Assembly: GCF_003001955.1 (NCBI RefSeq)
Contig: NZ_PVNH01000007.1
Location: 186,001-250,000, forward strand
From: Prauserella shujinwangii
GTDB lineage: Bacteria; Actinomycetota; Actinomycetes; Mycobacteriales; Pseudonocardiaceae
DNA: 64,000 bases
Direction of reading: 5' to 3'
The notes beneath the pieces are model-generated. The model was given only the letters and a program-made list of their open reading frames with translations, was not told the origin of the DNA and did no database searches. The position numbers and the translations under genes were made by a program. Below, piece after piece: positions 1-64,000 of this stretch. The first letter of the stretch is position 1. Each line of letters starts with the position of its first letter.

Positions 1-726
1 GATCAGCATGTTCTCCTCCATGAGCGGGCTGAACCGCACCAGCCGCTCGTGCAGCCCCGCGGCCGCGAAACACCGGTTGAACTCGACCGCGTCCTGCCCG
101 ACGAGCAGCATCAGCACGCCGTCGCACGTCGTCCGGCGAACCAGGTCGACGGCGCGGCTCATGTCCGCGGTGCCGAGGCCGACGAACGTCTCGCCCGCGA
201 TGCGCAGGCCGAGCTCGTGCGCGTACCGGCGGACGGCCGCCGTCGACCCGCGCGGCCAGACGTAGTCGTCGCCGACGACGAACCAGCTTCGGGCTCCGAC
301 GTGGTCGCGCAGCCAGCGCAGCGCGGGGGCGATCTGGCAGCGCGGTGTCTCCCCGGAACAGAACACGCCGGGCCTGCGTTCGCCACCCTCATAAAGCGAC
401 GTGTAGACGTACGGCACGCGGCCGGCCAGGACCGGCACGAGCGCGTTGCGGACCGAGGAGATGTGCCAGCCGGTCACCGCGTCCACCGCACCGCGGTCCA
501 CCAGCCCGCGCAGCTCCGCCGCGACCTGCTCGGGTGGCCCGCCGCCGTCGACGACCTCGACGGTGACCTCACGGCCGAGGATCCCGCCGCGCGCGTTGAG
601 CTCGCGCACGGCGAGCTCGGTGATCGCCTCGCAGGAAGGGCCGAACAGGCCGGCCGGTCCCTGCAGCGGGATCACCAGCGCGACGCGCCAGAGCGCGCAC
701 TCGCGGATGACCGAGCCGGTAGCCAT
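1..726 (-). CDS. Type-1 periplasmic-binding-fold substrate-binding protein (AmiC/UrtA-like), 3' end cut off
   Basis: An open frame of 242 codons runs leftward from an ATG at 724-726, with GGAGA just upstream, to the window edge, so the C-terminal part is missing. The translation begins MATGSVIRECALWRV and contains VALVIPLQGPAGLFGP, LNARGGILGREV and VRNALVPVLAGRVPYVYTS, the pattern of the branched-chain amino acid/urea/amide-binding (AmiC, UrtA, LivK) family. I see no signal peptide or lipobox, so a cytoplasmic sensor such as AmiC is more likely than an exported transport receptor. It is divergent from a MarR regulator, and the 104-bp gap holds a 12-bp palindrome. The ligand cannot be predicted. 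Confidence 0.75.
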   Translation of the reverse strand, partial: MATGSVIRECALWRVALVIPLQGPAGLFGPSCEAITELAVRELNARGGILGREVTVEVVDGGGPPEQVAAELRGLVDRGAVDAVTGWHISSVRNALVPVLAGRVPYVYTSLYEGGERRPGVFCSGETPRCQIAPALRWLRDHVGARSWFVVGDDYVWPRGSTAAVRRYAHELGLRIAGETFVGLGTADMSRAVDLVRRTTCDGVLMLLVGQDAVEFNRCFAAAGLHERLVRFSPLMEENMLI

Positions 727-773
727 GAGGTCTCCGAACGGACGCCGGGCCGCCTCCCCGTCGACGGGAACAG

Positions 774-785
774 TTTCAGCTGAAA
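774..785. promoter_or_regulatory. 12-bp palindrome TTTCAGCTGAAA, candidate MarR operator
   Basis: A perfect palindrome lies in the divergent gap between the substrate-binding protein and the MarR gene. It sits just upstream of a -10-like TACAAT (790-795) that would serve the MarR gene, so a bound repressor would block that promoter. That MarR proteins bind short palindromes is established. The pairing here is inference. Confidence 0.4.
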
Positions 786-830
786 GTCTTACAATCGGAA
801 GGGAATCCGCGCAAGGGTGAGGGCAGGCCG

Positions 831-1271
831 ATGGATGTACGCGATGCCAGGGACACCGGCGACGCCACCGCCGGGCCGCGGCTGAGCAGCTCGCTGGCCA
901 GGGCGGCGCGGGCGGTGACCGCGCGCGTGGAGCAGGTGCTCCGGAGCGAGAACGTCACCTTCGACCAGTGGCTGGTGCTCGACGCGCTCGCCGCTGAGGG
1001 CGGGCTCACGATGTCGGAGCTGACCGCGCGGACGCTGGCGACGGGGCCGACGCTGACGCGCGTCGTGGACCGCCTGGTCACGGTGGCGGCCGCCTACCGC
1101 GAGGTCGACCTCGACGACCGCCGCCGCGTGCGCGTGCACCTGAGCACGCGCGGCCGCGCCCAGCACGCGCGCCTCGCCGGCCGGGTGGCCGAGGTGGAGG
1201 AGGAGATGCTCGGCAGCCTGAGCCGTACCGGCCCGCTGTTCACCGCGCTCGACCGGCTCGGCGACGGCTGA
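831..1271 (+). CDS. MarR family transcriptional regulator
   Basis: This 146-residue protein is the usual MarR size. The winged-helix core is visible: FDQWLVLDALAAEGGLTMSELTART, then a recognition region TGPTLTRVVDRLV and a wing with DDRRRVRVHLSTRGR (about residues 40-110). The C-terminal helices would form the dimer. It probably represses itself and the divergent substrate-binding gene through the palindrome at 774-785. The AmiC-like neighbour suggests control of uptake or use of an amide or amino-acid-like compound, which is inference. The gene is followed by a 14-bp-stem hairpin and a 21-bp repeat array. Confidence 0.85.
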   Translation: MDVRDARDTGDATAGPRLSSSLARAARAVTARVEQVLRSENVTFDQWLVLDALAAEGGLTMSELTARTLATGPTLTRVVDRLVTVAAAYREVDLDDRRRVRVHLSTRGRAQHARLAGRVAEVEEEMLGSLSRTGPLFTALDRLGDG

Positions 1272-1273
1272 CC

Positions 1274-1391
1274 GTGTCCGCGACCTGCGCACGTGTGCCT
1301 GCGTCGCGCGATGCGGACACGCGTCCACAGGTCGCGGACACGCGTGCACAGATCGCGGACACGGGTGCGCAGCCGGCGGACACGGTGGCGC
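1274..1391. repeat. 21-bp-period intergenic array 1 with a hairpin
   Basis: Units beginning GCGGACAC start at 1313, 1334, 1355 and 1376, exactly 21 bp apart (unit core GCGGACACGCGTGCACAG). The left part, GTGTCCGCGACCTG (1274-1287), is an exact inverted copy of CAGGTCGCGGACAC (1328-1341), so transcripts could form a 14-bp stem with a 40-nt loop. It directly follows the MarR stop codon. No U-run is present. The array belongs to the same sequence family as the array at 11673-11835. Confidence 0.7.
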
Positions 1392-1569
1392 GTTGCCGGG
1401 CGGCGGCCCGCTCGGTCACCGCCAGCACCAGCGCCACCTCCTGCGCCACATCCCGCGCCGCACCTCGCAACCGGCGATACTCCGCCAGCGTCTCCAGCAG
1501 CAACGCCTGATCGCGCGCCACCCGTGCGGCGAACTCCTCAGCCCGGCGCAGCAAACCCTGTTCGGCGAT
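1375..1569 (-). pseudogene. Remnant of a DUF222/HNH (13E12-type) protein
   Basis: Leftward translation gives LLRRAEEFAARVARDQALLL, then ETLAEYRRLRGAARDVAQEV and ALVLAVTERAAARQRATVSA, which resembles the N-terminal helical part of actinobacterial DUF222-HNH proteins. The similarity stops where the 21-bp repeats begin, and upstream codons (to about 1612) are low-complexity. No ATG or ribosome site is convincing and no HNH motif follows. I read it as a short decayed fragment. The family call rests on recall only. Confidence 0.4.
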
Positions 1570-1606
1570 ACCGGAACCACCGTCTCCGTCATCGGTTCTC
1601 CCCAGC

Positions 1607-1880
1607 CGAAGTGAGCACCACCGACGCTAGCGATGTAGCGAGTCAGGTGCACCACTGACACGGGTGGAGATGGAGACTACGGAAGGTCATGTACGACTGT
1701 CCTTTATGGATAGACGACGGCCCGCTGCCTTGGTCATCCTATGAGGACGTCAGGTGGCAACCCTCCGGGATGCGCAAGACAACAGTCGCCGGATCGTTGC
1801 GATCTTGTTCCGTGCGGGGCGGCGAGACGAGGGTAGGATCGGCGCGGACCGCCGAAGTCGTCCTGATTGGCAGCCGCGAG
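1607..1880. other. Non-coding stretch upstream of the DUF2252 gene
   Basis: No credible gene is seen here. The frame of the next gene is open back to 1689, but the 64 extra codons look non-protein-like. A -10-like TAGGAT lies at 1834-1839 without a matching -35 box. Confidence 0.5.
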
Positions 1881-3233
1881 ATGACCGACCTGGCCAGAAT
1901 GCTCGACGCCGAGGACCACACCGCTCGCCGACGGCGCATCGTCGACACACTGGTCGACGCGTTCGCCGACCTGATGACCGCCGCGCCGGCGGCGTTCCGC
2001 ACCAAGTTCCGCAAGATGGCCGCGGGTCCGTTCGCGTTCTACCGGGGCAGCGCGTGCCTCTTCTACGCCGACGTCGTCCGGCTGCCCGATCCGTGGGCCG
2101 ACGACCGCACGAGCCGGGTGTGGATCCAGGGTGACCTGCACGCCGCCAACTTCGGCACGTACATGAACAGTGAAGGCAAGCTCGTTTTCGACGTCAACGA
2201 CTTCGACGAGGCCTACCTCGGGCACTTCACGTGGGACCTCGGACGCTTCGCCGCGAGCGTCGCGCTGCTCGGCTGGAGCAAGGCACTGCCCGACGCCGAG
2301 ATCGAGCACCTGGTGCGGCACGCAGGCAACGCGTACGTCGACCAGGTGCGCCAGTTCGCGACCCGGCAGGGCGACGCGGAGTTCTCCCTCCACCTCGGTA
2401 ACACCGAGGGCGTGATCCGGCACATCTTGGAGAAGGCGCGCCTGGGCAGCCGCAACGACCTCCTCAACGAGGTCACCGAGACCGAGGGCTACGACCGCGT
2501 CTTCCGGGACAAGCCCGGGGTGCGCAGGCTCGGCGATGCCGAGCGCGAGCTGGTGACCGAGGCGTTCGCGCGTTACCTCGACACGATCCCCGCCGACAAA
2601 CGGATGCGGGGTGTCGCCTACAACGTCAAGGACGTCGTCGGGCGCAGCGGCTTCGGCATCGGCAGCGCCGGACTGCCCGCCTACAACGTCCTCATCGAGG
2701 GCCGCAACGAGGCGCTCGACAACGACATCGTCCTCTCGATCAAGCAGGGCAACGTCGCCGCGCCGTCGCGCGTGGTGCCCGACGAACGCATCCACGAGTA
2801 CTTCCACCACCACGGGCACCGCACCGCGGTGTCCCAGCGGGCGCTGCAGGCGCACGCGGACCCGCTGCTCGGCTACACGGAGCTGGGCGGGGTCGGCTTC
2901 GTGGTCAGCGAGCTGTCGCCGTACGAGTCGGACCTCGACTGGAGCGAGCTCACCGAGCCGGAGGACATGGAGCCGGTCCTCGACTACCTGGGCCGTGCGA
3001 TCGCGAAGGTGCACTGCGTGTCGGACTCCGACTCCGACCATTCGCTGGTGCCGTTCCAGACCGAGGACGCGATCATGAACGTCATCAGCGGCCGCGAGGC
3101 GGAGTTCACGGCGTGGCTCAGCGACTTCGCACTCGACTACTCCCGCATCGTGCGCGACGACTACCGGCTGTTCATCGACGCGTTCCGCAACGGCGAAATC
3201 GCGGGGCTCCGCTCGACGCGGCACGCCCGCTGA
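1881..3233 (+). CDS. DUF2252 family protein
   Basis: The 450-residue protein from ATG 1881 matches the DUF2252 pattern: RTKFRKMAAGPFAFYRG near residue 45, then VWIQGDLHAANFG and VFDVNDFDEAYLGHFTWDL. The family has a kinase-like fold: the GDLHxxNFG and DxNDFDE motifs resemble the catalytic and metal-binding motifs of aminoglycoside/choline-type kinases. The substrate is unknown. The frame could start at 1689, but the preferred start gives the family's usual N-terminus (RRRRIVDTLVDAF). It stands alone, with a possible small leftward gene just after it. Confidence 0.8.
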   Translation: MTDLARMLDAEDHTARRRRIVDTLVDAFADLMTAAPAAFRTKFRKMAAGPFAFYRGSACLFYADVVRLPDPWADDRTSRVWIQGDLHAANFGTYMNSEGKLVFDVNDFDEAYLGHFTWDLGRFAASVALLGWSKALPDAEIEHLVRHAGNAYVDQVRQFATRQGDAEFSLHLGNTEGVIRHILEKARLGSRNDLLNEVTETEGYDRVFRDKPGVRRLGDAERELVTEAFARYLDTIPADKRMRGVAYNVKDVVGRSGFGIGSAGLPAYNVLIEGRNEALDNDIVLSIKQGNVAAPSRVVPDERIHEYFHHHGHRTAVSQRALQAHADPLLGYTELGGVGFVVSELSPYESDLDWSELTEPEDMEPVLDYLGRAIAKVHCVSDSDSDHSLVPFQTEDAIMNVISGREAEFTAWLSDFALDYSRIVRDDYRLFIDAFRNGEIAGLRSTRHAR

Positions 3234-3245
3234 CGGCGGCGGCCG

Positions 3246-3398
3246 CTACTCGCGGCCTCGCACGATCGTGGGTTCGAAGCCGTCGTCGTCCAGGTGCTCG
3301 GCGCGCATGACGGGGACGGGCACGGTGTGCTCCCCGGCCTCGTCGGCCGTCGCGCCACCGGCCGCCCGAGGCTCGCCTCCCCTCGTGCTCGTGGTCAT
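3246..3398 (-). CDS. Possible 50-residue acidic peptide
   Basis: An open frame from ATG 3396-3398 encodes MTTSTRGGEPRAAGG and ends in MRAEHLDDDGFEPTIVRGRE. A purine-rich GGAAAGGG lies 12 nt upstream. The same frame is open to 3482, but that part looks non-coding. There is no signal peptide, cysteine pair or recognisable family. It lies downstream of, and in the same direction as, the small protein at 3513-3764 and might share its transcript. Length and composition alone cannot prove it is a gene. Confidence 0.35.
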   Translation of the reverse strand: MTTSTRGGEPRAAGGATADEAGEHTVPVPVMRAEHLDDDGFEPTIVRGRE

Positions 3399-3512
3399 GC
3401 CGTCAGTCACCCTTTCCGTTCGCCGTGGGGATCGTCCTGTCCTGCGTATCGCCACGGCGGCCCGAAGTGTTGCGCAGATCACTCCACCGGGTGCAACGGT
3501 CAGCGGGACGGC

Positions 3513-3764
3513 TCAGGCGGCGGCCACCGTGCCGCCCAGCAGGACCCGCCCGGCCTCGGTGAGGACCGCGGGAACCCGCTGGCCGACGAGCCCCGGGCGG
3601 CCGGGCCGGACGAGCCCGTCGTGGGTGAGCGCGTGCGCCGCGTACTGGTCGCAGCACGGCACGCCGTCGACGAACAGGTCCGGTTCGCTGCTGCAGGACA
3701 CCTGCCCGCGGCCTGCGGCGACGGCGCGGAGCATGGCCAGTGTCCGGTGGTTGGTGGTGTCCAT
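3513..3764 (-). CDS. Small hypothetical protein, winged-helix-like
   Basis: The 83-residue product starts at ATG 3762-3764 behind a good ribosome site (GGGAG, 5 nt spacing). It reads MDTTNHRTLAMLRAVAAGRG and has a Cys-rich middle (SCSSEPDLFVDGVPCCDQYA) followed by LVGQRVPAVLTEAGRVLL. The last part resembles the strand-turn-strand wing of small winged-helix proteins, ending as in 'LTEAGRxLL'. The Cys residues (SCSS, PCCD) could bind metal or sense redox. No function can be assigned. Confidence 0.55.
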   Translation of the reverse strand: MDTTNHRTLAMLRAVAAGRGQVSCSSEPDLFVDGVPCCDQYAAHALTHDGLVRPGRPGLVGQRVPAVLTEAGRVLLGGTVAAA

Positions 3765-3939
3765 GTCGGGCTCCCTTCGCATCGGCTCTACCGGTACGTC
3801 GAACCCGGCGGCCGGATCTCGACATCCTCCGGCTGCGACTTCTGCGGCCGCCGGCCGGTTCCCGCCGCTGTCACGTTCCGGCGGGCTGTCCCGTCCACTG
3901 CTCGGACGCGAACGGGCGGAATCCGGAAGGCGGGCGACG

Positions 3940-4734
3940 ATGACGGCAGGACGATGGTTCGGGACGGTCACCACCGGGGTGCTGGGGCTGGCGACACTCG
4001 GCGTGGGCGCGTGGTCACTGGCCGCGCCCGCGTCCTTCGCGGAGTTCGCGGGCTTCGAGGTCCACGTGCACTTCCTGCACGACCTCGGGGCGTTCCAGCT
4101 CGGCCTCGGGGCAGGCCTGCTGCTGGCGCTGGTCTGGGCGGACGCGCTCGCCACGGTGCTCGCCGGGTTCCTGCTGGCCAACACCGTGCACACGGTCAAC
4201 CACGTCGTCGACCTCGACCTGGGCGGGGCGCCGTGGCAGGCGTGGGTGCTGGGTGCCGCGTCGGTGTTGCTCGCCCTCGCGCTCGTGCTGCGGCTGCGGG
4301 CGCTCGGCTTCGTCGTCGGCGCGGTGTCGCCGGCTGCCGTGCCCGGACTCGCGCCGTTCGTGCGGCAGAAGACGGTCGCGCTCACCACGTACCGCCGTGA
4401 CGGCACCCCCGGCCGCAGCCCGGTCAGCATCGCCGTCGACGGTGACCGCGCCTACGTGCGCAGCTTCGAGGCTTCGCTCAAGACCAGGCGGCTGCGCCGG
4501 GACCCGAGGGCCGAGATCGCGCCCTGCACCGGGCGGGGCAGGGCGCTGCCCGGGGACACGGTGCCCGTGCGGATGCGGCTGCTGGACGGGGCGGAGTACC
4601 GGCACGCCGCGCGGGTGCTGCGCCGGAAGTATCCGCTGCTGCACGGGGTCCTGGTCCCGCTGGCGCACCGGCTGCCGCGCCCGCGCACCGGCCGTACCGT
4701 CCACTTCGAAGTCACCGTCGACGGTGGCCGCTGA
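3940..4734 (+). CDS. Membrane-domain/PPOX fusion (Rv2061-type, probable F420-linked)
   Basis: This 264-residue protein has two parts. Residues 1-130 form about four hydrophobic segments (GVLGLATLGVGAWSLAAP, LGLGAGLLLALVWADALATV, WVLGAASVLLALALVLRL). Residues 135-264 match the PPOX class of probable F420-dependent enzymes (Rv2061 family), with KTVALTTYRRDGTPGRSPVSI, RSFEASLKTRRLRRDPR and the C-terminal VLRRKYPLLHGVLVPLAHRL. The enzyme part alone is usually about 130 residues, so the membrane part is an addition that would anchor it. The start ATG 3940 follows GGAAGGCGGG. The substrate is unknown. Confidence 0.75.
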   Translation: MTAGRWFGTVTTGVLGLATLGVGAWSLAAPASFAEFAGFEVHVHFLHDLGAFQLGLGAGLLLALVWADALATVLAGFLLANTVHTVNHVVDLDLGGAPWQAWVLGAASVLLALALVLRLRALGFVVGAVSPAAVPGLAPFVRQKTVALTTYRRDGTPGRSPVSIAVDGDRAYVRSFEASLKTRRLRRDPRAEIAPCTGRGRALPGDTVPVRMRLLDGAEYRHAARVLRRKYPLLHGVLVPLAHRLPRPRTGRTVHFEVTVDGGR

Positions 4735-4749
4735 GCGAGGTGCCCGCGC

Positions 4750-5412
4750 TCAGGCGAGTCCCGCGTCGTGCGCCAGCAGCGCGATCTGGGTGCGGTTGCC
4801 GAGCGCGAGCTTGGTGAGGATGTGCGAGACGTGCGCCTTCACGGTGGCCACGCTCACCGACAGTTCCCTGGCGATCTCGGCGTTGGTGTGGCCGCGGGCC
4901 ACGGCGAGGACGACCGCGTGCTCGCGCGGGCTCAGCTCCGCGAGAGCCGTCCTGGCCCGCTGGGCGGAGTCGGCATGGACGACTGCCCGGTCCATGAGCC
5001 CGCGCAGCACCCGGGGCGACAGGATCGGGTCGCCGGCCGCCACGCGGTGGATCGCGTCGACGATCTCGGGCGGTGGCGTGTCCTTCAACAGGAACCCGTT
5101 CGCCCCCGCGCGCAGCGCACCCAGGACGTCGTCGTCGGAGTCGAAGGTGGTCAGCACGACGACCTCGGGCGGGCGCGGCCTGCGGCGCAGGGCCCGGGTG
5201 GCGGTGGCACCGTCCACCCTCGGCATGCGGAGGTCCATGAGCACGACGTCGGGGGAGTGCGCGTCGACCACGCCCGGCACCTCGTCGCCGTCGGCGGCCT
5301 CGCCGACCACCGCCAGCCCGGCGGCGCCGTCGAGCATCATGGACAGTCCCGCTCGCACGAGCGCGTCGTCGTCCACCACCACGACGCGTACCGGCCGGTT
5401 CACGCGGGCCAT
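4750..5412 (-). CDS. NarL/FixJ-type response regulator, orphan
   Basis: The 220-residue protein has a receiver domain (VRVVVVDDDALVRAGLSMML, phosphoacceptor Asp in VLMDLRMP, Thr in VVVLTTFDSD, Lys in GFLLKDT) and a C-terminal LuxR-type HTH (ELSPREHAVVLAVARGHTNA, then SVATVKAHVSHILTKL). Start ATG 5410-5412 is chosen because MARVNRPVRVVVVDDD is the normal family beginning. An open frame extends upstream but looks non-coding. No histidine kinase gene is adjacent, so its partner is elsewhere. Confidence 0.85.
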   Translation of the reverse strand: MARVNRPVRVVVVDDDALVRAGLSMMLDGAAGLAVVGEAADGDEVPGVVDAHSPDVVLMDLRMPRVDGATATRALRRRPRPPEVVVLTTFDSDDDVLGALRAGANGFLLKDTPPPEIVDAIHRVAAGDPILSPRVLRGLMDRAVVHADSAQRARTALAELSPREHAVVLAVARGHTNAEIARELSVSVATVKAHVSHILTKLALGNRTQIALLAHDAGLA

Positions 5413-5519
5413 GGTAGCCAGGCGCGCAGCCGGAACTCGCCCTCGGCGCTCGCCTCGCCCCGCTTCGCTGCGGTGGCCGACGCGATCGCGGCGTTCGCCG
5501 CGCGGGTGACCGGGCGCGG

Positions 5520-6053
5520 CTAGTGTCCGGCGCGGGCGGCTCGTTCGCGGTGCCTGCGGACCTTGGCGATGCTGCCGCAGGACCGGCCGTCCGGGCCGCC
5601 CGCGGTCATGAGGCACCATCGCTTGCGGCCGTTGCGCGTGTGGTCGTAGAAGACCCAGCGGCAGTCCGGGCACGCCTTCAGCCGGGGCCAGCGCCCGTCG
5701 GCGACGGCGCGCAGCACGGCGGCCAGCAGCTCGCCCGGCGCCCCGCCCTCGTGCCGGAACGTCAGCGCGCCCCCGGACACCCGCACTCCCAGCCCGAGCT
5801 CCGCGATCCAGGCGTTCAGTACATCGTCCACACCGGACGATCCTTCGACCGCGGCCCGCAGGTCGTCCCTCAGCCCGCGCACGGTCTCCGCCTCGGTGGC
5901 GGTGAGTCCGTGCTGTCGCGCGTAGCCGGCGAACCGGTCGGTGGGCTCCCGGGTGTCGTTGGGCACGAGCCAGCTGTTCAGCAGCTCCCGGACGCGTTCC
6001 AGCTCCCCGGGCGCCTCCTGCCGGTGCGGTCCCGGCGCGGGGTTAACCATCAA
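5520..6053 (-). CDS. CGNR zinc-finger (ABATE-domain) regulator 1
   Basis: A 177-residue protein with an N-terminal ABATE-like helical stress-sensor region and a C-terminal zinc finger: WPRLKACPDCRWVFYDHTRN, then WCLMTAGGPDGRSCGSIAKV. The Cys ligands are CPDC, WC and CGS. This family is thought to be transcriptional regulators. It is divergent from a glycolipid-binding-domain gene, and a near-perfect 14-bp inverted repeat overlaps its start codon, which suggests autoregulation. A second member of the family occurs at 8052-8627. Confidence 0.8.
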   Translation of the reverse strand: MMVNPAPGPHRQEAPGELERVRELLNSWLVPNDTREPTDRFAGYARQHGLTATEAETVRGLRDDLRAAVEGSSGVDDVLNAWIAELGLGVRVSGGALTFRHEGGAPGELLAAVLRAVADGRWPRLKACPDCRWVFYDHTRNGRKRWCLMTAGGPDGRSCGSIAKVRRHRERAARAGH

Positions 6054-6117
6054 ATCAGTTTAGCGGTTGCACGGCGGTGGTGCCGAGGCTAACCTGCTAA
6101 AAAATTTGACGGTTAAC
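6042..6117. promoter_or_regulatory. Inverted repeat flanking the CGNR-1 divergent promoter
   Basis: GTTAACCATCAAAT (6042-6055) and ATTTGACGGTTAAC (6104-6117) are inverted copies matching at 13 of 14 positions, 48 bp apart. The left copy covers the first codons of the CGNR gene. The right copy ends 11 bp before the start of the divergent gene. The A/T-rich stretch CTAAAAAATTTG lies in the right half. A regulator bound to both copies could control both genes. Confidence 0.45.
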
Positions 6118-6128
6118 GCGGAGGGTTC

Positions 6129-6689
6129 ATGAGCACCGACGTGATGTGGTCCTCGCTGGCCTGGCCGGGATCCGAGCACGTCCGCTGCACGCACGACGGG
6201 CGGTGGCACGCGGACGGCGCGGCCGTGCACGCGCTGCCCGGGGGACCCGCGCGGGTGGGCTACCGGGTGGTGGCCGACGCGGACGGCCGGACCAGGCAGG
6301 TGTCGATCGAGGTCACCGGGCGCGGCGCACCCGCCCGGCTGGTCCTCTCCGGAGACGGGCACGGCGGGTGGACGGATGCGGCGGGCGGGCACCTGCCCGC
6401 GCTCGACGGCTGCCTCGACATCGACATCTCCTGCACGCCGCTGACCAACACGCTGCCCATCCGGCGGCTCGGCCTCGCCGTGGGGGAGAGCGCCGACCTG
6501 CTCGTCGCCTACGTGCTGGTGCCCGGGCTGGAGCTGAGCGCCCAGCGGCAGCGCTACACCCGCCTGCCCGGCACCGGATCCGCCCCGGCCTACCGGTACG
6601 AGTCCGGCGACTTCCGGGCCGACCTCGCCGTCGACGGCGAGGACCTGGTGGTCGACTACCCCGGGCTGTGGCGGCGGGTGCCGGTGTGA
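6129..6689 (+). CDS. Putative glycolipid-binding domain protein
   Basis: The 186-residue protein resembles the putative glycolipid-binding family (COG3554, PA1994-like). Its features are VMWSSLAWPGSEHVRC at the N-terminus, a central GHLPALDGCLDIDISCTPLT, NTLPIRRLGL, and C-terminal RYTRLPGTGSAPAYRYESGD and FRADLAVDGEDLVVDYPGLW. The fold is an LolA-like beta half-barrel in known homologues. No signal peptide is present. It is transcribed divergently from a CGNR regulator and probably controlled by it. The ligand is unknown. Confidence 0.75.
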   Translation: MSTDVMWSSLAWPGSEHVRCTHDGRWHADGAAVHALPGGPARVGYRVVADADGRTRQVSIEVTGRGAPARLVLSGDGHGGWTDAAGGHLPALDGCLDIDISCTPLTNTLPIRRLGLAVGESADLLVAYVLVPGLELSAQRQRYTRLPGTGSAPAYRYESGDFRADLAVDGEDLVVDYPGLWRRVPV

Positions 6690-6775
6690 CCGGCCCGGTC
6701 GGCGATCGGCACGGCCGTACTCGATGACCACGCCGCACCCGTCCCCGGGTCGCGCAGGGGCCCGGACGACGGGGC

Positions 6776-7948
6776 TCACCGGCCGGCGGCCAGCACGGCC
6801 GCGAGACCTTCGCGGAGATCGTTGACGTAGTGGCCGGGCACCTCCAGCGACGGGAAGTGCCCGCCGGCTTCGGGTGAGCTCCAGCGGACGATCTGCCGGT
6901 AGCGCTCCTGCGCCCAGGGGCGGGGGCACTTCTCGATGTCGCGGGGATACATGGTGATCGCCGCCGGGACGTCGACCCGGAGTTCGGGGTCGAGAGAGTT
7001 GTGGCTTTCGTAGTAGATGCGGGCCGACGATGCGCCGGTCCGGGTCAGCCAGTACAGGGTGACGTCGTCAAGAATCCTGTCTCGGGAGATCGTCTCGAAC
7101 GGGCTGTCTTCGGTGTCCGTCCACTCGGCGAACTTGTCGAGGATCCAGGCGAGCAGCCCGACGGGTGAGTCGACGAGCGAGTAGCCGATGGTCTGCGGCC
7201 GGGTCGCCTGCTGCTTCGCGTACGCCGCACGGTGGCGCCAGAAATCGCGGGTTTCCTCGGTCCACCTGCGCTCGACCGCCGTCAGCCCGTCCGTGGTCAA
7301 CCCGGGCGGTGCCTCCGCGAACGTGCTGTGGATGCCCAGCACGTGCGCCGGGAACCGGCCACCGAGAACCGTGGTGATGTTGCCTCCCCAGTCGCCGCCG
7401 TGGGCGGCGAACTCGCGGTAGCCGAGCCGTCCCATCAGTTCCACCCAGGCGGCCGCGATCTTCTCGGTCCCCCACCCGGTGGTGGTCGGCTTGTCGCTGT
7501 AACCGAAGCCCGGCAGCGACGGGACCACGACGTGAAACGCCGGCACGTCCGCGTCTTCCGGATCGGCCAGCTCGTCCACCACATCGACGAACTCGGCGAT
7601 GCTTCCCGGCCAGCCATGCGTCACGAGCAGGGGAGTGGCGTCCGCGCGCGCGGATCGGCGGTGCAGGAAGTGGATTCCCAGATCGTCGATGGTCGTGCGG
7701 AACTGGCCGATCCGGTCGAGGCGCGCCTCGAACGACCGCCAGTCGTACCCGGTGCGCCAGTAGTCCACGACCTCGACGAGGTCGGCGAGCGGAACGCCCT
7801 GGTCCCATCGGCGCGGGCCCGGCGCGGCGCGATGGACGGTCTCGGCTTCCGGCAACCGGGCCGCGGCCAGTCGCGCGCGCAGATCATCGAGCTCGGCATC
7901 CGTCGCGCGGGCCTCGAATGCCTGCACGTCACGGGTTGATCGGGGCAT
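6776..7948 (-). CDS. Epoxide hydrolase, EHN-domain alpha/beta hydrolase
   Basis: A 390-residue protein with the N-terminal EHN lid domain (to about residue 110) followed by an alpha/beta hydrolase fold. Visible motifs are the oxyanion HGWPGS, the nucleophile elbow AHGGDWGGNI (Asp nucleophile, as in epoxide hydrolases) and the C-terminal catalytic His in GGHFPSLE. It would open an epoxide to a diol through a covalent ester. It is divergent from a second CGNR regulator across a 103-bp gap rich in GAACC/GGTTC half-sites, so that regulator probably controls it. The physiological epoxide is unknown. Confidence 0.88.
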   Translation of the reverse strand: MPRSTRDVQAFEARATDAELDDLRARLAAARLPEAETVHRAAPGPRRWDQGVPLADLVEVVDYWRTGYDWRSFEARLDRIGQFRTTIDDLGIHFLHRRSARADATPLLVTHGWPGSIAEFVDVVDELADPEDADVPAFHVVVPSLPGFGYSDKPTTTGWGTEKIAAAWVELMGRLGYREFAAHGGDWGGNITTVLGGRFPAHVLGIHSTFAEAPPGLTTDGLTAVERRWTEETRDFWRHRAAYAKQQATRPQTIGYSLVDSPVGLLAWILDKFAEWTDTEDSPFETISRDRILDDVTLYWLTRTGASSARIYYESHNSLDPELRVDVPAAITMYPRDIEKCPRPWAQERYRQIVRWSSPEAGGHFPSLEVPGHYVNDLREGLAAVLAAGR

Positions 7949-7989
7949 GGGGCCTCCTGACCGTCGTGGAACCGGCTACCACCTATGGC

Positions 7990-8053
7990 GAACCGGCTTA
8001 GACGGTTCTACCACAGACGCCCGACGGTATGGAACCTGCTATGGTGGTTCCAT
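7990..8053. promoter_or_regulatory. Paired GAACC/GGTTC inverted repeats at the CGNR-2 promoter
   Basis: Two inverted repeats share the same half-site: GAACCG-N7-CGGTTC (7990-8008) and ATGGAACC-N9-GGTTCCAT (8029-8053). The second overlaps the CGNR-2 start codon at 8052. A further GGAACC occurs at 7968. The arrangement fits an operator through which the CGNR protein represses itself and the divergent epoxide hydrolase. Confidence 0.5.
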
Positions 8054-8627
8054 GTCTGCCGGGTTCCCTGACTTCCGCCTCGGCAACGTGCTGGCGACCA
8101 GCTTCACGGCGACGCTGACGGAGCGTCGCGGCGACGCCGTGGAGCGCATTCCGACGCCGCAACGGCTCGTCGACTGGCTGACGGTGAACGGTCTCGCCGT
8201 GGAGTCGTGCACCCCTGCCCAGCTCGAACTCGCCCGGGAACTGAGGGAGGCCATTCACGCCGCCGCGACCGCGACCGCGGTCCACGACGCGCTCCCCGCG
8301 TCCGCCGTCGACGTCATCAACGACCGCAGCGCTCAGGGCCGGGCGGCGGCGATCCTGACGGCCGAGGGCAACCGGCGATGGCGGCTGAGCTCGCCGTCCC
8401 GCGTGGAAGACGCCCTGGGCGTCATCGCCGCCGACGCGATCAGCATCCTCGCAGGCGAACGCGACGGAAGGCTGGCCCTGTGCGCGTCACCGACCTGCCG
8501 AGCCGCCTTCTTCGACACCAGCCGAAGCCGCACCCGCAGATGGTGTGACATGAACACGTGCGGGAACCGTCAGAAGAAGGCACGCTTCTACGCCAACCAG
8601 CGCCGGAACCCCGGAACGGCACGGTAG
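8052..8627 (+). CDS. CGNR zinc-finger (ABATE-domain) regulator 2
   Basis: A 191-residue protein. The N-terminal part (GNVLATSFTATLTERRGDAV, RIPTPQRLVDWLTVNGLA, ELARELREAIHAAATA) is an ABATE-type domain. The C-terminal zinc finger has RLALCASPTCRAAFFDTSRS and RRWCDMNTCGNRQKKARFYA, including the family-naming CGNR tetrapeptide. Start ATG 8052 follows a promoter region with two inverted repeats. It is divergent from the epoxide hydrolase and probably regulates it. Confidence 0.85.
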   Translation: MSAGFPDFRLGNVLATSFTATLTERRGDAVERIPTPQRLVDWLTVNGLAVESCTPAQLELARELREAIHAAATATAVHDALPASAVDVINDRSAQGRAAAILTAEGNRRWRLSSPSRVEDALGVIAADAISILAGERDGRLALCASPTCRAAFFDTSRSRTRRWCDMNTCGNRQKKARFYANQRRNPGTAR

Positions 8628-8698
8628 TTCGCCGAGTCGCCGAACCGCCGGGTGGTCGTAGGCTGACCCGGCCACGGTGCCGGAACCCGGGAGACACG

Positions 8699-9193
8699 AT
8701 GGACGAGCAGCAGACCCGGATCGAGCTGCGCCCGGCCCGGCCGGAGGACGCGGGCGCGATCGCGGAGATCTGGTGCGCGGGCTGGTCGGACGGCCACCGG
8801 GGGAACGTGCCTGACGAGCTGGCCGCCGCCCGTACCGAGGAGTCGTTCCGGGCCAGGGCGCCGCGGCGGGTCGGTGACGCCGCCGTCGCGGTCGTGGCCG
8901 GTGAGGTCGCCGGGTTCGTCATGGTCGTCGGCGACGAGGTGGAGCAGGTCTACGTCGCCGCGGCGCACCGGGGCGGGGGTGTGGCCGCCGCGCTGCTCGA
9001 CGAGGCGGAGCGCCGGGTCGCCGCATCCGGCCACGACCAGGCCTGGCTCGCCGTCGTGCCCGGCAACGCGCGGGCTCGGCGGTTCTACGAGCGCCGGGGA
9101 TGGACCGACGAGGGCCCGTTCGAGCACGCGGCGGAAGGACCGGACGGGCCGATCACGGTGCCCTGCCGCCGCTACACCAAACAGGTCGGCTGA
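8699..9193 (+). CDS. GNAT family N-acetyltransferase
   Basis: The 164-residue protein shows the GNAT fold order: LRPARPEDAGAIAEIWCAGW, the beta4 strand VEQVYVAAAHRGGGVAAALL with the acetyl-CoA loop HRGGGVA (an R/Q-x-x-G-x-G/A variant), and the C-terminal NARARRFYERRGWTDEGPFE. ATG 8699 is the first start compatible with a full domain. The acceptor substrate is not predictable. The 146 bp after it, before the lipase gene, show nothing recognisable. Confidence 0.85.
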   Translation: MDEQQTRIELRPARPEDAGAIAEIWCAGWSDGHRGNVPDELAAARTEESFRARAPRRVGDAAVAVVAGEVAGFVMVVGDEVEQVYVAAAHRGGGVAAALLDEAERRVAASGHDQAWLAVVPGNARARRFYERRGWTDEGPFEHAAEGPDGPITVPCRRYTKQVG

Positions 9194-9339
9194 GCGGCAG
9201 GCGCGGTCGAGCGCCGATGTGGTGCCGTGCCACGCATCGCCGGGGCGTGGGGTGGTGCACGTCCACATTGACGGCCGCCGCACCCACTGGCGAAGGTACT
9301 GATTGCCCGTTTCGTCCGCGCGCTCGCCGAGGATGCCGA

Positions 9340-10596
9340 ATGCGTCTGCCGAGAATCCTGCTCGCCGTCCTGCTCACGCTGACCGCGGGCCTCGCCCTGC
9401 CCGGCGGCGCCGCGGCCGCGGCGGAACCGTCCTACCTCGTCCGCGAGGCCACCTTCACCACCGTCGCGAACGGCTGGGACCGCGTGGACCGCTACCGCGA
9501 CACCACGAGCGGCTTCCGCGACGAGCAGTACCCGCCCGACGGCCGCGGCGACCAGGACGGCCAGCGCCGCACCTTCTTCGGCGGGGTGGCCAAGCCCTCG
9601 TCGTCGCGGTTCCTGCTCTACTCGGCGCCGGGCTGGAACACCGGCAGCCGGTCGGCGGTGCTGCTCGTGCACGGGGCCAACGACAACCCCGACCGCGCGT
9701 GGGCCAATCCCGGCGAGTCCGGCGACTTCGGCTGCGGCTCCGCCAGCTGCCCGGCCACCGGCCTCATGCAGCAGCTGAGCTCGCGGGGGCACCGCGTGTT
9801 CGCGATCGGCTTCGCGCACAAGCAGGGCGACAACCTCCAGCAGGCCCAGCAGGTCGGCGACGCCATCGCGATCATCAGGGCGCGGCTCGGCGTGAACGCG
9901 GTCGACGTGGTGGGCTGGAGCAAGGGCATGATGTCGGCCCGCATGTACGTCGCGTCGGTGCGCCCGGCCTGGGGCCGCCCGTACGCGGGTGACGTGCGCA
10001 GGCTCGTCCTGCTCGGCGGGCCGAACGGGGGCTACGACTACCCGTTCGCGCACGGCTGGGCGCACGACTTCTCCATCTGGCCCGAATGCGGTGGCACGAT
10101 CAACGCGCCGAGCCCGCACACGCGGATGACCTGCTACGGGCGCTTCACCTACCACCCGGAACTGTCGATCACCCCGGCCGACGGATTCGACGCCTACCCG
10201 GGGCAGCGGCAGATGCTCGCCCGCTGGGACGGCGTGTACGGCGTGAACACCGCGGCCCAGGACTGGTACACCACGTACTACGGCGGGCAGGGTTTCTACA
10301 CCGCGGGCCCCGGCATCCAGGCCGCCATCGACGCCGGTTCCCTCATCGGCCGCATCCAGTCGAGCCCCACCCCGGCGAGTGTGCCCGTCTACCTGCTCGC
10401 CGGTGGGTCCCCCGACGTCGTGGGTATCTGGAACGAGACCAGGGGCCCGAGCGACGGCGTGGTGTTCGTGTCCAGCGCCCTCGACACCACCGGGATCCGC
10501 ACGGTGGGTGGCACCGCGCTGGTCGGCTCGGCGAACCATCTCCAGCTCGGCTGGGCGTCCGCGGTCACGCAGGCGGTCGCGAGCTGGCTGTCCTGA
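9340..10596 (+). CDS. Secreted lipase-like alpha/beta hydrolase
   Basis: The 418-residue product begins with a clear signal peptide (MRLPRILLAVLLTLTAGLAL, cleavage near AAAAAEPS). Downstream are VLLVHGANDNPDRAW (oxyanion region), VDVVGWSKGMMSARMYV (Ser nucleophile in GWSKG) and a late SANHLQLGW (catalytic His). The fold resembles secreted triacylglycerol lipases of actinomycetes. Paired cysteines (FGCGSASCPATG, WPECGG/MTCYG) suit an exported, disulfide-bonded enzyme. It is followed 13 bp later by another alpha/beta hydrolase, probably on one transcript. Confidence 0.8.
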   Translation: MRLPRILLAVLLTLTAGLALPGGAAAAAEPSYLVREATFTTVANGWDRVDRYRDTTSGFRDEQYPPDGRGDQDGQRRTFFGGVAKPSSSRFLLYSAPGWNTGSRSAVLLVHGANDNPDRAWANPGESGDFGCGSASCPATGLMQQLSSRGHRVFAIGFAHKQGDNLQQAQQVGDAIAIIRARLGVNAVDVVGWSKGMMSARMYVASVRPAWGRPYAGDVRRLVLLGGPNGGYDYPFAHGWAHDFSIWPECGGTINAPSPHTRMTCYGRFTYHPELSITPADGFDAYPGQRQMLARWDGVYGVNTAAQDWYTTYYGGQGFYTAGPGIQAAIDAGSLIGRIQSSPTPASVPVYLLAGGSPDVVGIWNETRGPSDGVVFVSSALDTTGIRTVGGTALVGSANHLQLGWASAVTQAVASWLS

Positions 10597-10609
10597 AAGG
10601 ATCGATCCC

Positions 10610-11662
10610 ATGGCCGACCTGCTCGGTGGCATCACCGCCCGCACCGTCGAAACCGACCGGCTGAACGTGCGCGTGCTCGAGGTGGCGGGACGCACCGGCA
10701 CGCCCGTCGTCTTCGTGCACGGCAACGTCTCGTCCAGCCTGTTCTGGCAGCGGGCGATGCTCGACCTGCCCGGCGAGTTCCGGCCGCTCGCCGTCGACCT
10801 GCGCGGCTTCGGCGGCACCGACCCCGAGCCGGTCGATGCCACTCGGGGGGTACGCGACTACTCCGACGACGTCGCCGCGACGATGGCGGCGCTCGCCCTC
10901 GGCTCCGCGCACCTGGTGGGCTGGAGCCTGGGCGGCGGGGTCGTGCTGCAGCTGCTGCGCGACCGGCCGGAGCTGGCCCGCACGGTGACCCTCGTCAACC
11001 CCGTCTCGCCGTACGGCTTCGGCGGCACGCGGGGCACCGAGGGCGAGCTGGTCGACGGCTCCGGCGCTGGATCCGGGGCCGGCGGCGCCAACCCGGACTT
11101 CGTGCGGCTGCTCGGGGAGGGCGACCGGACGGCGGACTCGCCGCTGTCGCCCCGGCAGGTGCTGCTCTCCTGCTACGTCAAGCCACCGCTGCGGCCGGAG
11201 CTGGAGGACACGTTCGTGGAGTCGATGCTCAGCACCCGCGTCGGCGAGGCGCACTATCCCGGGGACACCGTGCCCGCCGACGCGTGGCCGGGAGTGGCGC
11301 CGGGCCGGTCCGGCGTGCTCAACGCGCTGGCGCCCACCCATTTCCGGCTCGACGACCTGCCCACCGTCACGCCGAAGCCGCCGATCCTGTGGCTGCGCGG
11401 CGCCGACGACCAGATCGTCTCGGACACCTCCCTGTTCGACCTCGCCTACCTGGGCTCGATCGGCGCGGTGCCGGGCTGGCCGGGGGAGGACTCCCACCCG
11501 CCGCAGCCGATGATCGCCCAGACCCGCGCCGTGCTGGAGCGCTACGCGGCCGCCGGAGGTCGCTACGACGAGGTGGTGTTCCCCGACACCGGGCACAGCC
11601 CGCACATCGAGCGGCCCGCCGAGTTCGCCGCCGCGCTGCGCGACTTTCTCGGCAAGGAGTAG
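10610..11662 (+). CDS. Alpha/beta hydrolase
   Basis: The 350-residue protein has VVFVHGNVSSSLFWQRAM, the nucleophile elbow HLVGWSLGGGVVLQLL (Ser), an acid in LWLRGADDQIVSD and the catalytic His in PDTGHSPHIERP. This is a complete catalytic triad of the general hydrolase family. A cap insertion (about residues 150-240) probably sets substrate range. No signal peptide is present. Start ATG 10610 follows GAAAGGATCG, 13 bp after the lipase stop. The substrate is unknown. Confidence 0.85.
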   Translation: MADLLGGITARTVETDRLNVRVLEVAGRTGTPVVFVHGNVSSSLFWQRAMLDLPGEFRPLAVDLRGFGGTDPEPVDATRGVRDYSDDVAATMAALALGSAHLVGWSLGGGVVLQLLRDRPELARTVTLVNPVSPYGFGGTRGTEGELVDGSGAGSGAGGANPDFVRLLGEGDRTADSPLSPRQVLLSCYVKPPLRPELEDTFVESMLSTRVGEAHYPGDTVPADAWPGVAPGRSGVLNALAPTHFRLDDLPTVTPKPPILWLRGADDQIVSDTSLFDLAYLGSIGAVPGWPGEDSHPPQPMIAQTRAVLERYAAAGGRYDEVVFPDTGHSPHIERPAEFAAALRDFLGKE

Positions 11663-11672
11663 CCCGGCCCCG

Positions 11673-11835
11673 GCACGCGTGTCCGCGGTCTGCGCACGCG
11701 TGTCGGCGGTCTGCGCACGCGTGTCGGCGGTCTGCGCGCGACGCCGCGGGCATGGATGGCGGACACGGGTACATGGATGGCGGACACGGGTACATGGACG
11801 GCGGACACGCGTGCATGGATGGCGGACACGCGTGC
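11673..11835. repeat. 21-bp-period intergenic array 2, arms inverted
   Basis: The left arm has about three tandem 21-bp units (core GCACGCGTGTCGGCGGTCT). The right arm has four (core GGCGGACACGSGTRC, each preceded by ATGGATG or ATGGACG). The right-arm core is the inverted copy of the left-arm core, so the whole can fold into one long hairpin. It begins 10 bp after the hydrolase stop. A 21-bp period equals seven codons, which produces misleading open frames on both strands (for example repeated MDGGHGY). There are no CRISPR-like unique spacers. Confidence 0.7.
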
Positions 11836-11863
11836 TGAGACGCCGCCCCCAGTGCAGGAAAAC

Positions 11864-11880
11864 TGAGCAGGACATGCTCA
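11864..11880. promoter_or_regulatory. HAIR-like inverted repeat upstream of hsp20
   Basis: TGAGCAGGACATGCTCA is TGAGC-N7-GCTCA. The HspR operator HAIR is CTTGAGT-N7-ACTCAAG, so spacing and half-sites are close but not identical. It lies about 105 bp before the small heat-shock gene. HspR control of heat-shock genes is established in actinobacteria. That HspR acts here is inference. Confidence 0.4.
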
Positions 11881-11985
11881 ACTTTGGGAACAAAGTGGGG
11901 CTCACCTTCGTCGTTACGAGTGGAGGCCCGCCCGGGGGCGGGCCGGACACCGACGTGACATCCGTCTGCGATGGAGGTGATCGTC

Positions 11986-12441
11986 ATGGCACTGCCTGCT
12001 GTCCGTTCTCCGCGCGAGGTGGGCCGTGGGGACCCGTTCCGTGAGTTCGAGGACCTCTACGGCCAGCTCGGCCGCTGGATGAACTCGATGTTCGCCGGTC
12101 TCGACGACGGCTGGCGGAGCTGGTCGCCGCTGGCCGACGTGACCGAGACCGACGATGCCTACGTGGTCGACGTGGAGCTGCCCGGAGTCAAGCGGGACGA
12201 CGTGTCGATCGAGCTGACCGGAACCGAGCTGACCATCCACGGTGAGCGCAAGGAGCGGGAGCGCCAGGGCTGGTTCCGGCACCGCACCCGCCGCACCGGC
12301 CAGTTCCACTACAGCGTCACCCTGCCGCACGACGTCGATGCCGACCACGTCGACGCGAGGCTGGAGGATGGCGTGCTGACGGTGCGGGTGCCGAAGACCG
12401 AGTCGGCCAGGCCCCGGCGCATCGCCATCTCCGGCAGGTGA
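11986..12441 (+). CDS. Hsp20/alpha-crystallin small heat-shock protein
   Basis: The 151-residue protein has an N-terminal arm (DPFREFEDLYGQLGRWMNSM) and an alpha-crystallin domain from about residue 45 (LADVTETDDAYVVDVELPGV, ELTIHGERKERE, GQFHYSVTLPHDVDADHVDA, ARLEDGVLTVRVPK). It would act as an ATP-independent holdase against aggregation. Start ATG 11986 is preferred because a perfect GGAGGTGA lies 5 nt upstream. An ATG at 11971 overlaps that ribosome site. The HAIR-like repeat at 11864 suggests heat control. It heads a stress block with the next two genes. Confidence 0.9.
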   Translation: MALPAVRSPREVGRGDPFREFEDLYGQLGRWMNSMFAGLDDGWRSWSPLADVTETDDAYVVDVELPGVKRDDVSIELTGTELTIHGERKERERQGWFRHRTRRTGQFHYSVTLPHDVDADHVDARLEDGVLTVRVPKTESARPRRIAISGR

Positions 12442-12520
12442 TCCGGCAGCCGACGGCGGGAGCGGCGCCGCGCCCCGGCCGCCGCCCCGCCGCGTCACCA
12501 GCGGTCGAGGGGAGTGAGCC

Positions 12521-13021
12521 ATGACCACGTTCGCGGTACCGCCGGAGGTGGTGAACCCGCCGACACCACCCACCGGCTGGCCCATCGGCGCGTACGCGAC
12601 CTACGAGGAGGCGCAGCGCGCCGTCGACTACCTGGCCGATGCCGACTTCCCGGTGGAGGACGTGACGATCGTCGGCGTCGAGCCGCTGATCGTCGAGCGG
12701 GTCACCGGACGGCTGACCTGGCCGCGCGTCCTCGGCGGCGGTGCCGCGTCGGGTGCGTGGTTCGGGCTGTTCGTCGGTCTGCTGCTCAGCGTGTTCACCG
12801 CGGGCCCGCTGCTGCCGCCCCTGATCACGGGGCTGCTGGCCGGTGTGCTGTTCGCGACCGCGTTCGCCGCGGCCGGGTACGCCGCACTGCGCGGGAAACG
12901 GGACTTCGTGTCCAACACGCAACTGGTCGCGGGTCGCTACGACGTCCTGTGCCAGCCCCGGCACGCCGAGCGCGGCAGGGACCTGCTCGGCAGGCTGGCT
13001 CTGAGCGGGCCCCCGCGATGA
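12521..13021 (+). CDS. General stress protein 17M-like membrane protein
   Basis: The 166-residue protein has an N-terminal 17M-like domain (WPIGAYATYEEAQRAVDYLA, then DADFPVEDVTIVGVEPLIVE) followed by a glycine-rich pair of membrane helices (AWFGLFVGLLLSVFTAGPLL and LLAGVLFATAFAAAGYAALR) and a soluble C-terminus. This arrangement is common in actinobacteria and is often annotated as a general stress or magnesium-transporter-accessory protein. Its function is unproven. It lies between hsp20 and a coiled-coil protein, both suggestive of envelope or stress roles. Confidence 0.75.
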   Translation: MTTFAVPPEVVNPPTPPTGWPIGAYATYEEAQRAVDYLADADFPVEDVTIVGVEPLIVERVTGRLTWPRVLGGGAASGAWFGLFVGLLLSVFTAGPLLPPLITGLLAGVLFATAFAAAGYAALRGKRDFVSNTQLVAGRYDVLCQPRHAERGRDLLGRLALSGPPR

Positions 13022-13046
13022 CGATCGGCCAGAACAGGAGGGGAGA

Positions 13047-13904
13047 GTGACCGTGTCCGACAGCCGCGCCGACCTGGTGCCGCTGCGCACCGACTTCGAC
13101 GTCAGCTGGCGCGGCTACGACCGACACCAGGTGCGGCACTTCGTCGACGGGGTCGAGGACGACCTGCGCCTGCTCACCACCGACCGGGACGCCGCCGTCG
13201 CCACCGCCGAGCGGCTCGCCGCACAGCTGGAGACGCTGCGCGCGGACAACGAGCGGCTGCGGGCCCGGCTCGACCGGCTCTGCCGCACACCGGTCGACCC
13301 GGAGGCGCTGGACGAACGCCTGCGCCGCCGGGTCGAGCTCGCGCAGGCGGAGGCCGCCGAGATCACCGCACGGGCGCAGGCGGAGGCCGAGCGCACGTGG
13401 GCCGCCGCCCGGCAGGCCGCGGGCAGGCTCCGGGGCCGCACCGAGCAGCTCCTCGCCGCGCTGGACGAGCGGCGCGAGGAGATGGAGCGCGAGCACCGCG
13501 AGCTGATCCGCCGCACGCACGAGGAGATCACGGCGCTGCGCCAGGACGCCGAGCGGCGGCGGAGGGAACTCGACGAGGAAGCGGCCCGGCACCGGGAGCG
13601 GATCCGGCACGACTTCGAGACCGCGATGGCCGCGCGCCGGGCGGAGGCGCTGCGCGCGATCGCGCGGGAGCGGGCCGACGCGCAACGCCGGGCCGAGCGG
13701 CTCGTCGCCGACGCCGAGGCCCAGGCCGCCAGGATGGTCGCCGACGCCCGGCGCCAGGTCGACGCTCTGCACCGGGTTCGCGACCAGGTCGCCGATCGCG
13801 TCCGCGCCGCCCGCGCGGCGCTCGCCGACGCCGCGCCGCTGCTGTCCGCGGAACTGCCCCGGCCCCGGGAGGGCGAACCCGCGGCGCTCGCCGCGACCGC
13901 GTGA
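13047..13904 (+). CDS. DivIVA-domain coiled-coil protein
   Basis: The 285-residue protein begins at GTG 13047 (a second GTG at 13053 is possible). Residues 10-50 match the DivIVA membrane-binding head (LRTDFDVSWRGYDRHQVRHF, VDGVEDDLRLLTTD). The rest is almost entirely heptad coiled coil rich in Ala, Arg and Glu (for example AEITARAQAEAERTWAAARQ). Such proteins form filaments or scaffolds at curved membrane in actinomycetes and are sometimes mislabelled cellulose-binding. The role here is probably polar growth or envelope organisation. Confidence 0.75.
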   Translation: MTVSDSRADLVPLRTDFDVSWRGYDRHQVRHFVDGVEDDLRLLTTDRDAAVATAERLAAQLETLRADNERLRARLDRLCRTPVDPEALDERLRRRVELAQAEAAEITARAQAEAERTWAAARQAAGRLRGRTEQLLAALDERREEMEREHRELIRRTHEEITALRQDAERRRRELDEEAARHRERIRHDFETAMAARRAEALRAIARERADAQRRAERLVADAEAQAARMVADARRQVDALHRVRDQVADRVRAARAALADAAPLLSAELPRPREGEPAALAATA

Positions 13905-14007
13905 CGGGGGTTTCACTCCACAGTGGCCTGCGGGACATCTGGCCGACGCCTGGTCAGGGCAGGGTCTTCCGCCGACGGTAGCTCGAACGTCCGGCGAGGA
14001 GGATCCG

Positions 14008-16593
14008 ATGTCCGCAAGCGGCAGAGACGACGGCGACCACGGCAGGCGGTTCGGCAGGCGGCGTTTCCTGGAACTCGGCGGGGTGAGCACCACCGCGCTG
14101 CTGCTCGGCACCGGCGCCGTGCACAGCGGCGCGGCGCACGCCTTCCCACCGCGGCTGGGGAACCCGTTCACCCTGGGCGTGGCCTCCGGTGACCCCTTGC
14201 CGGACGGGGTGGTGCTGTGGACCCGGCTGGCTCCCGACCCGCTGGCGGCGGACGGCCGTGGGGGCATGCCCGCCGAGCCGTTCGGCGTGCGTTACCAGGT
14301 CGCCGAGGACAGGGAGTTCACCCGGATCGTGCGCCGGGGAGCGGTCGAGGCCACGCCCGAACTCGGGCACAGCGTGCACCCCGAGATCACCGGGCTGCGG
14401 CCGGGCCGCGAGTACTTCTACCGCTTCCTCGCGGGCAACGCGGTCAGCCCGGTCGGGCGGACCCGGACCGCGCCGGCCCCGGGAGCCGCCGTCGGCAAGG
14501 TGACGTTCGGGCTCGCATCGTGCCAGGCGTGGACCGGCGGCCGGTACGCGGCGTACCGGCACATGGCCGACGACGACCTGGACTTCGTCGTGCACGTCGG
14601 CGACTACATCTACGAGGGCGGCTCGACCCGCACCCTCGCCGACTTCCGCCTGCTGCACGCGCGGTACAAGACGTCGCCGGACCTGCGGGCGGCCCACGCC
14701 GCGTTCCCGTTCGTCACGACGTTCGACGACCACGAGGTGGACAACAACTGGGCTGGCGACGTCCCGCAGGACTCCACGCCGGACTTCCGCGAGCTCAGGG
14801 CGAACGCGTTCCAGGCCTACTACGAGCACCTGCCGCTGCGGATCCACGCGCGGCCCTCGGGCGCGGACATGACCCTGTACCGGTCCCTGACGTTCGGCGA
14901 CCTGCTGTCGCTGGCGGTGCTGGACACCCGCCAGCACCGCACCGACCAGGCGGACGGCCGGTTCATCGCACCCCGCGACCCGGACGCGCTCGACCCCGCG
15001 CGGACCATGACCGGAGCCGAGCAGGAACGCTGGCTGTTCGACACGCTCGCCGGCTCGCGGACCCGGTGGAACGCGATCGCCCAGCAGACCATCATGGCGT
15101 TCTACGACTACGACCCCGGCCAGGGCGTGAGCATCAACCACGACCAGTGGGACGGTTACGCCGCCGCCCGCGACCGGCTCTTCGCGTTCCTCACCGAGCG
15201 CCGTCCGTCCAACGTGGTCGTCGTGTCCGGCGACTGGCACTCCTCGTGGGTGAACGATCTCAAGACGGACTTCGCCGATCCGGCCTCCGAGACGCTGGCC
15301 ACCGAGTTCGTCGGCACGTCGATCAGCTCGGGGTGCGGCTGGCGGGACGACGTGGCCGCCGCGCTCGGCGCCAACCCGCACGTGAAGTTCTTCGACGGCG
15401 ACTTCCGCGGCTACACGCGGTGCACGGTGACGCCGGAGGAATGGCGCACCGACATCCGGGTGGTGAACCATCCCGCCGACCCGGACGGTCCCGCGTTCAC
15501 CCTGGCGTCGTTCGCCGTCGCCGACGGGGTGCCCGGTGCGCGGCGCCTCGACGACGCGGGCGACGGCGTCGTGGGCCGGGTCACCGACGGCACGGACGGG
15601 ACGCCGCTGGCGAGCGTCGCCGTCCAGGCCAGGGACACCGCCGGCACGGTGGTCGGCACCGGCACCACCGGCGCCGACGGCGAGTACCGCCTGCTCGTCA
15701 CCGAGGGGACGTACGAGGTGGTCGCCACGGCGGGCTGCTACGAGACGGTCACGCGGACGGTCACCCTGCGCGCGGGCACGCTCGCGCGGATGGACCTGGC
15801 GCTGCCGCGCGTCGCGGGTGCCGTCGCCGGCACGGGCAAGCGGCTCGCGGGGGCGCGCGTGGAGGCGACCGAGTCGGACATCGTGCTGGAGAACGCGGAG
15901 CTGGCGCTGGCGGTCGCGGCCGTGACCGAGGACGGGCAACTGCTCGGGACCACGCGCGGCAAGGTGCTGGACATGGCCGTGCGCGGGCACGCCGACCAGC
16001 TGGACTGGATCAACCTGACCTACGCCTCGGCCGCCCAGCCCGACGGTACCGAGGCGTGGCAGCAGGTCAGCGTCCGCAACGAGCGGGTCGAGATCGTCGA
16101 GGACGGTCCCGCCCGCGCGGTGGTCCGCGCCGCCGGCGCGTCCAGCGACTTCCCGGCGCTCGTGGTCGAGACGACCTACACGCTGCGGCCGGACGTGCCG
16201 TGGGTCGTCGCGGAGACCGTGTTTCGCAACACCGGCGGTGACACGGTCTCGGCGTGGGTCGGCGACGCGATCGACCACGACGGCGCGGGACAGCGCAGTG
16301 GCGTCGCGGGCCACGGCACGATCAGCACGCCCTACGGCAGCCCCCGCCGCTACGTGCCCACGGAGCCGTGGATCGGCATGACCGGAACCGACCCGCAGAC
16401 CTACGGCCTGGTCTACGACGCGAACCCGCCCGGGCTGCTCGCCGCGGCCACCGGGAACTGGGTGCTGAGCATGCTGCCCGTGGACATCGCCCCCGGAGCG
16501 GAGTTCACCCTCGCCCGGCGGGTCGTCGCGGTGGACCACGGCGGCGCCGCCGACCCGTTCGCCGTGCTGGCCCGGCTCTACCGCGCGGGCTGA
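14008..16593 (+). CDS. phoD: PhoD-type alkaline phosphatase, Tat-exported, with C-terminal add-ons
   Basis: The 861-residue protein starts with a Tat signal (RRFGRRRFLELGG, then a hydrophobic stretch to about residue 45). Next is the PhoD N-terminal beta domain (FTLGVASGDPLPDGVVLWTR) and the metallophosphoesterase core: GLASCQAW, VVHVGDYIYEGG, FDDHEVDNNWAGDVPQ and VVSGDWHSSWVNDL, all metal-site motifs (Fe/Ca in known PhoD). After about residue 510 come a carboxypeptidase-regulatory-like beta domain (VVGRVTDGTDGTPLASVAVQ) and about 250 residues of further beta-rich sequence, beyond the usual PhoD length of roughly 520-580. It releases phosphate from extracellular phosphodiesters or monoesters. 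I see no clear Pho box. Confidence 0.88.
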   Translation: MSASGRDDGDHGRRFGRRRFLELGGVSTTALLLGTGAVHSGAAHAFPPRLGNPFTLGVASGDPLPDGVVLWTRLAPDPLAADGRGGMPAEPFGVRYQVAEDREFTRIVRRGAVEATPELGHSVHPEITGLRPGREYFYRFLAGNAVSPVGRTRTAPAPGAAVGKVTFGLASCQAWTGGRYAAYRHMADDDLDFVVHVGDYIYEGGSTRTLADFRLLHARYKTSPDLRAAHAAFPFVTTFDDHEVDNNWAGDVPQDSTPDFRELRANAFQAYYEHLPLRIHARPSGADMTLYRSLTFGDLLSLAVLDTRQHRTDQADGRFIAPRDPDALDPARTMTGAEQERWLFDTLAGSRTRWNAIAQQTIMAFYDYDPGQGVSINHDQWDGYAAARDRLFAFLTERRPSNVVVVSGDWHSSWVNDLKTDFADPASETLATEFVGTSISSGCGWRDDVAAALGANPHVKFFDGDFRGYTRCTVTPEEWRTDIRVVNHPADPDGPAFTLASFAVADGVPGARRLDDAGDGVVGRVTDGTDGTPLASVAVQARDTAGTVVGTGTTGADGEYRLLVTEGTYEVVATAGCYETVTRTVTLRAGTLARMDLALPRVAGAVAGTGKRLAGARVEATESDIVLENAELALAVAAVTEDGQLLGTTRGKVLDMAVRGHADQLDWINLTYASAAQPDGTEAWQQVSVRNERVEIVEDGPARAVVRAAGASSDFPALVVETTYTLRPDVPWVVAETVFRNTGGDTVSAWVGDAIDHDGAGQRSGVAGHGTISTPYGSPRRYVPTEPWIGMTGTDPQTYGLVYDANPPGLLAAATGNWVLSMLPVDIAPGAEFTLARRVVAVDHGGAADPFAVLARLYRAG

Positions 16594-16604
16594 CCGGCGG
16601 CGCG

Positions 16605-17627
16605 CTACCGCCCGCCCTCCCGGTCGGCCGAGTCCTGCGGCCGGGAGGGGTGGGCGCGCAGCGAGCCGGGGTGGGCCTTCGCCGTCGGGTCGCGCCGGGT
16701 CTTGACCAGGCTCGCGACGGTGACCACGGCCAGCACGACGACGATCACCCCGAGGCTGAGCAGGGTCGGGATCTCGGGCACGCGCTCGCTGATGTCGGCG
16801 TGCGCCCAGTGCAGGATCAGCTTGACCCCGATGAACGCCAGGATCAGCGACAGCCCGGTGGACAGGTAGACCAGCCGGTCGAGCAGGCCCTTCACCAGGA
16901 AGTACAGGGCCCGCAGGCCCAGCAGCGCGAACGCGTTCGCGGTGAACACGATGTAGGGCTCCTGGGTGATGCCGAAGACCGCGGGAATCGAGTCCAGCGC
17001 GAACAGCAGGTCGACGCTGCCGATCGCGATCAGCACGATGAGCAGCGGCGTGACCATCCGGCGGCCGTCGGTGCGGGTGACGATCCTGCCGTCGACGTAC
17101 TCGTCGGTGACCGGCAGCACCCGGCGGGACGCCCGCACCATGACGTTGTCCTCGACGTCGGGATCCTCGTCGCGGTGCCGGAACAGCTGCACCGCCGTGT
17201 AGATCAGCAGCAGCCCGAACAGCAGGAACATGAACGAGAACAGCGAGATCAGGGTGGCGCCGAGCGCGATGAAGATCGCGCGCATGATCAGCGCCAGCAC
17301 GATGCCGAACGTGAGCACCTTGTGCTGGTGTTCCTCCGGCACGGCGAAGGTCGTCATGATGATGACGAACACGAACAGGTTGTCGACCGAGAGGCTCTTC
17401 TCGACGAGGTAGCCGGTGAAGTACTCGGTGCCGAGTTCGCCGCCGTGCGCCAGGGTGAACCACACGCCGAACAGCACCGCGACGAGGATGTAGAACACCG
17501 ACCACGCGGTGGCCTCGCCGAACCCGACCCGGTGCGGCCGCACCGCCGCGAGCACGAGGTCCACGGTCAGCAGGACCACGATCAAACCGACCGTGGCGAC
17601 CCAGGTCACCACCCCGATGTCGAGCAT
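16605..17627 (-). CDS. TerC family integral membrane protein
   Basis: The 340-residue protein starts at ATG 17625-17627 with GGAGGGAG upstream. About eight membrane segments are visible. The family signatures EKSLSVDNLFVFVIIMTTFA and DLLFALDSIPAVFGITQEPY place acidic residues inside helices, consistent with metal-ion transport. TerC proteins are linked to tellurite resistance and manganese efflux. A charged C-terminal tail (KTRRDPTAKAHPG) is cytoplasmic. It is convergent with phoD, with 11 bp between stops. Confidence 0.88.
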   Translation of the reverse strand: MLDIGVVTWVATVGLIVVLLTVDLVLAAVRPHRVGFGEATAWSVFYILVAVLFGVWFTLAHGGELGTEYFTGYLVEKSLSVDNLFVFVIIMTTFAVPEEHQHKVLTFGIVLALIMRAIFIALGATLISLFSFMFLLFGLLLIYTAVQLFRHRDEDPDVEDNVMVRASRRVLPVTDEYVDGRIVTRTDGRRMVTPLLIVLIAIGSVDLLFALDSIPAVFGITQEPYIVFTANAFALLGLRALYFLVKGLLDRLVYLSTGLSLILAFIGVKLILHWAHADISERVPEIPTLLSLGVIVVVLAVVTVASLVKTRRDPTAKAHPGSLRAHPSRPQDSADREGGR

Positions 17628-17736
17628 CCGCTCCCTCCGTGCCGATCTCCCGACGTCACCTTGCCACAACCGGAACGGGCCCGCCGGGTGATGGACCGGT
17701 CCTGTTTCGCTGCGGTGTGAGCGGATAGTCCTCACC

Positions 17737-18825
17737 ATGATCGGGAACGGACTGACCGTGGGCGTCGAGGAGGAGTTCCTGCTCGTCCGGGAGGACGGGC
17801 GGCTGGCGCGGTCCGGACCGGAGGTGGTGGGCGCCTCCGGGCAGCCGGGAGGCCAGCTGCAGGAGGAGATCACCCGCACCCAGGTCGAGTCGGCGACCAC
17901 CGTCTGCACGAGCGGGGAGCAGCTGCGGGAGCAGCTGAGCGGGCTGCGGGCCGAACTGGCCGCCGAGGCCGCGGCGCGGGGACTGCGGCTGCTGCCGAGC
18001 GGGACTCCGCTGCTGCCGGAGTCGGAGTCGGCCGGTATCACGCCGCGGTTGCGGTATGAGCGGATCGCGGCGCTGTTCGGCGCGGTCACCGGGGTATCCA
18101 CGAACTGCGGCTGCCACGTGCACGTCGGCATCCCCGACCGGGCCACCGGCGTCGAGCTCAGCAACCGCCTGCGGTGCTGGCTGCCGGTGTTGCTGGCGCT
18201 GTCGGCGAACTCGCCGTTCGTGGACGGTTTCGACAGCGGGTACAGCAGCTGGCGCTACGTCCGGTGGGCGCTGTGGCCCTCGGCGGGTGCTCCGCCCGTG
18301 TTCGAGTCCGTGGCCCAGTACGACGACAGCGTCGGGGAGATGCTGCGTTCCGGGGCGATCCTGGACCGGGGAATGGTGTACTGGGACATCCGGTTGTCGG
18401 ACAAGCAACCCACGCTGGAGTTCCGGGTCGGGGACGTGGCCGCCACCGCCGACGAGGGGGCGCTGTTCGCGGTCGTCGTCGCGGGTCTGGTCGCCAGGGC
18501 GCTGGCGGACCTGGAGCGCGGCAGGCCCGCCGCGTCGCCCCGCCACGAGGTGCTGCGGGCTTTTCTCTGGCGCGCCGCGCGGGACGGCCTCGCGGGACTG
18601 TGCCCGAGCCCGCTGACCGGTGAGCTGCTGTCCGGGGACGCGGTGCTGGCGCTCGTCGGCGAGTACGTGCGGCCGGTGCTGCGGGACGACGACATCGAGT
18701 TCGTGCGGTCGGTACTGGACCGGGTGGCCAGGGACGGCGGCGGAGCCGATCGCCAGCGCGCCGCCTACGCGCGCGGCAGGCGGCTGACCGACGTCGTGAA
18801 CGCCCTGGTGTGGCCGCAGCGGTGA
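17737..18825 (+). CDS. YbdK-type carboxylate-amine ligase (glutamate-cysteine ligase 2 family)
   Basis: The 362-residue protein has the family start TVGVEEEFLLVREDGRL, the ATP/metal-binding GCHVHVGIPDRATGVELSNR, and LEFRVGDVAATADEGALFAV near the C-terminus. The length matches the family. It would ligate an amino acid (glutamate and cysteine in the assayed E. coli homologue, with weak activity) using ATP. Because actinomycetes use mycothiol instead of glutathione, the true product is uncertain. It stands alone, divergent from terC and ended by a repeat array. Confidence 0.85.
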   Translation: MIGNGLTVGVEEEFLLVREDGRLARSGPEVVGASGQPGGQLQEEITRTQVESATTVCTSGEQLREQLSGLRAELAAEAAARGLRLLPSGTPLLPESESAGITPRLRYERIAALFGAVTGVSTNCGCHVHVGIPDRATGVELSNRLRCWLPVLLALSANSPFVDGFDSGYSSWRYVRWALWPSAGAPPVFESVAQYDDSVGEMLRSGAILDRGMVYWDIRLSDKQPTLEFRVGDVAATADEGALFAVVVAGLVARALADLERGRPAASPRHEVLRAFLWRAARDGLAGLCPSPLTGELLSGDAVLALVGEYVRPVLRDDDIEFVRSVLDRVARDGGGADRQRAAYARGRRLTDVVNALVWPQR

Positions 18826-18870
18826 GCCGGGCCGCGGCTCGGAGTCCTCCCGGCCACCGCTCGACGCGCC

Positions 18871-19013
18871 GCGAGTGCCGCGTTCCCGTCGGCGAGTGCC
18901 GCGTTCGGCGCCGCGAGTGTGCCGTTCCGGTCCGCGAGTGCTGCGTTTTGCTCCGCGAGTGTCCCGTCCCGGTCCGCGAGTGCTCCGTCCCAGTCCGCGA
19001 GTGTCGGGCTCGG
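18871..19013. repeat. 21-bp-period intergenic array 3
   Basis: Seven units each begin GCGAGTG, at 18871, 18892, 18913, 18934, 18955, 18976 and 18997, exactly 21 bp apart. The consensus is GCGAGTGCYGCGTTCCGGTC plus one base, with decay between copies. The sequence differs from arrays 1 and 2 but the period is identical. It sits between two convergent genes (YbdK-type ligase and GntR regulator). There are no unique spacers and no terminal direct repeats. Confidence 0.75.
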
Positions 19014-19099
19014 GCCGCGCGGTTGCGGTGCGGCCTTCGACCGGTGCGGTGGCCACCTCCTCGAGGTGGTACTGCCCCGGTTCCCGCGTCGTACGGCGC

Positions 19100-19735
19100 T
19101 CAGATCCCGGCGAAGCCCTTGACCAGCGCCGTCGCCACCTCGTCGAGGTGGTGGTGCATCAGCTCCCGCACCTTGTCGGCGTCCCTGCCGCGGAGCGCCT
19201 CGACCAGGCGGCGGTGCGCGTCGAGCTCCTCGGCGGAGGTGATGTGGTCCTCGACGTTGGGCAGGAGGAAGTGCAGCCGCCGCACCTCGTCGATCAGGTT
19301 CTCCAGAATCCGGCGGGTCCGGCTGCTCCCCCCGATGCCGGCGAGCGCGAGATGGAAGCGGCGCGCCGCGTTCAGGGCCCGCTCCAGGTCGGTCCCGGCG
19401 TCGGCCTGCTCGGTGACCAGCGCGTCGAGCTCGTCCAGCTGGGCGGGAGTGGCCGAGCGTGCCGCCTGCGCGGCGAGCGTGGGCTCGAACAACCGCCGGA
19501 TACCGAAGATGTCCCGGACGTCGCTGAGCTCGACCGGGCGCACGAGGTAGCCCTTGCGGGGCAGGACCAGGACCCATCCGTCGTGGGCGAGCAGACGCAG
19601 CGCCTCGCGCACCGGCGTCTTCGACACCCCGAACTCCGCGGCCAGGTCCCCCTCGTACAGCACGTCGCCCGGCGATCGCTCCACGCGGAGAATCTGTGCC
19701 TTCAGCTGATCGTGCACGGTGTCGGTGAGGGACAC
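19100..19735 (-). CDS. GntR-family regulator, FadR/FCD subfamily
   Basis: The 211-residue protein has an N-terminal winged helix (DTVHDQLKAQILRVERSPGD, GDLAAEFGVSKTPVREALRL, LVLPRKGYLVRPV) and a C-terminal all-helical FCD ligand domain with metal-binding His/Asp candidates (FHLALAGIGGSSRTRR, ELDAHRRLVEALRGRD, LMHHHLDEV). FCD regulators usually sense a small carboxylic acid. It is divergent from the import/catabolic operon 19869-30561, so it very probably represses that operon until the substrate or an intermediate appears. Confidence 0.88.
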   Translation of the reverse strand: MSLTDTVHDQLKAQILRVERSPGDVLYEGDLAAEFGVSKTPVREALRLLAHDGWVLVLPRKGYLVRPVELSDVRDIFGIRRLFEPTLAAQAARSATPAQLDELDALVTEQADAGTDLERALNAARRFHLALAGIGGSSRTRRILENLIDEVRRLHFLLPNVEDHITSAEELDAHRRLVEALRGRDADKVRELMHHHLDEVATALVKGFAGI

Positions 19736-19784
19736 GGAGCGGCTCCAGAGCGTGGCGCGGACGGGACGCCGGGAACCCTACCAC

Positions 19785-19794
19785 AGATATATCT
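19785..19794. promoter_or_regulatory. AGATATATCT palindrome, candidate GntR operator
   Basis: A perfect 10-bp palindrome in an A/T-rich patch of the divergent gap between the GntR gene (start 19735) and the permease gene (start 19869). Its position, 50 bp from the regulator's start, suits a shared operator. A/T richness alone could produce it by chance. Confidence 0.35.
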
Positions 19795-19868
19795 CTGAGA
19801 CACTTGAGAAGTAATTTTGGATATGTCACGGTGATGACCACTCGTCAGCCGACGTGGGAAGGGGCACC

Positions 19869-20684
19869 GTGGCCCTCACTCAGCCTCATCGCGGCCGTGC
19901 CGCCGAGCACGGTGCGGCGCTCGTGTCCGTCGCCGTCCGGCGGATCGGGCTGCTCGTCCTCGCGCTCGCCGGATGGGAACTGCTCGCGCGGATACTGGAC
20001 AGCCGCGCCGTTCCCGCGGTGGCTCCGGCGTTCGACGCGCTGGTCTCGACCGTCCCCAGTGGACCGTTCTGGGCGGCGCTCGGTGGCACGCTGCAGAGCT
20101 GGGGGCTCGGCATGCTGCTGGCCGCGGGGATCGGCCTGCCGCTGGGCCTGCTGATCGGGTCGAGCCCGCTCGCGATGCGGGCGACCCGTGGTGTCGTGGA
20201 GTTCCTGCGCACCGTCCCGGCGATCATGCTCGTCCCGCTCGCCGTGCTGTTGTTCGGCGCGACCGTCGAGATGAAGGTCGTGCTGATCACCCTCTCCGCG
20301 GTCTGGCCGCTGCTGGTGCACGCCGCCTACGGCATCGGCCACGTCGACGCCGTGGCGCGCGACTCCATGCGGGCGTTCCGGCTCCGGCGCAGGGACCGCG
20401 TCGTCTTCCTGTACCTGCCGAGCGCCCTGCCACTCGTCGCTACCGGGCTCCGGGTGGCGGCGACGGTGGCGCTGCTGATCTCCATCGGGGCCGAGATCGT
20501 CACCAGCGCACCGGGAATCGGCTACGAGATCGCCCTCGGCCAGGCGAACAACGCCGCGCCGAGGTCCTTCGTGTACGTCCTGCTCAGCGGGCTGCTCGGG
20601 GTGGGGATCAACCTCGGATTCGGCGCACTGGAACGGCGGGTGCTGTTCTGGCACGCCTCGCAGCGGGCAAGGAGCACCGCATGA
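19869..20684 (+). CDS. ABC transporter permease 1 (TauC/SsuC type)
   Basis: The 271-residue protein starts at GTG 19869 behind GGAAGGGG. It has about six membrane segments and the BPD_transp_1 coupling region ARDSMRAFRLRRRDRVVFLY, then LPSALPLVATGLRVAATVAL, matching the EAA loop of the SsuC/TauC subfamily. It is the first gene of a long operon and overlaps the next permease by 4 bp. Two different permease genes imply a heterodimeric channel. The substrate is probably a small organic acid or aromatic compound, judging from downstream catabolic genes. Confidence 0.87.
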   Translation: MALTQPHRGRAAEHGAALVSVAVRRIGLLVLALAGWELLARILDSRAVPAVAPAFDALVSTVPSGPFWAALGGTLQSWGLGMLLAAGIGLPLGLLIGSSPLAMRATRGVVEFLRTVPAIMLVPLAVLLFGATVEMKVVLITLSAVWPLLVHAAYGIGHVDAVARDSMRAFRLRRRDRVVFLYLPSALPLVATGLRVAATVALLISIGAEIVTSAPGIGYEIALGQANNAAPRSFVYVLLSGLLGVGINLGFGALERRVLFWHASQRARSTA

Positions 20685-21448
20685 GACACCTGAGGCTCGT
20701 GGCACAGGGGCTTGCCCTGCCGCTCCTGCTCGTCGGCGCGTGGTGGTGGGTCTCCGCGGACAGCACCTCCCCGTACTTCCCGCCGTTGCGGGAGATCGTC
20801 GCCGAGTTCGCCGACACCTGGCTGTTCACCGGAATCCGCGACGTGCTGCTCCCGACGCTCGGCACGTTCCTCGCCGGGTACTCGATCGCGATCGTCGCCG
20901 GTGTGGTGCTGGGCGTCGCGCTCGCCGCGAACGACGCCGTCGCCGGCTTCCTCGCGCCGCTGCTCGAGTTCCTGCGTGCCCTGCCGCCGATCGCGCTCGT
21001 GCCCGCGTTCATCTCCGTGCTCGGGCTCGGCGAGGAGATGCGGATCAGCGCGGTGGTGTTCGCCTCGATCTGGCCGGTCCTGCTGAACACGATCGACGGC
21101 GTGCGGGGAGTCGACGTCGTGATCCGCGACAGCGTCACCGTGTTCCGCGTTCCCCGGGCGCAGCGGCTGCTCTTCGTCACCCTGCCCGGCGCGTCGCCGC
21201 AGATCGTCGCCGGTGTCCGGGTCGGCCTCGCGCTGTCCCTCATCGCGGTGATCGTGACGGAGATGGTGACCTCAGCCGACGGCGTGGGCGCCTTCAGCCG
21301 CAGCGCCCAGCTGAGCTTCGACCTCCCCGCCATGTGGACCGCGATCATCCTGATGGGCTTCGTCGGCTACACGCTCAACCTCCTCTTCGACCGTCTCGAG
21401 AAAAGGACTCTCCGATGGCATCTGCGCATGCGCGAACCGGCGTCGTGA
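20681..21448 (+). CDS. ABC transporter permease 2 (TauC/SsuC type)
   Basis: The 255-residue protein starts at ATG 20681, overlapping the previous stop (ATGA). Membrane segments include LALPLLLVGAWWWVSA and YSIAIVAGVVLGVALAANDA. The coupling loop is VIRDSVTVFRVPRAQRLLFV, then TLPGASPQIVAGVRVGLALS. The C-terminus is cytoplasmic (RLEKRTLRWHLRMREPAS). It partners permease 1. The next gene begins inside its last 34 bp, so translation is coupled. Confidence 0.87.
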   Translation: MRHLRLVAQGLALPLLLVGAWWWVSADSTSPYFPPLREIVAEFADTWLFTGIRDVLLPTLGTFLAGYSIAIVAGVVLGVALAANDAVAGFLAPLLEFLRALPPIALVPAFISVLGLGEEMRISAVVFASIWPVLLNTIDGVRGVDVVIRDSVTVFRVPRAQRLLFVTLPGASPQIVAGVRVGLALSLIAVIVTEMVTSADGVGAFSRSAQLSFDLPAMWTAIILMGFVGYTLNLLFDRLEKRTLRWHLRMREPAS

Positions 21449-22245
21449 CCGCGGAGGCAGCGAAGCGGGCCGCCCCGGACGTGGACGCGCACGTCCACGT
21501 GGACCGGCTGCACCACGTCTTCGGCCGGGGCGCGGCCGCGCGTACCGTCCTCGGCTCGGTGGACTTCACCGTCGCCAGGGGAGAGCACGTCTCCGTCGTC
21601 GGTCCCTCCGGCTCCGGCAAGACCACCGTGCTGCGCTGTGTCGCCGGGCTGTTGACCCCCACGTCGGGGCAGGTCCGGCTCGACGGCGCGCCGGTGGCCG
21701 GGCCGCCGGAGAGTCTGGCCGTGGTGTTCCAGGACTACAGCCGGTCTCTGCTGCCGTGGCTCACCGTGCGGTCCAACGTCGCCCTTCCGTTGCGCGGCAA
21801 GGGCATCCCGGCGCCACACCGCCGCGAGCGGGCCGCGGAGGCGCTGGCGGCGGTCGGCCTGAAGGACTCGCTCCACCAGTACCCGTGGCAGCTCTCCGGC
21901 GGGATGCAGCAGCGGGTCGCGATCGCCCGCGCCCTCGCCTACCGGCCCGAGGTGCTGCTCATGGACGAGCCCTTCGCCTCGGTGGACGCGCAGACCCGCT
22001 CCGACCTCGAAGACCTCGTGCTGCGCCTGAAGCGGGTGTACGCCATGACGGTCATCGCCGTCACCCACGACATCGACGAGGCCGTCTACCTCTCCGACCG
22101 CGTGGTCGTCCTGAGTGGACATCCCGCCGAGGTCGTGGAGTCGGTCCCGATCGACCTCGGCGCCGACCGCGACCAGCTCACCACCAAGTCGGATCCGCGG
22201 TTCGCGCGGCTGCGTGCGCGCGTCCTGCGCGCGGTCCGGCACTGA
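21415..22245 (+). CDS. ABC transporter ATP-binding protein (TauB/SsuB type)
   Basis: The 276-residue protein contains Walker A GPSGSGKTT, the Q-loop VVFQDYSRSLLPWLTVRSNV, signature LSGGMQQRVAIARAL, Walker B VLLMDEPF and the H-loop VTHDIDEAVYL. The SLLPWLTV after the Q-loop is typical of the nitrate/sulfonate/taurine group. It powers import through the two permeases. Start ATG 21415 overlaps the permease gene. A 30-residue N-terminal extension precedes the domain. Confidence 0.9.
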   Translation: MASAHARTGVVTAEAAKRAAPDVDAHVHVDRLHHVFGRGAAARTVLGSVDFTVARGEHVSVVGPSGSGKTTVLRCVAGLLTPTSGQVRLDGAPVAGPPESLAVVFQDYSRSLLPWLTVRSNVALPLRGKGIPAPHRRERAAEALAAVGLKDSLHQYPWQLSGGMQQRVAIARALAYRPEVLLMDEPFASVDAQTRSDLEDLVLRLKRVYAMTVIAVTHDIDEAVYLSDRVVVLSGHPAEVVESVPIDLGADRDQLTTKSDPRFARLRARVLRAVRH

Positions 22246-22250
22246 GGCCA

Positions 22251-22264
22251 TGGCCCGCGGGCCA
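22251..22264. other. 14-bp palindrome between ATPase and binding-protein genes
   Basis: TGGCCCGCGGGCCA is a perfect palindrome in the 43-bp gap before the substrate-binding-protein gene. In mRNA it could form a short GC hairpin that tunes the ratio of binding protein to channel or protects a transcript end. No U-run follows. Confidence 0.3.
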
Positions 22265-22288
22265 GGTCACGAACCAGAGGAGAACCCG

Positions 22289-23281
22289 ATGTCCATCCCA
22301 CGTCACCGGCGGTCGGCCGCACTGGCCGCGCTGGGCGCCGTCGTGCTGACCCTGACGGCCTGCGGCTCCGGTTCCGGCACGACCACGAGCGCGGCCGGCG
22401 GGCAGCAGCGGACCGCCCTCACCGTCGGCGTCAGCCCCGGCGCCGCGACGTCCACGCCGATGTACCTCGCGGTGCGCGACGGCGTGTTCGCCGAACTCGG
22501 CCTCGACCTCGAGCTGACCGTCCTGCAGGACGGCACCGTCGCCGTCCCGCAGGTCCTCAACAGCGAGACCGAGTTCAGCATGTCCGGTTTCGGCCCCGCC
22601 GTGCAGGCCATCGACAAGGGCCTGCCGATCAAGCTCGTCGGCGCCGCCAACGTGATCCCCACCAGCCCGGACAGCGAGTACCAGGCGATCGTGGTCAACG
22701 CCGAGTCCGGCATCGACGACATCCGCCAGGTGCGGACGTGGGCCGCCGACACGACGGAGACCGACCCGGCGCAGGCGTTCGCGGTGGACGCGCTCGGCGG
22801 CGACTACGCGGCGCTGGACCGGCGCGCGGTGCCCTTCCCGGCGATCGGGGACGCGGTCGCCGACGGCAACGCGGACGCGGCGCTGCTCAACGAGCCCTTC
22901 CTGTCCGAGGCGCTGGGGACCGGGAAGGTCGAGGTGCTCTCCTACGTCAACGGCGAGCTGACCGTCCCGGGTGCGCCGGGCGCCGTGTTCATCGGCTCCG
23001 AGCGGTACATGGCCGAGCACCCCGACGTCACCGCGCGGTTCATGCGCGGGATCCAGCGGGCCTACGAGCACGCACAGGCCCACCAGCGCGAGGTGGCCGA
23101 GTTCGTGCCCGAGACCGGCCTGCACGACCAGGCGCCGCCCGTGGCGGCGCTGGGCGAGTACCAGCAGGGGCCCCTCGACCCGGCCAAGGTCGACGCGCTG
23201 CTGGAGGTCTTCCGGTGCTACGGCGCGATCGAGCGGGACTTCGGCGGGGCCGACATCGTGCACGCGCCCGAGGCGAGCTGA
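22289..23281 (+). CDS. ABC transporter substrate-binding lipoprotein (SsuA/TauA/NMT1 type)
   Basis: The 330-residue protein has a lipoprotein signal with lipobox LTLTACGSGSG (Cys about residue 26), so it is tethered outside the membrane. The mature part begins ALTVGVSPGAATSTPMYLAV, then DGVFAELGLDLEL, typical of the NMT1/THI5-like group. Between about residues 145 and 165 the usual 'LKGKTVAV' motif reads IRQVRTWAADTTE, a divergent form. ATG 22289 follows AGAGGAGAA. It supplies the ligand for the importer encoded just upstream. Confidence 0.87.
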   Translation: MSIPRHRRSAALAALGAVVLTLTACGSGSGTTTSAAGGQQRTALTVGVSPGAATSTPMYLAVRDGVFAELGLDLELTVLQDGTVAVPQVLNSETEFSMSGFGPAVQAIDKGLPIKLVGAANVIPTSPDSEYQAIVVNAESGIDDIRQVRTWAADTTETDPAQAFAVDALGGDYAALDRRAVPFPAIGDAVADGNADAALLNEPFLSEALGTGKVEVLSYVNGELTVPGAPGAVFIGSERYMAEHPDVTARFMRGIQRAYEHAQAHQREVAEFVPETGLHDQAPPVAALGEYQQGPLDPAKVDALLEVFRCYGAIERDFGGADIVHAPEAS

Positions 23282-23291
23282 GGAGCCCGCA

Positions 23292-24980
23292 ATGTCACAG
23301 GACGGTATCCGGCGCGCGGCCGGGGAACTGCTCGCCGACCCCGGCCAGGACGGGCTCATCACCCGCGGCTTCCTGCGCGGCGCCGGGCTGCCCGCCGCGT
23401 CGCTCGGCCGCCGCCCGGTGATCGGCATCGCCAACACCTGGAGCGAGCTCAACCCCTGCAACGCGGGGCTGCGCGAGCTCGCCGGGCACGTCAAGGCCGG
23501 TGTCCGCGCGGCCGGCGGCCTGCCGCTGGAGTTCCCCACGATCTCGCTCGGCGAGGCCTTCGTCCGGCCCTCCACCATGTACCTGCGCAACCTGCTGGCG
23601 ATGGACACCGAGGAGATGATCCTGGCCAGCCCGGTCGACGGCGTCGTGCTCCTCGGCGGTTGCGACAAGACCCTTCCCGCCCAGCTGATGGGCGCCGCCA
23701 GCGCGGGCAAACCGGCGCTGTGCCTGCCCGCGGGCCCGCGTCCGCTGTCCGAATGGGACGGCAGGCCGATGACGATCGACGGGCTCTGGCCCCTGCTCGA
23801 CGAGCGCAGGGCCGGGCGCCTGGACGACGACGGCTGGCACCGGCTGGAGGGCTGTCTCAGCCGCGGCGCCGGAACGTGCAACGTCATGGGCACCGCGACC
23901 ACGATGGCGGTGGTCGCCGAGGTGCTCGGCATGGCCCTGCCCGGCAGCGCGCTGGCCCCCGCGTCGTCGCCCGCGCGCGCCGCGCTGGCCGAGGAGACGG
24001 GCAGGGCCGCCGTCGCCCGCACGCGGGCCGCCGTCACCCCGGCCCAGGCGATCACCCGCGTCTCGCTCGGCAACGCCTTCCGCGTGGTCTGCGCCGTCGG
24101 CGGTTCCACGAACGCGCTGTTGCACCTGCAGGCGATCGCCGGGCGGCTCGGTGCCCGGCTGGACCTCGCGGAGCTCCGCCGGATCAGCGACGGCACGCCG
24201 CTGCTCGCCGACGTGAAACCCACCGGCAGCCGGTTCCTGCACGAGCTGGAGTCCGCGGGCGGCGTGCCCGCCCTGATGGGCAGGCTGGCGCCGCTGGCGG
24301 ACCTGGACACGCTCGCCGGGGACGGCCGCCCCTGGAAGGAAGCCGCCGTCACCGCCACCACCGGTACCGGCTGCCTCGCGACGCTCGACCGGCCGCACGC
24401 CCCGCCGGGCACACTGCGGCTGCTCTCCGGATCGCTGGCGCCGCACGGCGCGGTGCTGAAGCGGTCCGGCGCCGATCCGGCGCTGTGCCGGCACCGCGGC
24501 CGGGCCGTCGTCTTCGATGGTGTCGACGACCTGCGGGCCCGGATCGACGATCCGGATCTGCCCGTGGACGAGACGTCCGTGCTCGTCCTGCGGTACGCCG
24601 GGCCGGTCGGCGGGCCGGGGATGCCCGAGGTCGGCAGGTTGCCGGTCCCCGCCCGGCTGCTGCGGCGCGGGGTGACCGACCTGGTGCGCGTGTCCGACGC
24701 CCGCATGAGCGGAACGGCCACCGGGACGGTCGTGCTGCACGCCGCGCCCGAGGCCGCCGCCGGTGGCCCGCTCGCGCTGGTCCGCGACGGCGACTGGATC
24801 GAGCTGGACGCCGAGGAGTCGCGGATCGACCTGCTGGTGGACCCCGCGGAGCTGCTGCGGCGGCGAGAGTCCTGGATGCCGCCCCGGTCGCCGGTGCGCG
24901 GGTACGAGCGGCTCTACCGGGAGCAGGTCACCCAGGCGGACGAGGGCTGCGACTTCGCGTTCCTGAGGGCGGCGGGATGA
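23292..24980 (+). CDS. IlvD/Edd-family dehydratase
   Basis: The 562-residue protein matches the family length. Fe-S cysteine motifs are present: ELNPCNAGLRELAGHVKAGV, VLLGGCDKTLPAQLMGAA and RGAGTCNVMGTATTMAVVAE. The subfamily includes dihydroxy-acid dehydratase and sugar-acid dehydratases. Its place in a catabolic operon and the absence of other ilv genes favour a sugar-acid-type or dihydroxy-acid substrate, removing water to give a 2-keto-3-deoxy acid. It starts 10 bp after the binding-protein gene and overlaps the next gene by 4 bp. Confidence 0.85.
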   Translation: MSQDGIRRAAGELLADPGQDGLITRGFLRGAGLPAASLGRRPVIGIANTWSELNPCNAGLRELAGHVKAGVRAAGGLPLEFPTISLGEAFVRPSTMYLRNLLAMDTEEMILASPVDGVVLLGGCDKTLPAQLMGAASAGKPALCLPAGPRPLSEWDGRPMTIDGLWPLLDERRAGRLDDDGWHRLEGCLSRGAGTCNVMGTATTMAVVAEVLGMALPGSALAPASSPARAALAEETGRAAVARTRAAVTPAQAITRVSLGNAFRVVCAVGGSTNALLHLQAIAGRLGARLDLAELRRISDGTPLLADVKPTGSRFLHELESAGGVPALMGRLAPLADLDTLAGDGRPWKEAAVTATTGTGCLATLDRPHAPPGTLRLLSGSLAPHGAVLKRSGADPALCRHRGRAVVFDGVDDLRARIDDPDLPVDETSVLVLRYAGPVGGPGMPEVGRLPVPARLLRRGVTDLVRVSDARMSGTATGTVVLHAAPEAAAGGPLALVRDGDWIELDAEESRIDLLVDPAELLRRRESWMPPRSPVRGYERLYREQVTQADEGCDFAFLRAAG

Positions 24981-25888
24981 GCGCGCACGGCACCGGCTTC
25001 GTCGGGACCGGCGCGATGGGCACGCCGATGGCCGGGCGGTTGCTGGCGCGCGGGCACCGGCTCACCGTCCACAACCGAACCCGCGCGCGGGCGGCGGAGC
25101 TGGAGCGGGCCGGAGCACGCTGGGCGGCGACACCTGCCGAGGTGGCGGCGCGTTCCGGCGTGGTGCTGTCCTGCCTGCGGGACACCGCCGCCGTCGAGTC
25201 GGTGTACCTCGGACCCGGTGGCCTGCTCGAAGCCGCCCGGCCCGGGCACGTCTTCGCCGAGCACGGAACGTTCGACCCGGCGCTGGCCAGGAGCCTGGCC
25301 GGTGCCGCGGCCCGGCACGGCGCGTCCTTTCTGGACATACCCGTCACCGGCGGAGCGGAGGGCGCGAGCCGGGGTGAGCTCGCCGCCATGGCCGGCGGCG
25401 ACGCCGCCGCGCTGGACCGCGTCGCGGGCACGATCGGCGCCTACTGCGCGAGCCTCACCCGGATCGGCGACAGCGGGGCCGGCCTCGAGCTCAAGCTCGT
25501 CAACCAGCTGCTGGTGAGCGTGCACCTGGCCGCCGCAGGGGAGGCCGTGTCGCTGCTGGAGCGCTTCGGACTTGACCTCGGCCTCGCCCGCGACGTCCTG
25601 ACGAGCGGCTGGGCGCACAGCGCGATGCTGGAGCGGACCCTCACGCTGGTCCGCGCCGGGCGCCGCACGGGAACGGGCGCCACCATCGCGGGCCTGGCCG
25701 AGGTGCAGGACCTGGTGGCCGCCTCGCTCGGCACGGCCGGTGGCTTCGGTGTCTTCGCGGCCGCGCGGGAGTCCTTCGCCAGGGCCGTGCGGGAAGGGGC
25801 GGGAGCGGACGACCCGGCGCACCTGGCGCGGGCCGCGGTGACCGGGCGGGACCGGAGTGTCCCGAATGGACACAGGGGAGGGGGCTGA
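24977..25888 (+). CDS. 3-hydroxyisobutyrate dehydrogenase-family oxidoreductase
   Basis: The 303-residue protein starts with a Rossmann fingerprint GFVGTGAMGTPMAGRLLARG and has the substrate motif DIPVTGGAEGASRGELAAMA and catalytic Lys in GLELKLVNQLL. The beta-hydroxyacid dehydrogenase family includes tartronate semialdehyde reductase and 3-hydroxyisobutyrate dehydrogenase. With a hydroxypyruvate-isomerase homologue two genes later, a glyoxylate/tartronate semialdehyde-type step is attractive, but the substrate is unproven. The start codon overlaps the previous stop. Confidence 0.85.
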   Translation: MSAHGTGFVGTGAMGTPMAGRLLARGHRLTVHNRTRARAAELERAGARWAATPAEVAARSGVVLSCLRDTAAVESVYLGPGGLLEAARPGHVFAEHGTFDPALARSLAGAAARHGASFLDIPVTGGAEGASRGELAAMAGGDAAALDRVAGTIGAYCASLTRIGDSGAGLELKLVNQLLVSVHLAAAGEAVSLLERFGLDLGLARDVLTSGWAHSAMLERTLTLVRAGRRTGTGATIAGLAEVQDLVAASLGTAGGFGVFAAARESFARAVREGAGADDPAHLARAAVTGRDRSVPNGHRGGG

Positions 25889-25891
25889 GCC

Positions 25892-27457
25892 ATGCCTTCC
25901 GCGCCGAGCGGGTCACCGGGCCCGCACGTCACCGTCGTCGGGGGCGGGCCCGTCGGCCTGTCCGCGGCACTGCTGCTGCGCCGCGCGGGCATCCGCTGCA
26001 CCGTACTGGAACGGGACACGGCACCCAGCCCGCATCCGAAGGCCCGCGGGGTCCGCACACGGACGATGGAGCTGTTCACGCGGTGGGGGCTCGCCGGGGC
26101 ACTCGACGCGCGGGCGCTTCCCGCCGGGGCCAACCAGTTCATCTACTGCGACTCCCTGGCGGGTGCGGAGATCGCCCGCAGCCCGCGCCCCGACGACCGG
26201 CATGCCGGAGTCAGCGTGACCGGCCCGCGCCGGGTGTCCCAGGACGTCGTCCAGCGGGTCCTGCTCGACGCCGTGCGCCGGGCGGGCGGCGTCGACCTGC
26301 GCTGGGGAACCGAGGTCACCGGGCTGCGCCAGAGCGCGGAGCAGGTCACCGTCACGACACGGGACGGTGACCGGGTCACCGCCGACTACGTGATCGCGGC
26401 CGACGGCGTCGCCAGTACCGTCCGGGACCTCCTCGGCGTGGCGGTGGAGGGCGAGGGGGTCCTCGGCTACGGGCAGAGCATCTACTGGCACGGCGACCTG
26501 AGCCGGTGGACCAGGGGACGCCTGTGCATCCAGTTCCTCACCGGACACCGGCTCGGCCACCCGGCGAGCATCGCCTGCGTCGACGGGCGCGACCGGTGGG
26601 TCACCATGGTCACGCGGCCGGGCGGCGGGAGCCGCCCCCGGCCGCCGGATCCCGGCGAGGCGGTGGCGATCATCCGCCGCGCGGTGGGCGCCGAGATCGA
26701 CCCGGAGATCATCGACATCACCACCTGGCGGATCAGCGCCTGCGTCGCCGTCCGCTGGCGCGCCGGGCGGGTCTTCCTCGCGGGCGACGCCGCGCACTCG
26801 TTCCCGCCCACCGGCGGCTTCGGGATGAACACCGGGGTGCAGGACGTCGACAACCTGGTCTGGAAGCTGGCCCTGGTCCTGCGCGGCCTGGCCGGCGACG
26901 CGCTGCTGGACACCTACGAGACCGAGCGCATCGGGGTCGCGCGCGCCAACGCGGCATGGAGCGTGGCCAACGGCGCGCGCTTCCGCGAGATCGGCGCCGC
27001 GATCGCCCGCGGGGACGACACCGCCCTGCACCGGCTGCTCGAGGAGCAGCGGGACCACGTCGAGGCCGTCGAGCAGGACCTCGCCTTCGGTTACGGCGCG
27101 GGTGCCGTGGCCGAAGGCGAGGTGCCGGACGGCACGCCGCTGCGGTACGCGCGGCCGGGGCACCGGTTTCCCGAGACCCCGGTGGTGATCGACGGCGAGC
27201 GGCGGTCGAGCACGGTCGCGCTCGGCGACCGGTTCACGCTCGTCACCCGCCGGGAACAGGAATGGGCCGCGGCACGCGCGGAGGGCGAGCGGTTCGGCCT
27301 TGACCTCGTCCTCGCCGCGGTGGACCCGGACGTGCTGCACGGCAGGCCCGCCGCGCTCGTCCGCCCGGACGGGATCGTGGCCTGGCTCGCCCACCCGGCG
27401 GACGGGCCAGACCGGCTGCGTGCGGTCCTCGGCTCGCTGCTGGGCAGGCGACCGTGA
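25892..27457 (+). CDS. FAD-dependent aromatic-type monooxygenase
   Basis: The 521-residue protein belongs to the class A flavoprotein hydroxylases (PheA/TfdB/MhpA-like). It has the FAD dinucleotide fingerprint VVGGGPVGLSAALLLRRAGI, the NADPH/FAD motif YVIAADGVASTVRDLLGV and VFLAGDAAHSFPPTGGFGMN. A C-terminal thioredoxin-like domain (from about residue 400) ends in VRPDGIVAWLAHP. It hydroxylates a ring, usually an aromatic or heteroaromatic one. Within the operon this step suggests the imported compound is aromatic or becomes a cyclic enol. It overlaps the next gene by 4 bp. Confidence 0.87.
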   Translation: MPSAPSGSPGPHVTVVGGGPVGLSAALLLRRAGIRCTVLERDTAPSPHPKARGVRTRTMELFTRWGLAGALDARALPAGANQFIYCDSLAGAEIARSPRPDDRHAGVSVTGPRRVSQDVVQRVLLDAVRRAGGVDLRWGTEVTGLRQSAEQVTVTTRDGDRVTADYVIAADGVASTVRDLLGVAVEGEGVLGYGQSIYWHGDLSRWTRGRLCIQFLTGHRLGHPASIACVDGRDRWVTMVTRPGGGSRPRPPDPGEAVAIIRRAVGAEIDPEIIDITTWRISACVAVRWRAGRVFLAGDAAHSFPPTGGFGMNTGVQDVDNLVWKLALVLRGLAGDALLDTYETERIGVARANAAWSVANGARFREIGAAIARGDDTALHRLLEEQRDHVEAVEQDLAFGYGAGAVAEGEVPDGTPLRYARPGHRFPETPVVIDGERRSSTVALGDRFTLVTRREQEWAAARAEGERFGLDLVLAAVDPDVLHGRPAALVRPDGIVAWLAHPADGPDRLRAVLGSLLGRRP

Positions 27458-28269
27458 GGTACGCCGCGAACCTCTCCATGCTGTTCGGCCACCTCCCACT
27501 CGCCGAGCGGGCCGCGGCGGCGCGGGTGGCCGGGTTCCGCTTCGCCGAGACGTGGTGGCCGTTCGTCGACCCGGCGCCCGGGGCGGACGAGCTGCACCGT
27601 TTCTGCGGCACGCTCGAAGCGGCGGACCTGCGGCTGGTGCTGCTGAACCTCGACGCGGGCGACCCGGGAAGGGGAGACCGCGGCCTGCTCAGCGATCCGG
27701 CGCAGCAGGCGCGGGTGGAGGCCAACCTGGAGGCCGTCGCCTGCCTGCTGGACCGGACCGGCTGCCGCACCGTCAACGCGCTCTACGGCAACCGGCTGCC
27801 CGGACACGACGCGGGCGAGCAGGACCGCACGGCGCTGCGCCGGCTCGTCCGGGTGGCGGACCGCATGGCCGAACTGGGTGCCTGCGTGGTGCTCGAAACC
27901 CTCAACACCACCGACAGCCCCGCCTTCCCGCTGACCGACATCCGGCGGACGGCGGAGCTCGTCCACCGGGTGAACGACACCACCGGCCACGGCAACGTGG
28001 GCCTGCTCCTCGACACCTACCACCTCACCACGATGGGGACCGATCCGGTCGCGGCCGTCCGCGAGTTCGCCGGGCTGATCCGGCACGTCCAGTTCGCCGA
28101 CGCTCCCGGGCGCGGCAGGCCCGGCACCGGGTCGATCGACTTCCCGGCCGTGACGAAGGCGCTGGCCGCGGTCGGCTACGACGGCTTCGTGGGACTCGAG
28201 TACCACCCGCGGCACGGCGGGACCGATCCGGAAAGGAATCGCGATGAGAATCGTCAGCTACGGACCTGA
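27454..28269 (+). CDS. Hydroxypyruvate isomerase-family TIM-barrel protein
   Basis: The 271-residue protein starts at GTG 27454, overlapping the previous stop. The sequence MRYAANLSMLFGHLPLAERA, the catalytic Glu in CVVLETLNTTDSPAFPLTDI, NVGLLLDTYHLTTMG, IRHVQFADAPGRGRPGTGSI and FVGLEYHPR match the xylose isomerase-like/hydroxypyruvate isomerase (Hyi, OtnI) family. It probably interconverts a keto and an aldehyde form of a short hydroxy acid. The next gene starts inside its last 26 bp. Confidence 0.85.
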   Translation: MRYAANLSMLFGHLPLAERAAAARVAGFRFAETWWPFVDPAPGADELHRFCGTLEAADLRLVLLNLDAGDPGRGDRGLLSDPAQQARVEANLEAVACLLDRTGCRTVNALYGNRLPGHDAGEQDRTALRRLVRVADRMAELGACVVLETLNTTDSPAFPLTDIRRTAELVHRVNDTTGHGNVGLLLDTYHLTTMGTDPVAAVREFAGLIRHVQFADAPGRGRPGTGSIDFPAVTKALAAVGYDGFVGLEYHPRHGGTDPERNRDENRQLRT

Positions 28270-29149
28270 GCGCGCCGAGCGGCCCGGCATCGCCGTGCCG
28301 GGCCGGGGCATCGCGCCGCTCGACCCGCTGCTGCGCTCGCTCGGCTACCCGGCGATCGACACGAACACGCTGCTCGGGCTGCTCGACCTGCTGCGGCCGG
28401 TGCTCGCGGAGGCGCTCGACGGCGACGGCGTCCGCTGGCTGGACGAGCGGACCACCCGGCTCGGACCGCCGGTGCCGTCGCCGGAGAAGGTGATCGTCGC
28501 GGGCGGCAACTACCAGTCGCATGTGGACGAGGCCGCGGGCAGGAAGAACGCCCCCTCGCCCTCGGAACCGATCATCGTGTTCAAGCCCTCCAACACCGTC
28601 ATCGGCCCGAACGACGCCCTGGTGCGGCCCCGGCAGAGCGAACAGCTCGACTACGAGACCGAGATCGGGGTCGTCATCGGGCGCGGCGGGCGGAACATCC
28701 CCGCCGAGCGCGCCTACGACCACGTGGCCGGGTACTGCATCGCCAACGACGTGACCGCGCGGGACCTGGCGTTCCGGGACGTCCACCTCAGCCCGCTGTT
28801 CGCCCAGATGACGCGGGCGAAGGGCATCCCGACCGGCGCACCGCTCGGCCCGTGGCTCGTCACCAAGGACGAGATCGCGGATCCGCACCGGCTGGAGCTG
28901 CGCTGCTGGGTGAACGGCGAGCTGCGGCAGCGGGGGTCGAGCGCGGAGATGATCGTCGACATCCCGCACCTCGTCGAGGACTTCAGCAAGGTCATCGAGC
29001 TCTCGCCGGGAGACGTGATCATGACGGGGACGACGACCGGCTGCGGCGCGTTCCAGGACCCGCCGGTGTTCCTCGAAGCCGGGGACGTCGTGCGGATGGA
29101 GATCACCGGACTCGGGGTGATGGAGACCCCGGTCGTCGACGAGACCTGA
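28244..29149 (+). CDS. Fumarylacetoacetate hydrolase-family protein
   Basis: The 301-residue protein has the FAH C-terminal domain: VIVAGGNYQSHVDEAAGRKN, metal ligands in DYETEIGVVIGRGGRNIPAE, VAGYCIANDVTARDLAFRDV, and GDVIMTGTTTGCGAFQDPP. Members hydrolyse C-C bonds in acylpyruvates or decarboxylate/hydrate 2-oxo acids using Mg or Ca. In this operon it could cleave a diketo acid made after dehydration and oxidation steps. The start overlaps the isomerase gene by 26 bp. Confidence 0.87.
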   Translation: MRIVSYGPERAERPGIAVPGRGIAPLDPLLRSLGYPAIDTNTLLGLLDLLRPVLAEALDGDGVRWLDERTTRLGPPVPSPEKVIVAGGNYQSHVDEAAGRKNAPSPSEPIIVFKPSNTVIGPNDALVRPRQSEQLDYETEIGVVIGRGGRNIPAERAYDHVAGYCIANDVTARDLAFRDVHLSPLFAQMTRAKGIPTGAPLGPWLVTKDEIADPHRLELRCWVNGELRQRGSSAEMIVDIPHLVEDFSKVIELSPGDVIMTGTTTGCGAFQDPPVFLEAGDVVRMEITGLGVMETPVVDET

Positions 29150-29163
29150 GCGGGGAGGAGCCC

Positions 29164-30561
29164 ATGTCCACTCGGCACACCGCAACCGTCCGGCGGGTCC
29201 TCCGCCCGGACGGCCTGCCGCCGGCCCCCGGCTGGAGCCACGGCGTCCAGGCGGGCGGGTGGGTGTTCGGTGGCTCCATGATGGCCACCGACTACGCCAC
29301 CGGCCTGCTGCCCGGCGCGCGGCCACCGGAGGACGCGCCCTGGTTCACCGAACCGCTGGACCTCGAGTCGGCCGCCGTGCTCGACGCGACCGGGGCGGTG
29401 CTCGCCGAGGCGGGCGGCGACCTGCGGCGCGACCTGCTCCGGGTCTGGCAGTGGATCGCGGCCACCTACCCCGGCCCCGCCGAGTACGCGGCGTCGCGTT
29501 CGCACTGGCCCGCGCTGCCCTCGGGCACCCCGTACGCGCGCAACCTCGCCCGCCGGGTCGGCGACCCGCTCCGCGCGTCCACCGGTATCGGGGTCCGGCA
29601 GCTTCCCGTCCCCGGTGCGCTGCTGGCCCTCGACTTCATCGCCGTTCCCGGCACCGGCGGCCGCAAGTCCGGCGTCACCCTGCCGCCCGACCTGCCCGCG
29701 CCCCGGGCCGGGTACGCCCCGGCCGTCCGGCACGGGGACTGGGTGTTCCTCTCCGGGTTCGGTGCCACCGACTTCGCGGGTGACTGGATGTCCACCCGGC
29801 ACATGGGGGAGCCGAGCATGATCGCGCCGGAAGCCCGGGTGAACCCCTACATCTGGCTCGGCTCGGAGATCGAGGCGCAGACCCGCTACACGCTCGACGT
29901 CCTCGCCCGCATCGCGGAGTCGGCGGGCACCTCGCTCGACCGTTGCGTGAAGGCCGACGTCACGCTGACCCACCCGGCCGACTTCCCCGGGATGGACCGG
30001 GTCTGGCGGGAGTTCTTCGGGGACGAGCCGCCCGCCCGCACCGTCGTCACCGGCTCGCAGCTGGTGATCAAGGGCCTGCGTGTCGAGGTGGCGCTCGTGC
30101 TGCTGGCCGGGGACGCCACCACCGGCAAACGCACCGTCCACGCCGACGAGGTGCCGGACCCACCGGGACACGCGCCGCAGGCCGTCCACGCGGGCGACTT
30201 CCTGTTCACGAGCACGGTGCTGCCCGCGTCCCGGGCCGGGGCGGTGCCCGCGGCCGTCCGGGACTCCGTGGGAACGCCGTACTTCGCCGACCCGGCCCGT
30301 GCCCAGACCGCGCTGCTTGCGGAGTACGTGGCGGCGTTGTGCCAGGCAGCCGGATCGGCGCTGGGCGAGGTGTGCAAGGTCCAGGCCTTCCTCTCCGACC
30401 TGCGGCACCTGCCCGGGATGCTGGCCTCCTGGCGGGACGCGTTCCCCACCGAGCCGCCCGCGCTGAGCAGCGTCGGCCTCGGCGGTGGCGCACCGCTGCC
30501 GCTGCCGGGCGCGTGCGTGCAGTGGGACGTCATCGCCCACGCGCCGGTCAGGGGTTGGTGA
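29164..30561 (+). CDS. Triple-domain Rid (YjgF/YER057c/UK114) family protein
   Basis: The 465-residue protein contains three Rid-like domains in tandem, roughly residues 1-150, 175-315 and 340-465. Each has a strand such as GGWVFGGSMMATDYA, GDWVFLSGFGATDFAGDW or GDFLFTSTVLPASRAG. Only the middle domain keeps the arginine in the PPARTVVTGSQL region that binds the carboxylate in RidA. The third reads PPALSSVGLGG and the first is divergent. Normal Rid proteins are about 130 residues and trimeric, so this may be a single-chain trimer. Rid enzymes hydrolyse enamines/imines. It is the last gene of the catabolic operon and overlaps the convergent regulator by 14 bp. Confidence 0.8.
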   Translation: MSTRHTATVRRVLRPDGLPPAPGWSHGVQAGGWVFGGSMMATDYATGLLPGARPPEDAPWFTEPLDLESAAVLDATGAVLAEAGGDLRRDLLRVWQWIAATYPGPAEYAASRSHWPALPSGTPYARNLARRVGDPLRASTGIGVRQLPVPGALLALDFIAVPGTGGRKSGVTLPPDLPAPRAGYAPAVRHGDWVFLSGFGATDFAGDWMSTRHMGEPSMIAPEARVNPYIWLGSEIEAQTRYTLDVLARIAESAGTSLDRCVKADVTLTHPADFPGMDRVWREFFGDEPPARTVVTGSQLVIKGLRVEVALVLLAGDATTGKRTVHADEVPDPPGHAPQAVHAGDFLFTSTVLPASRAGAVPAAVRDSVGTPYFADPARAQTALLAEYVAALCQAAGSALGEVCKVQAFLSDLRHLPGMLASWRDAFPTEPPALSSVGLGGGAPLPLPGACVQWDVIAHAPVRGW

Positions 30562-31030
30562 TGTCGTCGAAGACGAGGAACGTGCGCGTGCCGAGCACAC
30601 CGGGGATGCTCGGCAGCTGATCCAGCACGACGCGGCGGAGGTGCTCGTTGTCGACGGTCCGGACGAGCAGGATGACGTCGAACTCGCCGCCGACCAGCGC
30701 CATGTGCTTGACCTCCGGGATGCGGCGCAGATGTGCCGCGAGGTCACGCCACGAGTTCTGCCGCACCGTGAGCGTGATGTAGGCCGAAGTGGACAGTCCG
30801 GCCCTGGCGTGGTTCACCACGGCGGTGTAGCCGGTCAGCACCCCGGAGTCGCGGAGCCGGTCCAGGCGGCTGTAGGCGTTGGCGCGCGAGATGTTGAGCC
30901 GGTCGGCGAGCAGGCGGACGGAGAGCCGTCCGTCGTGGGTGAGCTCGCGCAGGATGGCCTGATCGGTCGCGTCGAGTGCGGGAGCAAGGTGTCCAGCGCC
31001 GGTGGCCGGACGGGAACCGCTGCTGGACAT
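30548..31030 (-). CDS. bkdR: Lrp/AsnC-family regulator, probable BkdR
   Basis: The 160-residue protein has an N-terminal HTH (LDATDQAILRELTHDGRLSV, RLLADRLNISRANAYSRLDR) and a C-terminal RAM ligand/oligomer domain (NSWRDLAAHLRRIPEVKHMA, LVGGEFDVILLVRTVDNEHL). ATG 31030 is chosen over ATG 31060 because GGGAGG lies at ideal spacing upstream of it. It is divergent from a branched-chain keto-acid dehydrogenase operon. Lrp-type BkdR activation of bkd genes is established in Pseudomonas. The name here is from synteny, not alignment. Confidence 0.8.
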   Translation of the reverse strand: MSSSGSRPATGAGHLAPALDATDQAILRELTHDGRLSVRLLADRLNISRANAYSRLDRLRDSGVLTGYTAVVNHARAGLSTSAYITLTVRQNSWRDLAAHLRRIPEVKHMALVGGEFDVILLVRTVDNEHLRRVVLDQLPSIPGVLGTRTFLVFDDITNP

Positions 31031-31080
31031 GTGGATCCTCCCGGAGTCATGGATAGCCATTCGTCTTCGAAATGGCGCTG

Positions 31081-31094
31081 GTTCTGGTCAGAAC
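31081..31094. promoter_or_regulatory. GTTCTGGTCAGAAC inverted repeat in the bkdR-bkdA gap
   Basis: Perfect 6-bp arms (GTTCTG/CAGAAC) around a 2-bp centre lie in the 116-bp divergent gap between the Lrp-type gene and E1 alpha. The position suits an Lrp/BkdR operator. Lrp sites are usually degenerate, so it is only a candidate. Confidence 0.4.
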
Positions 31095-31146
31095 GTAGCA
31101 GGTGTCGCAGGATTTCCACCGTTGTGTCTCGCAGTGGAGGTGGCCG

Positions 31147-32229
31147 ATGGAGGAGCTCCGGATGGTGCGGCTGCTCGACGCCGACGGAGGCGCCGTCGAG
31201 GACGACCGGTACCCGATGCCCCCGCCGGAGGTCCTGGTGGACGCCTACCGGGCGCTGGTCCGGGGAAAGCGGCTCAACGAGCAGGCGAGCGCGCTGGTGC
31301 GGCAGGGCCGCCTCGCGGTGTACCCGTCGTCGCGGGGCCAGGAGGCGTGCCAGGTGACGGCGGCCGCGGTGCTGCGCCCCGGCGACTGGCTGTTCCCCAC
31401 GTACCGGGACACGGTGGCGGTGGTCGAACGCGGGGTGGACCCGGTCGAGGTGCTCACCCTGCTGCGCGGCGACTGGCACTGCGGCTACGACCCCTCGCGG
31501 CACCGGGTGGCGCCGCAGGCCACCCCGCTGGCGACCCAGCTGCTGCACGCGGTCGGCGCGGCACACGCCGCCACGCTGCGCGGAGAGGACACCGTCGTGC
31601 TGGCGCTGTGCGGGGACGGCGCCACCAGCGAGGGCGACTTCCACGAGGCACTCAACTTCGCGGCGGTGTTCGCCGCACCGGTGGTGTTCCTGGTGCAGAA
31701 CAACAAGTACGCGATCTCGGTGCCGCTGGCGCGGCAGTCCGTCGCGCCGAGCCTGGCGCACAAGGGAATCGGGTACGGCATGCCCGGCGTGCTGGTGGAC
31801 GGCAACGACACGGCCGCGCTGACGGCGGTGCTCGGGGAGGCGGTGACGCGCGCGGCCGGAGGCGGCGGGCCGACGCTCGTGGAGGCCGACACCTACCGGA
31901 TCGACGCGCACACCAACGCCGACGATGCCAGCCGCTACCGCACCGACGACGAGGTCGCCGCATGGGCGCGGCGGGACCCGCTCGTCCGGCTGCGCGCGTA
32001 CCTGCGGGGCCTCGCCGTCCTGGACGACGAGCGGGAGGCGGAGTTCACCGCGGCCGCGGAGGCCGACGCCGCGCGGCTGCGGGCCGCGCTGGCCGACGAC
32101 CGGCCGCCGGAACCCGCGGAGTTGTTCGCGCACGTCCGTGCCACGCCGACGCCGCAGCTGGCGGCCCAGGCCGCGTCGCTGCGCGCGGAGCTGGCCGCCG
32201 AGCGGCGGCAACCGGAGGAGGAGCGGTGA
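31147..32229 (+). CDS. bkdA: Branched-chain 2-oxoacid dehydrogenase E1 alpha
   Basis: The 360-residue protein has the thiamine diphosphate motif CGDGATSEGDFHEALNFAAV followed by VVFLVQNNKYAIS, spanning GDG to NN as in E1 alpha subunits. YPSSRGQEACQVTAAAVLRP and DWLFPTYRDTVAVVERGVDP resemble mycobacterial BkdA. ATG 31147 follows GGAGGT (31136-31141). It overlaps E1 beta by 4 bp. It decarboxylates branched-chain keto acids and supplies isobutyryl- and isovaleryl-type CoA primers for fatty acid synthesis. Confidence 0.88.
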   Translation: MEELRMVRLLDADGGAVEDDRYPMPPPEVLVDAYRALVRGKRLNEQASALVRQGRLAVYPSSRGQEACQVTAAAVLRPGDWLFPTYRDTVAVVERGVDPVEVLTLLRGDWHCGYDPSRHRVAPQATPLATQLLHAVGAAHAATLRGEDTVVLALCGDGATSEGDFHEALNFAAVFAAPVVFLVQNNKYAISVPLARQSVAPSLAHKGIGYGMPGVLVDGNDTAALTAVLGEAVTRAAGGGGPTLVEADTYRIDAHTNADDASRYRTDDEVAAWARRDPLVRLRAYLRGLAVLDDEREAEFTAAAEADAARLRAALADDRPPEPAELFAHVRATPTPQLAAQAASLRAELAAERRQPEEER

Positions 32230-33209
32230 CCGTGAAGCTGACCATGGCGCAGGCGATCAACGCGGCACTGCGCGACGCGCTGGCCGAGGACGAGTCGGTG
32301 GTGGTGTTCGGCGAGGACGTGGGCCCGCTGGGCGGGGTGTTCCGGGTGACCGACGGGCTCACCGCCACGTTCGGCGACCGGCGGTGCTTCGACACCCCGC
32401 TGGCCGAGTCCGGCATCGTCGGGATGGCCATCGGGATGGCGATGAACGGGATGCGCCCGGTGGTCGAGATGCAGTTCGACGCGTTCGCCTACCCGGCGTT
32501 CGAGCAGATCACCAGCCACCTGGCGAAGATGGCCAACCGCACCAGGGGCAGGGTGCGGCTGCCGGTGGTGGTGCGGGTGCCCTACGCGGGCGGCATCGGG
32601 GGCGTCGAGCACCACTGCGACTCCTCCGAGGCCTACTACGCCCACACACCCGGCCTCACCGTGCTCGCGCCCGCGACCAACCAGGACGCCTACGGCCTGC
32701 TGCGGGCCGCGATCGCCGGCCCGGATCCGGTGATCTTCCTGGAACCGAAGAAGCACTACTTCGCCCCCGAGGAGGTGGAGCCGGAGACCCCGGTGCCGCC
32801 GATCGGGCGGGCCGAGGTCCGCAGGCGCGGGGCGGACGCCACGCTCATCGCGTACGGGCCGACGGTGCCCGTCGCCCTCGCGGCGGCGGAGCTGGCCGCC
32901 ACCGAGGGCCGCGACCTCGGCGTGGTGGACCTGCGGTCGCTCGTGCCGTTCGACGAGGACACCGTCGTGGCCGAGGTCCGCCGCACCGGCCGCGCCGTCG
33001 TCGTCGCCGAGGCGCCGGGCTTCGTCTCGGTCGCCTCCGAGATCGCCGCGCGGATCAGCGAGCGGTGCTTCCACCACCTGGAGGCGCCGGTGCGGCGGGT
33101 CACCGGGTTCGACATCCCGTATCCGCCGCCGAAGCTCGAGCACCACCACCTGCCCTCCGCCGAACGCGTCCTCGACGCCGTCGACGACCTGCAATGGGAT
33201 GAGTCATGA
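32226..33209 (+). CDS. bkdB: Branched-chain 2-oxoacid dehydrogenase E1 beta
   Basis: The 327-residue protein begins with GTG 32226 (overlapping the E1 alpha stop). Motifs are VVVFGEDVGPLGGVFRVTDG, FDTPLAESGIVGMAIGMAMN, EMQFDAFAYPAFEQITSHLA and VRVPYAGGIGGVEHHCDSSE, then the C-terminal transketolase domain (VVVAEAPGFVSVASEIAARI). It forms the alpha2beta2 E1 with BkdA. It overlaps the E2 gene by 4 bp, so the three subunits are co-translated. Confidence 0.9.
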   Translation: MTVKLTMAQAINAALRDALAEDESVVVFGEDVGPLGGVFRVTDGLTATFGDRRCFDTPLAESGIVGMAIGMAMNGMRPVVEMQFDAFAYPAFEQITSHLAKMANRTRGRVRLPVVVRVPYAGGIGGVEHHCDSSEAYYAHTPGLTVLAPATNQDAYGLLRAAIAGPDPVIFLEPKKHYFAPEEVEPETPVPPIGRAEVRRRGADATLIAYGPTVPVALAAAELAATEGRDLGVVDLRSLVPFDEDTVVAEVRRTGRAVVVAEAPGFVSVASEIAARISERCFHHLEAPVRRVTGFDIPYPPPKLEHHHLPSAERVLDAVDDLQWDES

Positions 33210-34435
33210 GCCGCCAGACGTTCACCCTGCCCGACCTCGGCGAGGGCCTCACCGAGGCCCAGCTGATCCGCTGGCTGGTCGGTCCCGGCGAGCCGGTCGC
33301 CGTCGACGCGCCGGTCGCCGAGGTGGAGACCGCCAAGGCGACGGTCGAGGTGCCCTCGCCCTTCGCCGGAACCGTGGCCGAGCTGCACGGTGCCGAGGGG
33401 GCCACGATCGCCGTCGGGGAGCCGCTCATCTCGATCGACTCCGGACCGGCCGAGCCCGCGACCGCGGCCTACCGCGAGGAGGAGCGCGCGGGTTCGGGCA
33501 ACGTCCTCATCGGTTACGGCACCAGGGAGCGGCAGGGCCGCAGGCGCCGCCGGGTGTCCCGGCCCGCCCCCGCGGCCGCTCCCGGGGAACGGCCGCGCGT
33601 GGTCTCCCCGGTGGTGCGCAAGCTGGCGAAGGACAAGGGGATCGACCTGACCGCGCTCCGGGGAACCGGGCCGGACGGCCTGATCACCCGCGCCGACATC
33701 GAGCGTGCCGCCGCGCCCACCCCGGGCGGCACGGGCGGCACCGACCAGCGCACCGGCCTCGGCATCGCCGAGCGCATCCCGTTGCGCGGCCTGCGCGCCG
33801 CCATCGCGGCCACGCTGTCCCGCAGCAGGCGGGAGATCCCCGAGGCCACGACGTGGGTCGACGTCGACGCGACGCCGCTCGTCCGGTTGCGGAGCGAGCT
33901 GGGGGAGCGGCCGGGGCTGCTGGCGCTGGTCGCCCGGTTCGTCGTCGCGGGTCTGGGCAGGTACCCCGTGCTGAACTCCACTGTGGACACCGAATCCGGT
34001 GAGATCCTGGTGTTCGACGGGGTGCACCTCGGCATCGCCACCCAGGCCGGGCACGGCCTCGTCGTCCCCGTGGTGCGCGACGCGCACCGCCGCACCGCGC
34101 GTGACCTGGACGCCGAGATCCGGCGGGTCACCGCGGCCGCGAGGGAGGGTTCGGCCGCGGTGCTCACCCCGGGCTCGTTCACCCTCAACAACTACGGCGC
34201 GTTCGGCGTGGACGGCAGCGCGGCGATCATCAACCATCCGGAGGCGGCCATCCTCGGCATGGGCCGCATCGTCGAGCGCCCCTGGGTGGTCGACGGCGAG
34301 GTGCGGCCCCGGCACGTCACGCAGCTGTCGCTGGTGTTCGACCACCGGGTGTGCGACGGCGGGACGGCCGCCGGTTTCCTCCGGTTCGTCGCCGACGCCA
34401 TCGAGTCACCGAGCTCGGCTCTCGCCGACCTCTAG
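33206..34435 (+). CDS. bkdC: Dihydrolipoamide acyltransferase E2
   Basis: The 409-residue protein has one N-terminal lipoyl domain (Lys44 in VETAKATVEVPS), a linker rich in Arg, Pro and Ala, an E1/E3-binding domain (RVVSPVVRKLAKDKGIDLTA), and a C-terminal catalytic acyltransferase domain ending in LVFDHRVCDGGTAAGF (active His about 380). It transfers the acyl group to CoA. No E3 (dihydrolipoyl dehydrogenase) gene is nearby, so E3 is shared with other complexes. Its stop overlaps the convergent TetR gene by 4 bp. Confidence 0.9.
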   Translation: MSRQTFTLPDLGEGLTEAQLIRWLVGPGEPVAVDAPVAEVETAKATVEVPSPFAGTVAELHGAEGATIAVGEPLISIDSGPAEPATAAYREEERAGSGNVLIGYGTRERQGRRRRRVSRPAPAAAPGERPRVVSPVVRKLAKDKGIDLTALRGTGPDGLITRADIERAAAPTPGGTGGTDQRTGLGIAERIPLRGLRAAIAATLSRSRREIPEATTWVDVDATPLVRLRSELGERPGLLALVARFVVAGLGRYPVLNSTVDTESGEILVFDGVHLGIATQAGHGLVVPVVRDAHRRTARDLDAEIRRVTAAAREGSAAVLTPGSFTLNNYGAFGVDGSAAIINHPEAAILGMGRIVERPWVVDGEVRPRHVTQLSLVFDHRVCDGGTAAGFLRFVADAIESPSSALADL

Positions 34436-35022
34436 TCCGCGCCCTTCCCGCCGGGCTGGAACAGGATGCACCGGAGGGTCCGCGCGAGGTGCTCGGCCAG
34501 CCGGTCCGGGGACATCCGGGCCAGCGGGCCACCGCGCACGACGTAGCGGCCGAACGTCACGCCGATCAGGTGTGCCGCCAGCAGGTCGACGCGTTCCTCG
34601 ACGCCGGGCCCGCTCAGCACGGTGCGGTAGGCCTCGGTGCTGGTCTCGCGCATGGCGTCGTAGAGCCGGGTGGCGGTCTCCTCGTCGGACGCGGCGCTGC
34701 GGAGCAGGGCGAGGAACGGGTCGTTGCCGCCGGAGCGTTCCATGCGGTCGACGAACGCGCGCGCGATGCGGTCGGGCAGCGTGTCCGGCGGGCCGGGAAC
34801 GAGCTCCACCAGGTCGGGGGCACCGGGCATCGCGGCGACGAACAGCCGTTCCTTGCTGGTGAAGTGCCGCATGACCAGCCCGTGCGTGACACCGGCGCGC
34901 TGGGCGATCTCGCGGATGGTGGCGCGGGCGTAGCCGCGTTCGGCGAAGACGGCGCGGGCCGCGCCGAGGATCGCCGCGCGGTGGGCCTCGGGGTCGCGGA
35001 CGCGTTTCCGGGGTGCGGTCAT
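34432..35022 (-). CDS. TetR family regulator
   Basis: The 196-residue protein has the HTH AILGAARAVFAERGYARATI, REIAQRAGVTHGLVMRHFTS, KERLFVAAMPG at residues 16-65 and a variable ligand domain. It is divergent from the cysteine hydrolase. The gap contains a 9-bp inverted repeat and a third half-site that fit a TetR operator. It most likely represses itself and the hydrolase until a small ligand binds. Confidence 0.87.
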   Translation of the reverse strand: MTAPRKRVRDPEAHRAAILGAARAVFAERGYARATIREIAQRAGVTHGLVMRHFTSKERLFVAAMPGAPDLVELVPGPPDTLPDRIARAFVDRMERSGGNDPFLALLRSAASDEETATRLYDAMRETSTEAYRTVLSGPGVEERVDLLAAHLIGVTFGRYVVRGGPLARMSPDRLAEHLARTLRCILFQPGGKGAD

Positions 35023-35038
35023 CCGCCTAGTGTACAGC

Positions 35039-35083
35039 TGGTCATTACGGTGCTATCCTCACTAATGACCAACTGTTCATTAG
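35039..35083. promoter_or_regulatory. TetR-type operator cluster
   Basis: TGGTCATTA (35039-35047) and TAATGACCA (35063-35071) are exact inverted copies 15 bp apart. CTAATGA (35062-35068) also pairs with TCATTAG (35077-35083). The three half-sites fill the gap between the divergent TetR gene and the cysteine hydrolase and end at the hydrolase ribosome site AGGAGGT (35082-35088). Confidence 0.55.
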
Positions 35084-35094
35084 GAGGTGCCTCC

Positions 35095-35727
35095 ATGTCC
35101 CTGGAACCGCTCACGCCGGAGAACACCACGATCGTCCTCGTCGACCACGCCGTCGGCTTCGCCAACGTGCTGCGCTCGCACGACACCGCGCAGCACGTCG
35201 GCAACGTGGTCGGGCTGGCGAAGACCGCGCGGCTGTACGGCACCGGTCTCGTCGTGACCAACGGCATGCCCACCAAGCCGTCCGGCCCGCTCTACCCGGA
35301 GCTGCTCGAGGTGCTCGGCGACCACCCGGTCATCGAGCGCGGCGGCAACTTCGACGCCTTCCTCGACGACGCCTTCGCCGACGCGGTGCGCGCGACCGGG
35401 CGCCGCAAGCTCGCGATCGCCGGCGTGTCCACCGAGGGCTGCGTGCTCCAGACCGTGCTCGGCGGGCTGCGCGCGGGCTATGAGGTGTACCTCGTCGTCG
35501 ACGCCTCGGCCAGCCTCACCGCCGAGACCCACGAGACGGCCGTGCGGCGCATGGTGCAGGCGGGCGCCGTGCCGGTCACGTGGTTCTCGCTGGCCGGTGA
35601 GTTCACCGTGGATCACCGTTCGCCGTCGGCGCCGCACTTCCAGCAGCTGATGCGGGAGCACGTGCCCACCATGGCGATGGGCGTGCGGACGTGGCGGTCG
35701 GCACTCGAGCACGCTCCGGTCGCGTGA
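35095..35727 (+). CDS. Isochorismatase-like cysteine hydrolase
   Basis: The 210-residue protein has catalytic Asp in TTIVLVDHAVGFANVLRS, a Lys region (ATGRRKLAIAGVSTEGCVLQ) and the nucleophile Cys in STEGCVLQTV. These match the isochorismatase/nicotinamidase superfamily, YcaC-like group. It cleaves a small amide or enol ether by a thioester intermediate. ATG 35095 follows a perfect AGGAGGT. It is controlled by the divergent TetR through the operator cluster. The substrate is unknown. Confidence 0.85.
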   Translation: MSLEPLTPENTTIVLVDHAVGFANVLRSHDTAQHVGNVVGLAKTARLYGTGLVVTNGMPTKPSGPLYPELLEVLGDHPVIERGGNFDAFLDDAFADAVRATGRRKLAIAGVSTEGCVLQTVLGGLRAGYEVYLVVDASASLTAETHETAVRRMVQAGAVPVTWFSLAGEFTVDHRSPSAPHFQQLMREHVPTMAMGVRTWRSALEHAPVA

Positions 35728-35748
35728 ACCACCGGCGCGCCGGTGCGC

Positions 35749-36390
35749 TCAGCCGAACACGGGGCCGCGGTCCCGGCGGCGCTTGAGCTCGTAGAAGCCG
35801 TCGACACCGGCGAGCGTCGTGCACGCGTCCCACAGCCTGCCCGCCTGCTCGCCGCGGGGCGCCGGGCTGACGACCGGGCCGAAGAAGGCCGCCGTGCGCC
35901 AGCGCACGACCGGTGCGCCGACCTCGTCGCCCACCAGCGCGATGGCCTCGTCGTGCGACGCCCGCGCCAGCTCGTCGTAGTCGGTGCGGTCCGCGAACTC
36001 CGCCAGTTCCCCGGGAAGCCCCGCCTCGGCGAGCGACTCCTGGATCAGCGGCCGGTCCACCAGCGGCCGCTGATCCAGGTGCACGCGCCTGCCCATCGCC
36101 TCGTACAGCGGCAGCGTGCACTCCGGACCGCACTTCTGCCTGGCGGCGGCGAAGACCCGCACCGCGCCGAACGACGCGTCGAGGAAGTGGCGGAACTTGC
36201 GGTACTTCCGCTCCACCTCCTTGCCCTCGTTGAGGCAGTAGAGGCTCATGACGTGCCAGCGCGCGCGGACCGGGCGCACGCGCTGCACCTCCAGCATCCA
36301 CCGGGAGACGAGCCATGCCCACGGGCAGATCGGCTCGACCCACACGTCGACCTCCTCCGGCTCACCCGCCGGTACGCCTTCCGCCGCCAT
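35749..36390 (-). CDS. Rv2466c-like mycothiol-dependent oxidoreductase, CPWA active site
   Basis: The 213-residue protein has a thioredoxin/DsbA-like fold. Its N-terminus VDVWVEPICPWAWLVSRWML and HVMSLYCLNEGK, and C-terminal VRWRTAAFFGPVVSPAPRGE, then QAGRLWDACTTL, match the Rv2466c family. In Rv2466c the active site is CPWC. Here the second Cys is Ala (CPWA), leaving a monothiol centre. It could still act by a mycothiol-mixed-disulfide mechanism. Extra Cys residues (QKCGPECTLP) near residues 90-95 might replace the lost partner. Confidence 0.8.
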   Translation of the reverse strand: MAAEGVPAGEPEEVDVWVEPICPWAWLVSRWMLEVQRVRPVRARWHVMSLYCLNEGKEVERKYRKFRHFLDASFGAVRVFAAARQKCGPECTLPLYEAMGRRVHLDQRPLVDRPLIQESLAEAGLPGELAEFADRTDYDELARASHDEAIALVGDEVGAPVVRWRTAAFFGPVVSPAPRGEQAGRLWDACTTLAGVDGFYELKRRRDRGPVFG

Positions 36391-36440
36391 GTTCCTCTCC
36401 TCGTCCCTCTCCTCGTCGTCGGTGCCGCTACGCTGCCGCC

Positions 36441-36848
36441 GTGACCGCCCGCCGTGTCTTCGCGATCTGGCTCGCCACCACCGTCGCCGGTGCGGTGCTG
36501 CTGGCCCTGCCCGACTCGTCCGGTGCCGTGGTCCGGATCTCCGAGCGGCACGGTCCCGGCGTGGTCGACGTGCTCGGCATGGTCGTCGTCCTCGCCGGAA
36601 GCGCCGTGCTGTGGTGGCACCTGATCCGCCACCGCGGGCTCGTCGTGCGCGGGCTCGGGGGGCGCGCGACCGCCGCGCTCCTCACCACGCTCGTCCTGGC
36701 CCTCGCGCTGGTCGCCTGGTCCGTGCTGGCCGACATCGGCTGGTGGTGGGTGGCGGGCGCGGGCTGCGCCTGGGCCGCGCAGCTGGTCGCGTTGCGTGCC
36801 ACGGCGCACCCCCGCTCGGCATCGGCACCCGGGTCCCGCCCACGATAG
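36441..36848 (+). CDS. Small integral membrane protein
   Basis: The 135-residue protein from GTG 36441 has four hydrophobic segments (FAIWLATTVAGAVLLALP, VVDVLGMVVVLAGSAVLWWH, AALLTTLVLALALVAWSVLA, WWWVAGAGCAWAAQLVAL). No family is recognised. A TACGCT box lies 6 nt before the start and there is no ribosome site, so the transcript may be leaderless. It is divergent from the mycothiol-type oxidoreductase and lies just upstream of the terpenoid operon, separated from it by two hairpins. Confidence 0.65.
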   Translation: MTARRVFAIWLATTVAGAVLLALPDSSGAVVRISERHGPGVVDVLGMVVVLAGSAVLWWHLIRHRGLVVRGLGGRATAALLTTLVLALALVAWSVLADIGWWWVAGAGCAWAAQLVALRATAHPRSASAPGSRPR

Positions 36849-36852
36849 GCAC

Positions 36853-36900
36853 GGATCACCGGCACGCCGGTCGGTGATCCTCCGGACACGCGGTGTCCGG
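36853..36900. terminator. Two tandem hairpins before the terpenoid operon
   Basis: The first is GGATCACCG-N10-CGGTGATCC (36853-36880). The second is CCGGACAC-GCG-GTGTCCGG (36882-36900). They start 5 bp after the membrane-protein stop. No U-run follows, which is common for actinomycete terminators. They would insulate the downstream operon from upstream transcription. Confidence 0.5.
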
Positions 36901-36950
36901 TGTTCTGCGGACTGTCGGGTACTCGCGCCGCTCCGGTTACGTCGACCGGC

Positions 36951-37964
36951 ATGGACGTGGCGTTGAAGAGCCCGGAGGACGGGCAGCACCCTGCCGGCCC
37001 CGGGCGCGCACTGGACGAGCTGCACCAGGAACTGGCGCGGCGCTGGGCCGGCGCGGACGCGCTGGACTCGATCTGCCGGTACGCGGTGCTGCCCGCGGGC
37101 AAGCTGTTCCGTCCCATCCTGCTGCTGAACGCGGCCGCGTGCGTCGGGGGCCGGGCCGAGGAGGTGCTGCCCGCCGCCGTCGGCACCGAGTGCGGGCACG
37201 TCGCGAGCCTCGTGCACGACGACATCATCGACCGCGACGAGATGCGCCGCGGCAGGTTCTCGGTGCAGCACGCCTTCGGCGCGGACGACGCGATCATCGC
37301 GGGCGACGCGCTGATCTTCGACCTGTTCGGTTGCCTGGCGGAGTGCCGGGCGACCGGGATCGCCGACGAGCGGATCGTGTCGGCACTCGCCGCGGTGTCC
37401 AAGGCCGGTCTGGACATGTGCCGCGGTCAGCACCTCGAGTCGCGGCTGCAGGGACGGCTGGACTGCACGGTCGAGACCTACCTGGAGATGGTGAGCCTGA
37501 AGACGGCCGCGTTCTTCCGCGCGGCCTGCGCCTGCGGCGGGATCCTCGGCGGGGGTGAGCACGAGCAGATCCGCGCCCTGTGCGCCTACGGCGACCACCT
37601 GGGAGTCGCCTTCCAGATCCACGACGACCTGCTGGCCTACACCAGCGCCACCACGGCCACCGGCAAACCGGCCGACAGCGACGTGCGCAACCGCAGGCTG
37701 ACCCTCCCCGTGATCCTCGGCTACCGCCGGGGCGGTTCCGCCGCCGCCGAGCTGAAGCGCATCATGACCGGTGCGGTCGAGCCGGAGCAGGCCTTCGGCG
37801 CGATGGCCAGGTTGCTCGGCGAGACCGGCGCGATCGCGGCGGCCGGTGCACTGGCCAACGAACAGGCGGTGCTGGCCTACGAGGCCCTCGCCGCGCTGCC
37901 CGACTCGCCGCACCGCACCCGGCTGGCCGAGTTCGCCTGGCGTGCGGTGGAACGGACGTGGTGA
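36951..37964 (+). CDS. Polyprenyl diphosphate synthase
   Basis: The 337-residue protein starts at ATG 36951 (17 more codons are open but unlikely). The first aspartate-rich motif is HDDIIDRDEMRRG (Asp 90, 91, 94). The second is FQIHDDLLAYTSATTATGKP (Asp 225, 226), where the usual last Asp is Tyr/Ala. GKLFRP and KTAAFFRAACACGG are also typical. Small residues before the first motif (HVASLV) would allow a chain of C20 or longer. It makes the linear prenyl substrate for the cluster. The stop overlaps the GTG start of the next gene. Confidence 0.88.
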   Translation: MDVALKSPEDGQHPAGPGRALDELHQELARRWAGADALDSICRYAVLPAGKLFRPILLLNAAACVGGRAEEVLPAAVGTECGHVASLVHDDIIDRDEMRRGRFSVQHAFGADDAIIAGDALIFDLFGCLAECRATGIADERIVSALAAVSKAGLDMCRGQHLESRLQGRLDCTVETYLEMVSLKTAAFFRAACACGGILGGGEHEQIRALCAYGDHLGVAFQIHDDLLAYTSATTATGKPADSDVRNRRLTLPVILGYRRGGSAAAELKRIMTGAVEPEQAFGAMARLLGETGAIAAAGALANEQAVLAYEALAALPDSPHRTRLAEFAWRAVERTW

Positions 37965-40525
37965 CCGTGCGACCGCGCGACCGGTTGCTGGCTCACCTGG
38001 AGGTCTGGCGTCCCTACACGCTCGGTCACGCCGGGCTGGCCGCGCTGGCGGCGGCCACGCTGGCGGCCGAGCAGCCGTCCTGGCCGCGGCTGCTCGGGGC
38101 GTGGGCCGTGCCGACCCTCGGGTGGCTGGCCGGGCTCTACGGCGGGGACTACTTCGACCGCGCGCTCGACTCCGCAGCCAAGCCGCAGCGCCCGATCCCG
38201 TCCGGCCGGGTCGCCGCGGGCACCGCCCGCGCCGCGATGATCGGATGCGTGGTGGCGGGCGGCGCCGTCGCGATGGTCCTGAACTGGCGGACGGTCGTCC
38301 TCGTCGCGGCCGCGCTGCTGCTCGGCGTCCTCTACCACACGCGGTTCAAGGCCCGTGGTCTCGCCGGGCACGTGGCCAGGGGAGTGTTGACCGGTTTCGC
38401 GGTGCTGTCCGGCATGCTCGCCGTGGCCCCGCTCCCGCCGCCGGCACTGGCGCCGCTCGTGCTCGCCTTCGTCCTGCACGACACCGGGACGAACCTGATC
38501 GGCGCGCTCCGCGACGTCGACGGCGACCGGGCGGGCGGGTACGAGACCTTCCCGGTACGCCACGGGACGCGGGCGGCCCTGTGGCTGGCCGCCGCTCTCG
38601 GGGCGCTGTGGTCGGGGCTGGCGGTCGTCGTGCCGTTCACGGGCGCGGCCGGTGGCTCGGTGCCCGCGTTCGCCGCGCTGCTCGCGGTCGCGGCCCTCGC
38701 CTGGGCGGCCGTGCTGGCCCGGTTGTGGCGCGCGGGTGAGCCCGTGCCCCGCCGCGCCGCCCTCGCCGCGCACGAGGTGCTCACCGTCGAGCGCATCGGG
38801 CTGGGCACGGCGTTTCTCGCACTCGGCTGGGGCGCGGCGCAGGCCGTGGCGGTCGGGCTGCCCGTCGCCGTGCTGACAGTACTCGCGCAGCGCCTGCTGC
38901 GCGCGCGCTACGAGTTCGCCGACGAGCCCGGACCGTCCGTGTCGGCCGAGACGATCCTCGGCTACGTCGACGCGCGGTTGCGGGACATCGCCGGGGGCGC
39001 GGCCCGCCCGGTCCGCACTCCGGCGGGCTGGCGCCGCCGGATCCGCATCCGCGTGGCGGACCTTCCGCTCGACGTCCACCTGGTCGCCGACGGGGCGATC
39101 CGCCGGGTGCCCTCGGCCGAGTTCGCGGCAGGCACCCTCCCGTCGCTCACCATCACCACGACCAGCGACGTCTTCGCGGACATCTTCCTGTCCCGGCGCA
39201 GCACCCCGCGCCGCGCGTACCTGTCCCGGGCCATCCGGATGGACGCCTCGGCCCGGGACATGCTGTCGCTGAACCAGATCTTCAACGAGTTCCGCCGCGC
39301 CGTGCCGGCCCCCGCGCCGGACCGCGCTCCGGCCAGGACGGAGCAGCCCGGGACCGGGTCCCGTGCGGAGGCCGGACCGGGCCTTCTCCCGGACCGGGTG
39401 GTCATCAGTGACACGACGTTGCGCGACGGCGAGCAGATGCCCGGCGTCGCGTTCGCCCCGGAAGCGAAGGTCACGCTGGCCCGCGAGCTGGACGCCCTCG
39501 GCGTACCGCTGATCGAGGCGGGCTTCCCGGCCGTGTCCCGCGCCGAGGAGGAGGCCGTGCGGGCGGTCGCCGGCGCGGGGCTGGACGCGGTGATCCAGGT
39601 GATCGCGCGCCCGAGGCGGGACGACATCGACGCGGCGGTGCGCAGCGGGGCGCACAGCATCGCCGTGTTCGTCGGCACCTCCGACGCCCACATCCGGGCC
39701 AAGCTGCGGACCACACCGGACGCGCTGCTGCGGGACGCCGCCGACGCCGTGGCCTACGCCAAGCGCGCCGGTCACCAGGTGGTGTTCGCGGCGGAGGACG
39801 CCACGCGCACCGACCCCGGGTTCCTCATCACGCTCTACGACGCGGTCGCCGGTGCCGGTGCCGACGCGGTCGGGCTCGCCGACACCGCCGGGGTCGCGAC
39901 ACCGTGGTCGCTGGCCGCGCTGGTCCGCCGGGTGACCGAGGCCTGCGAACTCCCGCTCGCGGTGCACTGCCACAACGACCTCGGGCTGGCCACCGCCAAC
40001 TCGGTCGCCGGGGTCCTCTCCGGGGCGTCCGGGGTGCAGTGCTCGGTGCTCGGCATCGGCGAACGGGCAGGCAACGCCGCCCTGGAGGAGGTCGTGCTCA
40101 CGCTGGAGATCGCGTTCGGCCACCGCACCGGACTCGACCTGCCCCGGCTCACCGGGCTCGCGCGGCGGGTCGGCGACCTCGCGGGCACCGGCGTCCCTGT
40201 GAACAAGGCGGTGGTCGGCGAGAACGCGTTCGTCCACGAGAGCGGGCTGCACGTCGACGGGCTGCTGCGGGACGCCGCCACCTACGAACCGTACGAGCCC
40301 GCCCTGCTCGGGCGTCAGCGGCGCATCGTCTTCGGCAAGCACTCCGGACGGTCGGGCATCGCCGAGACGTTGCGGCGGCACGACATCGCGCTGGACGAAG
40401 GCCAGCTCGGCGAGCTGGTGCGCGAGGTGAAGCGGGGCGGCACGGGAACATCCTGTCTGGACGAGAACGGCCTGGTGCGCCTGGCCGGCGACCTGCTGAA
40501 GGGAGCATCGTGTCGCACGACGTGA
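37961..40525 (+). CDS. UbiA prenyltransferase - SCP2-like - homocitrate/isopropylmalate synthase triple fusion
   Basis: One uninterrupted frame of 854 residues. Residues 1-315: UbiA membrane domain with GGDYFDRALDSAAKPQRPIP and RDVDGDRAGGYETFPVRHG, the two Asp motifs. Residues 325-447: an SCP2-like lipid-binding domain (VSAETILGYVDARLRDIAGG, LPSLTITTTSDVFADIFLSR, SLNQIFNEF). A Pro/Ala-rich linker covers 448-475. Residues 478-850: a complete DRE-TIM acyltransferase domain with ISDTTLRDGEQMPGVAF, AVHCHNDLGLATANSVAG, GIGERAGNAALEEV and FVHESGLHVDG. The last part would condense acetyl-CoA with a keto acid, and the first would transfer or cyclise a prenyl chain. I know of no common protein with this order. 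It overlaps both neighbours. Confidence 0.85.
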   Translation: MTVRPRDRLLAHLEVWRPYTLGHAGLAALAAATLAAEQPSWPRLLGAWAVPTLGWLAGLYGGDYFDRALDSAAKPQRPIPSGRVAAGTARAAMIGCVVAGGAVAMVLNWRTVVLVAAALLLGVLYHTRFKARGLAGHVARGVLTGFAVLSGMLAVAPLPPPALAPLVLAFVLHDTGTNLIGALRDVDGDRAGGYETFPVRHGTRAALWLAAALGALWSGLAVVVPFTGAAGGSVPAFAALLAVAALAWAAVLARLWRAGEPVPRRAALAAHEVLTVERIGLGTAFLALGWGAAQAVAVGLPVAVLTVLAQRLLRARYEFADEPGPSVSAETILGYVDARLRDIAGGAARPVRTPAGWRRRIRIRVADLPLDVHLVADGAIRRVPSAEFAAGTLPSLTITTTSDVFADIFLSRRSTPRRAYLSRAIRMDASARDMLSLNQIFNEFRRAVPAPAPDRAPARTEQPGTGSRAEAGPGLLPDRVVISDTTLRDGEQMPGVAFAPEAKVTLARELDALGVPLIEAGFPAVSRAEEEAVRAVAGAGLDAVIQVIARPRRDDIDAAVRSGAHSIAVFVGTSDAHIRAKLRTTPDALLRDAADAVAYAKRAGHQVVFAAEDATRTDPGFLITLYDAVAGAGADAVGLADTAGVATPWSLAALVRRVTEACELPLAVHCHNDLGLATANSVAGVLSGASGVQCSVLGIGERAGNAALEEVVLTLEIAFGHRTGLDLPRLTGLARRVGDLAGTGVPVNKAVVGENAFVHESGLHVDGLLRDAATYEPYEPALLGRQRRIVFGKHSGRSGIAETLRRHDIALDEGQLGELVREVKRGGTGTSCLDENGLVRLAGDLLKGASCRTT

Positions 40526-41682
40526 GCTGGCTCGAGCAGTACATGAGCGACGCCAAGGCCGGCACCCTGGCGGCCCCGCCGTCGGCCTGGTGGATCGTGA
40601 CCCGTGCCTGCAACCTGAACTGCTACTACTGCTTCGCGGACGCGCGGAAGAAGGACCCGGACGAGCTGGACACCGCCGAGGCGATGGCCGTGCTCGAGGA
40701 CTTCGCCGCCAGCGGCCTGATGTTCGTCACGTTCCTCGGTGGGGAACCGCTGGTGCGCAAGGACATCTACCGGCTCGTCGACCACTCCACCGATCTGGGC
40801 CTCTACACCGCGCTGCTCACCAACGGGCTGAACGTGCGGGAGGACAAGATCGACCGCCTGGTGGACGCGGGCCTGGAGATGATCGGCGTCTCCATCGACA
40901 GCACCGAAGCCGCCACGCACGACTCCGTCCGCGGTGTCCGCGGGTCCCTGGACTGGACCAGACGGGTGGTCCGCCACGCGGTGCGGCGGGGAGTGCGGAC
41001 GAGTGTGCGCATCGTGGTCAGCGAGGACAGCTACGAGTCGATCCCCGACCTGTTCCGGTGGGCGGTCGACGAGGGCGTCGAGGAACTGATCCTGCTCCCG
41101 ATGTTCATGGTCGGCCGCGCGGCGGGGGGAGCCGAGGACAGGCGGGCCGACATCGTGGGCAAACGGCTGTTCCTGGACAGCCTCCGGCGCCTGCGCCGGC
41201 TCGGCGAGCCGCTCGGCATCTCGGTCCCGGTGCAGGAGACGCTGGCCTGCCCGCAGGGCATCGAACTGCGCCCGCCCACGGACCGGCACCACCACGCCGG
41301 GCACGCGGCCGGATTCGAGCTGAGCTCCGGCTGCAAGGTCGGCAGGTTCATGATCAGCGTGCAGCCGAACGGGGACGTCTATCCGTGCCCGTTCGTGCAC
41401 ACCAGCATCGGCAACCTGCGCACGCGGAGCGTGACCGACATCTGGCGCTCACCGCTGCTGCGGCGGGCACGGGGCGAGGACCTCGGCTGCCTGGCGCGAT
41501 CGATGATCCACACCGGCAGGGCCGACGTGGCCGATCCGACCTACCGGGCCGACGCCGCGCGGCTGCTGGCCGAGCTGCCCGCCCCGGCGGAGGGCGGCGA
41601 CCGGCCTGCCGCCGGAGACCTGCCGTTCGTTCCGGTGGACGGGCTGTCGCTGGCCTCGCACCGGGCCCGCGGCGAGGGATAG
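40510..41682 (+). CDS. Radical SAM/SPASM-domain enzyme
   Basis: The 390-residue protein starts at GTG 40510, 16 bp inside the previous gene, with GAAGGGAG upstream. The [4Fe-4S]-SAM motif is ACNLNCYYCF (Cys 34, 38, 41), followed by VTFLGGEPLVRKDIYRLVDH. The C-terminal SPASM-like region has Cys in SSGCKVGRFMISVQPNGDVY, YPCPF and LGCLARS for an auxiliary cluster. Such enzymes often modify peptides, but no precursor peptide is nearby. A role on a terpenoid or carrier-bound intermediate is inferred from the operon. Confidence 0.85.
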   Translation: MSHDVSWLEQYMSDAKAGTLAAPPSAWWIVTRACNLNCYYCFADARKKDPDELDTAEAMAVLEDFAASGLMFVTFLGGEPLVRKDIYRLVDHSTDLGLYTALLTNGLNVREDKIDRLVDAGLEMIGVSIDSTEAATHDSVRGVRGSLDWTRRVVRHAVRRGVRTSVRIVVSEDSYESIPDLFRWAVDEGVEELILLPMFMVGRAAGGAEDRRADIVGKRLFLDSLRRLRRLGEPLGISVPVQETLACPQGIELRPPTDRHHHAGHAAGFELSSGCKVGRFMISVQPNGDVYPCPFVHTSIGNLRTRSVTDIWRSPLLRRARGEDLGCLARSMIHTGRADVADPTYRADAARLLAELPAPAEGGDRPAAGDLPFVPVDGLSLASHRARGEG

Positions 41683-41693
41683 GAGGACACACG

Positions 41694-42164
41694 ATGGCCG
41701 AGACGATGTCCGTCGACGAGATCGTCGGGGAACTGCGGGAGATGATCGAGGTGAGCCTGCGCAACCCGACCACCCTGCGCAGGCTGCTGGGCAACTCGAT
41801 CGTGATCCAGTACCAGTTCGTCCGGCCGGGCGGCGACGTGGTGCCGTACGTGCTCACGGTGGCCGACGGACGCGGCGGTGTCGAGCCGGGCGAGGTGCCG
41901 GAGCAGGACGCCGACCTCGTCATCCGGACCGAACCGATCACCCAGCACCGCATCACCAGCGGCGAGCTCGGCGGGCGGGAGGCGGTGGTCAGCGGGATGC
42001 TCGACATCCGCAAGGCTCCGTCGATGCCGAAGCTGGTGTTCCTGCGCTCGATGTTCAACCAGTACAAGAAGGCCCGGCTGCGGGCGGACCCGCCGGACGG
42101 CGACGGCTGCGCCGTGGAGACGAGCGGACGCCTCGGGCGGCGCGGGAAAGGGGGAACCGAATGA
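41694..42164 (+). CDS. Stand-alone SCP2-like carrier protein
   Basis: The 156-residue protein starts at ATG 41694 behind AGGAGG. DADLVIRTEPITQHRITSGE, LGGREAVVSGMLDIRKAPSM and PKLVFLRSMFNQYKKARLR match the second half of the SCP2 sterol-carrier domain, and residues 30-70 form the beta sheet. It has no catalytic residues. It probably binds a hydrophobic intermediate. Together with the SCP2-like domain of the fusion protein it makes two lipid carriers in one pathway. It overlaps the P450 gene by 4 bp. Confidence 0.75.
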   Translation: MAETMSVDEIVGELREMIEVSLRNPTTLRRLLGNSIVIQYQFVRPGGDVVPYVLTVADGRGGVEPGEVPEQDADLVIRTEPITQHRITSGELGGREAVVSGMLDIRKAPSMPKLVFLRSMFNQYKKARLRADPPDGDGCAVETSGRLGRRGKGGTE

Positions 42165-43381
42165 CCACAGTGGACTCGGATCGGCCGTCCGGAACCGGCT
42201 TCGACCCGTTCGACCCCGCCGTGCGGCAGGATCCCTACCCGCACTACCGGCGGCTCAGGGAGGAGGCGCCCGTCTACCGCGACCCCTCCGGGTTCTGGGT
42301 GCTCACGCGGTACCGGGACGTGCGTGCCGCCCTGCGCGACCCGCGGTTCGGGCACAACCTGCGCGAGGTGCTCTCGGGCGGTACCGATTCGGACAGCCTG
42401 TTCTTCAAGCTGCCGCCGCTGTTCGTCGTGTTCGACCCGCCCGAGCACACCCGGCTGCGCAGGCTGGTGGGCAAGAGCTTCACCCGCAAGTACGTGGGCA
42501 AGCTGGCGGGGCGGGCCCAGGAGATCGTCACCGAGCTGGTGCGCGCCGCGCTGGACCAGGGCGAGGCCGACCTGGTGACGGCGCTGGGCAGGCCCTTCCC
42601 GGTCATCGTGATCGGCGAGATCCTCGGCGTCCCGGAGGCGGACCGCACGAACTTCTATCGCTGGTCCAATGACCTTGTCCGGGCCTGGGACCCCGGGTTC
42701 GCGCGAACCGAGGACGTCGTGCGGAAGGGTGAGCAGTCCCTGCGCGAGTTCGGCGAGTACTTCGCGTGGCTGGCGCAGCGGCGCCGGGACGAGCCCGGTG
42801 CGGACCTGCTGAGCAAGCTCGTGCGGGTGGAGGACGAGGGCGACACCCTGACCATGGAGGAGATCGTCGGCACCTGCGTGCTGCTGATCGTCGCCGGGTA
42901 CGAGTCCAGCGCCAACGGCATCACCCTCTACGCCCGCGAGCTGCTCAGCAGGCCGGGGCTGCTCGAGCTCTTCCGCTCCCGGCCCGACCTGCACGACCAG
43001 GCGGTCGAGGAGCTGCTGCGCTACGAGCCGCCGGGACACATGACGGTGCGCTCGGCGCTGACCGACGTGGAGGTCGACGGGCACACGATCCGGCAGCACG
43101 AGCGGGTCATCCTGATGATCTCGACGGCCAACCGGGATCCCGAGGTGTTCGACGACCCGGAACGGCTGGACTTCCGGCGCTGGCCGAACCACAACATCAC
43201 CTTCGGCGCGGGAATCCACCACTGCATGGGCGCCCCGCTCGCGCGGATGGAGCTGCGGCTCGCGCTGGCGACCCTGTTCCGCGAGGCCTCGCGGGTCGAA
43301 CTGGTCACCGACGACGTCCGGTTCCGGGACAACCTGCTGCTGCGCGGGCTCGTCTCGCTGCCGGTGCGGCTGGGGCGCTGA
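42161..43381 (+). CDS. Cytochrome P450 (first)
   Basis: The 406-residue protein has the bacterial class I layout: I-helix VLLIVAGYESSANGI (the usual acid-alcohol pair is E-S), K-helix EELLRYEPPG, and the heme-binding FGAGIHHCMGAPLARMEL with the axial Cys355. Redox partners are not encoded nearby. It starts with ATG overlapping the SCP2 stop and is followed 5 bp later by the cyclase gene. It most likely hydroxylates the prenyl product. Confidence 0.9.
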   Translation: MTTVDSDRPSGTGFDPFDPAVRQDPYPHYRRLREEAPVYRDPSGFWVLTRYRDVRAALRDPRFGHNLREVLSGGTDSDSLFFKLPPLFVVFDPPEHTRLRRLVGKSFTRKYVGKLAGRAQEIVTELVRAALDQGEADLVTALGRPFPVIVIGEILGVPEADRTNFYRWSNDLVRAWDPGFARTEDVVRKGEQSLREFGEYFAWLAQRRRDEPGADLLSKLVRVEDEGDTLTMEEIVGTCVLLIVAGYESSANGITLYARELLSRPGLLELFRSRPDLHDQAVEELLRYEPPGHMTVRSALTDVEVDGHTIRQHERVILMISTANRDPEVFDDPERLDFRRWPNHNITFGAGIHHCMGAPLARMELRLALATLFREASRVELVTDDVRFRDNLLLRGLVSLPVRLGR

Positions 43382-43386
43382 GCAAC

Positions 43387-45051
43387 GTGACCAGGGCCGG
43401 GGAACAGGCGCCGCGGGCCGAGCCCGCGGTCGGCGCGGCCGCCGAGGCGGTGCTCGCGCTGCGGCGGGCCGACGGTGGCTGGACGGGCACACTGCCGCCG
43501 TCCGCGGTGTCCACCGGTGCCGCCGTGTTCGCGCTCGCCTTCGCCGACCCGGACGGCTCCGCCGCTGTCCTCGAGCGGGCGGCGCGGTGGCTGCGCCAGG
43601 CGCGGGAACCCGACGGCGGATGGGCCGACTTCCCCGGCGGGCCGTCGACGGTGAACGCCACGGCCATCGCCGTGGCCGCGCTCCGGCTGTGCGAACCGGA
43701 GCGGTCGGATGCGCACGTGCGGACCGGCCTGGCCTGGCTGGAGCACCGTGGCGGCGTCGACGTGGTCGCCGACAAGCGGCGCTGCACGCTCAAGGCGGTG
43801 TGCGAGCACTACCTCGCGCTGGCGGGGTTGTACGACCCGGCGCGTCTGGCCCGCATGCCGGTGGAGCTCCTCGTGCTCCCGCGGGCGTTGCGGCAGAAGC
43901 TGTCCTTCACCGTGCCCGGTCTCGCCGCGTGGGGCGTGATGCAGGCACGCACGTGGCGCTTCGGTCCGGTCCGGCGGGCGGTGAACCGGCTGGCCGAGCC
44001 CGCGGCGCTGCGCTACCTGCGCGCGATCCACGACTACGAGGGCCCGGAAGGCGGGGTGGAGGAGTCGCCGCTCATGGTGGCCATCGTCTGCCTCGGCCTG
44101 CATCGCGCGGGCCGCGCGCCCGACCTGGTCGCCGCCTACCGCGACTACCTGCACGCGACGGTGCGCCGCGACGGGGCATGGGCGATCGACCGCGACATCG
44201 AGTGCTCGGTGACCGGGTACCTGGTGCCGGCGCTGGCCGAGGCGGGCCTGCGGGACGACCCTCGGCTTGCCGCCACCCGGCAGTGGATCCAGCGGTGCCA
44301 GCGGGCCGAGCGGTTCCCCGCCACCGGCTGCCCCGCGGGCGGGTGGGGCTGGTCGGTGCCGTCGGGATGGCCGGAGACCGACGACACCGCGGGCGCCGTC
44401 CTGGCGCTGACCGAGCTGGGCGTCCCGCCGGGGGATCCGGGGCTGCGCCGCGGCGTCGCCTGGCTGCTCACCATGCAGAACCGGAACGGCTCGTGGAGCT
44501 GCTTCGCCCGGGACACACCGTCCGACATGGACGCGCCCTGCACGGTGCTCACCGCACACGCGCTGCTGGCGCTGCGCCGGGTGGGAGCGGGAACCGCCGC
44601 CTGCCGCCGCGCCGTCCGGTGGCTGACCCGCACGCAGCGTCCCGACGGCTCGTTCGGCTGCGTCTGGTTCCGGGACCACACCGCCGGGACCGCCCGCGCG
44701 CTGGAGGCGCTCGGCGCGCTCGGCCTCGCGGACTCCGCCGCGGCGCGGGGCGCCCGGGACTGGCTGCTGCGGCACCAGCGCGACGACGGCGGCTGGGGCG
44801 ACGGGCACGGTGCGGCATCCACCGCGGAGGAGACGGCCTGGGCGGTACTGGGCCTGCTGCGCACCGGGGAGCGCGCGGCGAGCGAGCGCGGAGTGCGCTG
44901 GCTGCTGGCCGCCCGGCGAGCCGACGGGCTCTGGGACGCCGCGCCCGTGGGGTTCTACTTCCTCGAGCTGACCTACTGGTGCGACCACATTCCGCACGCG
45001 TACGCGTTGCAGGCGCTGGCCCGCTACCGGACGGAGGCCGGGTGCCGATGA
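43387..45051 (+). CDS. Class II terpene cyclase (squalene-hopene cyclase family)
   Basis: The 554-residue protein starts at GTG 43387. It has repeated QW-like motifs (REPDGGWADFP, QNRNGSWSCF, QRPDGSFGCVW, QRDDGGWGDGH) and the C-terminal VGFYFLELTYWCDHIPHAYA. The acid motif reads PETDDTA (residues 329-335) where squalene-hopene cyclase has DVDDTA, so the first Asp is Glu but the proton-donor Asp is kept. It would start cyclisation of a prenyl chain by protonation. At 554 residues it is shorter than squalene-hopene cyclase (about 630), like sesterterpene- or sesquarterpene-type cyclases. Confidence 0.85.
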   Translation: MTRAGEQAPRAEPAVGAAAEAVLALRRADGGWTGTLPPSAVSTGAAVFALAFADPDGSAAVLERAARWLRQAREPDGGWADFPGGPSTVNATAIAVAALRLCEPERSDAHVRTGLAWLEHRGGVDVVADKRRCTLKAVCEHYLALAGLYDPARLARMPVELLVLPRALRQKLSFTVPGLAAWGVMQARTWRFGPVRRAVNRLAEPAALRYLRAIHDYEGPEGGVEESPLMVAIVCLGLHRAGRAPDLVAAYRDYLHATVRRDGAWAIDRDIECSVTGYLVPALAEAGLRDDPRLAATRQWIQRCQRAERFPATGCPAGGWGWSVPSGWPETDDTAGAVLALTELGVPPGDPGLRRGVAWLLTMQNRNGSWSCFARDTPSDMDAPCTVLTAHALLALRRVGAGTAACRRAVRWLTRTQRPDGSFGCVWFRDHTAGTARALEALGALGLADSAAARGARDWLLRHQRDDGGWGDGHGAASTAEETAWAVLGLLRTGERAASERGVRWLLAARRADGLWDAAPVGFYFLELTYWCDHIPHAYALQALARYRTEAGCR

Positions 45052-46244
45052 ATGGCCGCCCCCGTTACCCGTTCGCCCGGGAAAGCCAGCTGGTGATGCC
45101 CCGGGAGTTCGCGTGGCTGCGCGAACGGGACCCGGTCTGCCGGGTGACGTTGCCGCACGGCCGCGAGGCGGTGCTGCTGACGCGGTACGACGACATCCGC
45201 GCGGCCCTGTCCGAGCGGCGGCTCAGCTCTCGGACCAACCGGCCGGGTTCGGCGCTGGAGGGCAGCGCGCCCGGGTTCGGCAACGCGGAACGTCCCTTCA
45301 GCGACCCGCCCGAGCACACCCGGTGGCGGGCGCTGGTGGCGGGTGCCTTCACGGCTCGCCGGGTGGCGGCGCTGCGGCCGCGGGTCCAGGACATCACCGA
45401 CGGGTTGCTCGACGCGATGGCCGCGCACGGCCCGCCGGCGGACCTGATGGCGGGGCTCGCGCTGCCCGTACCGGTCGCGGTGATCTGTGAGCTGCTCGGG
45501 GTGCCGGCAGCCGACCAGGCGGAGTTCCGGGACTGGGTCGACGAGGTGTTCCTGCTCCCGGCCGGTCCCGAACGGCGGACGCGGGCGCTGGGCGCGCTCG
45601 CCGACTACGTGCGCGGGCTGCTGGCCGCCCGGCGCGCCCGCCCCGGCCGGGACGACCTGCTCGACGGGTTGCTGGCCGTGCGGGACGCCGACGACGGCAG
45701 GCTGACCGAGGACGAGCTGGTGCAGACCGTGATGATCCTGCTGGCGGCCGGTTACAAGTCCACCGCCGCGCAGATCGGCCGCGGCGTGCTGACCCTGCTG
45801 CGGCACCGGGACCAGCTCGCGGTCCTGCGGGCGGATCCCGGTCTCGTGCCCGCCGCGGTGGAGGAACTGCTGCGGTACGCGGCGCCCGGTAACGGCCTCG
45901 GCGTCACCCGGTACGCCACCGGGACGCTGGACATCGGCGGGGTCCGTGTCCCCGAGGGGACGGTCGTCGTGCTCCCACCGCAGGCGGCGAACCGCGACCC
46001 CCGCCGGTTCCCCCGTCCCGACCGGTTCGACGTGTGCCGGGCCGGTGCGGCCCGGCACCTGGCGTTCGGCGCCGGGCCGCACTTCTGCCTCGGCGCGGCG
46101 CTGGCGCGGCTGGAGCTGCAGGTCGTGTTCGACCGGCTGCTGCGCCGGTTTCCGGGCATCGAGCTGGCGATCCCGCCCGGAGAGCTGCGCTGGCCCGCCG
46201 ACGGCGCGCTGCAGGGACCGGACGAGGTTCCGCTGCGCTGGTGA
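45048..46244 (+). CDS. Cytochrome P450 (second)
   Basis: The 398-residue protein starts at ATG 45048, overlapping the cyclase stop. Motifs: I-helix MILLAAGYKSTAAQIG, where Lys-Ser replaces the usual Glu/Asp-Thr pair, K-helix EELLRYAAPG, and heme loop FGAGPHFCLGAALARLEL with Cys347. The altered I-helix pair could mean an unusual oxygen-activation path or a non-hydroxylating reaction. A late oxidation of the cyclised scaffold is inferred from the operon order. Confidence 0.88.
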   Translation: MNGRPRYPFARESQLVMPREFAWLRERDPVCRVTLPHGREAVLLTRYDDIRAALSERRLSSRTNRPGSALEGSAPGFGNAERPFSDPPEHTRWRALVAGAFTARRVAALRPRVQDITDGLLDAMAAHGPPADLMAGLALPVPVAVICELLGVPAADQAEFRDWVDEVFLLPAGPERRTRALGALADYVRGLLAARRARPGRDDLLDGLLAVRDADDGRLTEDELVQTVMILLAAGYKSTAAQIGRGVLTLLRHRDQLAVLRADPGLVPAAVEELLRYAAPGNGLGVTRYATGTLDIGGVRVPEGTVVVLPPQAANRDPRRFPRPDRFDVCRAGAARHLAFGAGPHFCLGAALARLELQVVFDRLLRRFPGIELAIPPGELRWPADGALQGPDEVPLRW

Positions 46245-46269
46245 CCGGTCGCATCCGGAGAGGAGGCCG

Positions 46270-47574
46270 ATGTCCCACTACGACGTGCTGATCTGTGGCG
46301 CGGGCGTGGCCGGGCTGACCCTGGCCCGCGTGCTCGCCGCGCAGGGGCGCCGGGTCCTGGTGGTGGACAAGCAGACCCGCGATTCGATGGTACACAAGGG
46401 AGAGTTGCTCCAACCGCGGTCGCTGCAGGTGCTCGACGACCTCGGGGCGCTGCCCGCGCTGCGGGACCGGGAAGCCCTGGTGGCGCACCGGCTGGTGTGC
46501 TGCCGTCCCTCGGGGGAGGAGATTGCGCCACTGGACTACCGGCTGCTCCCCGGGCCGTTCAACTACTGCCTCGTACATCACTACCACGCCATCACGGCGG
46601 CGATCGGGCACGAGCTGGGGCCACGGGTCGAGATACGGCGGGGCACCCGGCTGGCTGCGCTCCACGAGGACTCCTCGGGGCGCGTCCGTGGAGCCCGGCT
46701 GGTGGAGGGCGGCGAGGTGCGGCAGGACGTCACCGCCACGCTCACCGTCGGCTGCGACGGAGCGTCCTCCCGGGCCCGGTCGGAGGCGGGTATCGGGGTC
46801 ACCCGGCAGCCGTACGAGCATCATCTCGTCGGGATCGATCTCGCCGACGGCAGCGGCCTTGGCCGGGACATCGCGGCGCACCTGACGGCGCGCGGCCTGC
46901 GGCTGCTGCTGCCCATGCCCGGCGGGCGTGCCCGGCTGTACGTGCAGGCGAGCCCGGCGGAGTGCAGGGAGCTGCGGCGGGACCGGCGCCGGTGGACGGA
47001 GCGGCTGCTGGCCGACGTGCCCGCGCTGGAGGTGGTGGCCGGGTCACTGCGGGCCGACGCGGTGCGGCCGCAGCTGCGGACGGCGGTCCGGCTCACCGCG
47101 CACTCCTGGACGCGTCCCGGGCTGGCCCTTCTCGGCGACGCGGCACACTGCGTGCATCCCATGGCAGGCCAGGGGATGAACTCCGCCATCGCCGACGCGT
47201 GGAGCCTCGGTGCCGCGCTGGGCGAGGTGGACCGGTTCCGCGCCGCCGAGGTCGACGCCGCGCTGGAACGCTACCGCGCGGCCGGAGAGCACCGCATGGC
47301 CTACGTGTGCCGGCTCAGCCACAACCTGGCCACCCTGTTCACGGACACCTCCCCGCGCACCAGGCTGCTGGGCCGCTACCTGCTGCGCCGCAACCGGACC
47401 AACCGCAGATTGCAGTTCCTGCTGACCTACAACATGTCCGGGCTGGGCGTGCACCGGTTCACCACGCGCGACCGGCTGGTCCAGTTCGGACTGATCCCGG
47501 ACCGGCGTGCGGGTGAGATCCCGGCGGTCCGGGCAGGCCGGGTCAGCACGTCCACTCGCCGCCGTCGGCCGTGA
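46270..47574 (+). CDS. FAD-dependent monooxygenase (UbiH/squalene-epoxidase-like)
   Basis: The 434-residue protein has the FAD fingerprint VLICGAGVAGLTLARVLAAQ, the motif TVGCDGASSRARSEAGI, and LALLGDAAHCVHPMAGQGMN. The group covers UbiH-type hydroxylases, epoxidases and geranylgeranyl-type reductases. In a terpene cluster it could epoxidise or hydroxylate the prenyl chain. An arginine-rich C-terminus follows. It is the last gene of the core operon, and its 3' end overlaps the convergent SDR gene by 32 bp. Confidence 0.85.
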   Translation: MSHYDVLICGAGVAGLTLARVLAAQGRRVLVVDKQTRDSMVHKGELLQPRSLQVLDDLGALPALRDREALVAHRLVCCRPSGEEIAPLDYRLLPGPFNYCLVHHYHAITAAIGHELGPRVEIRRGTRLAALHEDSSGRVRGARLVEGGEVRQDVTATLTVGCDGASSRARSEAGIGVTRQPYEHHLVGIDLADGSGLGRDIAAHLTARGLRLLLPMPGGRARLYVQASPAECRELRRDRRRWTERLLADVPALEVVAGSLRADAVRPQLRTAVRLTAHSWTRPGLALLGDAAHCVHPMAGQGMNSAIADAWSLGAALGEVDRFRAAEVDAALERYRAAGEHRMAYVCRLSHNLATLFTDTSPRTRLLGRYLLRRNRTNRRLQFLLTYNMSGLGVHRFTTRDRLVQFGLIPDRRAGEIPAVRAGRVSTSTRRRRP

Positions 47575-48337
47575 TCACCGAACCGGTGACCCAGCCGCAC
47601 ATCCCGGTGGCCGCGGCGTACACGACCCGCGCGATGTCGTCGGGCCGCCCGTACCGGCCGGCGACTCCGCCACCCGCCGCCGACGAACCGTCGGCCACGC
47701 CGTGCCTGCGGGCGGCCTCGATGGCACCCTCGGTGACGGTGGCTCCCGGAGCCACCGCGAGCACCCGCACGCCGCTCGCGGCGAGCTCCTCGGCGAACGC
47801 CCTGGTCAGCCCGACGACGCCGGACTTCGCGGCGGCGTAGGCGGCCTGCGCCCCGCCTCGCAGCGCCGCCGTGGACACGATGTTGACGATGCAGCCGCCG
47901 CCCTGCTCGCGCATCAGCCGGGCGGCCGCGGCGGTGCCGTGGAAGGTGCCGTCCAGGTTGACGGACAGCACCTCGCGCCACTCCCGCACCGTGGTCGCGA
48001 GCGTGGACGTGCTCACGGCGAACACCGCGGCGTTGTTGACCCACACGTCGAGACGGCCCCGCCGCCGGTGGAGCAGTCCGGCCAGTTCGGCGACCTGCTC
48101 GGCGGAGGTGACGTCCAGCGCGTGGGCCGTCGCCTCCCGCCCCTGCCCGCGCAGCGCGGCCGCCGCCGCGTGCGCCCGCTCCGCGTCGATGTCGGCGATC
48201 GCCACCGCCGCGCCCGCCTCCGCCAGCCGGGCCGCGACCGCACGGCCGATTCCCCGCGCGCCGCCGGTGACGACGGCGTGGTGCCCGGTGAGGTCGGTCA
48301 GGTCCGGCAGCGGCGTGTCCGTGAGGTCCTGCAGCAT
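47543..48337 (-). CDS. Short-chain dehydrogenase/reductase
   Basis: The 264-residue protein has the cofactor motif VVTGGARGIGRAVAARLAEA, NNAA (VWVNNAAVF), catalytic Ser (IVNIVSTAALRGG), and YxxxK in AAYAAAKSGVVGLTRAFAEE. It is a classical SDR acting on a hydroxyl or keto group with NAD(P). ATG 48337 follows GAGGTGACC. It is on the opposite strand to the core operon, but its position suggests it processes a product of the P450s. Confidence 0.85.
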   Translation of the reverse strand: MLQDLTDTPLPDLTDLTGHHAVVTGGARGIGRAVAARLAEAGAAVAIADIDAERAHAAAAALRGQGREATAHALDVTSAEQVAELAGLLHRRRGRLDVWVNNAAVFAVSTSTLATTVREWREVLSVNLDGTFHGTAAAARLMREQGGGCIVNIVSTAALRGGAQAAYAAAKSGVVGLTRAFAEELAASGVRVLAVAPGATVTEGAIEAARRHGVADGSSAAGGGVAGRYGRPDDIARVVYAAATGMCGWVTGSVITADGGEWTC

Positions 48338-48427
48338 GGTCACCTCAGCTTCGCAGAGCGTCGGCGGACCGGATGTCCGGGCTTTCCCGGACGTGCGGGC
48401 CGGAGGGGCTCCGCTAGCGTCGGCGGG

Positions 48428-49381
48428 GTGCGCTTCGGACTGTTCGTGCCGCAGGGACTCCGCATGGACCTTCCGGAATCCCCGGATCCGTCGGCACAGC
48501 TGGACACGCTGCTGGGCGTGGCCAGGGCGGCCGACGAGGGTCCGTGGGACTCGGTGTGGGTGCACGACCACCTGCACACCGTGCCCGAGCAACGGGACAG
48601 CACCCTGTTCGAGGCGTGGACGCTCACCGCGGTGCTGGCCAGGGAGACGCGGCGGGTGCGAATCGGTCAGATGGCCTGCAGCAACGGATTCCGGCACCCG
48701 GCGTTGTTCGCGAAGATGGCCTCCACTGTGGACGTGGCCAGCGGTGGACGGCTCTGTGCGGGGCTCGGTGCGGGCTGGTTCCGTGGCGAGGCGGTGGCGT
48801 ACGGGTATCCGTGGCCGGGGCTCGGCGAGCGGATGGCCCGCTTCGCGGAGGCGGTGCGCGTGGTGCATGCCCTGTGGACGGAGCGGCGGCCCACGGTCGA
48901 CGGCCGGTACTACGCGGTCGACCGGCCCAGCAACGAACCGCGCGGGCTGCCCAGACCCGAGTTCTGGATCGCCGGGGGCGGCGAGCGCGTGACCCTGCCG
49001 CTCGTGGCGCGGTACGGCGACGCCTGCAACGTGGGGGCGGGCGACCCCGCGGTGGTCGCGCGGAAGCTGGCGGTGCTGCGCGCGCACTGCGCCGACGCGG
49101 GACGCGACGAGGCAGGCATCACGAAGTCGACGAGCCTGGACGTGTTCCCCGTCGGCACCGAGGCGGAGCGGGAGACCGCCCGCACGTACGTGCTCCGGCA
49201 CGACAGCCTGGCCCGCCTCGACGGCGGGACGGCGGTGCGCACCGTGCGGGAGACGCGGGAGCGGGTCGCGCACCTGCGGGACGCCGGGGTGGAGCACCTG
49301 CTGGTGTACCTGCCCGGCCTCGCCCACGACCTGGAGCCCTTGCACCGGTTCGCGGAGGCGGTCATCCCGGTGTTCCGGTAG
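48428..49381 (+). CDS. LLM-class (F420-dependent type) oxidoreductase
   Basis: The 317-residue protein from GTG 48428 is a TIM-barrel of the luciferase-like group: VRFGLFVPQGLRMDLPES, SVWVHDHLHTVPEQRDSTLF, MASTVDVASGGRLCAGLGAG, and EFWIAGGGERVTLPLVARYG. Members use reduced F420 or flavin. A TAGCGT box lies 7 nt before the start and no ribosome site is visible, so it may be leaderless. It could reduce or oxidise a double bond or alcohol in the cluster product. Confidence 0.85.
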   Translation: MRFGLFVPQGLRMDLPESPDPSAQLDTLLGVARAADEGPWDSVWVHDHLHTVPEQRDSTLFEAWTLTAVLARETRRVRIGQMACSNGFRHPALFAKMASTVDVASGGRLCAGLGAGWFRGEAVAYGYPWPGLGERMARFAEAVRVVHALWTERRPTVDGRYYAVDRPSNEPRGLPRPEFWIAGGGERVTLPLVARYGDACNVGAGDPAVVARKLAVLRAHCADAGRDEAGITKSTSLDVFPVGTEAERETARTYVLRHDSLARLDGGTAVRTVRETRERVAHLRDAGVEHLLVYLPGLAHDLEPLHRFAEAVIPVFR

Positions 49382-49422
49382 GTCCGTGCGCGGCCGGTCG
49401 GTGGAGACGACGGAGGCAACCG

Positions 49423-50271
49423 ATGACGGAGCACGCAGTCGCCGCCGCGGAGTCCGCGCGGCGTGCCCTGTTCGTCCACGCCCACCCGGACGACGAGACG
49501 ATCGGCAACGGCGCCACGATCGCCCGGTACGTGGCGGAAGGCGTGCACGTCACCGTGGTCACCTGCACGCGGGGGGAGGAGGGGCCGGTGCTCCGGCCCG
49601 AGCTGGCGCACCTCGCGGCCGACCGGGAGGACCGGCTCGGCGAGCACCGGGCGCGGGAGCTGGCGGCCGCGCTGGCGGTTCTGGGCGTGCGGGACCACCG
49701 CTGGCTCGGCGGTGCGGGCACCTACCGGGACTCCGGTGACCGGGACGTCGCGCCGGGGCTCCCCGCCGGTTGCTTCCGGCTGGCCGACCTGCGCGAGGCC
49801 GCCGATCATCTCGTGGCGGTGATCCGGGAGGTGCGCCCGCAGGTCCTCGTCGCCGACGAGCCCGGAGGGGGCTACGGCCACCCGGACCACGTCCAGGCAC
49901 ACCGGGTCGCGACCTATGCGACCGCGCTCGCCGCGACCGCCGGGTACGCGCCGGAACTCGGGCGGCCGTGGGAGATCGCCCGGGTGTACTGGAACGCCCT
50001 GCCCGCCTCCGTGTTCCGGCGGGCGTTCCCCGGGTACCGGTTCCCCGGCGGCCCGCCGTCGATGGTCGTCGACGACGCCGCGGTGACCGCGCGGGTGGAC
50101 GCGAGCGCCTACCGGGACCGCAAGCGGGCGGCGTTGCGTGCGCACGCGACGCAGATCGACCCGGCACTGCCGGTGTTCACCGTGCTGTCCGACGGTGTCG
50201 AGTACTACCGGCTGGCGCACCGGCGGCCTCCCGGCACGATGGTGAGCGACCTGTTCGACGGAACGCGGTGA
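49423..50271 (+). CDS. PIG-L family deacetylase (MshB/LmbE-like)
   Basis: The 282-residue protein starts at ATG 49423 behind CGGAGG. It has the zinc motif VHAHPDDETIGNGATIARY and the second ligand pair in GGGYGHPDHVQAHRV, as in MshB. It removes an N-acetyl group from a glucosaminyl compound. It might be the mycothiol deacetylase or a conjugate amidase, or act on a sugar of the cluster product. The choice is unclear because the LLM and terpenoid genes adjoin it. Confidence 0.82.
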   Translation: MTEHAVAAAESARRALFVHAHPDDETIGNGATIARYVAEGVHVTVVTCTRGEEGPVLRPELAHLAADREDRLGEHRARELAAALAVLGVRDHRWLGGAGTYRDSGDRDVAPGLPAGCFRLADLREAADHLVAVIREVRPQVLVADEPGGGYGHPDHVQAHRVATYATALAATAGYAPELGRPWEIARVYWNALPASVFRRAFPGYRFPGGPPSMVVDDAAVTARVDASAYRDRKRAALRAHATQIDPALPVFTVLSDGVEYYRLAHRRPPGTMVSDLFDGTR

Positions 50272-50292
50272 GCCGCCGTCCCCGTACCGGTG

Positions 50293-52356
50293 TCAGTGGC
50301 CCTGGCTCCGGCCGATCAGGCCGGCGAGCTCGGTGCGCGAGGCCACGTCGAGCTTGGCGAAGATGCGCTCCAGGTACGTCTCGACGGTCCGCGCGCTGAT
50401 CGTGAGCCTGCGGGCGATCTGGCCGTTGGTCTGCCCGGTGCTCACCAGCAGGGCGATCTCGCTCTCCCGCTTGCTGAGCACGGCGAGCGGACCGGCGGGT
50501 TCGGGCGGCTTCTCGCGCGGACCGGTGGCCAGGGCGAGCGTCTCCGCCCGCAGTGTCCACACCGGATCGCCCAGCCTGCGGAAGGCGGCCGCCGCGGCCG
50601 CCGCCCTGAGCCTCGCCGCGTCCCCGTCACCCTGGGCCGACAGCGCCCGCGCGGCCGCCAGCGCGGCGAAGCCGACCGGCCGGCACAGGAGGTCGAGACC
50701 GCGCGCCGCGGTCTCGGCCCGCGCGGCCCACTCGGCGGCGGCTCCCGGCCGCCCGGCGCGCAGCTCGCAGCGGACCAGGAGGTCGTACACGCGAGGGCGT
50801 TCCGGGACGCTCAGCGTCGGCAGGTCCGGACCACCGCAGGTCCGCAGCAGGATGTCGGCGCAGCCGTCGGAGCGCCCGCCGTCCAGCCGCGCCTCCTGGG
50901 CGAGCACGTGCAGCCGCTGCGACACCCGGCAGCGGTCCCGGTCGTCGGTGCGCAGCACGTCCGCGCACAGCCTGCTCGCCGTGGCGGGATCGTCGTGTGC
51001 CAGTGCCAGCTCGGCCCGCACCATGTGCGCGGTGGCGCGCAGGTAGTTGCTGCGCATCTCCTCGGCCAGGTCGAGCGCGGCGGCGGCCTGCTTCCCGGCC
51101 TGCTCCAGCTCCCCGAGCCGCACGTGCCGCATGGCCAGCGTGAGCAGCAGCTCCGGCGCCGCGCGCACGTGCTGCGTCGAGCGGGCGATCGCGAGTCCCC
51201 GGCGCGCGTGCCGGGCGGCGGAGGAGAACCGCTCGAGGCGCACCTCGCTCCAGGCCAGGTACACGCTGGCGTCCAGCGTGTCCACCAGTTCCCGGTCGGT
51301 CATCCCGTCCACGATCGGGCTCGACTGGTCCGCGTAGTCGAGCGCGGCCGGCACGTCTCCGGTGTCGTAGTGCATCGCGGCGGCGAGCCCGCAGGCGAAC
51401 GCGAGGGTGCCGGGATGGCCGTAGGTGCGGGCGCTGGCGACCGCGTCCCGGACCTCGTCGACGTCGTGCTCACCCGAGTGGATCTTGCACGCCACCGACC
51501 GGAGCGTGAGGGCGAGGCGGACCGCCACTCCTGCCCGCGAGCGCACCCGCGATGCCTGTTCCAGGAATCGTTGCGCCTCCGCGAAGTGGCCGAGCAACTG
51601 CTCGACCAGCACGCAGAGCTCGGTGGCCTTCGGCTGGTACTCGCCGAGCGCGTCGCCGCGGCGAAGCCAGTCGTGCAGGAGGGAGCGGCTGCGCCACAAC
51701 CGGCCCGTGACGGCGAGCGCCTGCGCCTGAACGCACACCAGCCGTGCGCGCCGCCCCAGGTGCCGGTCGCCGTCCGGCAGGAGGCGCAGCGCCGCCGCCG
51801 AGTAGGCCGCGCTCTCCGCCGCGCCGCCGGGCAGGGCCTCGCCCGCCGCCGTGAGGAGCTCGTCCACCGCGGCCAGATCGCCGGTCCGCCCCGTGCGCAT
51901 CACATGCCGAGCCCGGGCCAGCGCACCGGCACCGGCCGCCGCGAGGGTCGCGTCGGCCCGCCGGTGCGCGCCCCACCGCCAGCTCACCGGCGCCGCGGTG
52001 TACACGGCCTCGCGTGTCTCCGGGCTGGTGAAGCGCACCCTGCCCGCGTCCAGGTCGCACGAGACCAGCCCGCGCTCGGTGAGCTCGTCGAGACCGATCA
52101 GCACTTCGACGGCGTCGAGTTCGGACACCGCCGTGAGCAGCTCGATGTCCAGTGCCTCGCCGACGACGGCGAGGGTGCGCGCCACGAGTGTGGCGGGGGA
52201 GGGCGCCGAGACGGGGACGGCCGACGGGTTCGTTCCCGCCGGTGTGGTGATGTCCGGCGATGCACCGCCGGGTGCGGGCCTGGTCTGGTCCAGCCAGGGC
52301 CGCTCGGCCTGCCTGGCACCGTCGAGCCTGGTGATATCGGACTCATCCCTGTTCAC
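50293..52356 (-). CDS. LuxR-family regulator without the LAL ATPase domain
   Basis: The 687-residue protein ends with a LuxR HTH (LSKRESEIALLVSTGQTNGQ, ARRLTISARTVETYLERIFA). The N-terminal 60-160 region (TLAVVGEALDIELLTAVSEL, TSPETREAVYTAAPVS) resembles the winged-helix that follows the AAA domain in LAL regulators. The centre is TPR-like helices. There is no Walker A or B motif, so the ATPase is missing. It is the likely pathway-specific regulator of the terpenoid cluster, lying at its edge. Confidence 0.8.
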   Translation of the reverse strand: MNRDESDITRLDGARQAERPWLDQTRPAPGGASPDITTPAGTNPSAVPVSAPSPATLVARTLAVVGEALDIELLTAVSELDAVEVLIGLDELTERGLVSCDLDAGRVRFTSPETREAVYTAAPVSWRWGAHRRADATLAAAGAGALARARHVMRTGRTGDLAAVDELLTAAGEALPGGAAESAAYSAAALRLLPDGDRHLGRRARLVCVQAQALAVTGRLWRSRSLLHDWLRRGDALGEYQPKATELCVLVEQLLGHFAEAQRFLEQASRVRSRAGVAVRLALTLRSVACKIHSGEHDVDEVRDAVASARTYGHPGTLAFACGLAAAMHYDTGDVPAALDYADQSSPIVDGMTDRELVDTLDASVYLAWSEVRLERFSSAARHARRGLAIARSTQHVRAAPELLLTLAMRHVRLGELEQAGKQAAAALDLAEEMRSNYLRATAHMVRAELALAHDDPATASRLCADVLRTDDRDRCRVSQRLHVLAQEARLDGGRSDGCADILLRTCGGPDLPTLSVPERPRVYDLLVRCELRAGRPGAAAEWAARAETAARGLDLLCRPVGFAALAAARALSAQGDGDAARLRAAAAAAAFRRLGDPVWTLRAETLALATGPREKPPEPAGPLAVLSKRESEIALLVSTGQTNGQIARRLTISARTVETYLERIFAKLDVASRTELAGLIGRSQGH

Positions 52357-52745
52357 GTCGCCCCAGTTCTGTTGTGAACGAACAGGCTTCGTCCCCCTCG
52401 GAGCTCCCCCGACTCCGTGCGCCGCACGATTTTTCGTTCGCCGCTCCCGTGGCCGTCAATTGTTGACGTCGAGACAATTTATCCAGACGATCTTCCACTG
52501 TCAACGCTTCCCGTGCGGGGAGCCGGGTTTTTCCCGGCCACGGCGGGAAACGTGGCGGAGCGCGGAAAAGAGGCACACGCTCTCCGGAGTTCTGTCCCCC
52601 ATAAGTGTGAATACGAAATGGTTCCGGCAACTGTTCGTGGTGCGATAAACAGAAATTCTTTCACGTGTGAGGCGGTCCCCGTGCGCCGCCGCGCGGTCCT
52701 AACCAGACGCTCGCGCCGCGCGCGTGGCTGTCCGGAAACGGTGTT
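52357..52745. promoter_or_regulatory. 389-bp regulatory gap upstream of the LuxR gene
   Basis: This is unusually A/T-rich for the window (for example AATTGTTGACGTCGAGACAA, and GATAAACAGAAATTC near 52645). AATTGT (52458-52463) and ACAATT (52474-52479) form an inverted repeat around the palindrome GACGTC. I see no gene. It probably holds the promoter of the leftward LuxR regulator. The dinucleotide bias may reflect a region bound by nucleoid proteins. Confidence 0.4.
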
Positions 52746-53516
52746 TCAGTCGGCGGGCCGGACGTACCGGGTGACGAGCCTGCCGAGCAGCCGGGGTGCC
52801 AGGCGGCGGGCACGCCACACCCACCGGGCACCCCGGCCGGGGAAGACGAACAGCGGCGCGCGGGGATCGGCGAGCGCCCGGTCGACGGCGTCGAGCACGG
52901 CACCCGGGTCGGCCCCGGTCCGCCCGCCGAGGACCGCGGGGTCGACCGCCCGCACACCGTCGGCCAGCGGGGTCTCCACCTGGTCCGGGCAGGGACACAG
53001 CACCCGGACACCGGTGCCGCGCGTCTCCTGGGCCAGAACCTCGCAGTAGGCGTGCACCGCGCACTTCGACGACGAGTAGGCGGCCAGCCGCGGCGAGGGC
53101 AGCCAGCCCGACAGGGAGCCGAACACCACCACCGTGCCGTGGCCGCGCCGGACCATCGCGGGCACGGTCGCCTGGCAGACGTGCACGGTGCCCAGGTAGT
53201 TGACCTCGTGCACCCGGCGCAGCTCGGCGGGCGGCTGGTCCAGCGCCCGGCCGATCCGGCACAGCCCGGCGGCGTGCACGACCAGTTCGACCGGACCCAG
53301 TTCCGCCGTGGCGGCGGCCACCGCGTCCCGCACCGCGGCCTCGTCGGTGACGTCGCACGGATAGGCCCGCGTGGCAGGCGCCCGCCACGTGGTGCGCGCG
53401 AGGTTGCCCGCGTCGACGTCGAGCGCCGCCACCGGCCTCCCGGCGGCGGCCAGGCGCAGCGCGGCCAGTCTGCCCAGCCCGCTGGCCGCGCCGGTCACCA
53501 GCGCCGTGCCGTTCAT
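52746..53516 (-). CDS. Short-chain dehydrogenase/reductase (last gene of the FMO operon)
   Basis: The 256-residue protein has TALVTGAASGLGRLAALRLA, VVHAAGLC, the catalytic Ser (VVFGSLSGWLPSPRL) and YSSSKCAVHAYCEVLA. It resembles SDRs near Baeyer-Villiger-type monooxygenases. ATG 53516 overlaps the decarboxylase-family stop. It probably oxidises or reduces an alcohol/ketone in the same pathway. A C-terminal basic segment (ARWVWRARRLAPRLLGRLVT) might bind membrane. Confidence 0.85.
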   Translation of the reverse strand: MNGTALVTGAASGLGRLAALRLAAAGRPVAALDVDAGNLARTTWRAPATRAYPCDVTDEAAVRDAVAAATAELGPVELVVHAAGLCRIGRALDQPPAELRRVHEVNYLGTVHVCQATVPAMVRRGHGTVVVFGSLSGWLPSPRLAAYSSSKCAVHAYCEVLAQETRGTGVRVLCPCPDQVETPLADGVRAVDPAVLGGRTGADPGAVLDAVDRALADPRAPLFVFPGRGARWVWRARRLAPRLLGRLVTRYVRPAD

Positions 53517-54226
53517 CGGACCGCCGCCACGGGCGCGGCGCCGGCGAACGTCATCTCCAGCCGGCCGATCGTGCTGCCGGCCAGCGCGGTCCTCGGCAGG
53601 CCCAGCGCACGGAGTTCGTCGGCGACCGGATGGTCCCCGAGCCGCAGCACGGCCCCGCCGGGCCGGGTGCGCACCCGCCGTGCCCGCAGGCTCCACGGGG
53701 TCCGGCGGAGGACGCCGTCCAGGCAGGTGTAGGCGTCGACCGAGGCCGCCGCGGCCCGGCCCGGAGTCGGGACGCCCGGCCTGACCAGGAGGTCGACCGC
53801 GAGCCTGCCCTCGTGCCGGACCACGCAGCGCCGCGCGCGGCCTGCGTGCTCCAGCCGGATGTCGGCGAGCTCCTTGGGAAACCCCCAGATCGAGCGCCCG
53901 GCCTCCAGCGTGAACGGCTGGTTGACGGGAAGCCAGTGGACGAACGCGCCGAGGCCCCCGCCCACCGGGGCGCGGATCAGGAACGCCACCCCGAACTCGT
54001 GGTACGGGCCGAGGTCCCCGTCGGTGTAGCGGACGAACACCAGCGAGCACAGCGCGGCGCCGCGCCAGGGCTCGGCGACGTCCACCCCGGCGTAGGCCAG
54101 CACCGACCGCGCCGAGGCCGCGCGCACCGCGAAGGTCGCCGAGCACGCCGCCGCGTCCCGGACCCGGACCGGCATGGTGACCCGTTCTCCCCGGATCAGG
54201 TGCCCATCGTGGATGTCACCGTCCAC
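53513..54226 (-). CDS. Acetoacetate decarboxylase-family protein
   Basis: The 237-residue protein starts at GTG 54226 behind GAGGAGG. Sequence YHEFGVAFLIRAPVGGGLGA, NQPFTLEAGRSIWGFPKELA and IRLEHAGRARRC match the ADC-like family, including GFPKELA with the Lys at the position of the Schiff-base lysine. Family members may decarboxylate beta-keto acids or act as hydratases/aldolases. It overlaps the upstream hydrolase gene by 11 bp and the downstream SDR by 4 bp. Confidence 0.8.
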   Translation of the reverse strand: MDGDIHDGHLIRGERVTMPVRVRDAAACSATFAVRAASARSVLAYAGVDVAEPWRGAALCSLVFVRYTDGDLGPYHEFGVAFLIRAPVGGGLGAFVHWLPVNQPFTLEAGRSIWGFPKELADIRLEHAGRARRCVVRHEGRLAVDLLVRPGVPTPGRAAAASVDAYTCLDGVLRRTPWSLRARRVRTRPGGAVLRLGDHPVADELRALGLPRTALAGSTIGRLEMTFAGAAPVAAVR

Positions 54227-55154
54227 TGTGGTCCTCCTCGGTATCCCGGCCAAGGTGCCGCCGCAGGAAGGCGAGCTGGTGCTCGACCGCGGGCCGGAAC
54301 CAGGGGTTGCCAGGGAAAACGTCGAAATGGTCGCAGGGGTAGTGGCGAACCTCGGCGCGGCCGGCCACGGCCGCCCTGGCCGCCGCGCCCGGCGGGGCGC
54401 TGCGGTCGAGGTCGGCGATCTGCACCAGCAGCGGGGCCCGGACGGCACGCGCGTGCCGGATGGGCCGGTAGCGCCCGATCTCCAGGCCCGCCGCGGGATC
54501 GATCTCGTTGCGCCAGGCCGGTCCGGCCAGCGCGGTGTACGCCTCGAACTGACCTGGCAGGGACAGCGCCGCGGCCGAGCCGGGAGCACCGACGAGGGGC
54601 ACCGGCCTGGTCCCGCGCCCGGCCAGCCGGGCCACCGCACCGCGCACGGCGGTCGCCGCCGACCTGGCGAGCGTGCCCGGCCGGTGCTGCCGGGCGGCCT
54701 GCCGGACGGCGGCGAGCCCGTCGGCCATCGGCACCAGCGACACGATCGCCGCGACCCCGCCGTCGCGAGCGCCGGTGACGAGGACGTGTCCCCCGGCCAG
54801 GGATGCGCCCCACAGCACGATGCGGCCCGGGTCGACGCCGCCGAGCCCGCGCGCCGCCGCCACCGCGGCCCGGTAGTCGGCGAGCTGCCGGGCGACGGAC
54901 ACGGTCTGGCGCGGCTCGCCGCCGCTGTCGCCGAATCCGCGGTAGTCGAACGCGAGCACCTCGAACCCGCACCGGGCGAACTCGTGGGCGAACGCGCCGA
55001 GCCCGCAGTCCCGGGTCGCGCCGAACCCGTGTGCCATCACCACGCACGGCGCGCCCGCCCCGGTGCTCAGGTCGTCGCGGGCGGCCCGGAACCGCCACGC
55101 GGCACAGACGGTGCCGCCGGACGGGAAGGAGAGGCGCTGCGCGGGGAGCGTCAT
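54216..55154 (-). CDS. Alpha/beta hydrolase (Ser, FMO operon)
   Basis: The 312-residue protein has CVVMAHGFGATRDCGLGAFA, VLAFDYRGFGDSGGEPRQTV, nucleophile GIVLWGASLAGG-type elbow (IVLWGASLAGGHVLV), an Asp in LVQIADLDRSAPP, and the catalytic His in HYPCDHFDVFPG. It could hydrolyse the lactone or ester made by the upstream flavin monooxygenase. The start ATG 55154 overlaps the TetR stop. Confidence 0.82.
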   Translation of the reverse strand: MTLPAQRLSFPSGGTVCAAWRFRAARDDLSTGAGAPCVVMAHGFGATRDCGLGAFAHEFARCGFEVLAFDYRGFGDSGGEPRQTVSVARQLADYRAAVAAARGLGGVDPGRIVLWGASLAGGHVLVTGARDGGVAAIVSLVPMADGLAAVRQAARQHRPGTLARSAATAVRGAVARLAGRGTRPVPLVGAPGSAAALSLPGQFEAYTALAGPAWRNEIDPAAGLEIGRYRPIRHARAVRAPLLVQIADLDRSAPPGAAARAAVAGRAEVRHYPCDHFDVFPGNPWFRPAVEHQLAFLRRHLGRDTEEDHSGR

Positions 55155-55780
55155 GGGCACCTGCCGTAGATCGTCCGCAGCCACACGGTCACCAGCGCCT
55201 CCCGCAGCTCGTCGGCGGGCACGGCCGAGGGGCCGCCGCGGGAGAGCCGCTCCAGCGCGCGGTCGTTGAGCTCGAGCAGGACCGTCGCGAGCAGGGCGGG
55301 GTCCGGTCCCTCCGGTGCCCTGCCTCCGGTGCGCTCGCGTTCGATCAGGGCCGCGACCCGCGGCACGAACGACTCCCGGTCGCGGTCCCACAGCGCCCGC
55401 ACGGTCTCGTCGGTGTCGCGCGCGTCGAGCATGGCCCGGAAGACGTGCCGGTGCTTGGCCCACGCCTCGAACAGCCCGGCGATCGTCCGCCGGATGCGGT
55501 CCTCGGGGGAGCCCTCGCCGGAGAGCAGTGCGGTGCCCGCGGTGAACGACTCCTGGTACATCTCGTCGCACAGAGCGGCGACGGCGACGGCCTTGTTCTC
55601 GAAGTAGAAGTAGAACGCCGAGCGCGTGACGTCGGCCCGCCGGGAGATGTCCCGCACGTTGATGGAGGCGAGGCTGCCCTCGCGCAGCAGCTCGTCGAGT
55701 GCGCTGAGCAGCGCCCGCCTGCGGCGGTCGCCCCGGTTGGGCCCGCGCCGGTCCAGCACGTGCTCCCGCTCGGCGCTCAC
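55151..55780 (-). CDS. TetR family regulator (FMO operon)
   Basis: The 209-residue protein starts at GTG 55780, overlapping the monooxygenase stop. Its HTH is RALLSALDELLREGSLASIN, VRDISRRADVTRSAFYFYFE, NKAVAVAALCDEMYQ, of the EthR-like group with FYFYFENK. It lies inside the operon it likely controls. The TTGAC-N4-GTCAA repeat at 57149 and TGTCGACA at 57177 are its candidate operators. Confidence 0.85.
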   Translation of the reverse strand: MSAEREHVLDRRGPNRGDRRRRALLSALDELLREGSLASINVRDISRRADVTRSAFYFYFENKAVAVAALCDEMYQESFTAGTALLSGEGSPEDRIRRTIAGLFEAWAKHRHVFRAMLDARDTDETVRALWDRDRESFVPRVAALIERERTGGRAPEGPDPALLATVLLELNDRALERLSRGGPSAVPADELREALVTVWLRTIYGRCP

Positions 55781-57126
55781 CGGGACCGCCCTCCGAGCGG
55801 CACGGGGCCGTTGGCCCGCGCCCGCGCCCGGCCCGCGGGCAGCTCCCGGACGCGGATGTCGTGCTCGTAGACGAAGTAGTCGACCTGCTGGGTGTGCCGG
55901 GGCCGGTCGGCGAAGTGCGCGACGAACCGGCGCTCGTCCTCGGCGATGGTCCGCCACATCTCCCGCTCGCCCGGCGGCCGGTAGATCCCCGCCAGGTAGG
56001 CGGCCAGCAGCCGGGCCTGGCACTCCACGAACGGGAAGAGAGTCGGCGTGGCCTGGGCGAAGCCGACGAAGACGAGGTCGTCGAGGCCGGGCCGGAACAT
56101 CCGCTTGTACAGCCGCAGCCGGTTGCCCGGCGCGCTGAGGAACCCGGGGTCGAAGAACGGGAACGAGATGTTGTAGCCGGTGGCGTACACGACGGCGTCG
56201 AACTCGGCGGAGCTGCCGTCGGCGAAGTGCACGCGGCGCCCGTCCAGCCTGCTGACGTCGGGTTTTGCCGTGACGTCGCCGGACCCGAGCCGGACCGGCA
56301 GTTCCTGCGACTGGGTGGGATGCGCCTCCAGGAAGTGGTGGTTCGGCGTGGGCAGGCCGAACCGCTCGGGGCGGCCCGTCAGCAGAACCGGGCTCTTCCG
56401 GAACAGCCACCGCTGCCACGACAGCGGCACGTGCGGGCTGGTGGCGAACAGCCGGTCGGCGGGTACGCCCAGGACGTACTTCGGCACGATCCACGCGCTC
56501 GACCTGGTCGAGACGACCACCGTGTTGCCCAGTGCGCGCTGGGACAGCTCGACCGCGATGTCCGCCGCGCTGTTGCCCATACCGACCACCAGGATCCGCT
56601 TGCCGTGCAGGTCCAGCGGGTCACCGGGATCGACGTAGTGGTGGGAGTGGATGCTCTCCCCGGTGAACTCGCCGGGGAAGTCCGGGTAGCGCGGATCCCA
56701 GTGGTGCCCGTTCGCGACCACCAGTGCGTCGAACGTGTGCCGCTCGCCGTGTCCGGTGCGGATCTCCCACCCGCCACCGGGCCGCCGCCGCGCGTGCTCC
56801 ACGGTGGTCCGGAACCGGATGTTGTCGTGCAGCCCGAAGGCCGCCGCGTACCGCTCGAGGTACTCCTTGATCTCCGAGTGGTGCGGGAAGTCGGGGAAGT
56901 GCTCCGGCATCGGGAAGTCCTTGAAGGACAGCCGGTGTTTCGACGTGTCGATGTGCAGGGACCGGTACGCGCTGGAGTGCCCGTTGGGGTTGCCGAAGGC
57001 CCAGTTCCCGCCGATCCGGTCCGAGGACTCGAAGCACTCGTACGGCACGCCGTAGTCCGTCAGCATCTTCCCGGCGCAGAGCCCGCTCAGCCCGGCCCCG
57101 ATGACGCACGTCCTCGGCAGGGTCAT
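55777..57126 (-). CDS. Flavin-containing monooxygenase (FMO/BVMO-like)
   Basis: The 449-residue protein has the FAD site VIGAGLSGLCAGKMLTDYG, the FMO signature FTGESIHSHHY (FxGxxxHxxxY), the NADPH site VVGMGNSAADIAVELSQ and VVYATGYNISFPF. It inserts oxygen at a ketone, amine or sulfur. ATG 57126 is preferred to 57162 because a consensus promoter ends 7 nt before it, which implies a leaderless mRNA. It heads the five-gene operon. Hydrolase and ADC-like partners suggest Baeyer-Villiger-type ketone breakdown. Confidence 0.85.
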   Translation of the reverse strand: MTLPRTCVIGAGLSGLCAGKMLTDYGVPYECFESSDRIGGNWAFGNPNGHSSAYRSLHIDTSKHRLSFKDFPMPEHFPDFPHHSEIKEYLERYAAAFGLHDNIRFRTTVEHARRRPGGGWEIRTGHGERHTFDALVVANGHHWDPRYPDFPGEFTGESIHSHHYVDPGDPLDLHGKRILVVGMGNSAADIAVELSQRALGNTVVVSTRSSAWIVPKYVLGVPADRLFATSPHVPLSWQRWLFRKSPVLLTGRPERFGLPTPNHHFLEAHPTQSQELPVRLGSGDVTAKPDVSRLDGRRVHFADGSSAEFDAVVYATGYNISFPFFDPGFLSAPGNRLRLYKRMFRPGLDDLVFVGFAQATPTLFPFVECQARLLAAYLAGIYRPPGEREMWRTIAEDERRFVAHFADRPRHTQQVDYFVYEHDIRVRELPAGRARARANGPVPLGGRSR

Positions 57127-57133
57127 GTCCGGC

Positions 57134-57162
57134 ACGCTACGAGGCGATTTGACGCGTGTCAA
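57134..57162 (-). promoter_or_regulatory. Leaderless promoter of the FMO operon with a palindrome
   Basis: On the minus strand TTGACA (57162-57157) and TAGCGT (57139-57134) are separated by 17 bp, and the ATG of the monooxygenase lies 7 nt beyond. The inverted repeat TTGAC-GCGT-GTCAA (57149-57162) covers the -35 box, so a repressor there would shut the promoter. Confidence 0.6.
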
Positions 57163-57178
57163 TGACTATGGACATGTG

Positions 57179-57207
57179 TCGACAACGGGTTCTCGCGTTG
57201 CTAGCCT
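57179..57207 (+). promoter_or_regulatory. Promoter of the acyl-CoA synthetase gene
   Basis: TCGACA (57179-57184) and TAGCCT (57202-57207) are separated by 17 bp. The ATG at 57216 lies 8 nt further, with no ribosome site, so the mRNA is probably leaderless. The palindrome TGTCGACA (57177-57184) overlaps the -35 box. Confidence 0.55.
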
Positions 57208-57215
57208 TCCGGCGC

Positions 57216-58862
57216 ATGAGCAGCAACGTCGCTGATCCCCTGCGTGTCCGTGCCGAGCTGACCGGGCCGGGTGGCGAGTTCGAGATCGTCGAGGAGGACG
57301 TGCTCGGCGTGCGGCTGCCGGTCTTCGCCCGGCGCCCGCGGAACCTGGGGGAGCTGCTGGCCGCGGCGCCCGCGCCGGAGGATCGGGACTATCTGGTGAC
57401 GGCGGACCGCCGGATCGGCTACGGCGAGCACGCCGGTGCCGTCGGGGCTCTCGCCCGCGTGCTGGCGCAGCGGTACGGGGTCGGCAGGGGTGACCGCGTC
57501 GCGATCCTCGCCGCGAACTGTCCGGAGTGGATCGTCGCGTTCTGGGCGACGGTGAGTCTCGGCGCCGTGTGCGCCACCTACAACGCGTGGTGGACGACCC
57601 GGGAGATCGAGTACGCGCTCGGCCATTCGGAGCCCGTGCTGCTGATCGCCGACGCCGAACGCGCGGCGCGGCTGCCTGCCGGAATCGATGTTCCCGTGCT
57701 CGGCATCGAGGGGGACCTGCCCGGGCTGACGGCGGATCCGGCGCCGCTGCCCACAGTGGATGTCGGCGAGGACGAGCCCGCCGCCATCGTCTACACGAGC
57801 GGGACGACCGGGCGGCCCAAGGGCGTCACGCACTCGCACCGCAACATCGTGGCGACGGCTTTGTACCACCGGCTGATGAAGGCCACGGCCGCCGCGCTGG
57901 ACCCGCGCGCCGCGGCCCCGGGCCGGTGGCTGCTGAGCCTGCCGCTGTTCCACATCGCGAGCCTGCACAACGTGGCGGTGCCCCGGCTGGCCACCGGCGA
58001 GACCGTGGTGCTCACCCAGGGCGCCTTCGACCCGCACCGGGTGCTGGAGCTGGTGTCCAGGGAGCGGGTCACCAACTGGACCGTCGTGCCCACCATGGGG
58101 CACCGGCTGAGCGCCCTCGGCGACGAGATCGGCCGGTACGACCTGTCCGCGCTGATCGCGTTCGGGCTGGCCTCGGCCCCGTCGTCACCCGCGCTCCAGG
58201 CGCGGCTGCGCGAGCTGATCCCCGCGGCGCGGCACAGCCTCGTCAACAGCTACGGGCTCACCGAGTCGGGCACCGGGGCGACCGTCGCCGCACCGATGAT
58301 GCTGGCGGCCGATCCGGACACGGTGGGCGTGCCGATCCCGACCGTGGCGGTGCAGGTGCGCGACGAGTCCGGCGCGGTGGTGCCCGACGGCGTGACCGGC
58401 GAGATCTGGCTGCGCAGCCAGTTCAACATGCTCGGCTACTGGGCGGACCCGGCGGCGACGGCGGAGGTCTTCGACGCCGACCGGTGGCTGCGCACCGGGG
58501 ACCTGGGCTGCCTGCGCGAGGGCAGGCTTTACCTGACCACGCGCCGCAGCGACCTGATCCTGCGCGGTGGGGAGAACGTCTACCCCGTCGAGGTGGAACG
58601 GTGCCTGGCGGAGCACCCCGCCGTCGCCGAGGCGGCCGTGTTCGGCGTCGAGCACCCGGACCTGGGCCAGGAGGTCTGCGCGATCGTCGTCACCGGCGGG
58701 CAGGTGGTGGACGAGGCGGACCTGCGGGCCCACACCGCCGAGCGGCTCGCCTACTACAAGGTGCCGTCCCGCTGGCACCTCACCACGGAACCGCTGCCCC
58801 GCAACGCCACCGGCAAGGTCGTGCGCACCGCTCTCGCGTCGCTCCACCCAGAGCTGCCCTGA
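57216..58862 (+). CDS. AMP-dependent acyl-CoA synthetase
   Basis: The 548-residue protein has the adenylate-forming core motifs IVYTSGTTGRPKGVTHSHRN, NSYGLTESGTG, YWADPAATAEVFDADRWLRT, GDLGCLREGRLYLTTRRSDL and the C-terminal Lys in LPRNATGKVVRTAL. It activates a carboxylic acid to its CoA thioester, probably an acid released from the FMO/hydrolase pathway. ATG 57216 is chosen over 57156 for the leaderless promoter. It is divergent from the FMO operon. Confidence 0.88.
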   Translation: MSSNVADPLRVRAELTGPGGEFEIVEEDVLGVRLPVFARRPRNLGELLAAAPAPEDRDYLVTADRRIGYGEHAGAVGALARVLAQRYGVGRGDRVAILAANCPEWIVAFWATVSLGAVCATYNAWWTTREIEYALGHSEPVLLIADAERAARLPAGIDVPVLGIEGDLPGLTADPAPLPTVDVGEDEPAAIVYTSGTTGRPKGVTHSHRNIVATALYHRLMKATAAALDPRAAAPGRWLLSLPLFHIASLHNVAVPRLATGETVVLTQGAFDPHRVLELVSRERVTNWTVVPTMGHRLSALGDEIGRYDLSALIAFGLASAPSSPALQARLRELIPAARHSLVNSYGLTESGTGATVAAPMMLAADPDTVGVPIPTVAVQVRDESGAVVPDGVTGEIWLRSQFNMLGYWADPAATAEVFDADRWLRTGDLGCLREGRLYLTTRRSDLILRGGENVYPVEVERCLAEHPAVAEAAVFGVEHPDLGQEVCAIVVTGGQVVDEADLRAHTAERLAYYKVPSRWHLTTEPLPRNATGKVVRTALASLHPELP

Positions 58863-58879
58863 CCCGGCGGCTATGCTGG

Positions 58880-58896
58880 AGTCAACTAAGTTGACT
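58880..58896. promoter_or_regulatory. AGTCAACTAAGTTGACT operator
   Basis: A perfect 7-bp-arm repeat (AGTCAAC/GTTGACT) around TAA lies between the synthetase stop (58862) and the SDR start (58914). A TATGCT box at 58872-58877 lies just upstream, so the repeat overlaps the predicted transcript start. The TetR protein encoded at 59875-60504 is a candidate ligand-responsive binder. Confidence 0.5.
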
Positions 58897-58913
58897 TCGA
58901 CGAGGGAGCCGCG

Positions 58914-59927
58914 ATGACCGGCGAGCGCAGGCCGCTGACGGGCGCCACACCGATCGGGGACTGGTTGGCGCATCCCGAGGGCGGGCCACTGATCAGGAAC
59001 CTGCTCGCCGAGAGCGGGTTCGACGAGAGCGTGCTCGCGCCCGTGCGCCTGCTGCCGCTGCGGCAGCTCGTCACCCTCAGCCGGGGGGCGCTCACCGAGG
59101 AGGTCGTCGACGACCTCGTCGCGCGCGCCAACGGCGGGGAGACGCCCGCCGAAGAGGACACCGGGACCGGCTGGCAGGAGCGCATCGTCCCCGGCAGGTT
59201 CGCCGACCGGACCGTCATCGTGACCGGCGCCGCGTCCGGGATCGGCAGGGCCACGGCGTCCCGCGTGGCGCGCGAGGGCGGCCGCGTGGTCGCCGTCGAC
59301 CTCGTGGCCGAGGGGCTGGACACGCTCGCCGCGGAGCTCGATTCGTCCGACGTCGTGCCGGTCCCGGCCGACGTGACGAAGCAGGCCGACATCGAGCGCG
59401 TCGTCGCGGCGGCGGGGGACCGCGTCGACGGTCTCGCCAACGTCGCCGGCGTCGTCGACGATTTCACCCCGGTGCACGAGGTCTCGGACGCGATGTGGCA
59501 GCGGGTGTTCGCGGTCAACGTCGACGGGCTGTTCCGGCTCACCCGCGCGGTGGTCCCGGTGATGCTCTCGGCGGGGAGCGGCTCCATCGTCAACATCGCC
59601 TCGGAGTCGGCGTTGCGCGGGTCCGCGGCGGGTGTGGCCTACACCGCCTCGAAGCACGCTGTGGTGGGCATCACCCGCAGCGCGGCGTTCATGTACGGGC
59701 CCGGCATCCGCGTCAACGCGGTCGCACCGGGTGGCGTGGCCACCGGGATGGCGGCCGGGGAGATGTCGGAGTTCGGCCGGCGGCGGACCGCCGACTTCCT
59801 CACGCTCATGCCGCCGATCGCGACGGCGGCCCAGCTCGCCGCGTCGATCACGTTCCTGCTCAGCGACGACGGCGTCAACGTCTCGGGCGCGGTGCTGCCG
59901 TCGGACGGGGGCTGGTCGGTGCAGTAG
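58914..59927 (+). CDS. SDR with an N-terminal helical extension
   Basis: The 337-residue protein has about 95 extra residues (TPIGDWLAHPEGGPLIRNLL, then FDESVLAPVRLLPLRQLVTL) before the SDR domain: VIVTGAASGIGRATASRVAR, ANVAGVVDD, catalytic Ser (IVNIASESALRG), YTASKHAVVGITRSAAF. The extension resembles a helical module I associate with the C-terminus of some actinobacterial beta-glucosidases. Its function is unknown. ATG 58914 follows GAGGGAG. A palindromic operator lies just upstream. It ends inside the convergent TetR gene, overlapping by 53 bp. Confidence 0.8.
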   Translation: MTGERRPLTGATPIGDWLAHPEGGPLIRNLLAESGFDESVLAPVRLLPLRQLVTLSRGALTEEVVDDLVARANGGETPAEEDTGTGWQERIVPGRFADRTVIVTGAASGIGRATASRVAREGGRVVAVDLVAEGLDTLAAELDSSDVVPVPADVTKQADIERVVAAAGDRVDGLANVAGVVDDFTPVHEVSDAMWQRVFAVNVDGLFRLTRAVVPVMLSAGSGSIVNIASESALRGSAAGVAYTASKHAVVGITRSAAFMYGPGIRVNAVAPGGVATGMAAGEMSEFGRRRTADFLTLMPPIATAAQLAASITFLLSDDGVNVSGAVLPSDGGWSVQ

Positions 59928-60504
59928 CGCCGGGAGTGCCGGTCGTGCCCGTGGGGACGGGGGTGAGCAGCTGCTGGAGCAGTGCGCCGTAGCGGGAGAC
60001 GAGCTCGTCCCGGCCCACGGCGATCAGGTGTTCGTCGCCGACCACCCACAGCGCGTAGAGCAGCCCGCCGACCAGTGCCCCCGCCAGCCGGGCCCGTACG
60101 TCGGCGTCGGCACCGGGCAGCCGCCTGCGCAGCGGCTCCACGAACGCGGTCTCGTGCGACGCGCTGAGCCGGTCGGCGATCTGGGGGTTCCCGCTGCCGC
60201 GCAGCAGTGCGAGGTAGACGCCGCGGATGTCCTCACCGGAGTCGAGCAGCACCTCGATGAAGCGTCGCCCGAGGGAGTCCAGCGGGACGTCGAGCAACGG
60301 CTCGTCGTCGATGGTCAGCCGCACGGTCTCCAGGAACAGCAACTCCTTCGACCCGAAGTGCCGGATCACGAGGGCCGGATCGATGTCCGCCCGCGCCGCG
60401 ATGTCCCGCACCGAGGTGCCCGCGAACCCGTGGTCCCGGAACAGCCGCGCCGCCGCGGCGCGGATCGCCTCCCGGGTCGCGGCGCCGGAGCGCTGTCTGG
60501 CCAT
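59875..60504 (-). CDS. TetR family regulator (SDR-adjacent)
   Basis: The 209-residue protein has HTH REAIRAAAARLFRDHGFAGT, SVRDIAARADIDPALVIRHF, GSKELLFLETV. The C-terminal ligand domain ends in a Thr/Pro/Arg-rich tail that overlaps the SDR gene by 53 bp. The upstream 113 bp to the DUF6292 gene hold its promoter. It may control the SDR and acyl-CoA synthetase region through the AGTCAAC repeat. Confidence 0.85.
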   Translation of the reverse strand: MARQRSGAATREAIRAAAARLFRDHGFAGTSVRDIAARADIDPALVIRHFGSKELLFLETVRLTIDDEPLLDVPLDSLGRRFIEVLLDSGEDIRGVYLALLRGSGNPQIADRLSASHETAFVEPLRRRLPGADADVRARLAGALVGGLLYALWVVGDEHLIAVGRDELVSRYGALLQQLLTPVPTGTTGTPGATAPTSPRPTAAPRPRR

Positions 60505-60616
60505 GGGCCGATCGTAGTGCGGTGGGCCGTGCCGGACCGGCGTGGCGGTGGCTGGTCCACACGGGTCCGCGTGGGGGGACAGCGGGCCGGCGGCCGGGCG
60601 TCGTAGCCTGGTCGGC

Positions 60617-61027
60617 GTGAACGACGACCAGGGAGGCGAGCCGGCGCTGAGCCGCGGACTGGCCGGGTACGTGCGCGCGGTGGCCGCGGCCGTCGGGGTG
60701 CCGCCGGAGGCGGCGTCATTCGAGGTCAGCGACACGGCGACCGCCTACCTGGGACTGGCGGCACGGTGGTCGGGACGGCCCGGCGACGACCTGATGCTGA
60801 TCTGGAGCGAGCGGCACGGATGGGCGGTCGCGGTGGAGACCGATCCCGGCGAGGCGCCCATGGTGCTGGCCTACTTCACCGATGCGGATGCCGTCCCGGA
60901 GCCGGCGGCGGTGGCCCGGTTCGTGGCGGGCGTCGTCACCGGCGAGGAGCCCGGTTCGTCCTCGCCCGTCGTCCCGGCTCGCACGGGGCGCGCCGAACTC
61001 GCGGCCCGGCTGGCCCGGTACACCTGA
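60617..61027 (+). CDS. DUF6292 family protein
   Basis: The 136-residue protein from GTG 60617 has LAGYVRAVAAAVGVPPEAAS, LIWSERHGWAVAVETDPGEA, PMVLAYFTDADAVPEPAAVA and RFVAGVVTGEE, the pattern I know as DUF6292 in Pseudonocardiaceae and Streptomyces. The function is unknown. A TAGCCT box 7 nt before the start suggests a leaderless transcript. It is divergent from the TetR gene. Confidence 0.7.
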   Translation: MNDDQGGEPALSRGLAGYVRAVAAAVGVPPEAASFEVSDTATAYLGLAARWSGRPGDDLMLIWSERHGWAVAVETDPGEAPMVLAYFTDADAVPEPAAVARFVAGVVTGEEPGSSSPVVPARTGRAELAARLARYT

Positions 61028-61060
61028 TCAGGCCGGACGTGGCGGGCGGAGCCGCGGGAC

Positions 61061-61447
61061 TCAGGCGTTGCCGGATCCGCCGTCCAGCACGACGACCAGG
61101 GTGACGCTGCGGCCCGACCGGGTGGTCACCTCGACGGTGTCCGGTCCCGGGCAGCGGTAGCCACCGAGCGGGGCGAGGCTCCCGGCCCGCCGGAGCCGAC
61201 GTGCGGACGGATCCCAGTGGGCCGGGTGGTAGGCCACCCGGGTGAGCGGGCCCAGCCGGGTTGCCAGCGCCGTCGCCAGCGCCGGCAACTCGGCGGACAG
61301 GTCCCGCGATCGGGGCCACCAGGCCCCGTCGACGTACCCCGGGGTGGGCACCTTGGGCTTCTTGCTCAGGTGGAGTTTCAGCCGAGGCGGCTCAGCGGCC
61401 ATCGTGGCGCTCGGGGTGGTGTTGCGAACTCGCGGGCCCGACATCAT
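61061..61447 (-). CDS. DUF5994 family protein
   Basis: The 128-residue protein starts at ATG 61447 behind AGGAG at 7 nt spacing (a second start at 61402 is possible). PPRLKLHLSKKPKVPTPGYV, DGAWWPRSRDLSAELPALAT and RVAYHPAHWDPSARRLRRAG match actinobacterial DUF5994. The function is unknown. The first 15 residues are not conserved-looking. About 250 bp between this gene and 61701 show nothing recognisable. Confidence 0.7.
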   Translation of the reverse strand: MMSGPRVRNTTPSATMAAEPPRLKLHLSKKPKVPTPGYVDGAWWPRSRDLSAELPALATALATRLGPLTRVAYHPAHWDPSARRLRRAGSLAPLGGYRCPGPDTVEVTTRSGRSVTLVVVLDGGSGNA

Positions 61448-61700
61448 GCCGGCGCTCCTGCCCCCGGCCGGCACCGCCGACCGGACTATCGGCGCCGAGA
61501 ACGAGACCGGCTCGACCGCCGGCCCGCGAAATGCTCTCGACATGCCGACACTACACCTCGGCGAGCGCGGACTCCACCGAACGGCACCACCGCTTCGGGC
61601 GGGTTCGCCTACCCGGGTGCCGGCCGCCGGCACTCACGGGCCCGGGCGTTCCCCGCTGGGCATCGTCAGTCCACTGCGGACGGCCGCGCTCCCGGCCGCC

Positions 61701-62174
61701 TCACCGCGGGGTCAGCCGGACCACCGGGTACTCGCGGTCGGACTTGCGCTGGTACTTCGCGTAGCGCGGCTGTTCGGCGGTGATGCGCTCCCAGGCCCGC
61801 GCGCGGTCGTCGCCGGTCAGTCGCCGCGGAACCACCGGCACCGGCTCGCCGCCGGGCAGTTCGATGGCGGCCCGATCGGGGTGCGCCATCAGGTTGAGGT
61901 ACCAGTCCGGGTGCCGGCTCCCGCCACCCGAGGCGACGACCAACCGGGCGTCCTCCCCGTCGGCGAACCACGTCACCGGCGACTCCCTCGGCTGCCCGCT
62001 CCGGCGGCCCACCGTGTGCAGGATCAGCAGTTCCATGCCCATGACCCGGCCGCCCTTGCGCCGGATGCGGGTGCACGTGCGGGCGTTCATCCTCCGCTGT
62101 ATCCACCGGGACAGCGTCCCCGGCGAACCGGGCTTGCGCCCGCCGCGGCGGCTGTCCTGGTCGTTCCGGGTCAT
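61701..62174 (-). CDS. DDN-family (F420-dependent nitroreductase-like) protein
   Basis: The 157-residue protein starts at ATG 62174 with GGAGGAAG 4 nt upstream (a GTG at 62192 is possible). VMGMELLILHTVGRRSGQPR, ESPVTWFADGEDARLVVASG, GGSRHPDWYLNLMAHPD and IELPGGEPVPVVPRRL match the deazaflavin-dependent nitroreductase family. The N-terminal basic stretch suits F420 or membrane contact. It would reduce a quinone or nitro compound with F420H2. Confidence 0.82.
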   Translation of the reverse strand: MTRNDQDSRRGGRKPGSPGTLSRWIQRRMNARTCTRIRRKGGRVMGMELLILHTVGRRSGQPRESPVTWFADGEDARLVVASGGGSRHPDWYLNLMAHPDRAAIELPGGEPVPVVPRRLTGDDRARAWERITAEQPRYAKYQRKSDREYPVVRLTPR

Positions 62175-62289
62175 GCGCTTCCTCCAGGTCACGTGAACGG
62201 TGATCTCCTGGCGGTCACGGTAGGTGTGGTCCGGTGCCCGCGCTTCTCGATTCCTGACCAGCCGGGTCAGGTTCGTCCACCGGCGTGGA

Positions 62290-63477
62290 TCAGGTACGGC
62301 TCGCGGCCCGTCCGGCGACCGGCAGGGCGAGGACGACGAGGGCGGCGCCGATCCACAGCACGCTCGTGGTGGTGATGCCGTCCACAGCCAGACCGCCGGC
62401 GAGGGCGCCGAGCGCGATGGACAGGTTGAACGTGGAGACGTACAGGGAGGACGCGGCCTCGGTCGCGGCGGGGGCGGCCTCGAGGATCCAGGCCTGGAGG
62501 GTGACGGGAACGGCCCCGTATCCCAGGCCCCACAGGATGAGGATCGCGCCGGCGGTCACGGTCGTGTCCTCGACGGCGGCCAGGATGAGCATGGCCAGGG
62601 CGAGTACGACGGAGATCCCCATGACGGTGTGCCGCAGACGGGTGGCGACGAGGGCCCCGGCGATGAAGTTGCCGCAGATTCCCGCCACCCCGAACACCAG
62701 CAGCAGCGCGCCGATCATCCTGCCGTCGACGCCGTCGCCGGCCAGGAGCGGGCGGACGAACGTGTAGGCGAGGAAGTGGCCGGTGATGACGAGGAACGTC
62801 ATGGCGATGCCGGTCCGTACGCCCGCACGGCCGAAGGCCCGTGCCAGGTCGGTGAATCCGGTCGTTCGCCGCGCGGGCAGCTCCGGCAGCAGGAACACGA
62901 GGCAGGCCAGGGAGACCAGGCCGAGCACACCGACGGCCGCGAACGCGGTACGCCAGCCGCTGAGGTCGCCGAGGAAGGTGCCGGCGGGAACGCCGAGGAC
63001 GGACGCGGTCTCGACCCCGCCGAAGATCACCGCGGTGGCCCGCGGGACGTGCCTGGCGGGTACCAGTCGCAGCGCGATGCCGCCGGCGATGGACCAGAAC
63101 CCCCCGACGCTGATGCCGATGAGGAAGCGGGCGATCAGAACGACGGTGAAGCTGGTCGCGAGACCGGAGACGAGGTTCGCCGCGCCGACCAGTCCGATGA
63201 GGACGGCCAGGACGAGGCGGCGGTCGAAGCGGCCGGTGGTCACGGTGACCAGGGGCGCCGAGACGGCGGCGACCAGGCCGGGTACCGTCACCATGAGCCC
63301 GGCGGTGCCGTCGGAGACGCCCAGGGCGGAGCCGACCGGCGTGAGCAGGCCCACGGGCAGCAGCTCGGAGGTCATCAGGGCGAAGATGCCCAGAGTCACC
63401 GCCAGCACGGCCAGCCAGCCCCGCAGGGGCGAGCGGCCGTCGCTGGTGGTGGTTCCGGGTGTGTCGAGTGTGGTCAC
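62290..63477 (-). CDS. MFS transporter, AraJ/drug-efflux type
   Basis: The protein, about 395 residues from GTG 63477 (GTG 63489 is also possible), has 12 membrane segments. The A-motif region (VTTGRFDRRLVLAVLIGLVG) and LIARFLIGISVGGFWSIAGG are typical of the sugar-efflux/chloramphenicol-resistance (DHA1) group. The substrate is unknown. The next gene (AhpD-like) is in the same direction and ends 25-37 bp upstream, so both may share a transcript. Confidence 0.87.
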   Translation of the reverse strand: MTTLDTPGTTTSDGRSPLRGWLAVLAVTLGIFALMTSELLPVGLLTPVGSALGVSDGTAGLMVTVPGLVAAVSAPLVTVTTGRFDRRLVLAVLIGLVGAANLVSGLATSFTVVLIARFLIGISVGGFWSIAGGIALRLVPARHVPRATAVIFGGVETASVLGVPAGTFLGDLSGWRTAFAAVGVLGLVSLACLVFLLPELPARRTTGFTDLARAFGRAGVRTGIAMTFLVITGHFLAYTFVRPLLAGDGVDGRMIGALLLVFGVAGICGNFIAGALVATRLRHTVMGISVVLALAMLILAAVEDTTVTAGAILILWGLGYGAVPVTLQAWILEAAPAATEAASSLYVSTFNLSIALGALAGGLAVDGITTTSVLWIGAALVVLALPVAGRAASRT

Positions 63478-63513
63478 GCGGGTGTGCACCTCTCCTGAAG
63501 GGGGTCGCGGCGG

Positions 63514-63966
63514 CTACCGGGTTCCGGGGGTGGTGCGCGCGGTGATGTTGAGCCGGTTCCATGCGTTGACGGTGAAGATCAGTGCGATGAGCTGGGCGAG
63601 TTCCGCCTCGGAGAAGTGCCTGGCCGCCTCGTCGTAGACCGCGTCCGGGACGCCGTCCGGCAACCGGGTGACGGCCTCGGTCAGCGCCAGCGCGGCCCGC
63701 TCCCGAGCCGTGTAGAGGCTGGACTCCTCCCACGCGCCGAGCTGGTGGATGCGTCGCTCCGTCTCACCGGCCTCGCGCGCGTCCGTGGTGTGGTAGTCGA
63801 TGCAGTACGCGCAGCGGTTGATCTGGGAGGCGCGGATCTGGACCAGCTCGACCAGTACCGGGTCGAGGCGCTCGCGTGCGGCGGCGTCGAGGGCCAGGAC
63901 GGCCTTGAAGACCCGGGGAGCGACGGCGGAGAAGTTCATGCGCTGGGGCACCGGAATCGTGGTCAT
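63514..63966 (-). CDS. AhpD/carboxymuconolactone decarboxylase-like protein
   Basis: The 150-residue protein has the CxxC redox motif in INRCAYCIDYHTTDAREAGE, then RIHQLGAWEESSLYTARERA and C-terminal LIALIFTVNAWNRLNITART, the alkylhydroperoxidase AhpD-like fold. It would be a peroxide-related thiol enzyme. ATG 63966 is near the window edge. The 34 bp beyond carry its upstream region only. Confidence 0.87.
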   Translation of the reverse strand: MTTIPVPQRMNFSAVAPRVFKAVLALDAAARERLDPVLVELVQIRASQINRCAYCIDYHTTDAREAGETERRIHQLGAWEESSLYTARERAALALTEAVTRLPDGVPDAVYDEAARHFSEAELAQLIALIFTVNAWNRLNITARTTPGTR

Positions 63967-64000
63967 GGCACGACCCTAGAAGTGGAAAGACCCACCGGAA

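Follow-up and report, generated by a model that had tools for sequence, protein, structure and literature searches.

Ten tightly packed plus-strand genes in Prauserella shujinwangii (NZ_PVNH01000007.1) face a divergent GntR/FCD regulator, raising the question of whether their products serve a single pathway and, if so, what kind of compound that pathway consumes. Within the window, the whole 64,000-nucleotide stretch of DNA that was analysed, gene families were assigned with Pfam and NCBIfam, and starts were selected by visual inspection of the candidates and their upstream bases (Table 1). Every family named in an earlier, sequence-only reading of this DNA was recovered with these models, to which we add that the importer has two permeases. 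With the chosen starts, genes overlap at five junctions (by 4, 34, 4, 4, and 26 nt) and are separated by gaps of 43, 10, 3, and 14 nt at the other four, so the locus was rightly described as an almost overlapping operon, and we infer that it is transcribed as a single transcript. The palindrome between the regulator and permease A, AGATATATCT, is a candidate operator. A scan of positions 19000-31200 for promoters and terminators turned up a single terminator-like site, where shuffled sequences averaged 1.8, and no match to a sigma-70-type promoter; nothing exceeded the shuffles. At the far end, a convergent Lrp/AsnC gene (30548-31060, minus strand) overlaps the end of the triple Rid gene by 14 nt, and a terpenoid-like cluster begins about 6 kb downstream of the operon. 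In a sister species, the homologues of the genes on either side of the operon are on different contigs, which precluded the reading of an empty insertion site.

Table 1 Features of the operon and its regulatory region (positions in the window)
Feature	Position	Strand	Evidence
GntR/FCD transcriptional regulator, divergent	19100..19735	-	Pfam GntR 2.5e-17, FCD 4.1e-23
Intergenic region, 118 bp	19736..19853		GC 57% against 73% for the window
Perfect palindrome AGATATATCT, 10 bp	19785-19794		
ABC permease A, TauC/SsuC/NtrB-like	19854..20684	+	BPD_transp_1 8.2e-17; alternative starts 19869, 19923
ABC permease B, 255 aa	20681..21448	+	BPD_transp_1 4e-20; ATGA overlap with permease A
ABC ATPase	21415..22245	+	ABC_tran 4.2e-34
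Lipoprotein substrate-binding protein, NMT1/THI5-like	22289..23281	+	NMT1 3.7e-16; lipobox LTAC
IlvD/Edd-superfamily dehydratase, sugar-acid-dehydratase-like	23292..24980	+	Lacks C-terminal His and GSGT loop
Beta-hydroxyacid dehydrogenase, tartronate semialdehyde reductase/HIBADH superfamily	24977..25888	+	NAD_binding_2 1.4e-41; PVTGG, GLELKLVN motifs
Group-A-type FAD aromatic monooxygenase (FMO)	25892..27457	+	FAD_binding_3 2.3e-81, Rng_hyd_C 1e-11; GGGPVG, GD motifs
Hydroxypyruvate-isomerase-like (Hyi-like) TIM barrel	27454..28269	+	AP_endonuc_2 2.8e-31; GTG start overlaps FMO stop
FAH-superfamily hydrolase/decarboxylase	28244..29149	+	FAA_hydrolase 1.6e-71
Triple-domain Rid protein, 3x-Rid architecture	29164..30561	+	

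Five of the six enzymes are clustered again at about 664.5-676.3 kb of NZ_CP108478.1, a megaplasmid of Streptomyces mirabilis NBC_01248, where the FAH protein is 73% identical to its operon counterpart, the IlvD protein 61%, the FMO and the Hyi-like protein 42% each, and the dehydrogenase 53% over residues 6-248 of 303. The genes run in the order dehydrogenase-IlvD-FAH-FMO-Hyi on one strand with overlapping frames, an order that differs in part from that of the operon, and the 4-nt overlap between the FMO and Hyi genes is the same in both loci, provided that the GTG starts are right. As in P. shujinwangii, the five enzymes are preceded by a GntR/FCD gene and by a complete ABC importer; however, the importer is an unrelated, branched-chain type (Peripla_BP_6/BPD_transp_2), the regulator is on the same strand as the enzymes rather than divergent, and no triple Rid gene is present in the 32 kb region read. 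Since the five enzymes recur together on a Streptomyces plasmid, they probably form one uncharacterised pathway, and since they do so behind a different importer and without Rid, these enzymes look like the core, while importer and Rid look exchangeable. Thus, of the unit originally described, the five enzymes held together, while the triple Rid and the TauABC-type importer fell outside the shared part. The S. mirabilis locus is itself unannotated and uncharacterised. Synteny with a characterised operon had been named as the observation that would overturn the original description, and this one uncharacterised locus was the sole syntenic one found; nor did open-licence PMC papers yield a match for the enzyme combination. 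Because so compact a unit occurs with two quite different importers, a limited set of assays can be used to look for its substrate.

Beyond this pair, the combination proved very rare in the genomes sampled. In a collection of 72,556 plasmid records, matches were found for FAH in 591 records (1e-30), FMO in 42 (1e-30), IlvD in 213 (1e-100), Hyi in 220 (1e-20), the dehydrogenase in one (1e-30), Rid in 95 (1e-5), and the binding protein in four (1e-8), with NZ_CP108478.1 among those for all five core enzymes. Comparison of 20 regions from other plasmid records, among the matches listed, with the operon proteins did not recover the module; the nearest, from Streptomyces sp. NBC_00984, carries genes for FAH (40%) and FMO (35%), separated by about 2 kb, but not for the remaining three core enzymes. 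The FAH marker was found in 0 of 393 other genomes of the class sample (1e-75), in 0 of 392 Streptomyces genomes (1e-75; a set with no internal positive control, although the same query does match in genome G000 of the class sample), and in one of 355 others of the family sample (1e-65; G117, 49% identity), where the other operon enzymes were not found in the 28 kb read around it. The triple Rid marker was found in 0 of 389 other genomes of the family (1e-20), in two of 393 others of the class sample (1e-15; G731 and G597), and, among genome contigs, in a single relative of 33% identity in Nitrospinota, which belongs to a different operon. The other operon enzymes were absent from the 20 kb read near the G731 and G597 genes. 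A third copy of the core was therefore not found with the FAH marker in these samples, which partly overlap, which were scored on few candidates per genome, and which a divergent FAH would escape.

The importer has the features of the taurine/nitrate family, namely the permeases, the ATPase, and an NMT1-type lipoprotein binding protein, and the nearest NCBIfam models for the ATPase, scored on a longer frame, are TauB, SaoA, and NtrCD. The family resemblance noted in the label "TauABC-type" therefore stands; a taurine importer proper does not, as the binding protein (TIGR01729, 20.3 bits against a cut-off of 304.25), ATPase (218.5 against 357), and permease A (57.6 against 342) all score below the equivalog cut-offs. 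The sole PDB sequence match of the binding protein at 0.001 is the formylaminopyrimidine-binding protein 3ix1 (1.8e-8). The same gene order of GntR, two permeases, ATPase, and binding protein occurs on plasmid pLDW-10 of Arthrobacter crystallopoietes (NZ_CP018865.1), with identities of 31% (GntR), 39 and 41% (permeases), 56% (ATPase), and 31% (binding protein). There, in contrast to the operon, a thioesterase gene follows the regulator, a molybdenum hydroxylase belonging to the xanthine dehydrogenase family comes next after the importer genes, and none of the six operon enzymes is present within the 17 kb read. Molybdenum hydroxylases of this family often act on N-heteroaromatics.

The dehydratase matches the sugar-acid dehydratases (SADHTs) PuDHT (8ej0) and RlArDHT (5j83/9evv) at 512.8 and 467.4 bits over nearly its full length and has the Fe-S cysteines and SGTA motif in common with them (C56, C124, C196, and S473, in NPC, GCDK, GTCN, and SGTA). 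Around the second and third cysteines, it reads GCDKTL and GTCNV, compared with GCDKTT and GHC(M/N)T in the SADHTs, and plasmid relatives ending in His or Phe vary here as well (GCDKTI, GCDKTL, GTCNT). The C-terminal histidine, fully conserved in SADHTs according to the available part of PMC11316719, is absent from both loci, the operon protein ending in DFAFLRAAG and that of S. mirabilis in GESS, while a paralogue in the P. shujinwangii genome ends in His. The idea that this loss is unique to the pair was rejected, since among ten further homologues fetched from the 213 plasmid records matching at 1e-100, four end in His, two in Phe, and four lack the tail. Those four form a separate clade with a different loop, GACTDC, at the position where the seven compared homologues with a terminal His or Phe have GSGT or GCGT; the operon and S. 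mirabilis proteins form one clade, with the loop replaced by TIDGLW and TIDDLW, respectively, one residue shorter. On our reading of PMC9314677 and the available part of PMC11316719, Thr165 of PuDHT in this loop corresponds to alignment position 224. An H579L change enlarges the pocket (PMC11316719, available part), and H653F has been linked to favouring short acids (PMC9314677), so that loss of the tail could equally do either.

The FMO has the FAD_binding_3 fold, the GxGxxG and GD motifs, and the Rng_hyd_C domain of group A FAD aromatic hydroxylases, the motifs being what we take to be signatures of that group; its nearest PDB sequence is RdmE, and its nearest PDB relatives include polyketide hydroxylases, among them RdmE and RubL. 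The FAH protein retains NYxxHxxE, DYETE, and NDVTARD, presumably its active-site motifs. Its nearest solved chains are 3r6o, HpaG 1gtt, 8sky, and the DKDR hydrolase 8gsr, and its best NCBIfam match is 2,4-didehydro-3-deoxy-L-rhamnonate hydrolase (NF053535), for which it scores 187 bits where the cut-off is 500.

A Hyi-like isomerase and a reductase-superfamily dehydrogenase are also shared with the glyoxylate carboligase pathway (Gcl, Hyi, tartronate semialdehyde reductase, glycerate kinase), and we considered whether the operon is that usual set. This was rejected, as no glyoxylate carboligase was found among the operon genes with Pfam and NCBIfam and the Gcl homologue lies elsewhere in the genome, on contig C4, in a separate hyi-reductase-gcl cluster homologous to an annotated Rhodococcus cluster; the single Gly_kinase match in the genome lies outside that cluster. 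The operon Hyi and dehydrogenase, 46% and 34% identical to the paralogues in the gcl cluster, are therefore divergent second copies. The best NCBIfam model for the dehydrogenase scores 154.2 bits against a cut-off of 397. The name Hyi is soft for the operon TIM barrel, judging from its scores and neighbours: against TIGR03234 (cut-off 353.45), it reaches 222.8 bits and the gcl-linked paralogue 266.8, also below; its closest plasmid relative among the matches listed (47%) sits among 7-deazaguanine-type genes with no gcl cluster there, while one at 43% does sit in a gcl cluster.

The operon Rid carries three Rid domains in one chain, as in the 3x-RidA architecture (available part of PMC4433059), but differs in having Arg at the RidA catalytic position in its middle domain only (GLRVEV, 304-309; domain 1 reads GALLALD there and domain 3 GACVQWD). 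Pfam itself detects two stretches. In an AlphaFold model (mean pLDDT 77, pTM 0.84), the strand-helix pattern of Rid appears three times, the first two units containing low-confidence loops; Foldseek matched the model to single RidA chains, and its top fold match was a chorismatase (TM 0.47/0.64). Elsewhere, the Nitrospinota triple Rid gene adjoins an NMT1-type importer and an M20 gene, and that of G731 adjoins a Bmp-type importer, a cyclase-family gene, and an FAD monooxygenase.

Taken together, the locus is best read from its genes as serving import-coupled catabolism of a small molecule, as the sequence-only reading had proposed, with a regulator and a complete importer directly upstream of the enzymes here and, with a different importer, in S. 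mirabilis. How this proceeds can be proposed only tentatively, as one possible course for a substrate-induced, uptake-coupled operon. The GntR/FCD protein would repress until the substrate or an intermediate binds, and the ABC importer would take up a small, probably anionic cyclic compound (an aromatic, pyrone, or N-heteroaromatic acid) for hydroxylation by the FMO. This hydroxylation, or the neighbouring TIM-barrel isomerase, would yield an openable ring or enol; as the operon has no ring-cleavage dioxygenase, ring opening must be by the FMO or the TIM barrel, spontaneous, or elsewhere. The FAH protein would hydrolyse the C-C bond of the resulting acylpyruvate-type 1,3-diketo acid, and because the substrate would have been hydroxylated, the fragment would be hydroxypyruvate or a longer analogue. 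Together with the dehydrogenase, the Hyi-like isomerase would convert this to a 2,3-dihydroxy acid, and the dehydratase, with its changed substrate pocket, would dehydrate that product to a 2-oxo acid, for example pyruvate, without consuming ATP. The triple Rid of P. shujinwangii would serve to clear an enamine or imine, pointing to a nitrogen-bearing substrate or analogue, but the case for a nitrogenous substrate is weak because no triple Rid was found in the S. mirabilis region. Against the proposed steps, a plain hydroxypyruvate fragment would make the operon Hyi and dehydrogenase duplicate enzymes already in the genome.

Rather doubtful, though deserving serious weight, is a non-phosphorylating sugar-acid pathway of the L-rhamnose/L-fucose "route 3" kind, in which the IlvD/Edd enzyme would convert an aldonate to a 2-keto-3-deoxy acid, the dehydrogenase would oxidise C4, and FAH would release pyruvate and a hydroxy acid from the 2,4-diketo acid so formed, leaving the Hyi-like isomerase, FMO, and Rid as accessory. 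Route 3, as described in the available part of PMC11199699, consists of a dehydratase, an SDR 4-dehydrogenase, and a 2,4-diketo-3-deoxyaldonate hydrolase; the three activities and the last-step chemistry match the operon, dehydrogenase, IlvD, and FAH are contiguous in S. mirabilis, and the best NCBIfam match of FAH is to such a hydrolase. That match, however, is far below cut-off, the only dehydrogenase of the operon is of the beta-hydroxyacid type, the dehydratase lacks both the sugar-acid histidine and the GSGT loop, and the shared FMO is left without explanation. A substrate in which an aryl group bears an oxygenated three-carbon side chain (arylglycerate or phenylserine type) would let one molecule account for aromatic-type and sugar-acid-type enzymes alike: the side chain would be handled by the dehydratase and dehydrogenase and the ring by the FMO, while FAH would cut a C-C bond. 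The missing tail could open the dehydratase pocket to a bulky group, as the H579L cavity suggests (PMC11316719, available part). We found no sequence or synteny evidence of an aryl side-chain pathway, and the operon has no ring-cleavage enzyme; this substrate is improbable.

An operon for tailoring, salvage, or detoxification of a natural product, its own or its neighbours', instead of a carbon-source pathway would agree with the polyketide hydroxylases near the FMO, the chorismatase-like fold of the triple Rid, and the downstream terpenoid-like cluster. It is nonetheless unlikely, given that a dedicated importer and a GntR/FCD regulator suit the uptake of a compound that is to be used, the operon contains no enzyme for making a scaffold, and the S. 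mirabilis copy pairs the same five enzymes with another importer. Chance packing of unrelated genes might be argued from the rarity of the combination and the partly different gene order, but a plasmid from a different genus carries five of the six enzymes in a cluster, all on one strand with overlapping frames, and this locus largely refutes a chance assembly, which we regard as very improbable indeed.

Returning to the proposed catabolic pathway, its dehydratase defines an IlvD/Edd clade without two features tied to sugar-acid recognition. ATP-free dehydration of glycerate to pyruvate has been called a non-natural reaction (PMC9314677), and it is a long shot that the last step is a natural instance of it, in which an IlvD/Edd enzyme lacking the tail would act on glycerate or a closely similar short-chain acid within an undescribed pathway. 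Such a pathway would link a cyclic acid opened by FMO and FAH directly to pyruvate, via a Hyi-like isomerase and a dedicated reductase. Should the clade prove to dehydrate glycerate or some other unusual acid, it would offer an activity that enzyme engineering has aimed to increase through mutagenesis and would call for caution in annotating such proteins as arabinonate or dihydroxy-acid dehydratases.

The operon consists of a GntR/FCD regulator gene read leftward and ten genes read rightward, which encode two permeases, an ATPase, a binding protein, an IlvD/Edd dehydratase, a beta-hydroxyacid-type dehydrogenase, a flavin monooxygenase (FMO), a hydroxypyruvate-isomerase-like TIM barrel (Hyi), a FAH-family protein and a triple Rid protein. 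All of these families, as named in a sequence-only reading of the region as an import and catabolic operon, were borne out by Pfam and NCBIfam. Gene starts were picked by eye among the candidate starts and the bases upstream of them; given these starts, five of the operon junctions overlap and the other four have gaps of 3 to 43 nt. The window covers positions 186001-250000 of contig C7 in a genome (G000) of 6.1 Mb. This genome is actinobacterial, since its class also includes a genus taken here to be Streptomyces. The GC content of the enzyme genes, 75%, is near the 73% of the window. DivIVA, PhoD, TerC and GCS2-family genes lie upstream of the operon, and a Lrp/AsnC regulator followed by E1/E2-type oxo-acid dehydrogenase genes lies downstream. 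The AT-richer divergent promoter region contains a ten-base perfect palindrome, AGATATATCT, a candidate GntR operator.

Coordinates of the operon and of other features in the window and in comparison loci
Sequence	Coordinates	Strand	Feature
Window	19100-30561		Import and catabolic operon
Window	19785-19794		Palindrome
Window	36900-49381		Terpenoid-like gene row
Window	37580-40525	+	UbiA/HMGL frame
L047, pLDW-10 (Arthrobacter crystallopoietes)	4124-12628		Importer operon
L037 (Streptomyces sp. NBC_00841)	8001-9677		Dehydratase-like protein
L040 (Embleya sp. NBC_00888)	8001-9686		Dehydratase-like protein
L038, L041, L044, L045 (proteobacterial)	8001 onward		IlvD/Edd proteins
L006 (genome G731)	6921-14925		Importer, monooxygenase and triple Rid set
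L002 (Nitrospinota contig)	989-7313		Triple Rid gene and importer

A tblastn search of 72,556 plasmid records for the FAH protein produced, among the matches listed, one clearly closer match (73% identity) on the megaplasmid of Streptomyces mirabilis NBC_01248 (NZ_CP108478.1), and the top FMO match among those listed from the plasmid search adjoins it. When 32 kb of this region was compared with all operon proteins, the dehydrogenase, IlvD, FAH, FMO and Hyi were found adjacent on the same strand, in frames overlapping by 1 to 4 nt; the FMO-Hyi junction is an identical 4-nt overlap at both loci, provided that the GTG starts are correct. The genes, their families and this shared module are direct observations. 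Ahead of the S. mirabilis core lie a GntR/FCD gene and a complete branched-chain-type ABC importer with a Peripla_BP_6 binding protein, and no triple Rid was detected in the 32 kb. Since the same five enzymes occur there with another importer and no detected Rid, they look like one unit to which importer and Rid are exchangeable additions. With FAH as marker, at cut-offs that divergent copies would escape, no other module was found in 393 other genomes of the class sample or in 392 genomes of a genus that, given its numerous chaplin genes, we take to be Streptomyces; a family sample of 355 other genomes gave one weaker FAH match, without the module. The triple Rid was not found in 389 other family genomes at 1e-20. 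Spread of the module by transfer is plausible.

The closest solved structures to the IlvD/Edd protein are the sugar-acid dehydratases PuDHT and RlArDHT. According to an excerpt of PMC11316719, a C-terminal histidine is fully conserved in this subfamily, and an excerpt of PMC9314677 counts this histidine and alignment position 224, taken here as Thr165 of PuDHT from a list in PMC11316719, among the specificity hotspots. Both module dehydratases lack the C-terminal His tail and have TIDxLW at the site of the GSGT loop. Among 11 compared homologues (ten of 213 matching plasmid records and one own-genome paralogue), the His is present in five, replaced by Phe in two and missing with the tail in four, which carry a different loop, GACTDC. 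In a 14-row tree, the two module dehydratases group with full support, separate from the tail-less proteobacterial group. The missing tail, the TIDxLW loop and the separate clade therefore make it probable that the pocket is adapted to ligands different from ordinary C5/C6 aldonates. In the excerpts of the same papers, the H653F variant of PuDHT gained about six-fold in D-glycerate activity and lost nearly all activity on D-gluconate (PMC9314677), and RlArDHT H579L enlarged the cavity (PMC11316719), so a tail change cannot separate a short from a bulky substrate. The L037 and L040 proteins, which resemble sugar-acid dehydratases but have a terminal Phe at the His position, are a natural counterpart to the laboratory variant H653F. 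The four tail-less proteins, which form their own clade, could represent another substrate class.

Elsewhere in the genome, Hyi, tartronate-semialdehyde reductase and Gcl homologues are adjacent on contig C4, and contig C6 has one Gly_kinase match. The operon Hyi is 46% identical to its C4 paralogue, and the dehydrogenase 34% identical to the C4 reductase; as second and divergent copies, they point to a substrate that is related yet distinct, or to regulation of their own. Among the plasmid matches listed, one Hyi relative (47%) lies amid 7-deazaguanine-type genes and another (43%) in a gcl cluster, mixed neighbourhoods indicating that the Hyi name does not fix the reaction.

The operon FAH contains the active-site motifs of its family, and the solved chains closest to it carry annotations as isomerase, decarboxylase or diketo-acid hydrolase. 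The operon FMO is of the phenol-hydroxylase/RdmE type, and no ring-cleaving dioxygenase is found among the operon genes. We infer a pathway, in its catalytic assignments, step order and substrate, in which a compound would be taken up and hydroxylated by the FMO, FAH would hydrolyse a C-C bond, and Hyi, dehydrogenase and dehydratase would convert a short hydroxy/oxo-acid fragment to a 2-oxo acid. The strongest competing reading is a modified non-phosphorylating sugar-acid pathway, in which dehydratase, dehydrogenase and FAH would act one after another while the FMO goes unaccounted for. Every part of the operon falls into a known family, and operons of such a kind are common; the enzyme combination was not found in literature searches of open-licence PMC papers.

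At 1e-8, the plasmid records contain four relatives of the operon binding protein, the best being on pLDW-10. The operon there has the same order of GntR regulator, two permeases, ATPase (56% identity) and binding protein, but differs in that a xanthine-dehydrogenase-type hydroxylase follows the importer set; none of our operon's enzymes is present in this stretch. Because this importer relative precedes such a hydroxylase, an N-heteroaromatic ligand is thinkable by analogy.

The AlphaFold model of the Rid protein shows three Rid-type units, of which only the middle one carries the Arg motif; 3x-RidA proteins and an essential Arg are described in an excerpt of PMC4433059. Chorismatase was the top Foldseek match (TM 0.47/0.64, 14% identity), with single RidA chains among the next, a resemblance of predicted fold rather than membership. 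In L006, a Bmp-type ABC importer, a cyclase-family gene and an FAD monooxygenase precede a triple Rid, a possible N-heterocycle catabolic operon judging by its gene content, and in L002 a triple Rid gene is followed by an M20-peptidase gene and an NMT1-type ABC importer.

A separate row of genes in the window comprises a polyprenyl synthetase, a UbiA/HMGL frame, a radical SAM/SPASM protein, a P450, a squalene-epoxidase-like FAD enzyme and a luciferase-like monooxygenase, and looks like a terpenoid-type biosynthetic cluster. In its single UbiA/HMGL frame, a UbiA prenyltransferase domain (aa 154-385) is linked through an extra segment with an HMGL domain of the homocitrate-synthase type (aa 607-862), a fusion that, if read as one protein, is to our knowledge unusual.
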